DNA from: Amylostereum areolatum
Lineage: Eukaryota; Basidiomycota; Agaricomycetes; Russulales; Stereaceae
Assembly (NCBI GenBank): GCA_012932865.1
Contig: SAXG01000007.1
Coordinates: forward strand, 1,286,841 to 1,350,840
DNA: 64,000 nt
Direction of reading: 5' to 3'
The position numbers and the translations under genes are program-made. The notes beneath the pieces were generated by a model. It was not told where the DNA came from. It ran no database searches and was given only the letters and a program-made list of their open reading frames with translations. Shown piece by piece: positions 1 to 64,000 of this stretch. How positions within the stretch are numbered: position 1 is the first letter of the stretch; the number at the start of each line of letters is the position of its first letter.

Positions 1-2782
1 TTCTTCATCAAGAAAAAAGACGGCTCGCTACGTCCTGTGCAGGACTATCGAAAGCTCAATGAGATGACAATAAAGAACCGTTACCCGCTCCCCTCATCCA
101 AGAGTTGGTTGACAAACTTAAAGGAGCACGGCACTTTACCAAGCTCGATGTCCGATGGGGGTACAACAATGTTCGGATTAAAGAAGGGGACGAGTGGAAA
201 GCTGCATTCCGCACGAACAAAGGTCTCTACGAGCCTACGGTCATGTTCTTTGGACTCACAAACTCCCCGTCTACGTTCCAAGCCATGATGAATGACCTGT
301 TCAAAGACTTGATCCACCAAGGAGTCGTGGTCGTCTATTTGGACGACATCCTCATCTTCACATACGCTAGAAGAACATCGTCGAATAGTCAAGGAGGTCC
401 TTCGGATCCTGCGAGAAAACAACTCTATCTGAAGCCAGAAAAGTGCGAGTTTGAGAAGGCAGACGAATACCTGGGCATGATTGTCGGCGGAGGAAGGGTT
501 CGCATGGATCCAGCAAAGGTCGCGGCAATCACCAATTGGCCAGCCCCCAAAACGAAGAAACAACTTCAATCATTTTTGGGCTTTTGCAACTTCTACCGTC
601 GCTTTATCAAGGACTTCAGCGGCATTGCTCACCCAATGACTAAACTCACTGGGAAGACGGAATGGGTCTGGGACACCCCCACAGCAGGAGGCTTTTGAGG
701 AACTCAAGCAACGTATAACATCGCAGCCAGTTCTAGCAATCCCTACAGACGGTGGGCAGTTCCGTGTCGAGGCGGACTCCTCTGACTATGCCACGGGCGC
801 GGTACTTTCGCAACAACAGGACAATGGCAAATGGCACCCGGTCGCCTTCCTCTCAAAGTCCCTCAGCGAAGCTGAGAGGAACTATGAGATTTATGACAGA
901 GAATTACTGGCTATCATGACGGCGCTAGAGGAATGGAGACAATACCTCATGGGGCACGAGCAGGAGTTGAAATCTGGTGCGGATCATCGCAATCTCACGT
1001 ACTTCCGTAAGGCGCAGAAGCGAAATCGAGACAGCACGATGGTTAACGGAGCTACAAGAGTATCATTGTACGCTACTGCCACAAGCCTGGCAAAACAATG
1101 GGTAACCCGATGCTATTTCCCGACTATGCTGGGCCCTTGAGAAGGGGTAGAAAGACATGAAAACATTGCCTCCTGAACCAGAACTCTTTCGCGCCCTCGA
1201 ACCATGCAGGAATATAACCATGGACCTGACAATGTCTTCATTGAGCGGATTCAGGAGGCTACCTTACTCCGAGACCATGCAGTAGAACGCGCCTTAGCAC
1301 TCAAAGTGAAGGGATGGGCTGGAACACGCAGATGGAACGATCACCTGGCAACACAGACTCTATGTCCCAAGAGACAAAGGACTCCGTGCAGACATCATCC
1401 AAGCTCATCATGACGGCCCGCTTGTCGGTCATCCAGGACCGATACAAGACCCATGAGCTCATCACGCGCAACTACTGGTGGCCTGCCATTAGAGACGTTG
1501 TCCGGAAATATGTTGAGGATGTGAGACCTGCCAACGTACCAAGATTAGACATGATCGCATTGCCGCTCCACTCCACCCACATGACCCGCCACAAGCGCCT
1601 TGGGAGCATGTATCCATCGACTTTGTCATGCCGCTCCCAGTCTCGGATGGAAAAGACGCCATCTGCAATGTGAACTGCATGGGTACCAAGCAGGTTGTAT
1701 TCTGGGCCACGACCAAAGACCTAACGGAGGACGAACTCGCCTTCGAGTACCTACACGAGGTGGTCCCCCATCATGGAATTCCTAGAAAGATCGTCAGCGA
1801 CCGTGGCAGCGTGTTTGTCTCCAAATTCACCACGGCATTGTTCCAACTGTTAGGCATTTGAGGGAACCCGTCCACGGCGTATCACCCTCAGACGGAACGG
1901 ACAGACCGAACGCTCCAACATGACCATGGAAAACTACCTTCGCATCTTCGTCAATCAACGACAGGACAATTGGACACGTTACCTCCCACTTGCCATGACT
2001 GCACTCAACAACATGATCCATAGTTCGATTGGGATGTCTCCCCAACTTCACCAACTATGGTCGGGAACTCTACCTGGGGACAAACCCTCGACGTGAGACA
2101 GACAACCCATCGGCGAACGAGTTTGCACAACGCATGCGAGACATCTATGAGGAAGCCCGCTCTGCGCTAAAGGCAGCACAGGACGATCAAAAGCGCTTTT
2201 ACGATCGCAAGAAGGACGAACCAATAGATTACAAAATTGGCGACTTCGTCTGGCTGGAAGCCAAGACCAGAGATGGCCAAACCGTAATCAAAACAGCATG
2301 TCCTATGCAAAAGCTAGATGACAAGCGCTTTGGTCCTTTCGAAATCCTGGGGAAAGTCGGAGCATCGGCTTACAAGCTTCGCCTCCCTACATCCTGGTCA
2401 ACGAAAACATCCGGTCTTCAACGAGTCCCTCCTATCTCCACACAACGGTCCCGCCTTTGACAATCAGAAAGCACCTACACCTCCACCGCCAGAGTTAGTC
2501 CAAGGAGAGGAAGTCTATGAGGTCGAAAAGATTATAGACTCCAAGAAGGTTGGTCGCGGCTTCAAGTACCTCGTCAAATGGAAAGGCTACCCAGACAATG
2601 ACAATACGTGGGAGCCTCTCACCAATCTCCAGAATGCCAAGAAACGCATTGACGACTTCCACCGTGAACATCCGGGTGCCCCGAAACCTGCACACCTTAA
2701 TCGTTGGAAACTCCTGTCGGAGGAAGAAACTGGATCTGATTACGACGAGGACGTCGAATCTAAGGAAGGGGTGATGTCATGA
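1..2782 (+). pseudogene. Gypsy-0: 3' part of a chromodomain Ty3/Gypsy pol
   Basis: This is the downstream part of a retrotransposon polyprotein that copies element RNA into DNA and integrates it. Reading along the plus strand there is reverse transcriptase ([17 protein letters not shown], then YLDD near 333-344), RNase H (about 715-1130), integrase (about 1300-2060) and a C-terminal chromodomain (about 2510-2690; YEVEKIID, YLVKWKGYP, NTWEP). The coding sequence is spread over several frames, so it is broken by frameshifts (for example near 400, 680 and 1340) and stops. The 5' LTR, gag and protease lie outside the window. Family assignment is secure from motif order; the element is dead. Confidence 0.93.
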
Positions 2783-3233
2783 ACGGTCTATAATTTTCTT
2801 TTTACTTTACATCGGTTACACGCTTTAGGATTTATCGACTTATCACCGGTCCGGCTCCACCTTGGCCCGGACCCCGGCTCATCTATATCCCGCCCGGACC
2901 CACGTGACTCATCTCGGTCCGGGTCTGACTCCTTTCTCTTGACTCATGCTGTACGATACTGACTCATGCTGTGCTCTTTTACATACGACTGCTTACTTAT
3001 ACTTGGTCTGCTTACTGATCGCCGTGTATTGGTTGCTTACCTAAGTCTCTCTCCTCTTGTGTATATAAGGCTCGCTCTCGCTGTACATATTCCTTATCTC
3101 GAGCTAGTCAATTCTACCGACTTTGCTTGCTTTCCCTTGTCTGTCGCCGTGTCTGATCGGCTCCCCTCTGTCGTCCTCATCTTCTAGTCAGCTGTGTCGT
3201 AACTTGGTGCTGTCGCACTAGTCGTTGCTGACA
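2775..3233 (+). repeat. 3' LTR of Gypsy-0
   Basis: The pol frame ends at a purine-rich tract (about 2761-2774, AAGGAAGGGGTGA), directly followed by TGTCATGA, the expected start of a 3' LTR. A TATATAAGG promoter box is at 3062-3070. The most likely end is GCTGACA at 3233, giving TGTCA/TGACA inverted ends and about 459 bp. The 5' LTR is outside the window, so the right boundary and target duplication cannot be confirmed. Confidence 0.6.
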
Positions 3234-3788
3234 CTCGCCCACTGCTCGCTCCACTGCAATGCAGCAGCACAACCCCTCGCCACCGTTCACATCTCGGCAC
3301 GTCAATATCATTCAGTCGATATTGAATAAGTCGAAAACATTGAGTAAAGTATGCTCACCCGAGAAGGCCGGAATACCACCTCTCTCGACCTGATCCTCCT
3401 CTATAAGAGCGAGAGCACAGTTCCACCTTGCTGGATATATGCATGTACTAATCATTTGTATGCCAGAACATGATTATGTGCTTACCTTATTTTACACGGC
3501 ATCGCAACCGGTCCATATCACAAAAATTGCCATTTGGGAGGTAAATTTTGGCAGAGAGTATGAGAGATCCTCTATCGCCGAAATCCCTGTGGTGTTAAAA
3601 ATCTGGAATTTATTTAGCACAAAGCCATGCAGGCATCCTCCACGATCACGGAAACAGTTTGCTTATCGGGGGAGGGACGAAGACTAGAGACCGGACTTGA
3701 GTATGGATGTAGGAGCTGCCGGCCATATGCCGGACAAGGTTGCGAGCATGTTTGAAATTGGGTTTGTTGCTTCATCAACCCAACGACC
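3234..3788. other. Spacer without a recognisable gene
   Basis: Between the Gypsy-0 LTR and the KDZ pseudogene no convincing coding sequence, RNA gene or repeat was found; only short shadow frames are present. It may contain the remains of the KDZ element's 5' flank. Confidence 0.5.
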
Positions 3789-6212
3789 ATGCCTCCACGG
3801 GTTACCAAACGGGTTCTCAACGCATCCGGCCCTTCCCAGCCTGAGGTCAAGCGCGTTCGGTACAATGCCAAAGTATACCGTGGCCGCATTGTGAAGGTAC
3901 AAAAGACCCTGAAGAAGCCGAGAGGTGCGCCCAAGCCGGACAGTCACCAAGGTGAATCCTCTACACAGCCCAGCACTGTGACCCCTCTGGACCGTGCACT
4001 ATATGACAATCAAGGTGACCTGGCTCTGTACGATACAGAGCCAGTGTACAGACCCACAAGCACGGTACGTGGGTGTAAATGTCTATGCGTGAAAATCATC
4101 CCTGTGATCCTGCCCATCTAGTCGCAAAACGATTTCATGCGGCAATGGCTCCCGAAGGAGGGGATCTATACTCATGCCCTGTACGACCGGGAGGCTCCCC
4201 CTGCCGGCGCAATATGCAGTCAGTGCCCCCTCAGCACTGACCAGGCTGATTTGTTTCGATGTCTTCTCTGTTTTGCACGACCAGTTTACTGTGGAAACTG
4301 TATGAAAGCGACTCATTCAAAACTCCCATTCCACAGGGTGCAACACTGGACCGGATCATATTGGAAACCATCTTGGCTGCGAGAGGTTGGGGTATCCCTT
4401 TGCCTAGGTCATGGAGGGCAGGCATGTTCAGGTCATATAGGACCAGAAGAAGTCGCGACTGATGCCGGTGAGCCCCGTGGGCAACAAGGGGGTGAACCCG
4501 GCTCGCCATCTGATGGAGCCGAGGTTATTGCCGACGAAAGTATGCCCGATCTTCTGACAGCCGAGATTGAAGATGGTATGTGAGTGACGAACCATCGAAT
4601 ACCACTTATATCCATACAATGGAAAGTACAGGGGACAATATTGAAGATGAATTTATGGTCACAGGGGACGACGCCTGGGACGACATCCCGCTCGAGGAGC
4701 CGGCTTCGGCTCCGGCCGATTCCTTACAGGATTTCGGCCCAGGAAGGTACGGAAAGGATATGTATGGAAACGGCATCCTGACCATTCTCGACACCACTGG
4801 ATACCATCAACTGGGTGTTCGTTGGTAGCACGTGTCCCGATGCCAAGCCACACAATGAGCAGCTGTTTGCACACGGCATGTTTGCGACGAGTGTAAAGCA
4901 GCCACAAACAGCTTGCACGCACAATGTCCTGGATGAGTTCCTGATGGACAACCGAACCTGCACAACCCACACCGTATGAATACATGATGAAGCTCAAGCA
5001 TTTGACGAGCTGTTCTCAAGCTCATCTTCTCCCGGTGAGTGTTCCGTTGCGATTCACAGACTCCAGACCAAATTCTGGGGCAGAATCGGTACCAAGAGTT
5101 TATGAGGATTGGCCGGCTCTGGCGACATTTACAACTGCGCATTCGCAATGGATCCACTCTTCCCGATGTACCCGATCCTGGGCCCGGTGAATATGCCGAC
5201 TTCTGCCCCGCGTGTCCCCAGCCTGGCATAAACTTGCCCGAAAATTGGTTTCTGGATCTTAGAAGGTACGAACAGAGTAAATGGATCACAAACACGATAT
5301 TGATTGCCATGTAGATGGTTATATCAACGGATCATTTTGCTCGATGGTAACTTTAAAGCGGAAGGCATGAAGATGTGACGCCCCTGAGGATGATGTGGTT
5401 CTTTCCGACGGTCTTCAGTATCTTGTTGGATCTGAACGGTTCAAGATACATCTTCGGTCCGGGAAAGAATACGAGGAGGTACGTGCTCGGCCTGTCCTTT
5501 CGGCATGGTCTGACCGGGTAGGCAGAAGCCAACCTGCAACGAGCACAAGGCAGTGGCCAAAGCGAATGCAGAACGGCACCACCTGGTCACAACCGGTGTC
5601 GGCTCTGCAGCATGCCCACATGGATGCTTTTATCCTCATGCGTCGGTCAACTTCCAGAAGGGAGAAAGGTTTGTTTGGTCAGTTTTACAGAGGGGAAGTT
5701 GCTGAACTCCCACAAGGCAAGTCAACATGGACTATGCTTTCATTAACACCGTCAACTACTACACGGAGGGTACCCCGTCTGTCCTCGGCATCTACGATAT
5801 CAACTGCCAGTACTCGGTGAACTTTTTGAAGCGGGTGGACCAGTCTCCAGAACTATCCATCAATGAGAAGATTCTCCTTCGATTTGCCATTGGGCTTTTC
5901 CACGTCCATGGCCACCAGGAGAGCTGTTTATGCCGTTACACACTGAGCTATATTCCTGGTGCCCGGACGACAGCCGGAGAGCTTCTGGAATCTATGTGGG
6001 CCGAACTTAACAAGGTATTCATATCGTGCCACACCATGTCGGTCTCTCATCGTGCCGACGTTATCAACGATCACATGGCATGGCTCAACTGGAACAAATG
6101 GAGCAAAATTGGTATATCTTACGGCAACTTATTCCATACATGCTGACCCGCCTTTCAGTCCCGGTGCTATCGCGACAGCTGGAAAAGGCCCACACACACA
6201 TAAGACAGTCAA
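3789..6212 (+). pseudogene. KDZ-family DDE transposase with CxC2 zinc cluster (KDZ-1), decayed
   Basis: KDZ transposases are large DDE enzymes of basidiomycete cut-and-paste transposons. Exon 1 begins at ATG 3789; a 57-bp GT-AG intron (4065-4121) leads into the CxC2 cluster (about 4200-4400: CSQC, CLLC, CGNC, then PFHRVQHWTG). A second intron is about 4575-4630. Further family blocks follow: DTTGYHQLGVRW, CPACPQPGINLPE, DGNFKAEGMKM (a likely catalytic Asp, near 5335-5375), FQKGER, YDINCQY, HVHGHQESCLCRY and ESMWAELN. Breaks are visible: an apparent one-base insertion after LGVRW near 4828, and an in-frame TGA after DGNFKAEGMKM near 5376. Sequence after about 6212 no longer matches. Terminal repeats were not found. 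Confidence 0.85.
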
Positions 6213-6794
6213 TTAGTGCTGTTGTCAACACATAACCCACGCGTCTGTTAGTCCGTTATCAACACAAACCCCACGGTGGGCCCACGGTACCCCAAGGTAC
6301 ACATGGGCCCATGTGGGGTCCACCTATGATACCACCTCAGATACTTCCCCTTTCCCCCTCCTCCACTGTCCAGGGCTCCTCGGACACTGCAGAAATGTCC
6401 CAGACCCTCAGTGACAGTTCGGACCCTCGGACCCTCGGACCCTCGGACCCTCGGACCCTCGGACCCTCGGACTCTCGGACCTCTTTGGACCCTCTAGCAA
6501 ATGTCGGAGGCTTCGATATCTACCTCCACTCTGTCTACTACCTGATTACCCACCCTTTTGCACACATTCCACATACCATGTCTGATAATATCCCACATTG
6601 TCTCTAGTTCATCCGTCCGATCCATCCGAGGCACTAAGTTAGATGAATTATATTAGAAAGGTACTGATTCCACATGGTCTCCCTTCAATCCGATAATCTC
6701 AGCATGTGTGTCTTCCCATCGACCATACGTGCCAATCCCCCTTCCTCATAAATCCCCATCTCTACCCACTGCTATCTGTGCCCCTTCATACCCC
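6213..6794. other. Spacer with a short tandem repeat
   Basis: Non-coding stretch between the two KDZ pseudogenes. It includes about seven copies of the octamer GGACCCTC (6421-6476, the last ones degenerate) and a palindrome-like GGGCCCA/TGGGCCC cluster near 6270-6320. No gene was recognised. Confidence 0.6.
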
Positions 6795-7393
6795 ATGGGC
6801 AGGAAAACTGTGTATTCGGAGTCAAGAGTCACCCAGAACAAGGCTAAACGGAATTGGTATGGCAAAATCAAATTTCAAGCACGAGCAATGGGAGACCCGG
6901 TCAAGAAGAGAGTACTCAGCCCACTAGCCAAGCAGAGACTAGAACAGGCCCAGGATCAATGGCTGGACGACGGTGATCCCCCTCAGGACGACTTCACACA
7001 CGACGATGACCACAATGACCACCTACCGTTCGTGCCCCCTCCCGTCCTTCAACTTCCAACCAAACGGATGGCTGGCAAGGTGAGTCTGTCGACCTTTTGG
7101 ATCTCACCAAATCACCTCATACCATCCGATGTCCAGTCTCAAAATACCTTCATGAAGGAGTGGAAGGCAAGGATCCCCCAGTACACTTCCGTTATGCATG
7201 GCCGGGAGGGTCCGACGTCTGTCAAGTGCATTGATTGTGGGGTTGAGGATGGGAATTGGCGGTGCAAGCAGTGCTTCGGCTCTCCGAATGTTTGCGCAGA
7301 GTGCCTCCGCAAGGGCCACCTCCGTCATCCTTTCCATCGTGTCCAACGGTGGACTGGAGGGCACTTCACTGATGCCTGGTTACATGACGTGGG
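6795..7393 (+). pseudogene. KDZ transposase N-terminus (KDZ-2), truncated by an LTR
   Basis: ATG at 6795 opens a basic N-terminal region. A 57-bp GT-AG intron (7080-7136) falls at the same protein position as intron 1 of KDZ-1 (SQNTFMKEW here, SQNDFMRQW there). The second exon encodes the CxC2 cluster (CIDC, CKQC, CAEC, then PFHRVQRWTG) and ends at WLHDVG, exactly where the LTR starting at 7394 begins. Compared with KDZ-1, everything after the CxC2 domain is missing, including the catalytic DDE core. The sequence to the right of the LTR does not resume the gene, so the insertion came with loss of the 3' part. Confidence 0.85.
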
Positions 7394-7904
7394 TGTTAAG
7401 GACGGTCCTTATCACGTGACAAGCGGCTCAGGCTACAGTACTCTTACGCGTGAGAGGTGGGATCAGGTGATCCAGACGTCTCGGTTTATACGAAGGTGAA
7501 GGTCGATAGACGAAGCAGTAAGTCTTCGCGGAAGACTTAGGCGAGTCTATCGACTTAGTATGCTTAGGATTCTCTTTAGTGTTTAAGAGGAGGTTCTTAT
7601 TCAGAACAGTCCTGTATTTACAAAGAGAACGAGCTGGGGAATGGCTCGTTCGATGAGCCTCCTTTTATAAGAAAGGAGGTCGAGTAAATATATGTACATT
7701 GAGCGACGGTCGCATCAAGTATCTACGGGGATGAGACTGTGGCACCATTGTGGCTGTGCCGTTGAGACGGTGACGATCTGTGGCACTGTCGTCGTCGTGT
7801 TGTTGAGACGGTTACGAACTGGGGCATAGTCGTAATCCGTCGTTTAGCGACGTCCTTCCTAATAAGGCAATGGGAAAATGAAGTACCTTGGACAAGTTGT
7901 AACA
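7394..7904 (-). repeat. LTR of family X (probable 3' LTR of a minus-strand element)
   Basis: A 511-bp segment with TGTTA...TAACA ends, homologous along its length to the solo LTR at 34576-35084, which lies in the opposite orientation. On the minus strand it contains a TATAAAAGGAGG promoter box near 7665 and is preceded by a polypurine tract (AGAGAGGGGGATAG, 7905-7920), which marks it as a 3' LTR. The 5 bp on its left (GTGGG) are not repeated on its right, in line with its being one end of a larger element rather than a solo LTR. Confidence 0.8.
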
Positions 7905-10325
7905 CTATCCCCCTCTCTAGAATCTACGTCTCGTAGATTCCTGAATCGAAGCGGTTCTAGAGGGATGTCTTGAACATGCTGTCGATCGCTCGCTCTTCGC
8001 CATTGGAGGAAGGAATATTGTTGATGCGAGGAAGGTGAGGATCGTAAGTCCTACGATGATGCTGATGACGGCGATGAGCCAGCGTGGAGTGGGCGTATTG
8101 AAAATCGCGAGATCGGGTGATTGTGCTGATTGCATCATGCTTCTGGGTTGTCGTTTTCTGATGTTCACTCTTTATATCCTTGCCCGGACCTCAACGATAG
8201 AATTCTATTCTATCGCTTTAGTAACGCCTCTACTACTTTCAAGTCCTCTTCGTCCATCGTGGGAGACCCTAGCCGATGCCCTATCCTCGCCGTCGTCGCG
8301 TGGTCCGGCTTCTGAACCGGGGGCCGTGCTTCCGGAATACCCCTCTGATGCCGCATTTCCCTTTCGACTCCCGCATGGCTTCTTCGTCTAGATTTCTCGG
8401 CCTCTTCATGGCGCGAGCGACGTCCGGACGGTTTAGGAGTTCCGTGACTCTCTTGAGATGACGAAGGAGTTCTTCGTCTTGTGGGTCGGGCGTGGGAGTG
8501 CGCGAGAGGACGGGCGAGGGAGGAGGAGTGGTAGGGGGGAGTGTGGTCGGTGGTGGAGAGGTTGCGCGATGAGGAGGTGAGGGTGGAAAGACATTTGGTT
8601 GGTGTGGGTGGTGCGAGTGGGTTTGTTTAGACAATGTCTGAGGGTGTTGTGGTCTTTGTAGCTTTCCCTTTTATCCTTACGATGCGGAGGGGCAATGATG
8701 TAATCATTGCCAGCAATCGTAAGCGATGATTCGTACATAATCAAAACTGAGTCGTAAGTGAACGGCGTGGCCAGCGCGTCGCATAGAGAATGTCAAATGT
8801 TTCGCCTTCCTCTTAGCGATAGGAATCGGTACAGTAGAGAAGTCCGAGGAAAATATGCGTGCGAATGAGGGCGCAGTCCGTGATCAGTCCGAGAAGTATC
8901 GTAGCGATGAATGTAAACGTGATAGTGATGACGATGAGAAAAGAGAAAGTCCGAGTGTATGATGATGGGTAAAAGTTCGTCCGCGTGCTTACCAAGGCTC
9001 CGGCCAGTGATCCTTCGATTCCTCCGCTTCCTGTAAGTCCCAATCCTCTTCCTTCCAGAAGAGATCGTCGACGCGCCAAGAGTGGTTGAAGCGCGAAGGA
9101 GGTTCCCGCTGAGTGCGGAGCATGGCGTCCTCCCAGTACAACCACTGTTCAGTGGCGTGTTGGGCGGCTTTGTGCGTTAGACTTTCACGTCGTGTGAGGA
9201 ATCCCAGAAGCTGCCTGTGGGCGCGGGCGGTAGCGTCGGTACGTCGGAGGTGGGGGTGGGATATCAGTGTTCCTGGACCGTAGCTGGTATCCAGACGGCT
9301 CGGGCGAGGGCGAGGAAGAGGAGTCTGTGGTCTGAGGGGATAGCAAGACGTGATCGGGGGAAGTGAGGGGGAGCGTTCTTGCGACGAGGACAGTCTCGGC
9401 GGAGATGGCCTTGCTCGCCGCATTTCCAGCAGCTGTTTCCGCGGCTTCGCGGGAATCGCGTCTCACTTCTCTTGCGTCCATGTGGTCGGCTTGTTGTTCC
9501 ATCGTCCGAGGGATTCTCGGCTACTTCCTTCGTCTCGTCGTCATCGGACTGTCCGGTTCGTCCGCCGAGCTGTCCGATTTGTCCGTTGACTCGCTGCTTC
9601 TGTCTCCAGCGAGCGCGGGTTTCCCTCATTTCCTCTATTATCTCCTGGATCTTGTCGCAATTCTTCATCGCTCGACTTATTGGAGAATCCGACGTTTCTG
9701 ATTCGCTTGAGTGGTCTTCCGTCGGGGTCGACAGATTCATGTTTACGTCGCTGTGAGGTGACTCGGGGATTCTGGGCGACGGAATCTCGATCGTGGTCGG
9801 AGTGCGAATGTAGGAACGAGGGATAAGCAGGGGGGACCTCCGTGCCATGGCATGGGAGTGTCGCTAGCAGATACCGGGAATGGAGTTGGCGGTCTAGGCA
9901 CTGTGGGCAGCCGAGAAGATGTCCCAGGTATTGGTCGCGGATCGCCGGTCTGTTGTCTGGGCTCTGGGGGAGCCATGGGCTGTCCGGATCGCTCTCCAGG
10001 TAATCCGTTTCTAGCGACGGGAGGCTGGACGGGGTTAATCTGGGTGATGCCGGGGATGGGTAAGGATCCTGGTGGCGTGTGAGCGGTGACGGGTCGTGGA
10101 GGGGCGTTAGGAAGGAACGGGGGTCTGGTGAGGGCGGATGCGATGGGATCGGGTCGAACAGTATAGCCCGGGGAGATGTGATGTCCATGGAAGATGAGGT
10201 CGATGTCGGGGCCTTCGCGTGACGACATATGGGGAACTCCGGTAGTTTCCATTCGTCTCCGGAGGATTTCTCCTTCGTAAGCGGCGCGGAAGGTATGTCT
10301 TTCCCAGTTGAGCCAGTTGACTCGG
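7905..10325 (-). pseudogene. Gag-like remnant of the family-X element
   Basis: Between the family-X 3' LTR and the Gypsy-1 LTR, the minus strand carries overlapping open stretches in different frames that read like one decayed gag: a proline-rich N-terminal part (about 9743-10325, cut at its 5' end by the Gypsy LTR), a charged helical segment (KIQEIIEEMRETRARW), and a CCHC zinc knuckle CWKCGEQGHLRRDC near 9400. No protease, reverse transcriptase or integrase motif was found, so the element is either non-autonomous or has lost pol. Frame changes near 9500 and 9200 break the reading frame. 7920-8990 holds low-complexity proline/serine-rich frames without a recognisable domain. Confidence 0.55.
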
Positions 10326-10743
10326 TGTCAGAAACGCAGTTTATGAGACCGATGAACCGCCTAAGTCGCGACGATGGGAGGAGCGAGAAGAAAATAGATT
10401 CGAGAGTGCCGGGGTCTAGGGTAGTGCAACGTGCGCTACAGTACCGTATGACGAGATGGACAGTCTAGGGAAAAGGGAAGAGAAACACTGTCCTTATATA
10501 CAAGTGGGAACGATGGTGCGATGCGATGCGATAGTGGTGCGAGCGGGGGAACAATAGGAAAGGAGTCATGGGGCGGAGGACGAAGGTCCGGAGCAGTGAT
10601 GTCATAGATAAGGATGCGGAACCCGCTCGGAAGTCCGGGCAATGACGTCATTGAAGCATGTGATGCAAGGGAAAGTCATGTGCCGTGACACGTCGCGTGT
10701 ACGAGGTCTGCAAACGAAGAGAGAAATGGAGCGATCCGTGACA
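10326..10743 (-). repeat. LTR A (3' LTR of Gypsy-1)
   Basis: 418 bp with TGTCA...TGACA ends. On the minus strand it follows the polypurine tract AAAGGGGGGG (10745-10757) at the end of pol. It contains TATATAAGG and the bases TAGACTGTCCA discussed under self-priming. It differs from LTRs B and C by a few substitutions and single-base indels. Confidence 0.93.
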
Positions 10744-13700
10744 TTACCCCCCCTTTAAGACGCGCTTTCGCCTGGAGCGCGATGTCATCTGCAAGGGTAG
10801 ATGCGAGAAAATCGTCAAAGGAGATGCCGAGGGAACGCACAGGGCGGGGCGCATTTGGATGGCGTTTGTGGAAGGCGTCGATCATGTCGGTGACTTTTGA
10901 GAGCGAGGAGCGAGGGAGCCAGGTATTCTCGGAGTCAGGATAGCCTGCCCACTTGACGAGGTATTGTATGCCTTTCTTGTTGCGGGTCGGCTTCGAGTCG
11001 ATGATGTCTTCAACGTCATATTCTTCTTCGTCATCAACGAGGTCAGGCGGCGGTTGTTCATAGTTTGGACCATGTGCCGTTGTCTCCTTGTACGCGGTGA
11101 GCAGTGAAGCATGGAAGACTGGGTGGATTCTCCACGTCTTCGGCAGCTTCAGGCGGTAGTTCACTGGGCTAATGACGTCAACGATCTCGAAGGGTCCAAA
11201 TCGTTTGGCAGCAAGCTTAGCTTTCGGCCTCGTCGTCTTCAGGTTTTTGCCTTCGAGCCAGACCTTGTCTCCAATGGCGAACAGTGTCGATTTGCTGATC
11301 GTGTCACCATTGTAGTGCTTCATTAAGTCCGATGCGAGGGCAAGGCTGGCTTTGATCTCTTGTCGGACTTCTTCAAGTTGACGGAGGCGTTCTTCAACTG
11401 CAGGGACCTTTGAGGACGGGTTTACGGATGGGTACATCTTGGGGAGGAAGCCAGTAGAGGACTTCAAAGGGAGGCCTTTCCAGTAGCTGCATGGGTGCGA
11501 GAGTTGTGAGAAAACTCGAAGAAGGGCAACCACTTCACCCAGTCGTCTTGACGGTAGTTGCAGAATACTCGCAGAAACTGCTCGAGGTTCTGGTTCTCGC
11601 GTTCGGTTTGGCCGTCTGTCTGTGGGTGATACGCTGTGCTGAGGGCGGACTTGATCCCGAGCTTCTCGTTGAGTGTACGCATCACCTGTCCAGCAAATTG
11701 GGGTCCACGATCCGAGATGATCTTGTCTGCTAAGCCGTAGTGTCGGTATACCTTATCAAGAGAATGTCGGCCGTGCCATCGCTGGTGATCTTCGTTGTAC
11801 ATGGGGTGGTAACCACCATCTTGGTGAGGCGATCGACCACGACATTGACGGCTGTTATAGCCTTCGCAGTCAGGGAGTTCGACGATGAAGTCAGTGGAGA
11901 TGACGCCAAATGGTCGATCGGGTACTTCGTTTGGGATCATGTCGACGTGGGGTCGGCTGCTCTGTGTCTTCGTCGACTGGCAGGTTGCGCATCCTGTTAC
12001 AAAGTCGCGGACAAAGACAGACATGCCAGGCCACCAATATTCACGACTCACAAGCTCGTAAGTCTTGAAGCGACCGGGGTGTCCAGCCAGGGGCGATTCA
12101 TGGTACATTTTGACAATGTCGCTGTCGCAACTCGTCGTCTGCAGGGACATATACCTTTCCTCTAAACAGGACCAGGCCTTCTTCGTAGTTCCACTCTTGA
12201 AGGTTCTTGACAAGTGTACGTGGTCCGTTTCGTAAGATGGCGTCCAGGGCTTGAACGACCTCGATGTCCTTGGTTTTGCAGTCGCGGATACGTCGTCGGA
12301 GTTCGACATCACCGAGGGAGGTTACTGCTCCTGGCCTTGTTGCGCGTACTTGGAAGTACTTGGGGTCAAGCAAGACGCGCTCCTTGTTGTCGTTTTCAAC
12401 ACCATCCTTGTGATCGGGTCGTCGAGACATTGGATCCGGGCGGTGGGAAATTCCTGGTTTATGAACGAGCGAGAAGTCAAATCGAGTGAGGAATAGAGCC
12501 CAACGTGCCTGTCGGCGGCTCAGCTTCTGTGCCGTCTTGAAGTGCTCCAGGTTCTTGTGATCTGTCCAGATTTCGACGGTGTCGGGGGCGCCTTCGAGGT
12601 AGTGGCGCCAGGCTTCAAGCGCACGGATGATCGCAAGCAGCTCCTTGTCGTAGATGTCGTAGTTCCGTTCCGGTTCCGATAGGGCCTTGGACAGATACTG
12701 CCACTGGATGCCAGTGACCGTCGTCGCCTTTCTGCGAGAGTATACCTCCAGTAGCAAAGTCCGAGGCATCGACTTCAACGAGGTAAGGCTTCTTTGGGTC
12801 AGGCATGACCAAGACGGGGGAGGAAGTAAACGCAGCTTTCAGTGCGTCAAACGCAGTTTGTCAGTCCGTCGACCAGTCCCATGTGCAGTCCTTCTTTGTC
12901 AGATCAAATAGGGGCCGTGCCACCTTGGAGAAGTCCTTGATGAAACGTCGGTAGAAGTTGCCAAAGCCGAGGAAGGATTGCACATCTTTGACCGTTCGTG
13001 GTGTCGGCCAGTCCTGAATACCTGCTACCTTGACGGGGGTCCATAGCGATCTTGTCGTGCGAGATGATGAGTCCGAGGTATTCGACAGAGTCTTGTTCAA
13101 AGACGCATTTCTCCGGTTTGAGGAAGAGGTCGTTGTCTTGCAAACGCTGCAGAACCTGCCGCACTACGGCACGGTGTTCGTCCATGGTGCGAGTGAACAC
13201 CAAGATGTCGTCCATGTAGATGATGACCTTGCCCGAGTCGATGAGATCCTTGAACAGTTCATTCATCATTGCCTGAAATGTCGCAGGGGAGTTCATAAGC
13301 CCGAAAAACATCACCGTAGGTTCGAAGAGACCGCGATTCGTCTTGAACGCAGCCTTCCACTCGTCGCCTTCCTTGATGCGGACATTGTTGTAGCCCCAGC
13401 GAACATCCATCTTGGAGAAGATCTTTGCACCTTTGAGGCGGTCGACAATTTCAGAGATCAGTGGCAAGGGGTATTCATTCTTGACAGTGCCCTTGTTTAA
13501 TTCTCGATAGTCCTGTACGGGACGCAGCTTTCCATCCTTTTTCTTCACAAAGAAGAACGGACTCGCCTGAGGTGACTTCGAAGGGCGGATATAGCCCTTC
13601 TTCAGGTGGTCGTCGAGGAAGGTGTCGAGTTCGATCTGCTCGGAAGGTGAGAGGGGGTAGATCTTGCACGGTTTGGGTTCAAAGCCGTCTTTCATGTCGA

Positions 13701-15795
13701 TAGCATGGTCCCATGGCCGTCGGTCAGGAAGTCGCTCGGAGGTTTTCTTGTCGAATACAGGCGCAAAGTCGCGATACGGCAGGGGGACTAAGTCTTCAAA
13801 AGTTTGCGGGCGTGCGTTCTCTTTTGAATGCTCTGCAAGCTCCTGCGCTTTTGTAAAGCCCGCGCGGATGGGTATTGCATCTGGATTAGGACCATCGGTT
13901 TCAGGGAGGATTCCGGCGCGGCGTAGTCCATTGATCTCCCAGTCTCGGAATACCATGGGCCGCTCGTCGTCGTCTTCAGTGAAGAGTCGTGCGGGTAGAG
14001 GGGAGCGATGGACCGTGCAGACGCGAACACCTCTGACTCTGCGTGCAGGAATAACATAAGTGGGGACTGGGGTCCAGGACACATATGTCGGCTCTGGGAA
14101 GGGATCGTCCACGACGAGAGGTGTCCTCGGGGTTTTACCCGCTTCAACCTTACGCTGTGATTGGACCGATGATGGTTTCCGTGGCTTGGTCGCGAGGTTC
14201 GTCACAGGAGGTTTGGACAGAGTGCATGAGGGAGGGCAGCGGAGCATGTCAACACGGTCTCGTTGCCAGTCTATGGTTGGATTGTGCTCATCGAGCCAGT
14301 CTGTTCCAAGGATCATGTCATGATCGCCGATGTCGGTGATGAAGAACTCAGCTTCTTCCTCATGGTATGCCTTTGAATCTTGCGAGTATATCCGGATCCG
14401 CTGGGTCGTTGTGTCGCGTACCCAGCCCATGATGTTCTCGGTGCCGTCCACATTACGCACGGGGAACGGGTTTTCTAGTTTTCTTGTGGTGAGCTTCTTG
14501 CGTTCAACGAAGCTTCGGTTCAGGATAATTCCTTCTGCGCCGCTATCAAGCAGCGCGTCTGCGTCGATTTCTCTTTTGGTAACTCGTCCGATCAGCTTGA
14601 CTTTGAGCGTGATCGATGGTGTTTGCCTGTTCTTGGTGACAGTAGACAGATACAAACACGGGGGATACGATTGCTCACAGGTATGCATGGATGATAATAC
14701 AGCGAAACGATTCGACAATGATACCAAAAGTCCTTTGCCTCCACCAGACGACGCGACTGGGGGGCGTTTCAAAAATCCTGCGATTCCAGGATGTCCTTCA
14801 ACAGCGCTACTGCCTGCTCCTTGCCTTCCGCATCCAGATCCTTCAGCTGGCGAGTGATCGCCGCGATGGTTTTGGATGGGTCGGGAGCTGCTTTTGCAGT
14901 GGACGGAGCCATGTTCGTCGGCAGGGGAGGGGCCTTGGACCCAGTCTCTACTGCGCCCACCCGTCGCGCGCTCGAGTCGCGGTTGGGGACAGTCGCGAGA
15001 GACGTGACCGGCTTGTCGACACATGAAGCACTTGCCTTCGCGCATCATCTTTGCGCGCTCGTCGTCCGTCAGTTTTGCAGGGCGGGTCGAGGTGTTGGTG
15101 AAGGCGCCGACTCGGCGCGACGAGGAGTCGTTGGTCGAACCGTTCGAGGTGAGCGCGACAGCCCCCTTGGACTGACTGCTCTTCCTCTCCGGGTTCTCTT
15201 CGAGCCACTGGTGGTTGATGCGGCGGGCGCGCTCCTTCCACTCCGCGAGCTTGGTGGGGAACGGGTACGACCGGGCCACCTGCTTGCCGAGGTCACGCTG
15301 AAGTCCCTTCTTGAAAAAGTGGATTAGCGCCTCGTCGTCGTACGCTGACATGGTTGCCAGCATCTCAAACTCGGTGATAAAGTCAGTGACGTCCCGGGTG
15401 GTCATTGCGAGCTCGTTGATCTTACGCTGAGCTTCTATCTTCGGATCGACGGGCACGAAGTCTTTGCCAAACCTCTCGAAGAGCTCTTTGTAGGAGCTAT
15501 AGTGGAGTGTTGGGGGCGTGGGGTCGAGGGTGTCGGCGTCTTCCTTCTCGTCTTCGTCGGCGAAGAGTTCCATGCGGCGATGCATGGCCCAGGCTTTCGC
15601 CGTGTCGTCCTCCATCAGGCTGAGGAGAAGCATCATCTTGGCGTCATCTGTGGCATAAACATCCTTGTTAACGCGCAGGAACATGCGGAGCTCGAGGGAG
15701 AACCGGAGGGTGTCGTGTCTATCGCCTTTGAATGGCTTTGGCTTGGGGCCGATCTCCCGCTTGGAGACGGCAGGTTTGGATTCGGCGTCGGACAT
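10676..15795 (-). pseudogene. Gypsy-1 gag-pol, frameshifted
   Basis: Same gene set as Gypsy-2, with gag starting at ATG 15795. Compared with Gypsy-2 it carries several small indels: an extra G near 14990 in the zinc knuckle that fuses gag into the pol frame, an extra G near 13040 in reverse transcriptase, insertions near 12700 and 12120, a small deletion near 11760, a base change near 11840, and small insertions near 11450-11480. It also shares the TGA after the RNase H start. Motifs visible include LLDSGAEG (protease), YMDD and VQDYRELN (reverse transcriptase), HHCC-type integrase motifs with YHPQTDGQTER, and a chromodomain (YDVEDIID, YLVKWAGYP). It cannot make a complete polyprotein. Confidence 0.92.
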
Positions 15796-16386
15796 CTTGT
15801 CAAAGGGGAGGGGGACGGTGAGGGATTGGGCGAGTTCTTGATCAAGGCGGCGTAGGGTTTCTCGTCGGCGTTCTTCTGCTTCTTCAACTTCGTCCTCAAC
15901 TTGTTTTGCGATAAGGAAGTCGGCGGGGGTGAGGAATTGCTGGTTATGATGCCACGACCAGTGCTCTTGGATGGGACTGAACGAAGTGGGCTGCCACTCA
16001 ACTACTGATCGTCCTGGGGCTCCGTTCTTGTTCCGTCTATAGGCGTACCACTTCCCAGTTGTGTCGTTGTGGTTGATCCCTTCTGGGACTTCGATTACAG
16101 TACGTCGACGGGGTGGGGGCGAGTTGGTCGGAGGGGGGTTCAGGAAGCGCTGTAGAACGTCCGCAGCGGTGGCAAAATCCGATTCTTCGACGTAGGGTTG
16201 TTCGTCGCGGTCGTCGAAGTACCAGTCTCGACGTTGCCGGTTTGGTTCGTCGTGCAGCCAACGTACGGATTCCTTAGTCTGCTGCGAGGTGAGGATATAG
16301 TATTCTTCGGGACAGTAGTCTCGAAAGACGCCTGGGGGAAGGTTCGGGGTGGGGGGACGAGGGGCTGTGGAGGACGTGATGATGGT

Positions 16387-17052
16387 CTAGAAGAAGTCCG
16401 CCGCGATGGGGCGACGGCCGAGGAGTTTCTTGGTGAGGTAGCCGGCTTTTACTGCCTGGCGGATCTTATGTTCGTGGTGGCAGCGACGAAGGGTCTTACC
16501 CTTGATGGTGGGACGGAGGACTGGTGGCGGGGTGGATTCGGGGGTCCGGCGGTTAAACTGGGAGACGGAGGTGAAACTGGTTTGGAGGATCGGGTTGGGG
16601 GCGTCTTGGATGAGGTATGTGTGGTAGGTGGGGGCGTGGAGGGTGAATTCAAGGCGTTCAAGATCTACGTTGATGCACGTAGTGATCCGGACGTATAGGG
16701 CGAGGACGACAGTACCGTGATCCTTGTGCCACCTCCACTCGAAGATGCGGAAGTTGAGGCCGTGCGCGGTCCAGGGATCTTCCTTGCAGAGGTTCTGTAC
16801 GGGGACGAGGCAGTTGATGGTGACGGCGTCGGACCAAGGGTAGGGGAGTGGTGCGTCGTCGCGGGGGGTGATCGGCTTTCCGTTGAACGGGAGGAAAACC
16901 GGTGCGTTCGGGAGGTCCGTGGTGGGAGTTTTTAACGTCGTAGAGACGGCAGAGGTAGATGGAGAGAGGGGTGCGAGGTAGGCGTAGGGGTAGACTGTCC
17001 AGGTGTCAGAAACGCAGTTTATGAGACCGATGAACCGCCTAAGTCGCGACAA
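16387..17052 (-). CDS. ORF0 of Gypsy-1: conserved leader reading frame of unknown function
   Basis: An open frame of about 220 codons lies between the 5' LTR and gag and starts inside the LTR. It contains no methionine codon; the listed start is only the limit of the open frame (TTG). It is homologous to a frame in the same place in the more distant Gypsy-3 (46414-46978): HGLNFRIFEWRW here against HGVNCRIYEWRW there, and both end in LLGRRPIAADFF followed by TAG. Changes between them are often synonymous (ATC/ATT, AGG/CGC for Arg), which indicates protein-level constraint. I recognise no domain. After the TAG the same frame stays open for 197 codons into gag. Non-AUG initiation would be required for it to be translated. 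Confidence 0.55.
   Translation of the reverse strand: MSRLRRFIGLINCVSDTWTVYPYAYLAPLSPSTSAVSTTLKTPTTDLPNAPVFLPFNGKPITPRDDAPLPYPWSDAVTINCLVPVQNLCKEDPWTAHGLNFRIFEWRWHKDHGTVVLALYVRITTCINVDLERLEFTLHAPTYHTYLIQDAPNPILQTSFTSVSQFNRRTPESTPPPVLRPTIKGKTLRRCHHEHKIRQAVKAGYLTKKLLGRRPIAADFF
16991..17001 (-). other. Primer-binding site of Gypsy-1, self-complementary type
   Basis: Two bases inside the 5' LTR boundary, the minus strand reads TGGACAGTCTA. This is the exact 11-base complement of TAGACTGTCCA at 17145-17135 in the LTR, about 30 bp after the TATA box, where the RNA should begin. That is the arrangement of Tf1/sushi-type self-priming. No tRNA 3'-end match was recognised. The same pair occurs in Gypsy-2 (23665-23675 with 23809-23819). 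Confidence 0.75.
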
Positions 17053-17423
17053 TGGGAGGAGCGAGAAGAAAATAGATTCGAGAGTGCCGGGGTCTAGGGT
17101 AGTGCAACGTGCGCTACAGTACCGTATGACGAGATGGACAGTCTAGGGAAAAGGGAAGAGAAACACTGTCCTTATATACAAGTGGGAACGATGGTGCGAT
17201 GTGATGCGATAGTGGTGCGAGCGGGGGGAACAATAGGAAAGGAGTCATGGGGCGGAGGACGAAGGTCCGGAGCAGTGATGTCATAGATAAGGATGCGGAA
17301 CCCCGCTCGGAAGTCCGGGCAATGACGTCGTTGAAGCATGTGATGCAAGGGAAAGTCATGTGCCGTGACACGTCGCGTGTACGAGGTCTGCAAACGAAGA
17401 GAGAAATGGAGCGATCCGTGACA
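17004..17423 (-). repeat. LTR B, shared: 5' LTR of Gypsy-1 and 3' LTR of Gypsy-2
   Basis: 420 bp, TGTCA...TGACA. It is followed to its left by ORF0 of Gypsy-1 and preceded on its right by the end of Gypsy-2 pol with the polypurine tract. One LTR therefore serves both elements, the hallmark of a tandem dimer. Confidence 0.93.
17135..17179 (-). promoter_or_regulatory. Gypsy LTR promoter: TATA box and predicted RNA start
   Basis: On the minus strand TATATAAG (17179-17172) is followed about 30 bp later by TAGACTGTCCA (17145-17135). The expected transcription start therefore coincides with the bases that pair with the primer-binding site. The same motif pair is present in LTR A and LTR C. Confidence 0.7.
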
Positions 17424-20400
17424 TTACCCCCCCTTTAAGACGTGCTTTCGCCTGGAGCGCGATGTCATCTGCAAGGGTAGATGCGAGAAAATCGTCAAAG
17501 GAGATGCCGAGGGAACGCACAGGGCGGGGCGCGTTTGGATGGCGTTTGTGGAAGGCGTCGATCATGTCGGTGACCTTTGAGAGCGAGGAGCGAGGGAGCC
17601 AGGTATTCTCGGAGTCAGGATAGCCTACCCACTTGACGAGGTATTGTATGCCTTTCTTGTTGCGGGTCGGCTTCGAGTCGATGATGTCTTCAACGTCATA
17701 TTCTTCTTCGTCATCAACGAGGTCAGGCGGCGGTTGTTCATAGTTTGGACCATGTGCCGTCGTCTCCTTGTATGCGGTGAGCAGCGAAGCATGGAAGACT
17801 GGGTGGATTCTCCACGTCTTCGGCAGCTTCAGGCGGTAGTTCACTGGGCTAATGACGTCAACGATCTCGAAGGGTCCAAATCGTTTGGCAGCAAGCTTAG
17901 CTTTCGGCCTCGTCGTCTTCAGGTTTTTGCCTTCGAGCCAGACTTTGTCTCCAACGGCGAACAGTGTCGATTTGCTGATCGTGTCGCCATTGTAGTGCTT
18001 CATTAAGTCAGATGCGAGGGCGAGGCTGGCTTTGATCTCTTGTCGGACTTCTTCAAGTTGACGGAGGCGTTCTTCGACTGCAGGGACCTTTGAGGACGGG
18101 TTTACGGACGGGTACATCTTGGGGAGGAAGCCGTAGAGGACTTCAAAGGGAGCCTTTCCAGTAGCTGCATGGGTGCGAGAGTTATGAGAAAACTCGAAGA
18201 AGGGCAACCACTTCACCCAGTCGTCTTGACGGTAGTTGCAGAATACTCGCAGAAACTGCTCGAGGTTCTGGTTCTCGCGTTCGGTTTGGCCGTCTGTCTG
18301 TGGGTGATACGCTGTGCTGAGGGCGGACTTGATCCTGAGCTTCTCGTTGAGTGTACGCATCACCTGTCCAGCAAACTGGGGTCCACGATCCGAGATGATC
18401 TTGTCTGCTAAGCCGTAGTGTCGATATACCTTATCGAAGAGAATGTCGGCCGTGCCATCGCTGGTGATCTTCGTTGTACATGGGGTGGTAACCACCATCT
18501 TGGTGAGGCGATCGACCACGACATTGACGGTGTTATAGCCTTCGCAGTCAGGGAGTTCGACGATGAAGTCAGTGGAGATGACGCCAAATGGTCGATCGGG
18601 TACTTCGTTTGGGATCATGTCGACGTGGGGTCGGCTGCTCTGTGTCTTCGTCGACTGGCAGGTTGCGCATCCTGTTACAAAGTCGCGGACAAAGACAGAC
18701 ATGCCAGGCCACCAATATTCACGACTCACAAGCTCGTAAGTCTTGAAGCGACCGGGGTGTCCAGCCAGGGGCGATTCATGGTACATTTTGACAATGTCGT
18801 GTCGCAACTCGTCGTCTGCAGGGACATATACCTTTCCTCTAAACAGGACCAGGCCTTCTTCGTAGTTCCACTCTTGAAGGTTCTTGACAAGTGTACGTGG
18901 TCCGTTTTGTAAGATGGCGTCCAGGGCTTGAACGACCTCGATGTCCTTGGTTTTGCAGTCGCGGATACGTCGTCGGAGTTCGACATCACCGAGGGAGGTT
19001 ACTGCTCCTGGCCTTGTTGCGCGTACTTGGAAGTACTTGGGGTCAAGCAAGACGCGCTCCTTGTTGTCGTTTTCAACACCATCCTTGTGATCGGGTCGTC
19101 GAGACATTGGATCCGGGCGGTGGGAAATTCCTGGTTTATGAACGAGCGAGAAGTCAAATCGAGTGAGGAATAGAGCCCAACGTGCCTGTCGGCGGCTCAG
19201 CTTCTGTGCCGTCTTGAAGTGCTCCAGGTTCTTGTGATCTGTCCAGATTTCGACGGTGTCGGGGGCGCCTTCGAGGTAGTGGCGCCAGGCTTCAAGCGCA
19301 CGGATGATCGCAAGCAGCTCCTTGTCGTAGATGTCGTAGTTCCGTTCCGGTTCCGATAGGGCCTTGGACAGGTATGCCACTGGATGCCAGTGACCGTCGT
19401 CGCCTTTCTGCGAGAGTATACCTCCAGTAGCAAAGTCCGAGGCATCGACTTCAACGAGGTAAGGCTTCTTTGGGTCAGGCATGACCAAGACGGGGGAGGA
19501 AGTAAACGCAGCTTTCAGTGCGTCAAACGCAGTTTGTCAGTCCGTCGACCAGTCCCATGTGCAGTCCTTCTTTGTCAGATCAAATAGGGGCCGTGCCACC
19601 TTGGAGAAGTCCTTGATGAAACGTCGGTAGAAGTTGCCAAAGCCGAGGAAGGATTGCACATCTTTGACCGTTCGTGGTGTCGGCCAGTCCTGAATACCTG
19701 CTACCTTGACGGGGTCCATAGCGATCTTGTCGTGCGAGATGATGAGTCCGAGGTATTCGACAGAGTCTTGTTCAAAGACGCATTTCTCCGGTTTGAGGAA
19801 GAGGTCGTTGTCTTGCAAACGCTGCAGAACCTGCCGCACTACGGCACGGTGTTCGTCCATGGTGCGAGTGAACACCAAGATGTCGTCCATGTAGATGATG
19901 ACCTTGCCCGAGTCGATGAGATCCTTGAACAGTTCATTCATCATTGCCTGAAATGTCGCAGGGGAGTTCATAAGCCCGAAAAACATCACCGTAGGTTCGA
20001 AGAGACCGCGATTCGTCTTGAACGCAGCCTTCCACTCGTCGCCTTCCTTGATGCGGACATTGTTGTAGCCCCAGCGAACATCCATCTTGGAGAAGATCTT
20101 TGCACCTTTGAGGCGGTCGACAATTTCAGAGATCAGTGGCAAGGGGTATTCATTCTTGACAGTGCCCTTGTTTAATTCTCGATAGTCCTGTACGGGACGC
20201 AGCTTTCCATCCTTTTTCTTCACAAAGAAGAACGGACTCGCCTGAGGTGACTTCGAAGGGCGGATATAGCCCTTCTTCAGGTGGTCGTCGAGGAAGGTGT
20301 CGAGTTCGATCTGCTCGGAAGGTGAGAGGGGGTAGATCTTGCACGGTTTGGGTTCAAAGCCGTCTTTCATGTCGATAGCATGGTCCCATGGCCGTCGGTC

Positions 20401-21452
20401 AGGAAGTCGCTCGGAGGTTTTCTTGTCGAATACAGGCGCAAAGTCGCGATACGGCAGGGGGACTAAGTCTTCAAAAGTTTGCGGGCGTGCGTTCTCTTTT
20501 GAATGCTCTGCAAGCTCCTGCGCTTTTGTAAAGCCCGCGCGGATGGGTATTGCATCTGGATTAGGACCATCGGTTTCAGGGAGGATTCCGGCGCGGCGTA
20601 GTCCATTGATCTCCCAGTCTCGGAATACCATGGGCCGCTCGTCGTCGTCTTCAGTGAAGAGTCGTGCGGGTAGAGGGGAGCGATGGACCGTGCAGACGCG
20701 AACACCTCTGACTCTGCGTGCAGGAATAACATAAGTGGGGACTGGGGTCCAGGACACATATGTCGGCTCTGGGAAGGGATCGTCCACGACGAGAGGTGTC
20801 CTCGGGGTTTTACCCGCTTCAACCTTACGCTGTGATTGGACCGATGATGGTTTCCGTGGCTTGGTCGCGAGGTTCGTCACAGGAGGTTTGGACAGAGTGC
20901 ATGAGGGAGGGCAGCGGAGCATGTCAACACGGTCTCGTTGCCAGTCTATGGTTGGATTGTGCTCATCGAGCCAGTCTGTTCCAAGGATCATGTCATGATC
21001 GCCGATGTCGGTGATGAAGAACTCAGCTTCTTCCTCATGGTATGCCTTTGAATCTTGCGAGTATATCCGGATCCGCTGGGTCGTTGTGTCGCGTACCCAG
21101 CCCATGATGTTCTCGGTGCCGTCCACATTACGCACGGGGAACGGGTTTTCTAGTTTTCTTGTGGTGAGCTTCTTGCGTTCAACGAAGCTTCGGTTCAGGA
21201 TAATTCCTTCTGCGCCGCTATCAAGCAGCGCGTCTGCGTCGATTTCTCTTTTGGTAACTCGTCCGATCAGCTTGACTTTGAGCGTGATCGATGGTGTTTG
21301 CCTGTTCTTGGTGACAGTAGACAGATACAAACACGGGGGATACGATTGCTCACAGGTATGCATGGATGATAATACAGCGAAACGATTCGACAATGATACC
21401 AAAAGTCCTTTGCCTCCACCAGACGACGCGACTGGGGGGCGTTTCAAAAATC
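17356..21452 (-). pseudogene. Gypsy-2 pol (protease, RT, RNase H, integrase, chromodomain), one TGA
   Basis: The pol frame is entered one base back from gag near 21450 and runs to 17356 inside LTR B, so the polypurine tract lies within the coding region. Domains in order: aspartic protease (LLDSGAEG, ILGTDWL), reverse transcriptase (VQDYRELNKG, YMDD), RNase H ([12 protein letters not shown]), integrase (zinc-binding region, YRHYGLADKIISDRGPQF, YHPQTDGQTER) and chromodomain (YDVEDIID, YLVKWVGYP). The only break seen is a TGA at 19537-19539 between WDWSTD and QTAFDAL, also present in Gypsy-1; Gypsy-3 has Cys-containing sequence here. Apart from that stop, both halves are fully open, suggesting recent activity of the lineage. 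Confidence 0.9.
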
Positions 21453-22469
21453 CTGCGATTCCAGGATGTCCTTCAACAGCGCTACTGCCTGCTCCTTGCC
21501 TTCCGCATCCAGATCCTTCAGCTGGCGAGTGATCGCCGCGATGGTTTTGGATGGGTCGGGAGCTGCTTTTGCAGTGGACGGAGCCATGTTCGTCGGCAGG
21601 GGAGGGGCCTTGGACCCAGTCTCTACTGCGCCCACCCGTCGCGCGCTCGAGTCGCGGTTGGGACAGTCGCGAGAGACGTGACCGGCTTGTCGACACATGA
21701 AGCACTTGCCTTCGCGCATCATCTTTGCGCGCTCGTCGTCCGTCAGTTTTGCAGGGCGGGTCGAGGTGTTGGTGAAGGCGCCGACTCGGCGCGACGAGGA
21801 GTCGTTGGTCGAACCGTTCGAGGTGAGCGCGACAGCCCCCTTGGACTGACTGCTCTTCCTCTCCGGGTTCTCTTCGAGCCACTGGTGGTTGATGCGGCGG
21901 GCGCGCTCCTTCCACTCCGCGAGCTTGGTGGGGAACGGGTACGACCGGGCCACCTGCTTGCCGAGGTCACGCTGAAGTCCCTTCTTGAAAAAGTGGATTA
22001 GCGCCTCGTCGTCGTACGCTGACATGGTTGCCAGCATCTCAAACTCGGTGATAAAGTCAGTGACGTCCCGGGTGGTCATTGCGAGCTCGTTGATCTTACG
22101 CTGAGCTTCTATCTTCGGATCGACGGGCACGAAGTCTTTGCCAAACCTCTCGAAGAGCTCTTTGTAGGAGCTATAGTGGAGTGTTGGGGGCGTGGGGTCG
22201 AGGGTGTCGGCGTCTTCCTTCTCGTCTTCGTCGGCGAAGAGTTCCATGCGGCGATGCATGGCCCAGGCTTTCGCCGTGTCGTCCTCCATCAGGCTGAGGA
22301 GAAGCATCATCTTGGCGTCATCTGTGGCATAAACATCCTTGTTAACGCGCAGGAACATGCGGAGCTCGAGGGAGAACCGGAGGGTGTCGTGTCTATCGCC
22401 TTTGAATGGCTTTGGCTTGGGGCCGATCTCCCGCTTGGAGACGGCAGGTTTGGATTCGGCGTCGGACAT
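21444..22469 (-). CDS. Gypsy-2 Gag, intact
   Basis: 341 codons from ATG at 22469 (context AAGATGT, favourable for initiation). Gag forms the particle that packages element RNA. An N-terminal charged segment (KPKPFKGDRHDTLRFSLELRMF) and a retrotransposon-gag core (YKELFERFGKDF, FITEFEMLA, FFKKGLQRDLG) are followed by a CCHC zinc knuckle CFMCRQAGHVSRDC and a helical C-terminus. It ends DILESQDF-TGA at a run of five T. The gag stop overlaps the pol frame, which lies at -1. The Gypsy-1 counterpart is fused out of frame by an extra G in the knuckle. Confidence 0.9.
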   Translation of the reverse strand: MSDAESKPAVSKREIGPKPKPFKGDRHDTLRFSLELRMFLRVNKDVYATDDAKMMLLLSLMEDDTAKAWAMHRRMELFADEDEKEDADTLDPTPPTLHYSSYKELFERFGKDFVPVDPKIEAQRKINELAMTTRDVTDFITEFEMLATMSAYDDEALIHFFKKGLQRDLGKQVARSYPFPTKLAEWKERARRINHQWLEENPERKSSQSKGAVALTSNGSTNDSSSRRVGAFTNTSTRPAKLTDDERAKMMREGKCFMCRQAGHVSRDCPNRDSSARRVGAVETGSKAPPLPTNMAPSTAKAAPDPSKTIAAITRQLKDLDAEGKEQAVALLKDILESQDF

Positions 22470-23060
22470 CTTGTCAAAGGGGAGGGGGACGGTGAGGGAT
22501 TGGGCGAGTTCTTGATCAAGGCGGCGTAGGGTTTCTCGTCGGCGTTCTTCTGCTTCTTCAACTTCGTCCTCAACTTGTTTTGCGATAAGGAAGTCGGCGG
22601 GGGTGAGGAATTGCTGGTTATGATGCCACGACCAGTGCTCTTGGATGGGACTGAACGAAGTGGGCTGCCACTCAACTACTGATCGTCCTGGGGCTCCGTT
22701 CTTGTTCCGTCTATAGGCGTACCACTTCCCAGTTGTGTCGTTGTGGTTGATCCCTTCTGGGACTTCGATTACAGTACGTCGACGGGGTGGGGGCGAGTTG
22801 GTCGGAGGGGGGTTCAGGAAGCGCTGTAGAACGTCCGCAGCGGTGGCAAAATCCGATTCTTCGACGTAGGGTTGTTCGTCGCGGTCGTCGAAGTACCAGT
22901 CTCGACGTTGCCGGTTTGGTTCGTCGTGCAGCCAACGTACGGATTCCTTAGTCTGCTGCGAGGTGAGGATATAGTATTCTTCGGGACAGTAGTCTCGAAA
23001 GACGCCTGGGGGAAGGTTCGGGGTGGGGGGACGAGGGGCTGTGGAGGACGTGATGATGGT
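22470..23060 (-). other. AUG-less in-frame extension between ORF0 stop and Gypsy-2 gag
   Basis: The 197 codons between the ORF0 TAG (23063-23061) and the gag ATG are open in the frame shared by ORF0 and gag and contain no ATG in any frame. Composition is protein-like (FRDYCPEEYYILT, WYFDDRDEQPYVEE, then Glu/Arg-rich QVEDEVEEAEERRRETLRR). The start of the region is conserved in Gypsy-3 (TP-[ND]-x-P-x-G-x-x-R...EYY-x-LT). Identical sequence precedes Gypsy-1 gag at 15796-16386. It may be an N-terminal extension of Gag reached by stop readthrough, splicing or non-AUG initiation, or a constrained leader. Confidence 0.5.
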
Positions 23061-23726
23061 CTAGAAGAAGTCCGCCGCGATGGGGCGACGGCCGAGGAGT
23101 TTCTTGGTGAGGTAGCCGGCTTTTACTGCCTGGCGGATCTTATGTTCGTGGTGGCAGCGACGAAGGGTCTTACCCTTGATGGTGGGACGGAGGACTGGTG
23201 GCGGGGTGGATTCGGGGGTCCGGCGGTTAAACTGGGAGACGGAGGTGAAACTGGTTTGGAGGATCGGGTTGGGGGCGTCTTGGATGAGGTATGTGTGGTA
23301 GGTGGGGGCGTGGAGGGTGAATTCAAGGCGTTCAAGATCTACGTTGATGCACGTAGTGATCCGGACGTATAGGGCGAGGACGACAGTACCGTGATCCTTG
23401 TGCCACCTCCACTCGAAGATGCGGAAGTTGAGGCCGTGCGCGGTCCAGGGATCTTCCTTGCAGAGGTTCTGTACGGGGACGAGGCAGTTGATGGTGACGG
23501 CGTCGGACCAAGGGTAGGGGAGTGGTGCGTCGTCGCGGGGGGTGATCGGCTTTCCGTTGAACGGGAGGAAAACCGGTGCGTTCGGGAGGTCCGTGGTGGG
23601 AGTTTTTAACGTCGTAGAGACGGCAGAGGTAGATGGAGAGAGGGGTGCGAGGTAGGCGTAGGGGTAGACTGTCCAGGTGTCAGAAACGCAGTTTATGAGA
23701 CCGATGAACCGCCTAAGTCGCGACAA
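23061..23726 (-). CDS. ORF0 of Gypsy-2
   Basis: Copy of ORF0 with the same protein sequence as in Gypsy-1: about 220 codons, no methionine, starting inside LTR C and ending AADFF-TAG. The end CTTCTTCTAG also looks like a fungal 3' splice site (pyrimidine tract plus TAG), with a possible branch site CTCAC about 45 bases before it. Splicing is therefore a real alternative to translation through the stop. Function unknown. Confidence 0.55.
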   Translation of the reverse strand: MSRLRRFIGLINCVSDTWTVYPYAYLAPLSPSTSAVSTTLKTPTTDLPNAPVFLPFNGKPITPRDDAPLPYPWSDAVTINCLVPVQNLCKEDPWTAHGLNFRIFEWRWHKDHGTVVLALYVRITTCINVDLERLEFTLHAPTYHTYLIQDAPNPILQTSFTSVSQFNRRTPESTPPPVLRPTIKGKTLRRCHHEHKIRQAVKAGYLTKKLLGRRPIAADFF

Positions 23727-24097
23727 TGGGAGGAGCGAGAAGAAAATAGATTCGAGAGTGCCGGGGTCTAGGGTAGTGCAACGTGCGCTACAGTACCGTA
23801 TGACGAGATGGACAGTCTAGGGAAAAGGGAAGAGAAACACTGTCCTTATATACAAGTGGGAACGATGGTGCGATGTGATGCGATAGTGGTGCGAGCGGGG
23901 GGAACAATAGGAAAGGAGTCATGGGGCGGAGGACGAAGGTCCGGAGCAGTGATGTCATAGATAAGGATGCGGAACCCCGCTCGGAAGTCCGGGCAATGAC
24001 GTCGTTGAAGCATGTGATGCAAGGGAAAGTCATGTGCCGTGACACGTCGCGTGTACGAGGTCTGCAAACGAAGAGAGAAATGGAGCGATCCGTGACA
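23678..24097 (-). repeat. LTR C (5' LTR of Gypsy-2)
   Basis: 420 bp, nearly identical to LTR B, with TGTCA...TGACA ends. Its right edge at 24097 abuts truncated Copia pol: the Copia frame runs straight into the LTR. The adjacent primer-binding site is 23665-23675 and the complementary RNA-start bases are 23809-23819. Confidence 0.93.
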
Positions 24098-26668
24098 CTG
24101 ACTAGCGATGGCACTTTTAATGCGCTTGATTTCGCTAAGCGAGTTCCCCATTAACGCCATGTCATCAACATACAGTATCAAGATGATGACTGTGTTCCCC
24201 TCCTGTCGACGATAGACGTATAATCCCATGTCCGAATAAGTACGGACAAAGCCCAACTCCTTTAGGAGTGCGTCAATTACTGTGTTCCACTGCCTAGCAG
24301 CTTGTTTAAGACCATAGATGGCCTTAAGTAGTAAGACAACTTTCTCCGGATGTGCAGGATCTACGAAACCTTCTGGTTGCTCCATGCAGATTTCTTCCTC
24401 CAGTTGCCCATGCAGGAACACCGACTTGACGTCCATGCCATATATTTCCCAATCTTCTTGCGCGGCCAACGCAAGGCAGAAACGAATTGTTTCGAACCGG
24501 GCAACGGGGCTGAAGGTTTCCATGTAATCCTTGCTGTACTCCTGTTTGAAGCCTCTAGCGACCATGCGAGCACGAAATAGCGTGTCTGATTTACGCTTGA
24601 AGACCCATTTGCAAGTGATAATGTTCGCATCCTTGGGTCTGTCCACCAATCTCCAAGTTCCCATTTTGTCTAGCGCATTTTTCTCATATTGACACGCTTC
24701 TCTCCACTGCGCCGCTTCGCGCGATGCCATTGCTTCCCCAAAAGACTGTGGGTCATGCGATGCTGCTGTATCCAGCAAAGCCGAAAGCGAAAGCATTCCT
24801 CCCATTACGTGACGACGACCTCCTCGTCTGCCTATAGTCGCATCGACCTGGCTAGACCTCCCTGCACCGTGCGCATTATCTGGATTATTGTAGCGTGGGT
24901 TCAAACCTGCACGATTCCGTCGCAGCCTTTGTTCAGGTGTGACAGGCTCATGCGAAGGTGGGGAGTAGTCTGCATGTGGGGGGTTTGCCAGAGCATCGTG
25001 GTACCGACTAGTTTGAGGAGTTTGTGGGAGCGGTGTAACTCCCACTGCAGGAGTACGCGGTGGAGTTTGTGGTGGTGAAGGGGATGGAGAAAGGGTGGTA
25101 AGGTCAGAGATGACAGACTCCGTCTCCTTGACCTCTTCCTCTTCATGCTCGGACGGTGGGGTTTCAACTTCTTCCTCACCGCCGTCTTTCTTTTCTTTGT
25201 CTGCTGTAGGACCAGGATCGGCTTGAGTAGGTGCCGATGGTCGAGCGTGACGATGCTTCTCAGGAATTTCGACATCTGGAACTAAATCTTCCAGACGCAC
25301 AACAGGTGGCGGCTGAACCGGAGCTGGCAAACTCGGTTTTGCCGGGAAAGAGGTTTCATCAAAGTCTACCTTGCCATAGGCAGCAATGACCATGGTTCTC
25401 TTTTCCTTTACCCACAACTGATACCCACTGGCACCGGGTTCATAGCCAATGAACGTCGCAGGGAATGTCTTTCCTTGTAGCTTGTGATGTTTGTCCTTGA
25501 CTATGAATGCCTTAGCAGCGCAACCAAATACCCTAAGGTACGTGACATTGGGAATATCCTTTCCCTTTGTCCAGCGCTCAAGCGGAGTGTGCCACTGTTG
25601 GATCCGAGTCGGTGTACAATTGTAGATGTGGACAGCAGCTTCGACTGCATACTGCCAGAATCCTAAGCTAAGGCCAGCGTGGTGAAGCATAGCCATCGCC
25701 TTTTCAAGGATCGTACGATTAAATTGTTCCACTCGTCCATTAAGTTGTGGCGTGTATGGCACAGACATATGATGTTCTATTCCCAGTTCTTTGAACCGAT
25801 CCTCGAGTTCCCAACTAGTGAACTCCCCTCCATGATCTGAGTGGAAGATTCCTATCTTTTCGCCCGTCTGATTTTCGGCCCATGCTCTGAAGTGCTTGAA
25901 CACTTTCACGAACTCGCTTTTTGCCTTCAGATAGTAGATAGCACCAAAAGATGAACTATCGTCGAGGAATGTAGCCATATAGGTATTTCCTTGGATCAAT
26001 TTTATACGCATGGGTCCTGCTAGGTCAGAATGAATCTTTCCTAACACCCGTGTAGCGTGTTTCTCTGAAACCGGGAATGTTTGACGTGTTGACTTTCCCA
26101 TCTGACAACCATGGCAGTGATCAGAGGGACGAGATGCTGGGTCAACGTGCACTCCTTTGACAACGTCTGGTGTTAACTTTGTGAGTATACCATGAGAGAC
26201 GTGTCCAAAACGTTGGTGCATAATGTCCGCCGTAGTCATTTTGACCTTGTCTGCTTTCGCCGAGTTGACCATTACTGTGGGCACAGGGTGTAACGTGATC
26301 CAGTATACATTTTCCTGCTTTGTGACGTGCCCCACAGTAGTGTCTCCCTTTGAAATGGTGCGTCTGCCAGACCCACGGAGCTCAATGGTGAAACCCCGTT
26401 CCTCAAGCATGCCAACCGAAATGAACCGGTGCATAGCGAGAGGGGCATGGAGGACCTTGTTCAGGGTAACCTCCATTCGTTTCCCTTCAACAACAGAGAC
26501 CGCGCGCACCGTGCCAATGCCTATATAGGTCATCTGGCCGCCATTTCCGAGTGTTATTGGACGCGAGTCCTTTAACGGTGTGTATGACTTGAAATCGCCT
26601 CGGTGCGGGGTTACATGTTGTGAACAGCCAGAATCCAACATCCAACTGGTGTGCCCAGGGGCGATATA
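24098..26668 (-). pseudogene. Copia pol (protease, integrase, partial RT)
   Basis: Open frame with protease (LDSGCSQHVTPH), pre-integrase HHCC region (HQRFGHV, CHGCQMGK), integrase core (DLAGPM, FLDDSS, HSDHGGEFTS, PYTPQLNGRVEQFNRT), then an acidic/proline-rich linker and Copia-type reverse transcriptase (CKWVFKRK, ARMVARGF, FSPVARF, MDVKSVFLHG, QPEGFVDP, LYVDDMAL). It breaks off shortly after the catalytic YVDD at 24098, where the Gypsy LTR begins. The upstream TAG at 26669-26671 separates it from gag in the same frame. Confidence 0.92.
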
Positions 26669-28300
26669 CTAGGAAACCTTCATGTCATTGGCGTCCGAAG
26701 ACGAAGACGCCTGCAAGGTATTTACAGTAGGTCCCCCGCTGCCGCCCCCTCCACCTTTCTTCTTCGCCTCTTCCTCATCCTTCTTGCGCTTGCGACATTC
26801 AGCCCTTTTGTGGCCAGGCTTGTCGCAGTAGTAACATTTGACGTCCTTGTTGTTTTTCTTCTGCGCAGATGACGATGATGGGAATCCTCCTCCCTTTCCT
26901 TTTCCTCCTGCCTTGGAGAATGCGAGGGTAGCGACTTTACCCTTGCGATGAGACTCCTCCTCGATGATGCGAATGAAGATGTCTTCAGAATTCACCTTGG
27001 TGATGTCAGGGAAGGAGTTGAGGATGAAAGGAACTAACTCCTGGAAGGAGTCAGGGAGAGCCTTGAGGATGACGAAGGCGTGGAACATGTCGGATAGTCC
27101 GAGACCATTATCGCCTAGAATATTGTACTCCTCCGTCATCTTGTCGATTTGAGGATGAAGAGGCTCCGACTCGGAGAGGCGATGTTGTTGGTAGAGATCG
27201 AAGCTGGTGAATGCGGTCATGATGCCAGGTCTGGAGTAGATCCCCTCCAGGACCTCCCAGGCGCCATAGGACGATGTGCAGTACTCTATCTTTCTGCTAG
27301 AGCTCTTCACGAGTGGCTATACTCGTGAGTACCTGTATGAGTACCTGTAAGGCACATCCGTGGGTATTGCCATCCGCGGATACGAGTACTCGTGTGCCTG
27401 ATACTCGTGAGAGTACAGGTATGACTTTTGAGCTCACAGGTTACCTGTGCAAGTACCTGTCAAATACCTGTCAGGTACTTTGGCAGGGTTGATCTTGACA
27501 TAATTACAGATAATAGCTGTTGGATTGATATAAGCATTCTCTCTTGTAGATCCTTATGTACTGTTGTTTCTATTGTGGCCCCTTTCTCATCTATTTCCTC
27601 TCCTCCCCTCACATATATAGCTGAAAGCCTTGTGTGGTATGCTGTATCATACTCTGATACAAGTTTACCTGTACTTAAATGTTACTAGCATTATCCTTGC
27701 CTTGAAGATGGAGTGTCAATATGCCTAACAGAGCTTCCAAGATGAGTCTAAGAAGGCCACTACTGCTGCTTGTATCATATTTTCTAGGAACGACAGGTAC
27801 TTGTCATACCTGTGTATCCGCGAGTGGGAGTATCCGTGCCACAGGTACCTGTGTGCCTGATACTTGTGAGAGTGGGAGTATAAGATCTGGAGCCACAGGT
27901 ACCTGTCTCAAGGTTGCAGGTATCTGTAAGAGTGCACTCGTGAAGAGCTCTACTTTCTGCGCACAGCAGTGATGCAAGCAAGCTTGAGAAGACCAAAGGC
28001 TGCATCATCATCATCTTCCCAGTCTCCTCTGACTTCATTGTAGTCTTTGCCAGAGAGAGTGGAGAGTTCCAACTTGGGCGCCGATGTAATTTGGATGGTA
28101 AGTTCACCCTTGGCTTCCACATCCTTCTTCTTCTTCTCGAAGCCAGTGATCTCTGTGCTCGTCGAGGGACGAGGCTTCTGGCTATTGATGACGCGCCACA
28201 GCTTCCTGCTCTGCAGCAGGTCCTGCATGTTGCACGACCAGGATTTCCAGTTCGTCGCATCAAGTTTGACGAAGCTGGAAGGGAGCGAGTTTGAAGACAT
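26669..28300 (-). pseudogene. Copia gag, split by a hAT-type MITE
   Basis: Begins at ATG 28300 (MSSNSLPSSFVKLD, NWKSWSCNMQDLL: the N-terminus typical of Copia Gag). It is interrupted at 27298-27952 and resumes IEYCTSSYGAWEVLEGIY; the two halves join in frame once the insert and one target copy are disregarded. The C-terminal part has a CCHC knuckle (CYYCDKPGHKRAEC) and a Lys/Gly-rich tail. It ends at TAG 26669-26671, in frame with protease. Single gag-pol frames are usual for Copia, so the TAG is probably a mutation, though readthrough cannot be excluded. Confidence 0.88.
27298..27952. mobile_element. hAT-type MITE inserted in Copia gag
   Basis: 655 bp with inverted ends TAGAGCTCTTCACGAGTG / CACTCGTGAAGAGCTCTA, flanked by a perfect 8-bp duplication CTTTCTGC (27290-27297 and 27953-27960). 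Eight-bp duplications and short inverted ends are typical of hAT transposons. It codes for no transposase. The interior is full of direct and inverted copies of ACCTGT/ACAGGT and ACTCGTGAG, resembling the subterminal transposase-binding repeats of hAT elements. Confidence 0.88.
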
Positions 28301-29192
28301 GATAAGTCTTGGTGGCGATAATCTGGGTTGAGGAGTGGTCAGACCCAGATCCCCAAAGTCGCAAAGAGGCAGCAACCCTCCCCTGTGTCTGTACTCTAAA
28401 CCAGAAACCCAAAGGTTCCTGCTCTGCCTCGACGTCCATGCACGCCTATAGTACTTGTATGAACAATTATAGTATGTGATGCGCAGTTGTAACAGGTGCT
28501 CCAGGGTGGATTGACTACCTCCCTCTGGATTGGGACACCTAAACCGGTCCGCACTTAAGGGCACCAGCCAACCATTCACAAGCACCTATAGCGTCACGCT
28601 AGGCTCCCCTAGCACTTGCCTAATTACCTAAGTATAGTAATTATGTACTGGCTTAGCGATGACACGAGCATCGCCAGAGGACCTTCCTGCCAGCTTCCTC
28701 AAGTGAGGTCACTTGGTTTCAGGGTGCTATGACACTACACGTCCTAAGACGTCTTCAGGGCGGCTGGGAACGAAACGCCCGCACGCAACCTGGGTAAGTA
28801 GAAGACCATGCCCTTAATGGGCCAAACTGTATCGTAGCGCGCAGAGGGACGGAGGACTAGAGGACTCGCAACGGCTTCTGCCTGCTTCAGGGCTCCCTCT
28901 CCGCGCTCGCGTTACCCCTTCAGGGTGAGGACACAATGCAAGGCCCGGGGCCAAGCAAATTGGGGAGCGAGTGGGACAAATGAATGTTACTCGCCTTTGA
29001 AGAACTTTGTACGACTTGAGGGCTAGATAGATAGGCCAGGGCCCATAACCTGTTGAACAGACTTATCCAAGTCAGTGAGACGCTATAGTAAGGTATGTAA
29101 GCAAGAGAGAAATAAGTAGAAGGTATAAAGGTTTGCTCACCTCAGTCGAAGGGATACTTCGAGTGAGGAGGCAGGACGAAATACGAGAGCCT

Positions 29193-29198
29193 TATATA
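29193..29198 (-). promoter_or_regulatory. TATA box, probable Copia 5' LTR promoter
   Basis: On the minus strand GGTATATAAGGCTC lies upstream of the Copia leader and gag, at the distance expected for an LTR promoter. The surrounding 28301-29340 has no other gene. Confidence 0.5.
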
Positions 29199-29496
29199 CC
29201 CAAACCGCTGTGCTATAAGAGCCAATCATAAAAGGCGTAAGAAAGTGGTGCCATAGTGTAGCATAATTAATCAGCGCCAAGAGTGCGCTCAGTCATCTGT
29301 GAAAGTGTACAGTAAGAATCACATGCTCCGCACAGCCTCGCACAGCCGATTCCATATTGTTCCGGTTCTTCCCAGAACCTTCCGTTCCTTTCCGTCACAT
29401 ATTACATAATGTAGTTGAAGCTAGAGATCGTCCGCATTACTATCTTCAACACGGATACTATAGCGTCCTACATGGCTCTCCAGTGCAAATTCGGCT

Positions 29497-31007
29497 GTGT
29501 CTTCAAGCCCATCTTTTGTTCCCATTGATCCTTGCCTCAATTCCCCTCAAGCCGTTGCGGGACCATCAACTTCTAACACAGCTCCTTCTCCTCCATCTGC
29601 CGTCCCTCCTGTTGCCCCGGTCTCGGCTCCTCTTCCTCCACCCATTCCTGTTTCTGTCCCCGCCACTGTTCCATCCGCTGCCGCTGCCACCGCCACGGCT
29701 CCTCCTCCTGCCACGGCTCCTTCCACGGCTCTTTCTGTCACAGCTGTTGATGCTGCCCTCGGAGAGCAGGTCCAAGTTAACGAAGATACCACTGGAGGTA
29801 ATGTCCGCCAGAGATACCTTTGGCAAATTTTAGGTCTCGTAGGCGACCAATTTGTCTCTGATGCTGAAGGTCCTCTAGTGGCCGGCGTGATCAACCTTCC
29901 ACCAGCAACAGTCGGAGGCGAGTTTCCGGAGAATACAAACTTGGTGCTGGGAGGCCCACATCAGCGGATGTCACTTCGAGTGCAATCGCACATCGTTCAA
30001 CTTGGAATCCGCGGCACTTTTGTTCAGATTATATACGAGATCCTTCTAGTCCACGGGTTTCCTGATGCGACACTCAGTGAGACATTCTCGCGCAATGCAC
30101 TGATCCGAGCGGCATCTCTCCGCGATATCTGTATCGACATGCACTGCCGTTTGCTCTAGGAACCTGGGTACATCAACCGTCTCATTCCCTTGGTAAGTCA
30201 GTTTGGATTTTTCCTGGCAGCACGGTTCTCAGACCATTTCGTACTAGCCCATCGCTCGCATTGGTATCTTTCACTTGAAGTTCAAGGAATCCAGCGACAA
30301 TCACATCGTCGGAATGTACAACCTGCTTCCTGAAGGGGAGCAGAGTCAAGCCGCAGCAGCTTTTGCTGTCCGGGATTATAACTACATATTCCGTCGCAAC
30401 TCTCCGGTGTGTTTTCACTGGTCATGTCTCTGTAGGTTTCTACTGACTTATAGTATCATACTGTAGGATGGGTTGACTGGGGCTGTGCACCGTGGGCAAC
30501 CTTACCGTCACCCAATTGGGATCACAATTCTTCACCAGACCATTTTCGCAAAGGGAATTCCAGACGGCTTCCACGATAGGCTCCCGTTTACAATTGACTC
30601 GGTAACTAATGAGCATCGCATCGAGCTCCTGAAGGCAATAGTTGCACTGGCATTTACAGCGGTGAGCGACTCATTTTGATCTCAATATGATAAACCTTTG
30701 CTTATCCTTGTGTAGGTTTACGCATCTCTGCACGAGCGTCAATCCGGGCATCATGTCAAGTCCGATTTCTCAGCGGGGACATACCTGGATGTGTACGGTG
30801 GCCATATTGCCACTTTGAACGAGATAGAGAATACTCGCCCCCCATTCTACCACAGCTTCATGTCCGGTTTGTACATGGCGGCTTTGTAAGTTGTTTCCCT
30901 AGCTTTTCAATCCATTCCACTCATTTATCTGTCTAGAACGGGCCCTTTGTCAGTGCTGCCCGCCCCAGGTGTTCCTGCTGCATTGATTGACTATAATGAT
31001 GAGTAGA
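29497..31007 (+). pseudogene. Intron-containing host-type gene, DUF6532-like, with a premature stop
   Basis: A Ser/Pro/Ala-rich N-terminus is followed by a helical region (HIVQLGIRGTFVQIIYEILL, FSRNALIRAA). A TAG at 30157-30159 (CRLL-TAG-EPGYINRL) breaks a frame whose protein sense continues. Later exons, separated by GT-AG introns (for example 30192-about 30246 and 30887-30937), encode KFKESSDNHIVGMYNLLPEG, a short stretch starting GWVDWG, AVYASLHERQSG and HIATLNEIENTRPPFYHSF, ending ALIDYNDE-TAG at 31007. The pattern (a Y-rich exon with H-x-x-x-L near the end) recalls DUF6532 proteins of Agaricomycetes; that name is from memory of the family and not verified. The start is uncertain, since 29497 is a GTG. 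Confidence 0.5.
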
Positions 31008-31449
31008 TGTGTGTCCCCCTCCCATTATGCTTATGTTCACGTCCGCTTTAGTCGATTCTCGTAATATGTGTTCGTGTACAATGGTTCTCGCTCCTGCTCT
31101 ATTTTCCCTCGCATCCGTAGCTTCATCCCCCCCTCCGCTCATTCATTAACACTTAGTTTACAATCCGTGCCTCGTGCTAATGTATGAAAAATGGATACCC
31201 GGTTTCTCTAATGGTGTCTGAGCAAGCCCCAAAAGCTGTGACAAAGGCAGGACAACAGTATCTAAAAGTGAACCAAACCTATGTTGTGAAAATGCTTGGA
31301 TGCTGTTGAGATCAGTTTGAGACCACTGTTGGTGTGCGGCTGGACCAAGATTGTACCGTCTTGAGAAACCATTAGCCGCTAAATTAGATCTAGTAGTAAG
31401 AGGACATTCCTAAACACGTCAAATCCTCTAACTCGCCGTTTAGGTCCAA
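31008..31449. other. Spacer, nothing recognised
   Basis: AT-richer sequence between the DUF6532-like gene and the F-box remnant; no coding, RNA or repeat signal that I can support. Confidence 0.5.
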
Positions 31450-32050
31450 TATCCTCCAAAAAGATCCAATTCGCACGAGAGGTTTTTACAGATGCAGCTC
31501 TCTTGTTCCGGGAAGTAGAGGGAGGAATGGGCCTGCAGGGTGGTGAAGGAAGAGAGGTTGGGGAGGCTGAACACGATGGACGAGAGCGCTTTGAAGTACG
31601 GTTTCCCAATTTTGCCCCGGCCTCGACTGCCGCCGATTTCGCATATCATGTGCCGGATGGAGGCGGGGACGAGAAAGGCGTCGTCGGACGTGGCGGAGTC
31701 TTTTGAGGGGTCGATGTCCCGTTGGAGTTTGTGTATATTTCTGGTGGTGGTGAATACAATGTCTGCTGGGTGGTAGGTGGCGATCAGGGTTTTGAACCAT
31801 TAGTTGATGCGACGGAGGGAGGCGTGGATGAGGATGGAGGACCGAACATTGCGGATTGAGGGCGAGGCGGGAGAGATAGGACTTTCGAAGTCTGCGTCCG
31901 AGTATAAGACTTTCAAGCGAGGAATATCGGTCACGATGTTGATGATTCATATCCATAGCTCAGGCGGGAGCGGACTCTGCCAGGCGTCGCGAGTTTAGTG
32001 TGTTGTATGTTAGGGCTGGTTGGGAGCTTACCCACCATCGTATTTTCCAT
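31450..32050 (-). pseudogene. F-box-like gene B, truncated and with stops
   Basis: Paralogue of the F-box-like gene at 32911-34188. It has the same layout: ATG at 32050 (MENT), a probable short intron, then LPPELWI-stop-II and the stretch RSSILIHASLRRIN-stop-WFKTLIATYHPAD, against RSSILTHASLRHVNQWFKALIATYHATD-like sequence in gene A. At least two in-frame stops are present and the leucine-rich C-terminal part is missing. F-box proteins recruit substrates to SCF ubiquitin ligases; this copy cannot. Confidence 0.65.
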
Positions 32051-32910
32051 ATCGGTAGCTTTCTGTAGCCCTTGTTTTAGGATTGGTGGCGGCTTTTTAT
32101 AGGCAGGACTTGGGCAGGACGGCGTGCAGTTGGAGATCCGTCGACGTGCTGTGGTAGCAGAGGTTCGGGAAAGCGGGCCGTCGTGTGCTGTCAGCCTGTC
32201 CCTCGAGTCTCCAATCTTCTTGAAGTTTTCTTCATATACATACTTATTCTATCACAACAGAAACACCATAGAAACTTTTGTCCACTCCCGTAATCAAACC
32301 CCCTCTCGTCTCCTTTCATCCTTCCACCGGTGCCGTTAGAAAAACATCAAGATGCCTGAGTGCAAGTGGCACACGGCACGAACACAGATTTTCGCCGTCA
32401 TGTCTGGAGAAGAGAGGGGATAGCGAGTTATCGGGAAAGAAGGAAAGCAAAGACATTGAATGGTAGCACGGGTGGCATCACGATGCTTGTATTACAGTAT
32501 CAGGAAGAGTATATGCGCACGCGCAATGCGAGAACACACTATCATTATCAAGGAGTCCAGTGAGCTTGATCGCACCACCGGTGGCCTTGATACGTACCGG
32601 TCAAGGTGATATTCTTCTTCACGTAATCCTGCCCTCTGCGTCATGTTCGTATTCGTTGTGTTTGTGGAAGGGCGAGCTGGCAGGCATGTATGTTGGGCTA
32701 ATCATAGACGGATGGAAATGGGTTATGGAGGTGGATGGTGAGTGGAAGAGCCTGGGTGCGGTCCAGAAGGGAGCTATTTATACCGGAGGTGTGTGTGTGG
32801 ATGGCAATGAGGTCAAGGAGTCAGAGGATCCGAATACGAGCGGCAGCGTCCGTTGAACTAGGGTCTCACACACCGCAGGGCGGATTTTAAACTTGTCCAG
32901 AAATATCCCT
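32051..32910. other. Spacer between two F-box-like pseudogenes
   Basis: Presumed flank of gene B and downstream flank of gene A. Only short frames without recognisable domains (for example 32560-32856, plus strand, of unknown meaning). Confidence 0.45.
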
Positions 32911-34188
32911 CTAGCGTTGAAAACACCAGCCCGGCTCGTCGTCGATGGTGCACCTTTCCTCGATGAGGCGCCCCGAGCGCAACGAGAGCACGCCATCCGC
33001 CTCCGCGTGTATCTGTCCGTGCACGACATCCAACACCGGGTTCTCCGTGAACTGCAGCATCCTTATCTCGTCCGTGCAGGCCTGCAGCATTGTCTTGAGG
33101 GCAAGGAATAGCTCGGTCGCGGCGGTAGCGTATGCAGCGGAATTTTCCTCGATCTCGAGGATGGAGAGCATGAGGTGCGCGACATTTGGGGGGAACGGGC
33201 GGCGGAGCGCGTTGATCATGACGGTCGGCGCGCACTGCAGAGCGAAGTGGGTCAGCCGTGGGAACATCCCTTCCGGGAAGAAGTCCTCGTCTACGATGTG
33301 GTAGTTAACGATCATGCAGAGGTGCATGAGGGACGATGCGCCCTGTGCGGCGTCCTCGAGCCAGAGATGCACTGTGGGCGGAATGAGGTACAGGCGCAGT
33401 TGGCGGAGGGCGGGGTATATGGGATCACCTGGATGGAAGATGATGGGGCCTTCGACACTGAGGTTGGCGGGGTATGGCCTCTGCAGAAGGTGGGCATCGT
33501 CACAGACGATGAGCGTCTCGAGGTCCGTTGCCACTTTCCGGAACACATGAAAAAACGGGCGACACCAGAGCAAACCGTCGATGTCCAGCTTGTGCACAGT
33601 GCGTGGGAAGCGCTCACTCCCTGAGATATGAATCGTGGAGGGGGGTGTCCGCAGGGATGAGGCGTTATCTGGACGGATGGTGGTGACGGAGAGGAGGTTA
33701 GAGAGATGTACCGCGATTGATACGAGCAGCTCAGAATACGACACCCGAGAAAATGTGTCCCCTCGTTGCCCACTTCTACGATCAAGTGTCGGACTGAGGA
33801 GAGGACGAGGAAGGCGTGGTCGGATGTGGTTGAGGCTTTGGAGAAGTCGACTTGCCGTTGGAGTGTGAGCACGTTCCTCGGGGTAACAAACAGAGCGTCC
33901 GTGGCATGGTACGTGGCGATCAGGGCTTTGAACCATTGGTTGACGTGGCGGAGAGATGCGTGGGTGAGGATGGAGGATTGCACGTCGTGGATCAAGAGCG
34001 CTACTGGGGGAACGAAGCTTTCAAAGTCCCCATCCGAGGATGAGTCGCTCATGCAAGGAATATATGTTGCTGCATCGATTATCTGTGTCCACAGCTCCGG
34101 CGGGAGGTGACCCTGTCACCAAGCGTCCGAGTTTAGCGCCATTGGTCTGTGGTAGCTGGGAAAACTCACACACCGTTATGTTTTCCAT
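32911..34188 (-). pseudogene. F-box-like gene A, one frameshift
   Basis: ATG at 34188 (MENIT), then a short GT-AG intron leading into GHLPPELWTQIIDAA, the N-terminal half of an F-box. It continues with a region about HASLRHVNQWFKALIATYH and a long part that reads like the irregular leucine-rich region of agaricomycete F-box proteins (LETLIVCDDAHLLQRP, ALRQLRLYLIPP, MFPRLTHFALQC), ending CFQR-stop at 32911. One frameshift near 33755 separates the two halves, so it is a recent pseudogene or contains an unrecognised small intron there. Probable role: substrate adaptor of an SCF ubiquitin ligase. Confidence 0.65.
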
Positions 34189-34575
34189 ACATTCACTTTT
34201 GCGGGAGAGTGTGTTATTCCTAACGGTAACCTGATGTAGAACATATACTGTGCGGAGGCAGCAAGTGGTGGGAAGAGTTTGGAGGAGACTTCATCGATCC
34301 ATTAATGGGGTGTAAACCGGGAAGATGGGCCGCTGCGTATATACGAGTCAGGTTCGTGACTTTTTGCCATCTCTCCTTGGTCTCTCCCACTGCCAGGTCT
34401 CTCCTCTCCATTGTGGACACACGCATTCCCCACGGACAGTGCACCGACACACATACAGTTCCCGCTCAATGTGGCGCTATCATCTGTGCTGTCTCCCGTG
34501 CTCACGTACCTACCACTCTGTGTGCTGTAAACCCCCGCTTTTGCCACCGCTCACTCACGCTCTCTGGATCCTGCC
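34189..34575. other. Spacer upstream of F-box-like gene A
   Basis: No gene recognised; it probably contains the promoter side of the minus-strand F-box-like gene. The solo LTR of family X begins at its right edge. Confidence 0.45.
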
Positions 34576-35084
34576 TGTTACAACTCAATCAAGGTATTCC
34601 ATTTCCTGTTGCCCTAATAGGAAGGGCGTCGCTAAACAACGGATTACGACTGTGCCCCAGCTCGTAACCATTCCAACAACGCAACCACGACGACGACCCA
34701 GGTCGTCGCCGTCTCGACAACACAGCCACGACTGGGTCCCAGTCGCGTCCCCGTAGATACTTGATACGACCATTACCAAATGTACATATATTTACTCGAC
34801 CTCCTTTCTTATAAAAGGAGGCTCAACGAGCGAACCATTCCCCAGCTCGTTCTCTTTGTAAATACAGGACTGTTCTAACTAGAACCTCCTCTTAAGAATA
34901 CTAAAGAGAATCTAACGCAAACCAAGTCGAAGGCTCGCCTAAGTCTTCCGTGAAGACTTACTGCTTCGCTTATCGACCTTAGCCTTCGTATACCCGAGAC
35001 ATCTGGATCACCTGATCCCACTTCTCATACGCAAGAGTACTGTAGCCTGAGCCGCTTGTCACGTGATAAGGACCGTCCTTAACA
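34576..35084 (+). repeat. Solo LTR of family X
   Basis: 509 bp with TGTTA...TAACA ends and a perfect 5-bp target duplication CTGCC (34571-34575 and 35085-35089). It has a TATAAAAGGAGG box near 34811. Homologous throughout to the LTR at 7394-7904 in the opposite orientation. No internal sequence remains, so it arose by recombination between the two LTRs of a former full element. Confidence 0.93.
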
Positions 35085-35210
35085 CTGCCCCACCATAACA
35101 CGCGTCCTCACCCCTTCCCCATGTCACACACCTCGCCATTTTGATCGTCGAAGAGGCGGAGGAGGAGGGGAAGGAGGGGGAGTTTTGGAGGGCCAATGCA
35201 TCAGCAAAAT

Positions 35211-35360
35211 AACACATTGAGTTGGGGTCTCTTTTGATGAGTTGCTGAGTTGAGCAACCGACGAAACACCCAAAACAGCCAAACTCTAAAACTTGTCTGA
35301 AACCCAAGTCTATTGGGGGGTTGGGGAAACTCAAGGCCCAACTGGGGTTAACTGATACTA
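35211..35360 (+). repeat. Dispersed repeat, copy related to 38263-38400
   Basis: Both segments share ordered blocks: a GTTGGGG/GCTTGTTTGA-like start, GAGTTG, ACCAAAACA(A/G)CC-like runs, and TTGGGGGGTTGGG followed by CCAACTC-type sequence. Divergent; nature unknown. They lie in the same orientation on either side of the minisatellite block. Confidence 0.4.
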
Positions 35361-35559
35361 AACTTCTGTACAATACATACCGAACCTAGGCTACTTCCAG
35401 TATTATTTTGCTTGTAAACCAGAATCACTCATTTAAAAGGACATGATAACACTTTTTATATTATCAACTATATAGTATAACATATTATAACAAATGTTAA
35501 TCTACAACATCGGGCGGCAAGAGCGGGACAACAAGGACGAGATGAGGGGCAGCAAGGGC

Positions 35560-36470
35560 AGGGCAACTAAGGCGACGGGAGCAAGGCGACGAGAGCAAGG
35601 TGGGGCGGGGGGAGTGAGGCGAGGCGAGGCTGAAGGGGTGACATAGGCGGAAGGAGTGAGGGGGCCGTGAGGGTGACGTGGGGGGTGAGGACGTCATGGG
35701 CGGCGCAGGCGTTGCGGGTGACCGGGGCATCGAGGGCAGCGAGGGTGGCGCGGGCGGCGAGGGCGTCCTGGGTGGCGCGGGCGTCGCGAGTGGCGCAGGC
35801 ATTGCGAGTGGGGGCATCGGGGGCGTTGCGGGTGATGCAGGTGGCGAGGGTGATGCAGGCGTTGTGGGTAACGTGGGCGGCGAGTGTGCCGGGGGTGATG
35901 CGGGTGTTGCGGGTGACGGGGGCATCAAGGGAGTCACGGATGACGGGGGAGTCGCAGGTGACACAGGCGTTGCAGATGACGTGGGCGGCGAGGGTGATGC
36001 AGGCGTTGCGGGTGACAGGGGCAACAAGGGCGGTGAAGGCAGCGAGGGGGTCGAGTGCATCGAGGGTGATGTGACGAGGGCAGTGAGGGTGTTGCGGGAG
36101 ATGGGGGCGTTGCAGGAGATGGGGGTGTTGCGGGAGACGGGGGCGTCGAGGGCGTTGTGGGGGATGGGGGCGTTGCAGGCGACGGAGGTGACGGGGGCAT
36201 TGAGGGTAGCGGCGGTGGTGAGGGTGTTGCGGGAGATGCGGGCGGCAAGGGTGTCGAGGGTGATGCAGGCGGCGAGGGCATCGAGGGTGATGTGGGCGGC
36301 GAGGGTGACATGGGTGACGGGGACGTTGAGGGCGGAGAGCGTGGCAAGGGCGGAAAGCGTGTTGAGCGTGTCAAGGGCGACGCAGGTGTTGCAGGTGACG
36401 GGGGCAGCGAAGGTGTCGAGGGTGTTGAGGGTGACGGGGACAGGGAGGGAAGACAGAGGATGGGGGTGGT
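35560..36470. repeat. GC-rich degenerate minisatellite
   Basis: About 0.9 kb of imperfect repeats built from GGCGAGGGTGATGCGGGCGTTGCGGG-like words (units of 9-12 bp in varied order). Long open frames occur on both strands only because the repeats lack stop codons; translations are simple (Ala/Gly/Val- or Pro/Thr/Ser-rich). It is not a gene. Confidence 0.75.
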
Positions 36471-37599
36471 GGTTGTCTACAAGAGTGTGAGCTGGCACGG
36501 TGGCAGAAGTGCCCTGTGAACTGTCTCACGGTCAAATGTCTTTAGAGCAGGCCTAATGGAACCTTCGGGCAAATCCCGACACCCGCGCAGGAAGTTGCCG
36601 AGTTTCACGAGGACTTCCTTAACGGGACAACTCGGCAGAACCTCGCAAGAAGCCAACCGGGCATCAAACCCATGGAAACTTCCCAACCCAATGCGTGAAG
36701 TTGCTGATGTGGATGCAGCAGTGCTGCAGGGGGACGTGTTGCAAGTGTGGGTCGATGTGATTGGGCAGCTGGGTGCTCGTGCAGGGGAGTGTGCGAGGCT
36801 TGAGACGGTCAAGGTGTTAGAATGGGAGTTTGTGTGTGTATTGGGGTATTGGGTGGATCAAGGAAATGTGATTTGAGGGGACTCATGGGATGCGAGTTTG
36901 AACTTTGCGGTGCAAGACGGGGCAGGGGTTGCACTGACGGATATGTAGTGGGGTAATACCTACCTTTCAGTTCAATTTGCCTGTCCGACCTCGATGATTT
37001 CTTGCGTGTAGAGAACATGTGCCATGTGCTCGCAAAGTGCATACGTGCATTAAGATATCTCAGTAGGTACTGCCAGGGTACTGGCGATGCACCTCCTTTT
37101 GGATTGAAAGACTCTATGCTTGACCGTGCCTACCGCCTGTGCATTCCGTTCATTGGGCCACTTGAGAGCGGAGAATTCAGAATGTGTCATCTTCATCGTT
37201 CAGCAGTGCGGTGCAGACTCTGAGTCAACTAGAGAAGGAGTAAGTGCAGCGGGTTGGGACATATGCAAGAAATGCACTTGAATAATCATTGTCCGAACCT
37301 GTCTCCAAACCTGCCTCTAAACCTGTCCCCACATCTGTCCCCGCATCTGTCTCCGAATCCGTCTCTGAATCTATTTCATTAGTGCGAGTAACCACATCCA
37401 ATAATGCCTGCCCATCGGACATCCCAATCCTCGACCGTGAACCCACATCCAATGAGCAGATTCATGTCCACCCGGCCCTTGCTTACCCATTTTCTGAAGT
37501 CTCGCACCACCATGTTCATCTCAAACTTTACGTTGACGGGATTGTTGTTGCCCCTCGCTCGCAACTCGCCGATCATGTTGACCAATGCCTGCAGCCCAT
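36471..37599. other. Spacer containing a segment shared with 47690-47800
   Basis: Near 36520-36650 the sequence (CTCACGGT, GCAGGCCTAAT, CCTTCGGGCAAATC, ACAACTCGGC) resembles 47690-47820 in order and orientation, so this is a further dispersed repeat. No gene was recognised in the rest. Confidence 0.4.
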
Positions 37600-37896
37600 T
37601 GGAAGCCTGCATATAATGCAGGCGACACTAAAATGAGGGAGCGGGAGCGAAGGAGTCGGGCGGTGGAGAACAGGAACGGGACATAAATTTGGGGGAAAAG
37701 AGAAGAAGAAGGCGACTAGATACAGGCGGGCGGGTAGATATAGGAGCGCTGTTTGTGAGAGACAAATAGAGAGACGTGTAAAATGGAAGGGAACGAGAGA
37801 GAAGGTGTCCCCGCAATGGGACGGCTTCGGCTTCAGGCGCGAACCTAGTGCCCAAAGAGGCGGCACATAGAACGGCTGTAAGCGACACGCTTACAC
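37600..37896. repeat. 297-bp dispersed repeat, copy 1
   Basis: Identical in length to copy 2 (54019-54315), with 11 substitutions and no indel, all transitions. Each end carries a small perfect hairpin: GCCTGCAT-ATA-ATGCAGGC on the left and TGTAAGCG-ACA-CGCTTACA on the right. No coding capacity is evident. A non-autonomous mobile element is likely. Confidence 0.75.
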
Positions 37897-38129
37897 TCTC
37901 CCCCACCCCAAAAAATTGGGAGCGGGGGGAGGGGGAACAGAACGCGAAATGGGCGAGAAGAGAAACAGGAAGGACGAGAAACAAACAAAAGGAGATAACA
38001 TGAGGGGCACCAGCAGAACCGGACCATCCAACTCCAGGCCCAGTGCGACGGAGGGTGCTCAACGATGGCGGGTAGCGTGAACGGGTGGTGAGTTGGCAGC
38101 GCAAGCGGACTTGATCGAGCACAGACGGC

Positions 38130-38316
38130 GGTGGGGGGTGGAGGGTCGGCTCCAGGCCTCCCATACATCGAGCGCCACATTGTCATCGAGTTCAATGGCA
38201 TTGATCCATTGTGAGTCCTCGAGCCCGTAGCCTCGCCAGGTGACGAGGTACATCAGCAATTTGACACATTTTGTTGGGGCTTGTTTGAGCCAGTTGAGGA
38301 GTTGGTGAACCACCAA
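38130..38316 (-). pseudogene. Isolated chromodomain fragment
   Basis: The minus strand encodes LMYLVTWRGYGLEDSQWINA, the core of a chromodomain (aromatic residues before and after the G-Y, then D/E-x-x-W). It is probably a relic of the C-terminus of a Gypsy pol. Nothing else of that element was recognised nearby. Confidence 0.5.
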
Positions 38317-38400
38317 AACAACCTAAACAGCCCAACCCACCAACCTTCCCCCAGGGCATGTATCATTGGGGGGTTGGGCCAACTCATGGCCAACTCAAGC
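38263..38400 (+). repeat. Dispersed repeat, copy related to 35211-35360
   Basis: Contains GCTTGTTTGAGCCAGTTGAGGAGTTGG, ACCACCAAAACAACC and TTGGGGGGTTGGGCCAACTC-like blocks in the same order as the other copy. It partly overlaps the chromodomain fragment. Confidence 0.4.
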
Positions 38401-38689
38401 ATAACTAGACCTCAAGCTAGCTACAACCCTCCTAAGTAGTACTCAACTATCCCACAATGCATTTAATATCACTCAATTTTCACAATTTTCATGGTTGGTC
38501 ATTTAACACACTATATTATTGCACATAGGAAACATAGACATGCTATAGATAGCAACAGTATAGTACCTGTACAGATAGTAGAAAGTAACCATGGAGAGAA
38601 TGATGGGATGGCCAAAACACATCAACAGCGGACATGCTAGCATGGACATCAGCAAATAGACCCAGATGCAGATACACAGCCATACCGGG

Positions 38690-39306
38690 TGGTGAGGACG
38701 ATGATGCCGGTAGGTGGTGAGGACATCGGCAGGTGGTGAGAACGGTGGCGGTGGCGTGACAAGTGACGAGGATGTCGGCAGGTGATGAGGACACCGGCAG
38801 GTGGCGAGGATGAGGACAATGGTAGGTGGTGAGGATGTTAGTGGGTGGTGGCGTGTGCGGGTGCGCACGTGTGTGTGTGCGAGATGCCGGAGGTGCACGT
38901 GCATGCCCATCGGGAGCGGATGCACGGATGGGCGCAGGTGTGCATGACAGGTGCGTGAGCGGGCGTGGGGGTGGTGCACGCACATGAGTGTTGGCAACCA
39001 ATGCGTGAGGGGGTGGGTGCGCGAGCACCCGCAGGCGCAAGGGTGGTGCACGAGCATGGGCGCTGGCGGCGCGAGCACGGGCGGATGTTGGTGGACACGT
39101 GACGAGGATGTTGTTGGGTGGGAACATCGGTGGGTGGTGAGGACGTTGACAGGTGGAGGCAACACTGGCAGTGGCAAACAATAAGGACGGAGTGAGTTGG
39201 GTTAGGCGGAGCAGAGAAGTGACGACGCACGCTCTATCATGTGTGTGATCTTGTTTAAGGATTTTGATGGTCGCGGCAGGTGATGAGGACTTTGACGGGT
39301 GACGAG
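38690..39306. repeat. GGTGGTGAGGA-type minisatellite, left part
   Basis: Imperfect repeats around GGCAGGTGGTGAGGACGTTGG interspersed with GCACGTG-rich sequence. The same type of repeat resumes at 47397-47480 beyond Gypsy-3, which landed inside the array with target duplication ACGAG. Confidence 0.65.
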
Positions 39307-39678
39307 TGTTAGGGATCGGTCCAACAACTGGCAGATCACCCAAGTCACCTAAAGAGAGAGAGAAAGGAGGATAGATTGGCGGGAGAGGGTCCAAGTCCAG
39401 GCGTAGGGCCGAAGCAGTACGTGGGGAACGAAGAGGATGATCTAAGGAAAAGGGACGCAGAGGAGAGCCTTATATATGTACAGGATCGATGATGCAAGAA
39501 TGGTGCGAGCGGAAGAGAAAAATAAGGAAAAGGAAGGGGGAGAACGTGGTCCAGAGCGATGATGTCATAGATGGAGAGATAAGAGGAGTCAGGCTGACGA
39601 CATCATGTGATGGGAAATGTAATCATGTGACTGAATGCGATGCAACGAAAAGGGAAAGGATTGAGGCGATCCGTGACA
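39307..39678 (-). repeat. 3' LTR of Gypsy-3
   Basis: 372 bp, with TATATAAGG on the minus strand near 39470 and GATGATCT (plus strand, 39436-39443) about 30 bp downstream of it. Those bases are complementary to the sequence next to the 5' LTR (see self-priming finding). Confidence 0.93.
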
Positions 39679-42600
39679 TTACCCCCTCTTGAAGGCGCGC
39701 TTTCGCCTGGAGCGCAAGTTCATCGTCCATCGTGGATGCAAGAAATTCGGCCTGGGTCAGACCCAATGATTTTAGTGATCGTGGGGCATTGGGACGAAGG
39801 CGGTGGAACTCAGCAATAGCATCCTTGGCATGCGTTAATGCAGAGGCCGGTCTCCATTCGTTCTCAGAGTTGGGGTATCCAAGCCACTTGACGAGGTATT
39901 CAATGCCGTGTTTGTTGCGTGTGGGTCGTGAGTCAAGGATGGCTTCAATCTCGTACTCCTCGTCTTCATCAATCAGTTCTGGAGGCGGTTGAGTGAAGTT
40001 GGGGCCATGGGCATCTGTCTCTTTGTACGCTGAGAGAAGTGAGGCATGGAAGACGGGGTGGATATGCCATTTAGGGGGAAGTTGAAGGCGGTAAGTCACT
40101 GGTCCGAGGACGTCAGTGATGGTGAATGGGCCGTGTCGTTTTGCTGTGAGATTAGCTTTTGGACGTGTGGTCTTCAGGTTCTTACCATCCAGCCAGACTT
40201 TGTCACCAACTTCAAAATGCACTCCTTCCTGTGTCGAGTCGCCATTGTAGCGCTTCATCAGGTTGCGTGCCATTTCAAGACTGGCCTGCGATTCCTTGCA
40301 TATTTCTTCAAGGTGCTGGAAGCGTTCTTCGATGGCAAGGTTCTTGGAGATGGGGTTGACAGAGGGGATCATTGTCGGTAGGAAACCGTAAAGCAGCTCG
40401 AATGGGGCGCGACCTGTAGCTGAATGGACACAAATGTTGTGTGAAAATTTGACGAAGGGGAGGTACTTCACCCAGTCGTCCTGCTGATAGTTGCAGAATG
40501 CCCGAAGGTACTGCTCGAACTCTTGGTTCGCCCGTTCGCTTTCACCATCCGTTTGAGGGTGGTACACTGTGCTCATCGAAGCCTTGATTCCGCCGAGTTT
40601 GGCGCAAGTCTCCTGCATAACCTTGCTTGCATACTGTGGGCCGCGGTCGGAGATCATCTGTTTCCACAGCCCGTAGTGTTGCCACACGCGGTCCAGCAAG
40701 ATGTCAACGGTGCCGTTGCTGTCGATTTTTTTGGTGCACGGTGCAATGCAGATGGCCTTGGAGAGGCGGTCCACAATCATGCAGATAGCATCGTATCCAT
40801 CCGAGGGAGGCAGATCAGTGACAAAGTCCGTTGTGATCACCTCGAATAGGCGTTCTGGGACGGCGTTAGGAATCATGTCGACATGGGGGTGCTGGGGACG
40901 GTTCTTGGTTGCTTGGCAAACAGCGCATCCTTCAACATAGTTGCGTACAAAGACTGACATCCCTGGCCACCAGTATTCTCGGCTGAGGAGTTCATACGTC
41001 TTGTGGCGACCTGGATGTCCTGCCATTGGTGAGTCGTGGAATGACTTGACAATGTCACAACGTAACTCGATGTCTGCAGGTACATAGACCTTCCCTCTGA
41101 ACAGAATCATCCCGTCTTCCACGTTCCATTCTTGAAGGTCCTTAACAAGTGATTGTGGCCCGTTGCGAAGGATAGCGTCCATGGCTTGTACAACTTCAGC
41201 GTCTTTGGTGCGCGCATCTCGGATGCGTCGGCGTAGGTCAGCGTCGCCTATGGTGGTTACAGTGCGCGACCGAGTAGCGCGGATACGGAAGTACTTGGGA
41301 TCTAGGAGGACACGTTCCTTGTTGTCGTTCTCGACCCCCTCTTTAAGGTCAGGGCGTCTGGACAATGGGTCTGGTCGATGGTGAAGGCCCGGCTTGTGTG
41401 TTAGTGTGAAATCGAAGCGTGTGAGGAATCACACCCAGCAGGCCTGCCGACGACTCAGCTTTTGTGCTTCCTTGAAGTACTCCAGGTTCTTGTGGTCTGT
41501 CCAAATCTCGACCGGATGAGTTGTGCCTTCCAGATAGTGCCGCCAAGCTTCAAGTGCCCAAATAATTGCCAGCAGTTCCTTGTCATAGATGTCGTAGTTG
41601 CGTTCCGGTTCAGTAAGCGACTTGGACAGGTAGGCAACAGGATGAAGGTGACCATCTTGGCCGCGTTGCGAGAGGATGCCTCCGGTTGCGAAGTCTGAGG
41701 CATCGACTTCTACCAAGTACGGTTTCGACGGGTCAGGGAGAATCAGGACAGGGGATGAGGTGAACGCAGCTTTGAGGGCAGCGAAGGCGTCTTGACACTC
41801 TGCAGTCCAGTTCCATGGATGGTCCTTTTTGGTCAGTTCAAACAGGGGACGTGCAACCTTGGAGAAGTCCTTGATGAAGCGACGGTAGAAGTTTCCAAAC
41901 CCGAGGAATGACTGAACATCCTTGACGTTACGAGGGGTGGGCCACTCCGTAATGCCCGCTACCTTGACAGGGTACATAGCAATCTGGTTGTGCGAGATAA
42001 TCAAGCCAAGGTACTCAACAGAATCCTGTTCAAAGACACATTTCTCTGGCTTGAGGCAGAGGTCATTGTCCTTCAGGCGTTGCAGCACCTGCATCATTAG
42101 TTCACGGTGTTCTTCGAGTGTCTCTGTGAAGACAAGGATGTCGTCCATGTAAATGACGACGTTGCCACCGTCGATGAGATCCTTGAAAAGTTCATTCATC
42201 ATTGCCTGGAATGTTGCAGGAGAATTCATAAGGCCAAAGAACATCACCAGAGGTTTGTACAGCCCGCGGTTCGTTTTGAAAGTGGCCTTCCACTCGTCTC
42301 CTTTCTTGATACGGACATTGTTGTATCCCCAGCGGACGTCCATCTTGGAGAAGACCTTGGCACCCTTGAGTTTGTCGACAAGCTCGGAGATGAGTGGGAG
42401 CGGGTATTCGTTCTTGACAGTGCCTTTATTCAACGCTCGATAGTCCTGTACAGGACGAAGCTTCCCATCCTTTTTCTTGACAAAGAAGAAGGGACTCGCC
42501 ATGGATGATTTCGACGGGCGAATGTACCCCTTCTTGACGTGTTCATCGAGGAAGCTGTCCAGCTCTTGCTGCTCGGATGGGGTCAAAGGGTACACCTTGC

Positions 42601-43712
42601 AAGCCTTTGGTTGGAAGTCTGGTTTCAGGTCAATAGCATGGTCCCAGGGACGTCACTTAGGGAGACGTTCAGACGTAGCTTTGTCGAACACCGACTTGAA
42701 CAAGCGATATTGCTCCGGGACCATATCTTCAAATGTTTTTGTCTTGACATCAGCCGCCTTTTCTGCCAACTGTTGCGCCTTGGTGAAGGTGGCACGTATG
42801 GCGAGGTCGTTGGACTGTTCTTCCCGTGCTAGTTGTTCGGTGGTGACTTCCTTTACGACTCCCGCAGCACGTAGGCCATCTTGGGTCCAGGAAGCCAGGA
42901 CAATGTCCGACTGCTCGTCGTCATCTTCTGTGAACCACTTTGCACCTGAAGGTGTATGGCGGGGAGAACGAACACAAGCATGCCGTACACAGCGGGCAGG
43001 GATCACGTACTTTGTGTTGCTTGGGTGGTTGGTCACCTTGCGGACACGAGGTTCTTCAACTTCAACCTCGTCAGCTTCAACGACGTCAATGGGTGGTTGT
43101 GGCCCAGACCGGTGTTCCGGTTTGATGCGAAGCTTCTTGACCGGAGGTTTGTGTAGGACGCATGTGGGTGGACAGCGTGTCATGTCGACTTCTTCTCCAT
43201 CCCAGTTGATTTCTAGGTTATGCTCCTTCAACCGGTGAGTTCCTAGGATCATGTCGTGATCACCGATGTCCGTGACAAAGAATTCGGCTGTTTCCTCATG
43301 ATACGATTCTGTGGATTGCGCATAGATGCGAACACGCTGGGTAGTCGAATGACGTACCCATCCCATTATGTTCTCCGTTCCATCTACATTGCGGACAGGG
43401 AACGGGCGGTCAAGGGTATCCAACGAGAGCCCTTTCTTTTCTGCAAATCTTTGGCTAATGATAATGCCTTCAGCACCGCTATCCAGCAGCGCTTCAGCGT
43501 CGATTTTCCTTCCAGTGACTCGTCCAATCAGTTTGACATCCAGCAATATTGAGGGTGTGTGCCTATTCTTCATGACCGTTGACAGTTTCAAGCAGGTTGG
43601 AAGAACACGCTCACTGGATTGCATGGATGATAGTACAGAGAAACGATTTGACGATGCCATAGAAAAACCTTTGCCACCCACAGATGACACGACTAGGGGG
43701 CGTTCTAAAAAT
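39623..43712 (-). pseudogene. Gypsy-3 pol (protease to chromodomain), with stops
   Basis: Protease (LLDSGAEGIIIS, ILGTHRL), reverse transcriptase ([14 protein letters not shown]), RNase H ([12 protein letters not shown]), integrase (YHPQTDGESERANQ) and chromodomain (YEIEAILD, YLVKWLGYP, NEW). Breaks: TGA at about 42654 ([14 protein letters not shown], where Gypsy-1/2 have [10 protein letters not shown], fitting CGA to TGA) and TGA at about 41427 before FLTRFDF. Pol lies at -1 relative to gag, and the gag stop overlaps it at a conserved T-run, as in Gypsy-2. Confidence 0.9.
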
Positions 43713-44330
43713 CCAAGCCACCAGCGAGATCCTTCAACATCGCCGCGGCCTCCTCACGCTCCTCCTTGCCCAACTTCTTCATCTTGTTGATCAGGACCGA
43801 CATCTCCTTGACTGGATCCGCATTTGAGGTTGTTGTCGCTTGAGGGGACGAGGGGGCATGCGCGGAGGGTACTCCTGAGTTTGAGTCAGTTTCCAATGCT
43901 CCTACACGTCTTCCACTGCTCGAGTCCTTGTTCGGGCAGTCGTGCAGCATGTGACCTGGTTGGCGACAGAGGAAACAACCACCTTCCTTTCGCAGACACT
44001 CGCGCTCAGCATCAGTGAGACGTCCTGGACGCCCTCCTTGGGTGCTGACTGCTCCAACGCGCGGTCCACTGCTAGTGGAGGATGAGGGTCGTGCGCTAGT
44101 GGTCGATGACGAGGTCTTCTGCTTCCGGTCTGCAGGCGATGCGAGCCGGCGGTTGCGGAGAAAGACTTCATTGAGCACGCATGCACAAACCTTCCAGTCG
44201 TCAAGAGTGGTAGGGAGCGGCCAAGTCCTCTCGCATTCTGTGACGACACGTGTCAATAGCCCCTATCTTTTTCCTCAAAGGGACTCACGCCCTTTTCATT
44301 TTGTTACGACAGTGGAAGGACATCACCGCG

Positions 44331-45149
44331 GGCAGAAGTCCATTTGAGCCCGGTTCTCACGCATTCGAAATGCGCGTCGGAAGTACAAATATCAGAAAGC
44401 CATTGTAACTAAGTCTACAGATCCAATACGATCTATTTGTAATGTCTATTAGCTCGAAATGAAGTCAATCAAAACGTGTCGTGTGGAATGCGTATTCGAC
44501 GGGAAAAAACACATTAGACACGTGATATTTCGGACCGTTTACGACCGCCTTGAAATGACTTATTTGCAATAGGACTTATCACGAAGCAAATCGAACTGAT
44601 ACTTCTCGTTTTGGTAGGGATCAAATGTAATATTTTGAACCTGTGTTCTCCAAGATAAAACACATTAGAAATCTGTTCCTCAGGAACTCATGAACGGCTG
44701 AACTCAAGCCTTGTGCACCTGTGTGGGGATATGGTGATCCCTTGCCTGTATCAACCCTCAAGTGCACAAGGCTTGAGTTCAGCCGTTCATGAGTTCCTGA
44801 GGAACAGATTTCTAATGTGTTTTATCTTGGAGAACACAGGTTCAAAATATTACATTTGATCCCTACCAAAACGAGAAGTATCAGTTCGATTTGCTTCGTG
44901 ATAAGTCCTATCGCAAATAAGTCATTTCAAGGCGGTCGTAAACGGTCCGAAATATCACGTGTCTAATGTGTTTTTTCCCGTCGAATACGCATTCCACACG
45001 ACACGTTTTGATTGACTTCATTTCGAGCTAATAGACATTACAAATAGATCGTATTGGATCTGTAGACTTAGTTACAATGGCTTTCTGATATTTGTACTTC
45101 CGACGCGCATTTCGAATGCGTGAGAACCGGGCTCAAATGGACTTCTGCC
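44331..45149. repeat. 388-bp near-perfect inverted repeat with 43-bp spacer
   Basis: Arms 44331-44718 and 44762-45149 are exact reverse complements apart from one difference seen (A at 44568 where the other arm implies G, a CpG transition). Outer ends read GGCAGAAGTCC / GGACTTCTGCC. The whole can fold into one long hairpin. No target duplication was found next to the arms (GCG on the left, TGC on the right). It is either a foldback/MITE-like element or an inverted duplication of part of the LTR. Confidence 0.92.
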
Positions 45150-45361
45150 TGCAGTGCATTGTTTTGGACTGGGGATTATGGCTGGGTTGGTCACGTGACT
45201 AAGCACGTGTTTCTCTTCACATGACGTATCACCTGATTTCGGACTTTGGAACTCCGCTTACACGCACAGCATAGAATCAGCGCACAGGATTGGTAGAATA
45301 CAATTACTGTACTTAGGATATTATGTGGGTCAAGGGGCTCTGAAGTGGGTCACCCTAGTAG

Positions 45362-45370
45362 TATAAAAGG
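45362..45370 (+). promoter_or_regulatory. TATA box of the nested solo LTR
   Basis: TATAAAAGG in the plus-strand orientation, downstream of the palindrome. It supports the orientation and LTR nature of the insert. Confidence 0.6.
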
Positions 45371-46413
45371 AGTGCATGTAGCGAGCCTAGTCCTCATCTC
45401 GACCTCTTGGTCTTTGGACTAGGTAAGCAGTGTTTCTACTGTATCTTAGAACTGCGACTAATGCTAAACTTGGTCTTTGGACCAGTCGTTTTCAGTGCCT
45501 AAGTAGTGCCCCTGCGGCTTCGCATGCTGACCTGTGTAGTCGCGCTCGAGGAGGTTGACTTTGAGTTTCTTCCTTGTTTTTGTTGTGTGTTGTTGTCGTT
45601 GTCGGCACGTGATTGACTCTGTTGTCACACATTCCTTGCGAAGGCCACTGTTCAATCCTTCTTTGAAGAAGTAGAGAACGGACTCGCCTTGGAATCCTGA
45701 GCGTGGGAGGAGGGACTCGAATTCAGTGATGTACTGCTGCACGGGGCGGTCGCCCTGCCTGAGGTCTGCAAGGGCATTCTGAGAGGTGATGGTCTCGTCA
45801 AACTGCTTGAAGTCCTTGTCGAACTGGGCGAGGACCTCCTTGAGGGTGAGCCACTTTGTACGAGTGGTTGTACCCGCTGGCTTGTTATCCTCAGCATCGA
45901 GGATCTCCTCCTGGAGCAGCTCTGTCCATACGCCGGCGACTGAGCCTTCCATCAGAGAAAGCATCAGCTGTATCTGGTCATCGTCGCTTGCGTACTTCTT
46001 GCTGTTTGCCCTAAGGAACATGCGGACGGCCTTTTTGAAGCGACACGACTCTTTGCGATCGCCGGTGAATGGCTTAGGCTTAACGCCTATCTCGCCGGTG
46101 GAGGGGGTAGGGGTGGTCGAGGCTGGCTGAGACATGGTGGTTGCGGGTGGTTGCGGGCGGTTGAAATGGGGGGAGAGGGTTAACAGGAGCTGCAGGGGAC
46201 TGATGGGGACTTTGAACAGGTGGAGAGCCTGGTGTAGAGGGGGGTAGGGGAACTGCGAGTGCGTTGCGGAAGGATGCAACACGTTCCAATGTACGGTTCG
46301 TCGTCCACCGAGGGTGAGGGCGTAGTACTCGCCTGGGTTAGCTCCACGAGTGAAGCCGAGAGGGAAGTCTGGAGTGGTGGCATGGGGGGAGGATTCGGAA
46401 GCGATGGTGGTGT

Positions 46414-46978
46414 CTAGAAAAAGTCCGCCGCGATGGGGCGACGACCTAAGAGGCGAGCGGTGAGGTAGGAGGCCTTGAGAGCCTGGCAGATCTTGTGCTG
46501 ATGACGACGCTGTTGCAGCTCCTTGTGGCTGGTGATCGTTCAACGGAGTGGTGGTGGCGGAGTAGATTTGGGAATAGGGAGGGCAAAGTTATAGACGGTG
46601 GGGAAGCTTTGACGGACGAGCGATGGTGGCAGATGGGTGTTGGAACAGGTGTGCCAGGTGGGGGAATGGATGGAGAACTCGAAGCGGTTCTGATCTATAT
46701 CGAAGCGCACAACAATGCGAGCATAGAGGCAGAGGATCGTCTGCCTACCGTGACCATGGTTCCAGCGCCACTCGTAAATGCGGCAGTTGACTCCGTGAAC
46801 TTTCCAGGTGTGCTCTTTGCAGAGGAGCTCAAGGGCGCGTAGGCGATCGATAGTGACAGCGTCTTCTCGAGGCCAAGGGAAGGGAGTGTCGCGGGTGGAG
46901 TTGAAGGTTTGGAGGTTGAATGCGATGAAGATCGGTTGATCGAGTGGTTCCAGGATGGGGGATTTAACGTCATAAAGA
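46414..46978 (-). pseudogene. ORF0 homologue of Gypsy-3, one internal stop
   Basis: The minus strand encodes a protein clearly homologous to ORF0 of Gypsy-1/2: PFPWPREDAVTI against PYPWSDAVTI, HGVNCRIYEWRW against HGLNFRIFEWRW, and the C-terminus LLGRRPIAADFF-TAG identical in both. One TGA interrupts it (after STPPPPLR, near 46543). After the TAG at 46414-46416, the open frame into gag lies at -1 (LFLDTTIASESS), not in the same frame as in Gypsy-1/2. Function unknown; homology at this distance is the main evidence that ORF0 is a protein. Confidence 0.6.
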
Positions 46979-47022
46979 TGGCAAGGGATGTGGTGAAGTG
47001 GGTGTGGGGGAGATCATCTTAG

Positions 47023-47396
47023 TGTTAGGGATCGGTCCAACGACTGGCAGATCACCCAAGTCACCCAAAGAGAGAGAGAGAAAGGAGGATAGATTGGCGG
47101 GAGAGGGTCCAAGTCCAGGTGTAGGGCCGAAGCAGTACGTGGGGAACGAAGAGGACAATCTAAGGAAAAGGGACGCAGAGGAGAGCCTTATATATGTACA
47201 GGATTGATGATGCAAGAATGGTGCGAGTGGGAGAGAACAATAAGGAAAAGGAAGGGGGAGAACATGGTCCGGAGCAATGATGTCATAGATGGGGAGATAA
47301 GAGGAGTCAGGCTGACGACATCATGTGATGGGAAATGTAATCATGTGACTGAACGCGATGCAACGAAAAGGGAAAGGATTGAGGCGATCCGTGACA
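47023..47396 (-). repeat. 5' LTR of Gypsy-3
   Basis: 374 bp, the partner of 39307-39678. Next to it, at 47011-47018, plus-strand AGATCATC (minus GATGATCT) is the candidate self-priming site. In this LTR the RNA-start bases are mutated (GACAATCT at 47154-47161), whereas the 3' LTR keeps GATGATCT. Confidence 0.93.
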
Positions 47397-47843
47397 ACGA
47401 GGATGGCGACGTTGGCAGTGATGAGGGCAATAACGTTGGCGGGTGATGAGGCCAGCTACGTTGGCGGGTGACGAGGGCTAGGTGATGAGGGTGGTGGCAG
47501 AGGGTGCATGGGTGCGGAATGCAAGGAGGCCGCCGCCGCATGTAGCGACCACAGCAGCAGCGATGGTGGCAGCGACAGTGGCGGCAATGGCGACGAGTGG
47601 TGGAGGGGAGAGGAGAGAAAAGAGGATGGTGGTGGTGAGTGAGTGAGTGAGACGTCAACGTGGCAGACAAGTTCGAATGAGGAGAAAAGTCTCACGGTAT
47701 CTGTGGCTTTAGGGCAGGCCTAATCCGCCCTTCGGATCAAATCTTGATGTGCTCAGGGAAGTTGATGCCAGTTGCTAGGCCCGGCCGAGTTGCCGGCGGG
47801 TTCGCCAACTCGGTCAGGCTGGACAACTGATCAAACTCGTTAA
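47397..47843. other. Minisatellite remainder and dispersed segment
   Basis: 47397-47480 continues the minisatellite that Gypsy-3 split (ACGTTGGCGGGTGATGAGG units). 47690-47820 resembles 36520-36650. No gene. Confidence 0.5.
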
Positions 47844-50238
47844 CTACATCAAAACTGTCGGCAACCCTTCAACAAAAAGTGCCCACTTGCTGATGTACTG
47901 CTTGCGCAGGCGGAAGGTACGCTCATCAACTATGCTATCGACGAGGTACTCCTCCGGGCCGTCGGCGAGGACGACTGGCGCGGGGTGGGATAGGTCGTGG
48001 TCGGGAGTGAGCTCTGGGTCTGGCTCGAGGAAGGGCTTGAGAAGGCTGGAATGGAAGGTGGAGAAAAGGTTAGGGTGGGCGGGCATGTCAAGAGTATAAG
48101 ATGATCTCGCAGGGTTTGCCAGCTTGACGACGTAGGGTCCGTCAAAACGCGGCATGAACTTCGCGACTTGCGTCGGGTCGCGGGCCTTGAGATCGCGGCG
48201 GCGGTGGAAGGTGGATAGCAGCACGCGGTCGCCCTCGGCGTAAGGGATTTCGGGTGAGCGGCGGCAGTTGGCGAAGGCGGCCTGGTCAGCTTTGGCGCCG
48301 AGGAGCGAATCCGAGGCTTGCTGGAAGTCGGTCTCGATTCGATGGAGGAGGGCCTCGGAACAAACGGCATCCGAGGCGTAGTCGACGCGGGTCGAGGAGG
48401 AAAGGTCGGCGGTGAAGGGGGGAATCAGATGAGCAAGCGCCCGAGGTACACCTGGAAAGGCGAGAAACCTGTGGACGCATTAATGGTCAACATCAGCTCA
48501 AAACGGACACGGGGCAGGGACTTCACCCAGCCTTGCTGCTGCCAGTTGACATGGAAGCGCAGGCATTGGATAACAGTCTTGTTTGTCTGCTTGCTGGCGC
48601 TGTCGGTTTCGGGGTGGTATGAGGAGGACATGGCAAGCTTGACACCGGTTAGTCGGTTCAGCGTGCGCCAGAAACCGGAGACAAAGAGCTTGTCCCGGTC
48701 GGAGACGATTTCCGTCGGCAGGCCATTCTCGCAGTACCATCGTTCAAAGAAGAGTGCTGCAAAAGTCTCAGCAGAGCAAGTCGTCCGGCAGGGTATGAGG
48801 CGGATGTCGCCACCCGCGCAGTCAGTGACAGTGGCGATGCAGTCGTAGCCATCCTCCTCCGGGAGGGGGGCCGACGAAGTCGATCACAATGTTGGAGCCA
48901 CGCGAGTCGGGGACAGCGAGCGGGTGAAGGGGACCAGTTGGGCGGCGGGTGGAGGACTTCTTTCGTTGGCAGTCTGCACACGCAGGAAGATAGATGTTAG
49001 CCAAGTCCGCGCGCATGGTCGGCCAGTAGTACGAGTCGCGGAGTGCAGAATAGCACTTGTTGATTCCAAAGTGACCGAGCGAGTCGTGCGCGAGCTCAAA
49101 GAGTGTTTGGCGGAGTTTCTGGTAGCGAGGGATGACGAGGCAGGTGCCGATGAACAGGAGGTGGTCTTTTGAGATCGATGCACCAACCACACTGTCAACA
49201 ATGTCATGGAGCCGGACGCAGAAGGGGTCCGTCTTGTAACCAGCGCGAATGTCGGCCAGGACCGACGGGTTAGCGTGCAGGGTGACCGTCATCACAGCGG
49301 TTACGGGAGGCGGGGAGGAATGGGAGAGGGTGCACACTGCAAACAGGGGGGATGTTGGTGAGTCAAGGCCAGCTGGGAGGCGAGAAAGTGCGTCGGCAAC
49401 CGTGTTCTCTTCGCCCGGGACGTAGGGGATGGAGAAATCATAGTCAGCAAGAAACTCCTGCCAACGCGCTTGGCGGTGGGAGAGGTCGCGCTGTGTCAGG
49501 AAGTTCTCAAGCATGCGGTGGTCAGTGCGGACGATAAACTCGGCCCCGAGTAGATCAGTTTGCCACTTACGCAGCGCCAACACGATGGCAAAAAGTTCCT
49601 TGTCGTGCACCGGGTAGTTCAGTTCGGCACCACGGAGGGCATATGAGTCAAAGGCGACTGGCCAGGCAGTTTCCCATGTCGGGCCCCACGAGAGGATGGC
49701 ACCGGTACGGAAATCGCTGGCGTCCGTTGTGACCCATATCTTGTTGTCGCCCAGGTTCCGGTGGTCTATAGTGGTCAGACAGTCGCGTGAGATGACGAGG
49801 ACTTTGATGGCATCGAAGGCGAGGCGGTGCGTGGGCGTCCAGGTGGGGAAGGCCTTGTTGGCTTCCTTCATCGACAGCGGCATGAGTATCCGCGAGTGCT
49901 CAGCCAGGCCCGGAAGGAAGTCGGCGAGATATCGGACGAGTCCCAGGAATGACCGCACATCGCGCGCGCATCGAGGGACAGGCCAGTCGGAGATGCGGGA
50001 GGCTTTCGAGGTGTCGGCCTCAATTCCCTTCGTGGAGATGGTGTGGCCAATGAAGTTGAGTTCCGTGCAGAACAGTGCCATCTTCTTTAGCGAGCAGAAG
50101 AGGGATGCCGCATGGAGGACGTCGAGCACCAGTTGGACATTGGTGACATGTTTGTCGATATTCTGGCTCCAGATGATGATGTCATCAAGATACACATGAC
50201 AGATACAGCCAATGAGGTGTCGTAGGATGGCCACCATG

Positions 50239-50436
50239 TGTTGAATATTCTACTGTATGCCTTGCAGTCAAGCTCTTCGCCATTACGGCATTTCCCGTGT
50301 TGGTAGCTGAACTTTAATATTCTTGGTACGATAATTGTACGCTACACGTTCCTTCTTCCTCGCGCGTTTGTACCGCAGGCAATACACCCCTATCCATTGT
50401 CTCTCGTCCTCTCGCTCCCGTCAAGATAAACTGACA
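50239..50436 (+). repeat. 5' LTR of the gag-only element
   Basis: 198 bp, identical to the 3' LTR except GTACGATAA against GTACAATAA near 50330 (a CpG transition in the 3' copy). No canonical TATA box, but AT-rich ATATTC words are present. Confidence 0.93.
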
Positions 50437-50579
50437 CAAACGCGCAGTAATTGGTTCAACTTGACGTATACTCTATTGGCCCGACGACGTCCCCTGCGCA
50501 GACCCACGAAGCCAACAAAAGACCCGACAGACCCGTGCGAAGACCCGGTGTCCCGTTCCCACCCTTCCCTCATTCCCAC

Positions 50580-51467
50580 ATGTCAACCGTATCCGACTTC
50601 CGTTCTGTCTTCCTTCCCCTCGGAGACTCGGAGCGGGCTGCCAAATGGCCAGAATGGTCAATCCGGATGGAAGCTGAGCTTATAGAGAAGAAGCTGTGGA
50701 AGGTGGTGCACGTGGAGGTGAGCCTGAAGAAGATTGTTGCGGCAGTGGATGGGAAGAAGTCGGCGGTGATGAAGACGGAGGAGGAGATTGCGGAGGAAAC
50801 AGAGGTCCTGCTGGTTGGAAGGGACTCGGCAACAATGGCAGAAGCACGTGCAAGGATGATCGCTCGAGTCGAGAGGTCCGAACTCGCTCACTTCCGGGAA
50901 GAACGCGACCCAATGGTCATCTGGCAAAAGCTCATGGCTGTACACCAAGCCCGTGGCCTTGCAACTCGACTCGCACTTCGTCGGCGCCTGCTCACGAGCG
51001 TCAAGAAGGATTCAGAATCGATGCAGAGTTGGGTCACCAGGGTGCGGGATCTGGCGCAAGATTTGCGGGAGATCAGAGTGCAGGTACCAGAGGAAGACGA
51101 GATCCTCGCACTGACGATGGGCCTCCCGGCCTCATATGAGGCGCTGGTCGTGTCGCTTGACGGCATGGCAGCGGAGAACATATCTCTCGGAGATGTAACC
51201 CAGCGCATGGTCAATGAGGAGGTGCGTCAGGTTGACCAACTCACTCGGGCCCGCGAGAGGACGCTGTTGGATGAGGACGACGACCCGGCGCCGAATGCTG
51301 CTCTGGCTGCTGGACGAGGCAGGGCGAGTGGCACGAGCGGACCGGATGGTTGTTGGCGCTGTGGGAAGCTGGGGCATATCCGTGCATTTTGCACTTCGGA
51401 GCCGTTCCGAGAAGGAGGACGTCACACTGCTGGCATGGCGGAACGGGTCGAGAACATTGCTTTCTAG
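50580..51467 (+). CDS. Copia-type Gag of the non-autonomous element
   Basis: 295 codons from ATG 50580; the frame is open upstream but without an earlier ATG. Gag builds the particle that packages RNA. Features: N-terminal WPEWSIRMEAELIEKKLWKVV (the typical opening of Copia Gag), a helical core (MIARVERSELAHF, LRRRLLTSVKKDSESMQSWV, ILALTMGLPASYEALV, as in UBN2/Retrotran_gag_2 domains) and one CCHC knuckle CWRCGKLGHIRAFC near the C-terminus. No stop or frameshift, so it is probably functional. Reverse transcriptase and integrase must come from an autonomous Copia partner, not seen here; the local Copia at 24-29 kb has a dissimilar Gag. Confidence 0.9.
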   Translation: MSTVSDFRSVFLPLGDSERAAKWPEWSIRMEAELIEKKLWKVVHVEVSLKKIVAAVDGKKSAVMKTEEEIAEETEVLLVGRDSATMAEARARMIARVERSELAHFREERDPMVIWQKLMAVHQARGLATRLALRRRLLTSVKKDSESMQSWVTRVRDLAQDLREIRVQVPEEDEILALTMGLPASYEALVVSLDGMAAENISLGDVTQRMVNEEVRQVDQLTRARERTLLDEDDDPAPNAALAAGRGRASGTSGPDGCWRCGKLGHIRAFCTSEPFREGGRHTAGMAERVENIAF

Positions 51468-51554
51468 ATGTGTTGTAGATTTTCAGGAGGTGCAGTCACT
51501 CTTTTCGTTGTTCTTTCATGCATGCCTGTTATGGTGTCTTCGCTTGAGGAGGTG

Positions 51555-51752
51555 TGTTGAATATTCTACTGTATGCCTTGCAGTCAAGCTCTTCGCCATT
51601 ACGGCATTTCCCGTGTTGGTAGCTGAACTTTAATATTCTTGGTACAATAATTGTACGCTACACGTTCCTTCTTCCTCGCGCGTTTGTACCGCAGGCAATA
51701 CACCCCTATCCATTGTCTCTCGTCCTCTCGCTCCCGTCAAGATAAACTGACA
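51555..51752 (+). repeat. 3' LTR of the gag-only element
   Basis: 198 bp, partner of 50239-50436, followed by the second copy of the target CCATG. Confidence 0.93.
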
Positions 51753-52860
51753 CCATGCGGCGTTGGTGCGTTGACGGTGCATTGCAGCACCCCATGGGCA
51801 TGACTAGCCACTTATACAGGCCACGCGGTGTTGTCATCGCGGTGAAGGCGATGTCGTCAGGGTGCATGCACATCTGGAAGAACAAGTTAGTCATGTCCAT
51901 TTTACCCCAGATCTTCCCCTTCGCGCAGTCGGCAAGGATATCGTCAACGCGTGGGAGGGGGAACTTGTCGGGAATAGTGTTGGCATTAAGTTGTCAGTAG
52001 TCAATTACCATTCGAGGCAGTGCGACAGGGTCGGCCTTTGGAATGAGGAAGGCAGGGGAGGCAAACAGACTTGACGAAGGGCGTATGCGGCCGGCGGCAA
52101 GATGGCCATCCAGCAGGGTGCGCCATGCATCACGGTATTTGCGGGGTGAACTGTACTGTTGAGCCTTGATTGTTGCCGATGCATCCTTGAGTCGTATCCG
52201 GTGGTAGGTGTGGGTTGGCAGGCGTGTCGTGTGGGGGATGTCAGCGGGAAAGAGGTCGAAGTTCTTGCGTTTCATTTGCGCATCGAGTTCGGCGAGTTCT
52301 TGGATTGCGACGTGCCCGCACAGGAGCGAGGCAAGGTCTACGGGTGAGACATGGTCAGCAGTACGGGCCACCTCCGCGCGCAAGGGCGGGAGGATGGAGT
52401 TGAGTTCCTCGATGACCGCCGCATGCAGCGCACGAACATCGGGAGACATTGTCGAAGCTCGAGGGATCGAATTGCGATGATGCGGGGAGGCAGAACAGAA
52501 ATGAACAGGGATTGCGGGGCACGGAGCAGGCATGTCGGGGTCCATTAGGTCATACCCAGACTCCCGAACGATGCAAGAGCGATGCGCGGGCGAAATGACA
52601 ATGTCATTGCGTATCAGCCACAGTAGCCCGAGAAGAACGGGAAAGGCGAGGCGCGTTACAATAAATGCTTTAACGCTCCGAGCGGTGTACAACCCATCGG
52701 GCGATTTCATACAAAGGCGGACAAACTCGGTGGCGGAAGAAGAGACAGTGGAAGTGCTGGAGAAATCTGAAGAATTCGTAGGTATCGTACAGTCCCCCTC
52801 CCCAGAGAAAAAGGCAGAGCCGATAGGCATCGGCTTCGGGAGGCGGAGCGTTCGTCCTCC

Positions 52861-53599
52861 GTGAGCTTCAGTGGCATCGCACGAGGGCGACCGGTGGTCT
52901 GTTGGTTCTGCGAGGACAACGGGCTGGACTGTGAAGACGACGGGCGGGAGGACGAGGCGGTGCGAGATCCCGATATGTTAGCGCTGCTGCCAAAGGTGCC
53001 GGCGCGTGCGGAGCGAGCAGCGGCATTGGTGGACTTGACCAACTTGATGTGCACAAGGTCGAGATCATTGACCTGCGTAAACCAGAGGTCAGGGGTCAGC
53101 GGCTGGACAACACCCTGGGAGGTCGTGTCGATGACCATCTCGAGGAGGTCGACGTTGAGGTGGGATTGAATGGTGATCATGAGCATAGTGTTGTCCATGT
53201 GGAGCGGCGACCCGGTGAGGTGAGCATTGGCCAAGCAAAGCTCATTGGCGAAGGCTTCGAATGGCATCAAACCCTGAGTCTTTGACGAGATGCTGGTGTA
53301 GAGCTTGGTGTCCCAGTTGTGACCAAGGAGGCGAGGGCGGACGAGGGCAAAGAAGGCGCTGAAGGAGAGGGTTTTGATTAGGGCACGGTTTGCGCGTACC
53401 CAGTCGTTGGTGACCTTGTCCGCGATGTACATGCAGACCTTGTCGGCCAGTTTGTCGTCAGGGACTTCGCGCTCGTCCTGGTACTTAACCACCCCGGTTT
53501 CCCACTCTGATAGTGTTTCGACCGAGCAGAAGCTGGCCGTAAGCTGGGGGGGTGCCAGGCATTGGCTTGGGTGACTATAGCATAAGACGGAGGTGCCAT
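52861..53599 (-). pseudogene. Gypsy-4 gag, frameshifted and C-terminally deleted
   Basis: ATG at 53599 (MAPPSYAIVTQANAW) and, after a frameshift near 53550, LTASFCSVETLSEWETGVVKY and helical Gag sequence (KVTNDWVRANRALIKTL, FEAFANELCLANAHLTG, IQSHLNVDLLEMVI), then a Ser-rich region and LKLTEDER. The zinc knuckle normally following LTxxER is missing where the frame is lost near 52850. It forms one unit with the pol remnant at 47844-52830. The LTRs of Gypsy-4 were not identified. Confidence 0.75.
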
Positions 53600-53890
53600 G
53601 GTGTGGACGTTGGCAAGATTGGAGTCGGAAGATGAAGAGGATGAGTGGGAGTGGGATGGGGAACAACGGAGGTCAGGGCCGGCGTCCGGGGAGGGCGGTG
53701 TGAGGGTTGAAAGGTCGGGTGAGGGTGGGAGAGGGGTGAGAATGGAAAGGTCGGGCGAGGGGGATGGCGGCAGGACTAGTCGCATTCGCGACTGGGTGAC
53801 GGGACGAGAAATTTTAAGGGTGGGGGGGGAAGGGAAAAAAACGGGGGGGACGGCGGGGCAGCGGAAAAGGGCGGGGACGGCGGGGACAGT

Positions 53891-53976
53891 GGGAACAGCG
53901 GGAACAGCGGGAACAGCGGGAACAGCGGGAACAGCGGGAACAGCGGGAACAGCGGGAACAGCGGGAACAGCGGGAA
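53891..53976. repeat. 9-bp microsatellite (GGGAACAGC)n
   Basis: About nine perfect copies of GGGAACAGC. It is a multiple of three, so it stays open in all frames (Gly-Thr-Ala on plus, Leu-Phe-Pro on minus), but there is no evidence of a gene. Confidence 0.95.
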
Positions 53977-54018
53977 GAAGACAGCGGGAGAACGAGGTGT
54001 TTGGTGTTCAAAAAAAAG

Positions 54019-54315
54019 TGGAAGCCTGCATATAATGCAGGCAACACTAAAATGAGGGAGCGGGAGCGAGGGAGTCGGGCGGTGGAGAACAGGAATGGAA
54101 CATAAATTCGGGGGAAAAGAGAAGAAGAAGGCGACTAGATACAGGTGGGCAGGTAGATATAGGAGCACTGTTTGTGAGAGACAAATAGAGAGACGTGTAA
54201 AATGGAAGGGAACGAGAGAGAAGGTGTCCCCGCAATGGGACGGCTTCGGCTTCAGGCGCGAACCTAGTGCCCGAAGAGGCGGCGCATAGAACGGCTGTAA
54301 GCGACACACTTACAC
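54019..54315. repeat. 297-bp dispersed repeat, copy 2
   Basis: Same length as copy 1 (37600-37896), 11 transitions, no indel. Hairpin ends GCCTGCAT-ATA-ATGCAGGC and TGTAAGTG/CACTTACA-like. It abuts the 3' end of the F-box-like gene C, whose frame runs into it and acquires a foreign C-terminus. Confidence 0.75.
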
Positions 54316-55383
54316 CCATTAATGTGCTCCGAGACCTCATATCCTGAGTAGTAAAGCAGCTGCGAGATACGAAGGTGCATGATAGGGGGCAGGGGGTATG
54401 AGACAAGGATATGTGTGATGCTCTTGTAGCTTCCGGACAGGGTGAGAGAGACCATGTTGGGAGTAGAAGAGGCGAGGGAGGCCAACTCATCAAATGCGCC
54501 ATCATCGAGAGCTACAATTGAGAGATGCGTGATGGTGGGGTGCAGGACGGAAGAGATGAATTCGTTCAACGAGAAGTGAACGTGGGTGGGAGAGGCAATG
54601 GCTGGAAATGGGATGGCCGTCTGATTGATGTAAAGATACCAGAGCCGGGGTAGGGTGGCAGGAAGCCGCATGCCACTATAATCAGGGGGGTACCCGTATG
54701 TGGAGTAAATGTGCAACTCGAGCGCTTCGAGTTTCACTAGGGACTGCATGAAGACGTCCAGATCTGACCGGTCGTGAAGAAGATCTTCCACACCGTAGTC
54801 CATGACAAACTTGTGCAATGTTGGGCCGAGCACGTGCGCCATTGCATGCAGAATGGCGTGGCGGAAAAGCGGTGTGGGAGAATGGGGGATGTCGCCAAGG
54901 AATTGTGTATAGAAAGAGAATGTGTGCACACCGGGAGGGAGGGCGGTAAAGATGGCTAGAAGGTTGGGCACATCGCACATGGAAAAGGTTGTTGGAAGAT
55001 CGAGGATCAGATGGTGGATGAGGGAAAGGTTATGGGGCTCGAGGGCCGTGGCGATCAATGGGATGGTTTTGTAGTTGAGGAGAAGACATTCGTACAGAAG
55101 TGGTGTGGCAATGGTGTTGAAGGTATGACAAACGAGGGGAAGCGCATGGCACGTTGGCAAAGAATGAGAAAAGTTTTGGATAAGAGTTGGAATGGATATG
55201 GTGGGACATTCTGGAGGAAATCAGTCATTATCAGGAACAATGTCGAGGAGGTTGGGGACATGAGTGGCATGCTTGAAGATCTTGAGATGGAGCTCAATTG
55301 GTAGCTGACAACAATGTCACAATGAGTTGGATCGTTTCAAGTTGCAGCTCAACATGCGAGGAGAGATGACTTACGGACAACAT
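54303..55383 (-). pseudogene. F-box-like gene C, 3' end replaced by a repeat
   Basis: ATG at 55383 (MLS), a 70-bp GT-AG intron (55305-55374), then LPIELHLKIFKHATHVPNLL, an F-box-like start. A TGA near 55218 (DIVPDND-TGA-FPPECP) breaks the frame. The rest reads like the leucine-rich part of agaricomycete F-box proteins (ALPLVCHTFNTIATPLLYECLLL, LVKLEALELHIYSTYG, LPRLWYLYINQ). The last codons (CVAYSRSMRRLFGH) come from the 297-bp repeat. Same start-intron-LPxEL layout as genes A and B, but the sequences are otherwise quite different. Confidence 0.65.
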
Positions 55384-57000
55384 GGCCTAGTGTTTCGAGT
55401 GGACATTGAGGGGAACAGGTGAAGCACCATGGACGCGAAGTCATTTATGTGCATAACGGCATGAGCCGACGTGCAATGCCACATTGACAATGGTGGCACC
55501 AGTCAAGACTCGAGAGGCACCACATCAGCCACAACCAGCCACAGACGTGTAGGAGCAGTTTCCACCAGCCTCACTGCAATATGAGTGTTTGTACTGTGCT
55601 CAGACCCTCCGCGCAAGAGCGGATAGCTTCTACATGAACCTGTTTACACGACAGACAGTGCTTCCTATTCGTCTCCCGATCTCACACTCCGCCAGCCTGT
55701 TCTTCCTCCTGGCCAAGGCGCATTGGATGCATGGACTGCGACCGTGACGGGACAATCTGTCAAGGTGATCAATAGCCTAGAGGTCCCGGTACAGAGCCAA
55801 AATGCGAAGGCGCTGGAATATAGTACAGAATACCTGGGGCTGAACAGAAAAATATCCACGGACTGTTCAACTTCAGCTCATGCGGTTGGCTCAGGGCTGC
55901 GAATAGGATTGCACTTGGGGAAGAGCCAGAAATTTGACGTGTCCAATTGTACATTGTACAGACAATTTACACACTCCTAAATCCCACAGCATCTGCGCCG
56001 TCCGTAAAGTCCACACAGCAAGTCCAAGACTCCACACAGCGTAAAGTAGTACGTACCGGGCTCTCGCGTGGCACATCAAATTCCAAACCCAATCCTAGGG
56101 TTTCCCGTACTGTACCCGATCTGGAACCCGGTCAACCTGGCATCTCGGTCATTTCGTCGAGACACTTTCCTCCGCTCGTCCTACGCTATGCGATGTGGCT
56201 ACGTTCTATTGTCTATATACATGGCCTTGTTTGTGCATATCATTGAAGAAAAAATACGAGGCCGATGTGGAAGCAATTGCAATTTGAGGGTGGGATTTCC
56301 GGCAATTTCCGAAATCAACACGTGCAACACACCTCCCGTCTCACCTTTCTGCCTCTTGTTGTCGCGCAACCACATTCACCTTTCTACCACTTGTTCCACA
56401 CCTTACATATGATCCCGGAATTTGATTGTATCTCACCTGTGACTCCCAATATCCTTTCCTTGCCATCCTGTGGTCCAAATATACTCTTATGAGTCACAGC
56501 CAGCCGGCTGAACTTCCAACACCCCTCCCGCATGCAGATCCAACCGCGTTGACATGGGCTATCAGGTGTGTGTCATCCTACATCCTAACAACTATATTCA
56601 TGCTCATTGTTGTTTTTAGGGATTTAATCTAAAGCTATATTGAAGCCGTATCCTGGCCAGACCAACTTTGGACCATCTGCAGTGTCGGAATCAGGATTTC
56701 GGGAGAGGGTGTCAGGGTGTCCTGGTGAGTGCTTTCCAATCTTCTATGGCATGTATCTCACACACAGAGACAGGTGGTTCGCTTGTTGGTACCCTGGATG
56801 GTCCGGTGGCGTATATGAAACAAGCATACAGATACATGGAGTCCTATTTTGGCGAGTGTGGTGTTTTACTCCATTTCCCTTCTCTCCTGTCACATAAATT
56901 GTTCACCACGCGGTGTACACTGAATGATACGATTTGCTGCTGCGACGTTCCGTGTGAACACCCCCCGAATCCTCAAAAAGTCAGCTTCAACTTGTTTCCC
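55384..57000. other. Spacer upstream of the pogo-type transposase
   Basis: No convincing gene over 1.6 kb; only short frames. It must hold the 5' end of the transposon, but no terminal inverted repeat matching the 3' side (59440-59760) could be picked out by eye. Confidence 0.45.
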
Positions 57001-59285
57001 ATGCTCAGTGCCCCCTCTCCTGCTCAAATGGCACACAGCTCCACCGCCGAATACCCATGCGCAGACTCTGAGGACCAAGAGGAGCGCATCCAAGCTGCTC
57101 TACATGCAATTCGTCTTGCTGGATTCAAGCTTGGTGGCCAACCCAAGCTCTCATTACGGCGAGCGGCCACTGTCTTTAACGTTCCGAAATCAACCCTCAC
57201 AGATCGTTACAATGGAGTCACTACGCGAGCTGAAGCCCATGAGCATGAACAGAAGCTCTCACTGTCGGAAGAGGCTGTCTTAGTAACATGGCTGAAGGTA
57301 TGTCCGTACTAGTATGTCTCCTATATCACTGTATACTAACTAAACCTTTGCGAAACTCCAGATCATGGCGCGTCGTGGTGTTCCTTTGGATCATCAGACA
57401 CTCCGAGACTATGCGTGCAAGATTTCGAATACCGATATTGGCGAATCATGGACAAAGCGCTTCCTCAGCTGCCATCCAGATATCAAGGTCAAGTGGACAA
57501 CAGGACTCGAGGAATGTCGCGCGCGTTGCTTGAACCACTCCCTTGTAGATGAGTACTTCGAGATTCTCAAGGAACTCATCATCACCTACAATATACCTCC
57601 CAAAAACATCTACAACATGGACGAAAAGGGGGTACTCCTTGGTATTGGACAACGCATCGCCGCCTTTGTGGATCGGGACCAGAAGAATGTCAACCATCTT
57701 GAAGACGGAAACCGCGAGCTTGTCACAATCATTGAGGCTATCTCCGCTGACGGGTTTGCTTTGCATCCATCCGTCATCTACAAGGGTGCGCGACGTGATC
57801 TCGAATGGGGCCGAGTCAACCCGTGCAATGCTAGGTATGTGTATTTTATTTGACTCTCACCCTCCAAGCTTAAGCAATATCAGTATCTCGCACTCCCCAA
57901 AAGGTTGGACAGATCAAGAACTTGGCAGCACATGGCTAGAGAAGGATTTTGAGCCCGCCTCAGCTGCACGAAATACAAGCGGTCGTCATCGTTTGCTCAT
58001 CCTTGATGGCCACAACTCCCATTGTACCTTCCGATTCTGCAAGTTTGCTGAGAAGAACAACATCATCATCCTTTGCCTTCCTTCTCACACGACTCATGCA
58101 TTGCAGCCATGCGATGTTAGTGTTTTCGGGCCTCTTGCATCATGCTGGAAGAAAGAGGTTACAAAAGCCTCACGTGAGCTCATCTCCATTGACAAGTACA
58201 ACTTCCTATCGTATTATGTGGCGGCCCGCTCCAAAGCCTTTAAGCAAAGTACAATTCTCTCCTCATTCAAGAAGACCGGAATTTGGCCGCTGGATGCATC
58301 TGTGATCGACCCCCGTCTGTACGAGCCATCACTCAATACAACCACGAAAGCTGCCCAGCCGATGCCAGCAGAGCTGCCTTCTATCCTCGTCCCGACTCCG
58401 TCTCCAAATCCTATCCCAACCCCATCACCATCCTTGCCTCCGACTTCCGCTACCCAGACCTCTACACCACCAGCGGACACCTCAGGCCCAGGCACAAGTG
58501 GTACTGCTTCGTCGGCGGGATCCACCACTACAGTGTCATTCAAGTTAGCTGGACTGCCAAAACCATTACTTTATACAGCGAGTCGCAAGGACCTACGTGA
58601 TCAGAACAAGGTCCTGTTTTCAATCCTCGATGCTGCCCGGGACCAGCTAGCACGGAACCATGCGCAGATGAAACTTATGGACCACGAGAACGAGCTGCTT
58701 CGGCAACGACTTTACGCAAAAAAGAAGCCGAAGAAAAAGTTCGCCAATTCTTCCCATGCTCGGCACATGACCAGTGCGGAAAACTTGGATGCACTTGCGC
58801 TTGCGGAGTGGCAGTCAGCTATGGTGGATGTGCACAAGGAGGCCGCACCAACACTCAAGGCACAGCGAGATGCGATTGCGGACCACTACAAGTGTGTTGC
58901 TCTTGCCGAGAAAGTGGCAGAGCAACTTGCAGAACGCCGCAGAAAAGAGGAAGAAAGGGCAGCAAAAAAAGCGATGGAAGATGCAGTGAAGGTGGCGCGT
59001 GCACAAGCAAAGGAGCAGGAACGGGCCGTAAAGAAAGCAGCAGATGAAGAGGCTAAAAGGGAGCGGGCGAGGCTGAGGGAAGAGAAACGGAAGCAAAAGG
59101 CAGACGAACGTGCTGAGAAAATCGCGAAGAAAGCCGAGCAGGTCGCGCAGAAGGCGGTAGCAGCTTTGAAGAAGAAACCAGTGCCAGCACGTAAGGTGAA
59201 AGGGACATTGACCAGGCGGGGAAAGAAATCTACAAGTAAAAAGTCAGCCAAGGACCTTGAAGAGAGCAGCGGGGAGGATACTTGA
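57001..59285 (+). CDS. pogo/Tc5-type DDE transposase, three exons
   Basis: Exons 57001-57297, 57362-57834 and 57884-59285, with GTATGT...CAG introns of 64 and 49 bp (branch site ACTAAC in the first), give 723 codons. Domains: psq-type helix-turn-helix (RRAATVFNVPKSTLTDRYNG), CENP-B-type second DNA-binding domain (ISNTDIGESWTKRFL), then the catalytic core with the three Asp blocks YNMDEKG, LILDGHNSH and LQPCDVSVFGPL. A Pro/Thr/Ser linker follows, then a long Lys/Glu/Ala-rich predicted coiled coil. No break in the core. Start chosen at the first ATG in frame after the last upstream stop-free stretch; a second ATG nine codons on is possible. After the TGA the frame stays open for 50 codons (see findings). 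Confidence 0.88.
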
Positions 59286-59438
59286 TCGGAGGATGGTACA
59301 AAGTCACCACCCGTCGAGGATGATCGGGCAGAGGAGGAGGATGAAGACGAAGGTGTTGAAGAGACCGAGGTTGCTGCCGAGGTTGCTGCCGAGGTTGCTG
59401 TTCTGAGTTTGAGACGGTCAACACGGCTCCGGAAGTAG

Positions 59439-59861
59439 AGAGCTGAACCCATACCTTGTAATAAGATGTTATCTCTCTATCTTGTAACTGGCAGTGTCGG
59501 ACGGAGGTGATTTCGGCCACAAGAGATGCAGAACGGAGAGTGCTGGAGAGTGTCGTCAATGACGAAGCATGCCGCCGCGCGCAAGCGACCGAGAGGTTGA
59601 TTATTCCCACGGCTGACAGCGGCGTGACAGCAACTGACCGAGAGCCCGGTTAACGTGCTTTTCAGACCTCCCGTCGGAAAATATTCGCATATGATTTTAT
59701 GTAGTAACTGAACGTGTTTAGAGCATACGGATACAATATTAGGAAGCTAGCCTAGGTACTCGTCACCTCATGGATGCTATCGGAGCATGCGATCGTAAGT
59801 GGCTGCACCAAAATCGTAGGGTGACCGACATCGTGACCGAGGGCAGTACGACTTTGACTCG
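59439..59861. other. Spacer between transposase and host gene
   Basis: 3' flank of the pogo-type element and promoter side of the next gene. Nothing further recognised. Confidence 0.4.
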
Positions 59862-62800
59862 ATGGCTTCGCGCAAACGTGACTCGGACGACCATATTTCA
59901 ACACTCGTCCCTCGAGATCGCCATGGCCATCTCCCGCTCTCCCATCACCCATTTCCCCGAGCATTTTCCCTCACACTCTACCCTCCGATGTCCCACGAAC
60001 TGTCCCCATCCTCTGCGCCGGATTCCGACGCAGATCTCCGCGCGCGCATCGCCGCGTTGACGATCATCGTCCGCGATTGCGACAACTTCGATTCCTACGA
60101 GAGACATCCACGCCGGCTCAACCACCACAGCGACGACAAGCACAAAGTCCTCTTGTGCCAGTATCTCGTGCCCCTCCTTTCCCTGGGTGACGAGCAGGAC
60201 GAGTATGCGGGTGATGTCGCGATAACGACCTCCGTGCAAAACTGGATGATGAACGTCTTCGTCGTGGCGCGGGATAGGCAACGATCGTGCGTCTCGTTTC
60301 AACTTCTGCTCTGTACGTCTGCGAGAGACTTACGAGGCGTTGATGGTCGTGTAGCTCCGGCGGTGTAGAGATCACACAGATTACGCCCGAGGCGCGTCCT
60401 CTCGAGCATCTCGACGACCTGTCCGCCTCTGCCGAGTACGCCCGCCCTTTCCTTCTCTCTCGCCGACTCTCGGAGCTTACACGAGTGAATGCAGTGAATG
60501 GGATGGTGCGCTGGAAACCCACGTTCGCGACGTCTTTTCCTTCCTCCACACGATCAAAAATACCCCGGTGCAGAAGCGCTGGCAGCACTACATCCCCCTC
60601 ACCCAGTTCCTCTCCCGCCGCTGTCTCGCCAAAACCGCGTCGCTGGTCCTTATCGGACGCCGGCTGTGGAACACAGACGATCCTATGGCCATCCTTGAGA
60701 CATGGGAGCCGTCGGGCCCCGAGCCGTCGACCAAACCCCTTCCGGAGACAGCCAAGGTGTACTCGGCCTCTGTGCGAGCGCTTTTGGCGAGGGAGTCCGG
60801 CCTGGTCCCGCGAGGGAAGAAGAAAGCGGCGCCTGCGACGGATGCGGAAAAGAAGGCGGTCGATGCTGGCGATGCGGAGGGTGAAACGAAGGCGGTCGAA
60901 GATCGCACAGGAGGAGGCGACGGTACGCCTGGGCTTGATACTCCAGAAGCCCTGTCGGTGACGACGACCCCTAGCACGCCCGCTTCTGCAACAGACCAGT
61001 CGAGAACACCGCCAAGTTCTGAATCCCCACACAGCTACCCCGACGAAAACGCTCTCGCCAATGGCGATAGCCCCAACAACACCGCCCACGACACCTCTGG
61101 CCAGTCTTCGGACCAGCAGGACATCAACGTCACCTCTCACACTTCATCCACCGAACATCCTTCCGCTGACGACGGCGTGGAGGCCGGATCCTCTCAGGAA
61201 TCTGGTACGACACCCGATAGTGGCGACGCCGAGGACAACAAGGAAAGCAGTGGCGAGGATGAGGACGGCGGAGGAAACGGGACGGACGAGACGAGGAAGG
61301 AGAAGAAGGACAGCGAGGTAACAGACGAGCCTGAGGATCAGGACGAGGAACAGGACGAGGACGAGGAACAGGACGAAATCGAGGACGAAGACCGGTACAC
61401 TTACGACTTCAACATCGTCGACGCACCCAAGTGGATCCGGCCCCTCGTCAGTATCGTTCGCAAGATCGAAACCGGCCTCTTCGACGGACCTCCCTCCCAC
61501 GCCACCCGGCGTCCTCTCCACACCCTCGACGCGAGTGCGCGCAACAAACTATCTATATCCCTCATCGAGCTCGACATGTTCCTCCGAACCGGCATCATAG
61601 GCAGAATATTTTCCACCCTGAGGCTCGCCAACCATTTTTCTGAAAACTTCCACGGCCGTAAGGCTTCCTCTCCTTTCTTCTTCGCTCAGCCGTGCTCATC
61701 GTATCTCTACAGGAAGCGAAGGATCTATGACTGTGGATCCCCTCTGTGCGTTTTCTCCATCGTCGCATCCCATGCCGTTTGTCTTTGACACGGGCGCCCC
61801 ATTCTACAGTGTTTCCGAAGGACGGCCGCGAAAACACCTTGCAGCATCTTTTCCGCTGGCTCAAAGCTATCGCCGCAATCGGCCAGTCGATATTCTCGTT
61901 ATTCTGTCGCCAGCACAAACCTACGCCTGAATTTGGCCTTCGAGTCCATCTAATCACATACCCGTCCAGTGGGCCGTTCCCCGGCCTCAACGACCACTCT
62001 ACCCCCGCGGTCGCGACAGCGACAAGGGAAGAGAAACCGGAGCTGTCCTCGAACATGGCTTCCAATCCGGAGCCCAGCGACGTTTCGACTGCCGTCGACG
62101 AGAAGACGTCGCTTTCCGAGTCTGCGGTCCCTTCTGACCCGTGTATACCCCCTTCTACTCCCAACCTATCTTCACATGCCGTCGACGTCCATACATCCGG
62201 TATGCCCTCGCGGCCAGTATCCCCCCTCGACATCGCGTTGGGCTCTACCGAGAATCCACCCCCACCCACCTCGCCACCTCCGTCTCAACCCCCTCCTCCC
62301 GCAGAATCCGAACCCCAAGCTACGACATCACCTTCCAAATCTTCTCAAGCCCCGCCCCCTCCGCCTCCTCCACCGCTCCCCTTCCCGTTTCTCGAAACGA
62401 TCCACGCTTGCGTCTGCAAGAGTGGGGATCTCAGTCCGAACCAGGCGTCCTTCGCTCGTGAAGAGCTCCTCAAGCCCGACTGGCCCAACGTACGTCTTTC
62501 GCCCGTGCACCCCGCCGCGGCATTGATGGCTCTGGCGACGCGCGCGCGCCAGTGCGTCGCCGCGCCAGAGGGGGTGTGGGAGTGGGAGAAGGAGGTGGTG
62601 GAGGTGGAAGAAGGAAGGAAAGACGGCATCTGGGCGCTCCCAGAGGGCCAGGCGAGGGCGCGCTTTGACGCGGATATCCTTTCGGCGAGTCGCACTGCAT
62701 AGTCACCACCCCCCGTTCGTGAGACTGACCGCCGTCGCGCGCCAGGTCTCCGACATCGCCCTCGCCATCGGCACGGGCCGCAAGACGTGCTTCTGCTGTC

Positions 62801-63024
62801 GGTGGCTGTCCCGCCAGCTGAACAACACGCCGGACCTCCCAACGACGTTCGAGCTCCCCGAAACGCACGGGCATCTCATGCCCTGGAGCCCGCCGCCCGT
62901 GGGCATCCCGCGCGCTGTACTGCTCGCACTGGAAGATCGGCTGATCCAGAAGTTGGCGGGGCACGCCCGACGTTGGGTGTTCGACGAGCGTCCCGAGCCC
63001 GAACTTGAATGCGTAACGAACTAG
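59862..63024 (+). CDS. Host gene: acidic/proline-rich protein with a deaminase-like C-terminus
   Basis: ATG at 59862. Visible introns: 60287-60368, 61658-61712 and 61746-61809 (the last two flank a 33-bp exon that joins in frame as HGR-SEGSMTVDPL-FPKDGRENT), and a possible 63-bp in-frame intron with GTACGT at 62490-62552. The N-terminal part is helical; the middle is Glu/Asp-rich (about 61200-61400); then a proline run. The C-terminus IGTGRKTCFCCRW...FELPETHGHLMPWSPP resembles the CxxC part of OTT_1508-like deaminases common in Agaricomycetes (from memory, unverified). The frame changes near 62690-62745 without an obvious intron of the right length, so the 3' model is uncertain. Ends TAG 63024. 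Confidence 0.6.
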
Positions 63025-63182
63025 AAAATCCACATGCGTGCTAATGCTTTATTAAACACCATCTATAGTACTGAATTAATAGGATGTGTCCCGATCGCGA
63101 GCAGTTGCCTGGGGTCGCGAACGTCGGTAAGGTGTAGTACCGTAAGTACTTATCCAAAAAGGTTCGCAGAGACGACAGAAGG

Positions 63183-64000
63183 CTATGTGTATCTTGCGGA
63201 ATTGTAGTTGACGACTTCGGGCGTGCCCCAACCTTTGGGTACGGCGTTCTCCTAGACCGTGATATCAGCCAGAGAACCATGAACGACGCGAAAGTAGTGG
63301 GACATACCAGCCCAAAGATCTGCGGCAGTTTCAACCACAGATCCTCTCTCAGCCACGCGATGTGCCCCTTGAACCACGTCCTGCACCACGCACACGCATC
63401 GTGCTCATCGATGCCCTCGCATCTCGCGCCCGTCAGCCGCATCCACTCCAGCGGGTCAGTCCGGACGTCGTCGCCCCACGCCTCGAACCTGCCCCTCCAC
63501 CACCGTTCGATCCCGCGTGCGCACGGCCAACCCGTGACGAGCTCGTCGTTCTCGGGCGTGCTCGCGTCGGGATCCCACTCGCGCCGCCGCTCCTCCGCAC
63601 GCCGACAGCCGTGCGTGCGATGTCCCGCAAACGGGTCATCCTCGAGTGCGCGCAGGCACGCCTTCAGGGCGTGTCGCCCAGCCAGGAGTCGTATTTTCTC
63701 CTCGGGAGTAAGATCGCCGAGCGTCGCCCACCATCGGAAGGGGTGTCCGAGGACGATGTCGGGTTTGAAGTCGTGCGTGATCGTGCTGAGGTCGTAGTAC
63801 GCCGCCGGGAGGAGCTCGGGGAGGTCATGCTCGGTTGCGAGGTGGATCGTCGCGACTACGACGAGAAAAACATCGGTTAGGAGAGAATGAGACGGTTTAG
63901 AAGACGCGAGGACGCACTGGGGTCCGGGTGGAGCGGCGAGACGTCGTAGACGTGGTTTCGGACGAACGTCTGCATTGCTATGCGGAGCATGAGCGCACGC
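63183..64000 (-). CDS. Partial BTB/POZ-like host gene (3' part)
   Basis: Runs off the right edge on the minus strand. Exons >64000-63918, 63855-63308 and 63251-63183, with GT-AG introns of 62 bp (63856-63917) and 56 bp (63252-63307), join in frame. The protein reads IATIHLATEHDLPELLPAAYYDLSTI, LTPEEKIRLLAGRHAL, CEGIDEHDACAWCRTWF and LWLKLPQIFGL, ending NYNSARYT-TAG. This is the C-terminal pattern of the many BTB/POZ proteins of Agaricomycetes (ILPAAFYDLS, Cys pairs, W-x-x-LP-x-x-F-x-L); the BTB domain itself would lie outside the window. The family name is from memory. Confidence 0.65.

Follow-up and report, generated by a model that had tools for sequence, protein, structure and literature searches.

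A chromodomain Ty3/gypsy element of Amylostereum areolatum carries two conserved protein frames, a separate ORF0 and an N-terminal extension of gag, in a leader free of AUG, and it is probable from the sequence that ORF0 and a long Gag are started at near-cognate codons, while the remaining ribosomes scan on to the gag AUG. According to this model, the RNA of the element would be scanned from its 5' end and would offer three start sites. The ORF0 start, used by a minority of ribosomes, would be ACG in Gypsy-1/2 and CUG in families B and G3, each with A at −3 and G at +4; its product of ~20 kDa would have a basic tail and end at UAG. Some ribosomes would start at an AUC 4–8 nt past the ORF0 stop, resulting in a Gag with an N-terminal extension of 193–226 residues, and the rest would meet no AUG over 1.35 kb, start at the gag AUG and produce ordinary Gag. 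What the sequence itself establishes is that both frames are under selection, that AUG is excluded throughout the families, that the two frames are independent of each other, and where and in which context the near-cognate codons lie.

Elements and sampled copies

The window, a 64-kb stretch of the A. areolatum genome, holds three copies of the element, and their features are summarized in Table 1. On pieces of Gypsy-2, a copy that is not intact, Pfam found the domain order Retrotrans_gag, zf-CCHC, RVP_2, RVT_1, RT_RNaseH, Integrase_H2C2, rve, SH3_Tf2-1 and Chromo. With gag, a CCHC knuckle, protease, reverse transcriptase, RNase H, an integrase core and a C-terminal chromodomain, the element is classified by its sequence as a Ty3/gypsy chromovirus. 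Rfam gave nothing at gathering scores in the 64-kb window.

Table 1. Features of the elements in the window (minus strand throughout).
Feature	Position	Strand	Basis or remark
5' LTR of Gypsy-1, also 3' LTR of Gypsy-2 (tandem pair)	17002–17423	−	self-blastn of the window
TATA box (GTATATAAGG)	17170–17179	−	pattern; ~33 nt upstream of inferred RNA start
Inferred RNA 5' end, self-primer TAGACTGTCCA	17135–17145	−	exact reverse complement of PBS
PBS TGGACAGTCTA, directly after 5' LTR, Gypsy-1	16991–17001	−	
PBS of Gypsy-2	23665–23675	−	inferred RNA start 23809–23819
A-run of variable length, Gypsy-1	16929–16933	−	4 to 7 A among G1 copies
Proposed ORF0 start ACG (cccaccACGgac), Gypsy-1	16918–16920	−	CTG in families B and G3
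ORF0 of Gypsy-1	16390–16920	−	177 codons, no Met; dN/dS 0.16–0.45 between families; 0 in-frame or out-of-frame ATG
ORF0 stop TAG, Gypsy-1	16387–16389	−	
Proposed AUC start of long Gag (accatcATCacg), Gypsy-1	16378–16380	−	homologous ATC in B and G3
Extension of Gypsy-1	15796–16386	−	197 Met-free codons in frame with gag; candidate N-terminal part of long Gag
gag AUG of Gypsy-1	15793–15795	−	first AUG of inferred RNA
gag, first part (Retrotrans_gag)	15100–15795	−	Pfam PF03732, E 2.2e-08
ORF0 of Gypsy-2	23064–23594	−	protein 100% identical to that of Gypsy-1
Extension of Gypsy-2	22470–23060	−	gag ATG 22467–22469
ORF0 of Gypsy-3	46417–46953	−	CTG 46951–46953 to TAG 46414–46416
Extension-frame ATC of Gypsy-3, after ORF0 stop	46403–46405	−	phase +2; gag ATG 46133–46135

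Further copies were sampled from the genome, with 40 of 902 and 150 of 458 search candidates scored. Classification covered 58 of the 62 loci. L059, which coincides with L028, and L060 were not used, L061 and L062 were read singly, and the window copies were counted once (Gypsy-1 as L002, Gypsy-2 as L001, Gypsy-3 as L009). Family labels were assigned by the spacer between ORF0 and the extension, and three spacer types hold all 58 copies, namely 14 of G1 (Gypsy-1/2), 13 of B and 31 of G3 (Gypsy-3), with several open copies each. As near-identical pairs such as L022/L023 occur, the counts are not independent events, and the first eight G1 copies are young by choice, since they were chosen for their closest similarity to the window. 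Family B combines, as a mosaic, parts resembling G1 with parts resembling G3: its gag is 94% identical to that of G1 over the first 600 nt, and its ORF0 is 76% identical to that of G3. The evidence from the three families is therefore not fully independent.

Complementarity of at least 10 nt between self-primer and PBS was present in 14/14 G1, 10/13 B and 18/31 G3 copies; in the control, the shuffled PBS side matched in 8 of 1,160 trials. Both partners have changed between G1/B and G3, the 18 G3 copies carrying a 10-nt counterpart. The self-primer was not found in 13 G3 copies (including the representative L014 and Gypsy-3 of the window) and in two B copies, and one B copy reads N at the site.

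A leader without AUG

The sequence-only reading had claimed a leader without a sense-strand ATG in any frame, and indeed the sense strand of Gypsy-1 has none in the 1,350 nt between 17145, the inferred start of the RNA, and 15796, immediately ahead of the gag ATG, thus also no AUG uORF, while the antisense strand of the same leader has 19. Its estimate that roughly twenty would be expected fits the neighborhood, where 1,350-nt minus-strand segments of the 64-kb stretch have a median of 22, but is too high for the leader's own composition, from which 6.5 (first-order Markov model of the leader itself) or 7–12 (dinucleotide and mononucleotide composition) are expected. Zero was reached in 0.12% of 5,000 Markov simulations, and ATG is the most depleted trinucleotide of the leader (0 observed vs 6.5 expected). 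Among 1,253 overlapping minus-strand segments (step 50), four lacked ATG, all of them over the leaders of Gypsy-1 and Gypsy-2.

The exclusion extends to the families. In the aligned leaders, no ATG column other than that of gag (13/13 G1, 11/11 B, 21/31 G3) is shared by more than half of the copies; the columns ranking behind it reach 4/11 (B) and 9/31 (G3). This alignment comprised 13 of 14 G1, 11 of 13 B and all 31 G3 copies, leaving out L057 (a G1 mosaic with a broken extension) as well as L044 and L046 (B, both with N). Taken singly, 10/14 G1, 4/13 B and 0/31 G3 leaders are wholly ATG-free, and stray ATGs often lie at sites reading ACG in other copies (10/10, 9/16 and 33/84 sites).

Synonymous shuffling of ORF0 predicted 3.1, 4.0 and 3.2 out-of-frame ATGs for G1, B and G3, and none was observed in any of them (P = 0.0065, 0.002 and 0.0175). 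For the extension, 3.3, 2.4 and 5.0 were expected and 0, 0 and 2 observed (P = 0.007, 0.03 and 0.059), the two ATGs lying inside the extension of the G3 representative. Out-of-frame ATGs in gag were at expectation in G1 and B and above it in G3, and in-frame Met is absent from both ORF0 and extension in all three family representatives. Furthermore, the leader folds weakly (mean −28.5 vs −37.5 kcal/mol per 150 nt, overlapping windows, P = 4e-5). With no AUG in any frame and weak folding, ribosomes should be able to get to gag.

Purifying selection on ORF0 and the Gag extension

In Gypsy-1, the frame is open for 251 codons ahead of the TAG, which is more than the about 220 codons initially given for ORF0, but conservation between families is confined to the last ~177 codons (from 16920); the upstream part consists of LTR, primer-binding site and a short spacer. 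The proposed homolog in Gypsy-3 was confirmed, with 46.7% identity, synonymous changes and the same LLGRRPIAADFF-TAG end, although the window copy is broken by a premature TGA (46540–46542). Between family representatives, 49–76% of the ORF0 amino acids are identical. The gag-frame extension, 193–226 codons long, is kept as protein, in frame with gag and without Met, in all three families.

With one copy per family, dN/dS of ORF0 was 0.43 (G1–B), 0.16 (B–G3) and 0.45 (G1–G3), and that of the extension 0.39, 0.45 and 0.45, respectively, where the comparisons with G3 carry high synonymous divergence; the first 600 nt of gag gave 0.43, 0.25 and 0.30. For ORF0 and for the extension, pN was below pS in 1000 of 1000 bootstraps in all three pairs. 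The value near 1 that would have spoken against a translated ORF0 was not seen in its frame; the +1 and +2 sense frames of ORF0 and extension gave 0.91–2.27. The antisense frame sharing third positions was also low (0.28–0.64), as expected from the mirror effect. Recent selection is visible among 11 of the 14 G1 copies (L049, L050 and L057 left out), with a pN/pS of 0.32 for ORF0 and 0.15 (one stop) for the extension. The corresponding count for the untranslated leader (189/225 sites) is meaningless, because the copies are misaligned by indels; the same fault may affect the value of 0.48 (three stops) for gag.

As judged from these substitution patterns, ORF0 and the Gag extension are both under purifying selection, as the sequence-only reading had supposed for ORF0, and such selection at the protein level without AUG points to non-AUG initiation of a separate ORF0 protein and of an extended Gag. 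With regards to function, our best guess is that ORF0 works as an accessory protein for assembly or RNA handling and that the extension acts as a matrix-like Gag domain.

Candidate start codons

The proposed ORF0 start is the sole in-frame near-cognate codon with A at −3 and G at +4 in each of the three family representatives, in a scan that began at the upstream stop and ended 90 nt downstream. As the length of the A-run differs between G1 copies, the phase is not kept upstream of this start; in G1 and B, copies with the common run of five A have two more in-frame ACG codons 18 and 21 nt upstream of it. In the B and G3 representatives, no near-cognate codon of the extension frame other than ATC combines A at −3 with G at +4; the ATC of G1 has A at −3 and A rather than G at +4. 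AUC is a weak start codon. Its position 4–8 nt past the ORF0 stop is maintained in all three families despite the changed spacer length.

Exceptions among the copies are AAC instead of ATC in 2/31 and a non-CTG start of ORF0 in 5/31 G3 copies, as well as an ATG at the ORF0 start of one G1 copy, and all of these look decayed. The pattern missed the B start codon in 4/13 copies, which by eye all read CCCTGGAA. Most of the context is prescribed by the ORF0 start pattern itself, and the ATC of G1 as well as the AT of B by the family labels, so the tallies show only that every copy belongs to one of the three types. Of the two products once considered as alternatives, an extended Gag or a separate ORF0 protein, both are favored by the sequence; that ribosomes use the near-cognate codons, and in which proportions, is what we infer.

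In Amylostereum chailletii, the Met start of gene model P0001 aligned with the CTG of family B and seemed to be an AUG version of the same start, but proved to be an artefact. At locus L061, a deletion in a P0001-type copy moves an ATG, which is ACG in other leaders, next to ORF0; hence the P0001 Met is not at the ancestral start site and was dropped as evidence. P0001 also misses 18 conserved residues, as if by a false intron.

Junction of ORF0 and gag and alternative explanations

The arrangement described earlier, in which ORF0, a TAG and 197 further codons run in phase into gag, holds for the Gypsy-1/2 family, but not for B and G3, where the downstream frame lies in another phase. Relative to the ORF0 stop, the phase of the extension is 0 in G1, +1 in B and +2 in G3, and the indels that change it sit between the ORF0 stop and the first conserved ATC. 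These differing phases lead us to reject readthrough, frameshifting and splice joining as a common mechanism. A fusion of ORF0, extension and Gag, made by ribosomes that start ORF0 at a non-AUG codon and then cross the UAG, would suit the phase of Gypsy-1/2, yet the other phases are a family-wide state and not that of one copy, and every family would need its own recoding event; the readthrough once suggested for this junction is thus very unlikely. Splicing, with TTCTTCTAG as 3' splice site, gag from spliced and ORF0 from unspliced RNA, also fails to account for three extension phases, although TTYTTCTAG followed by A is conserved at the junction and presumably resembles a fungal acceptor, a donor-like GGTAAGA lies 113 nt upstream in G1, and public A. 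chailletii gene models (P0002, P0003) join ORF0 and extension ad hoc. Judged by GTRNG only and in one copy per family, the single donor-like site of G1 (phase 1, needed 0) and the two in ORF0 of B (phase 1, needed 2) misfit, and one of two in G3 fits. Moreover, the ORF0 end is conserved at the amino acid level with synonymous changes, splicing alone supplies no AUG for the extension, as there is none upstream in G1, and the AUG-freedom of the removed region would be left unexplained. A splice-made junction AUG was considered as well, but an AT/GT boundary would read ATG in the DNA, of which the G1 leader has none, and no AGTG was seen by inspection in the printed G1 start regions. Overall, the splice acceptor proposed by the sequence-only reading appears unlikely.

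More room, albeit as a doubtful alternative, is left for coupled termination and reinitiation, where ribosomes ending ORF0 would restart at the AUC to make the long Gag without leaky scanning. The AUC is at most 8 nt from the ORF0 stop in three families though the spacer length changed, and stop–restart is described for non-LTR elements and caliciviruses (PMC5972666, PMC5902531). Against this, ORF0 stop and AUC start do not overlap, no stable RNA structure was found near the junction (z −0.33), and ORF0 with 177 codons is far above the limit of ~50 codons for upstream ORFs, beyond which reinitiation is said to need the help of a special mechanism (PMC5902531). A corresponding scheme of three starts, with CUG/ACG for ORF0, a stop-coupled AUC restart for the long Gag and AUG for the short Gag, could only tentatively be put forward from the sequence. 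We know of no LTR retroelement with a stop-coupled restart at a non-AUG codon. Finally, the leader might be non-coding, AUG-free only so that scanning reaches gag, with frames open by chance. Scanning alone does account for the AUG exclusion, but dN/dS far below 1 in the ORF0 and extension frames and not in the two other sense frames, the ORF0 identity between families and the pN/pS of 0.15–0.32 in young copies make this hardly credible.

Homologs and comparison with known systems

Neither ORF0 nor the extension has a family in Pfam or in NCBIfam, a library for bacteria and archaea, and a PDB sequence search with ORF0 gave no match. The structure models reached a pLDDT of 44.6 (ORF0) and 65.2 (extension), and Foldseek found no match to the extension model in the PDB at E ≤ 0.001 (best E 0.24). 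This leader is poorly handled by gene finders that insist on an ATG: for ORF0, the searches brought up no database relatives except three ad hoc A. chailletii models, two of which, by our reading, also contain part of a G3-type extension, and none of 566 candidates scored at E ≤ 0.01 in the search with the G1 extension.

Plant Ty3/gypsy elements such as Ogre, Retand and Retrosat2 (ORF0) also have an extra ORF beside gag-pol, and to our knowledge these ORFs are not described as non-AUG-started in an AUG-free leader. No published LTR retrotransposon with an AUG-free coding leader was found in the open-access literature, and this element would be the first one known to us in which such a leader holds an additional conserved gene together with an extension of Gag. 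If used, its near-cognate starts would place Ty3/gypsy elements alongside the related Caulimoviridae with their leaky scanning, and non-AUG initiation in basidiomycetes could be tested in a genome that offers many copies with clear near-cognate codons.

Plant viruses and mouse leukemia virus are the best-known users of substitute (non-AUG) starts. According to PMC5902531, ORF I of rice tungro bacilliform virus (RTBV) starts at AUU, ~900 nt of upstream ORFs are free of internal AUG, which allows ribosomes to arrive at the main polyprotein, and in RTBV and badnaviruses (Caulimoviridae) leaky scanning leads past ORF I and ORF II to ORF III. Both are reverse-transcribing elements with upstream ORFs without internal AUG before the main ORF, and the ACG/CTG with A at −3 and G at +4 at the start of the conserved ORF0 frame would be a putative counterpart of the AUU start. 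Unlike RTBV, ours is a fungal LTR retrotransposon with a second putative non-AUG start upstream of gag and an AUG-free stretch of 1.35 kb, and Gypsy-1 has no shunt leader with short AUG uORFs. For murine leukemia virus (MLV), PMC5778647 describes glyco-Gag, an N-terminally extended Gag with a near-cognate start in the context accCUGg, and an AUC start observed in profiling. The in-frame Gag extension without Met would be similar if it has the putative non-AUG start, and family B shares the accCUGg context as cccaccCTGgaa, but at the ORF0 start; in contrast to glyco-Gag, the start proposed for the extended Gag is AUC, a separate ORF lies ahead and no Pfam family was found for the extension.

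The Tf1 self-primer has 11 bases complementary to the PBS (PMC7175516). In the same manner as in Tf1/sushi elements, the first 11 nt of the inferred RNA are complementary to the PBS beside the 5' LTR, and the chromodomain integrase is shared as well. We know of no ORF0 or AUG-free coding leader in Tf1. In filamentous fungi, cpc-1, the GCN4 homolog, has conserved near-cognate starts (ACG, AUU/AUC, CUG), and at least four near-cognate codons initiated in vitro, with profiling in support (PMC5487733). While cpc-1 is a cellular gene under uORF control, unlike this element, conserved ACG, AUC and CUG codons at the proposed starts of conserved frames are common to both.

The AUG-free leader and its families

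The Gypsy-1 retrotransposon leader, described as AUG-free in the sequence-only reading, indeed contains no ATG on the sense strand within 1,350 nt, compared with 19 on the opposite strand. A Markov model with the leader's own composition predicts 6.5, and zero was obtained in 0.12% of 5,000 runs. Among 1,253 overlapping minus-strand windows of 1,350 nt, only four were ATG-free, and all of them lie over the Gypsy-1 and Gypsy-2 leaders.

A genome search with a piece of the Gypsy-3 ORF0, the Met-free frame of the leader, scored 150 of 458 candidates and returned at least 150 matches; identities among the matches listed were mostly about 84-94, 70-77 or 40-42%, with some pieces intermediate. We fetched 62 loci and assigned 58 to families by the sequence downstream of the ORF0 stop: 14 to G1 (the Gypsy-1/2 type), 13 to B and 31 to G3 (the Gypsy-3 type), with none of the 58 outside these three types. 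Family B looks like a recombinant, a mosaic of G1-like and G3-like parts. Over the first 600 nt of gag its protein is 94% identical to G1, and its ORF0 is 76% identical to G3 and 54% to G1. In L039, L057 and other B-type copies, leader and gag are G1-like and the ORF0 start is G3-like.

Neither ORF0 nor the extension, the frame between the ORF0 stop and gag, encodes Met in any of the three family representatives. Out-of-frame ATGs number two in the extension of the G3 representative and zero in the other five regions. Synonymous shuffles predict 2.4 to 5.0 for each of the six; P for the depletion lies between 0.002 and 0.03 in five regions and is 0.059 in the remaining one. By the same shuffles, gag has as many ATGs as expected in G1 and B, and more than expected in G3. 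Single copies were ATG-free in the leader in 10/14 (G1), 4/13 (B) and 0/31 (G3) cases, the G3 leaders carrying 1 to 14 ATGs each. In the alignments, the only leader ATG held by a majority is that of gag (13/13 G1, 11/11 B, 21/31 G3), and the next most frequent columns reach 4/11 (B) and 9/31 (G3). Sister copies read ACG at all 10 stray ATG sites of G1, at 9 of 16 in B and at 33 of 84 in G3, a signature of CpG decay. AUG exclusion is a family trait, although single copies often carry ATGs.

Selection on ORF0 and the extension

One open copy per family (L001 for G1, L039 for B, L014 for G3) was compared by the Nei-Gojobori method. For the pairs G1-B, B-G3 and G1-G3, dN/dS was 0.43, 0.16 and 0.45 in ORF0, which is not near 1, 0.39, 0.45 and 0.45 in the extension, and 0.43, 0.25 and 0.30 in the first 600 nt of gag. 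Values of 0.91 to 2.27 were obtained when ORF0 and extension were read in the two remaining sense frames; the ratio was also low (0.28-0.64) in the antisense frame with common third positions, where the mirror effect predicts it. For ORF0 and for the extension, pN stayed below pS in every one of 1,000 bootstraps. Among 11 of the 14 G1 copies, ORF0 shows 8 synonymous and 8 non-synonymous changes, a pN/pS of 0.32; the extension shows 17 synonymous and 8 non-synonymous changes and one stop, a pN/pS of 0.15. Judged from these substitutions, both frames are under selection as protein, and the core idea of non-AUG translation is supported by the sequence.

In the protein database, relatives of ORF0 were found in A. 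chailletii only, with one protein among 35 candidates for a single query and three among 6,270 for an alignment query; on reading, two of them (P0002 and P0003) also hold part of a G3-type extension. ORF0 had no match in Pfam, NCBIfam or PDB sequences, and the extension had none in Pfam, NCBIfam or among solved folds. Literature searches of open-access papers found no LTR retrotransposon with such a leader arrangement.

Junction and start sites

Readthrough of the ORF0 stop or a splice acceptor at the junction had been proposed to join the two frames. The protein after the stop (PPTP..PPG.FRDYCP.EY..LTS) is present in G1 and B, with a clear homologue in G3, and the extension runs without a stop to the gag AUG in each representative. 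Relative to the ORF0 stop, the three families hold it in different phases (G1 0, B +1, G3 +2), the spacers reading TAG-ACC-ATC-ATC (G1), TAG-A-ATC-ATC or ACC-ATC (B) and TAG-AC-ACC-ACC-ATC (G3). Because the phase differs among families, readthrough, a single frameshift or a single splice phase is excluded as an explanation for all three, and the proposed junction mechanism is not supported. With one representative per family, a donor-like GTRNG site of suitable phase was found in G3 only. The two frames are, by their phases, evidently independent.

The A-run upstream of ORF0 comprises 4, 5, 6 or 7 A among the G1 copies. As its changing length breaks the phase, the constraint on ORF0 begins downstream of it; in L062, the 7-A copy, ORF0, extension and gag are all open. 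Between the upstream stop and 90 nt below the proposed ORF0 start, each family representative has a single in-frame near-cognate codon that combines A at -3 with G at +4. It is ACG for G1 and CTG for the other two families, and its position is homologous. Of the 14 G1 copies, 12 carry ACG there, the exceptions being one ATG and, in the mosaic L057, one CTG. CTG stands in 26/31 G3 copies, where the rest read CTA (two), CAG (two) or TTA (one), and in 9/13 B copies by pattern, the other four being found by eye. The proposed extension start is ATC in 14/14 G1, ATC or ATT in 13/13 B, and ATC, ATT or ATA in 29/31 G3 copies; the way the families were labelled already determines this codon in G1 and, for B, the first two of its bases. 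The representatives of B and G3 combine A at -3 with G at +4 around it, but the G1 representative has A at +4.

Proposed translation

The leader folds weakly: overlapping 150-nt windows average -28.5 kcal/mol there and -37.5 kcal/mol elsewhere in the element (P 4e-5). From the anatomy of the element, scanning with three start sites is the most likely mode: ribosomes would scan from the cap through the weakly folded leader, a fraction would initiate at ACG/CUG to give ORF0, another fraction at AUC to give a long Gag, and the remainder at the gag AUG. The long Gag may be produced by leaky scanning or, alternatively, by reinitiation after ribosomes have terminated at the end of ORF0. The three-start scanning mode would be similar to that of RTBV and of MLV glyco-Gag, with neither of which the Gypsy-1/2 element is classed. 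For RTBV, about 10% of ribosomes are described to initiate at the ORF I AUU while the remainder scan on through 900 AUG-free nt (PMC5902531). The glyco-Gag start context of MLV is given as accCUGg, and other gammaretroviruses are described as generally lacking AUG in this region (PMC5778647). Conserved ACG, AUU/AUC and CUG starts are reported for fungal cpc-1 (PMC5487733).

Self-primer and element layout

By domain content, the elements of this wood-decay fungus (PMC7227769) are chromodomain Ty3/gypsy elements with a Tf1-like self-primer. In Tf1, the first 11 bases of the RNA are described to pair with the PBS (PMC7175516), and Gypsy-1/2 have the same layout, a putative RNA start complementary to the PBS. 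Complementarity over 10 nt or more was found in 14/14 G1, 10/13 B and 18/31 G3 copies, against 8 of 1,160 control trials in which the PBS side was shuffled. It was not found in 13 G3 copies, including the Gypsy-3 of the window, nor in two B copies; one further B copy reads N at the site. The G3 self-primer is AGATCGTCCT or AGATTGTCCT and differs from that of G1 and B on both pairing sides.

Features of the elements and of the window
Feature	Position	Strand	Remark
Gypsy-1 + Gypsy-2 array	10324-24097		LTR-body-LTR-body-LTR; 99.5% identity across 7.1 kb
Common LTR of the tandem Ty3/gypsy elements	17002-17423	minus	self-blastn of the window
PBS side, 11 nt	16991-17001	minus	directly after LTR
Self-primer TAGACTGTCCA	17135-17145	minus	about 33 nt past TATA box; exact reverse complement of PBS side
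RNA 5' end (inferred)	17145
Gypsy-1 leader	17145 to 15796
Gypsy-2 in-frame stop	19537-19539		in pol, between RT and RNase H
Gypsy-3 gag 3' end	43701-43716		GAT TTT TAG
Foldback insertion inside Gypsy-3	44324-45156		arms of 408 nt each with 98% complementarity, separated by 17 nt
Open frame with DDE_1 transposase domain	57549-59285	plus	E 2.3e-21

Because of the in-frame stop in pol, the Gypsy-2 copy is not intact. The gag of L062 ends in GAT TTT TGA (approximately 2788-2799 of that locus), and in both L062 and Gypsy-3 pol resumes in the -1 frame at the T-run of the gag end, which suggests that Gag-Pol may be made by -1 frameshifting there.
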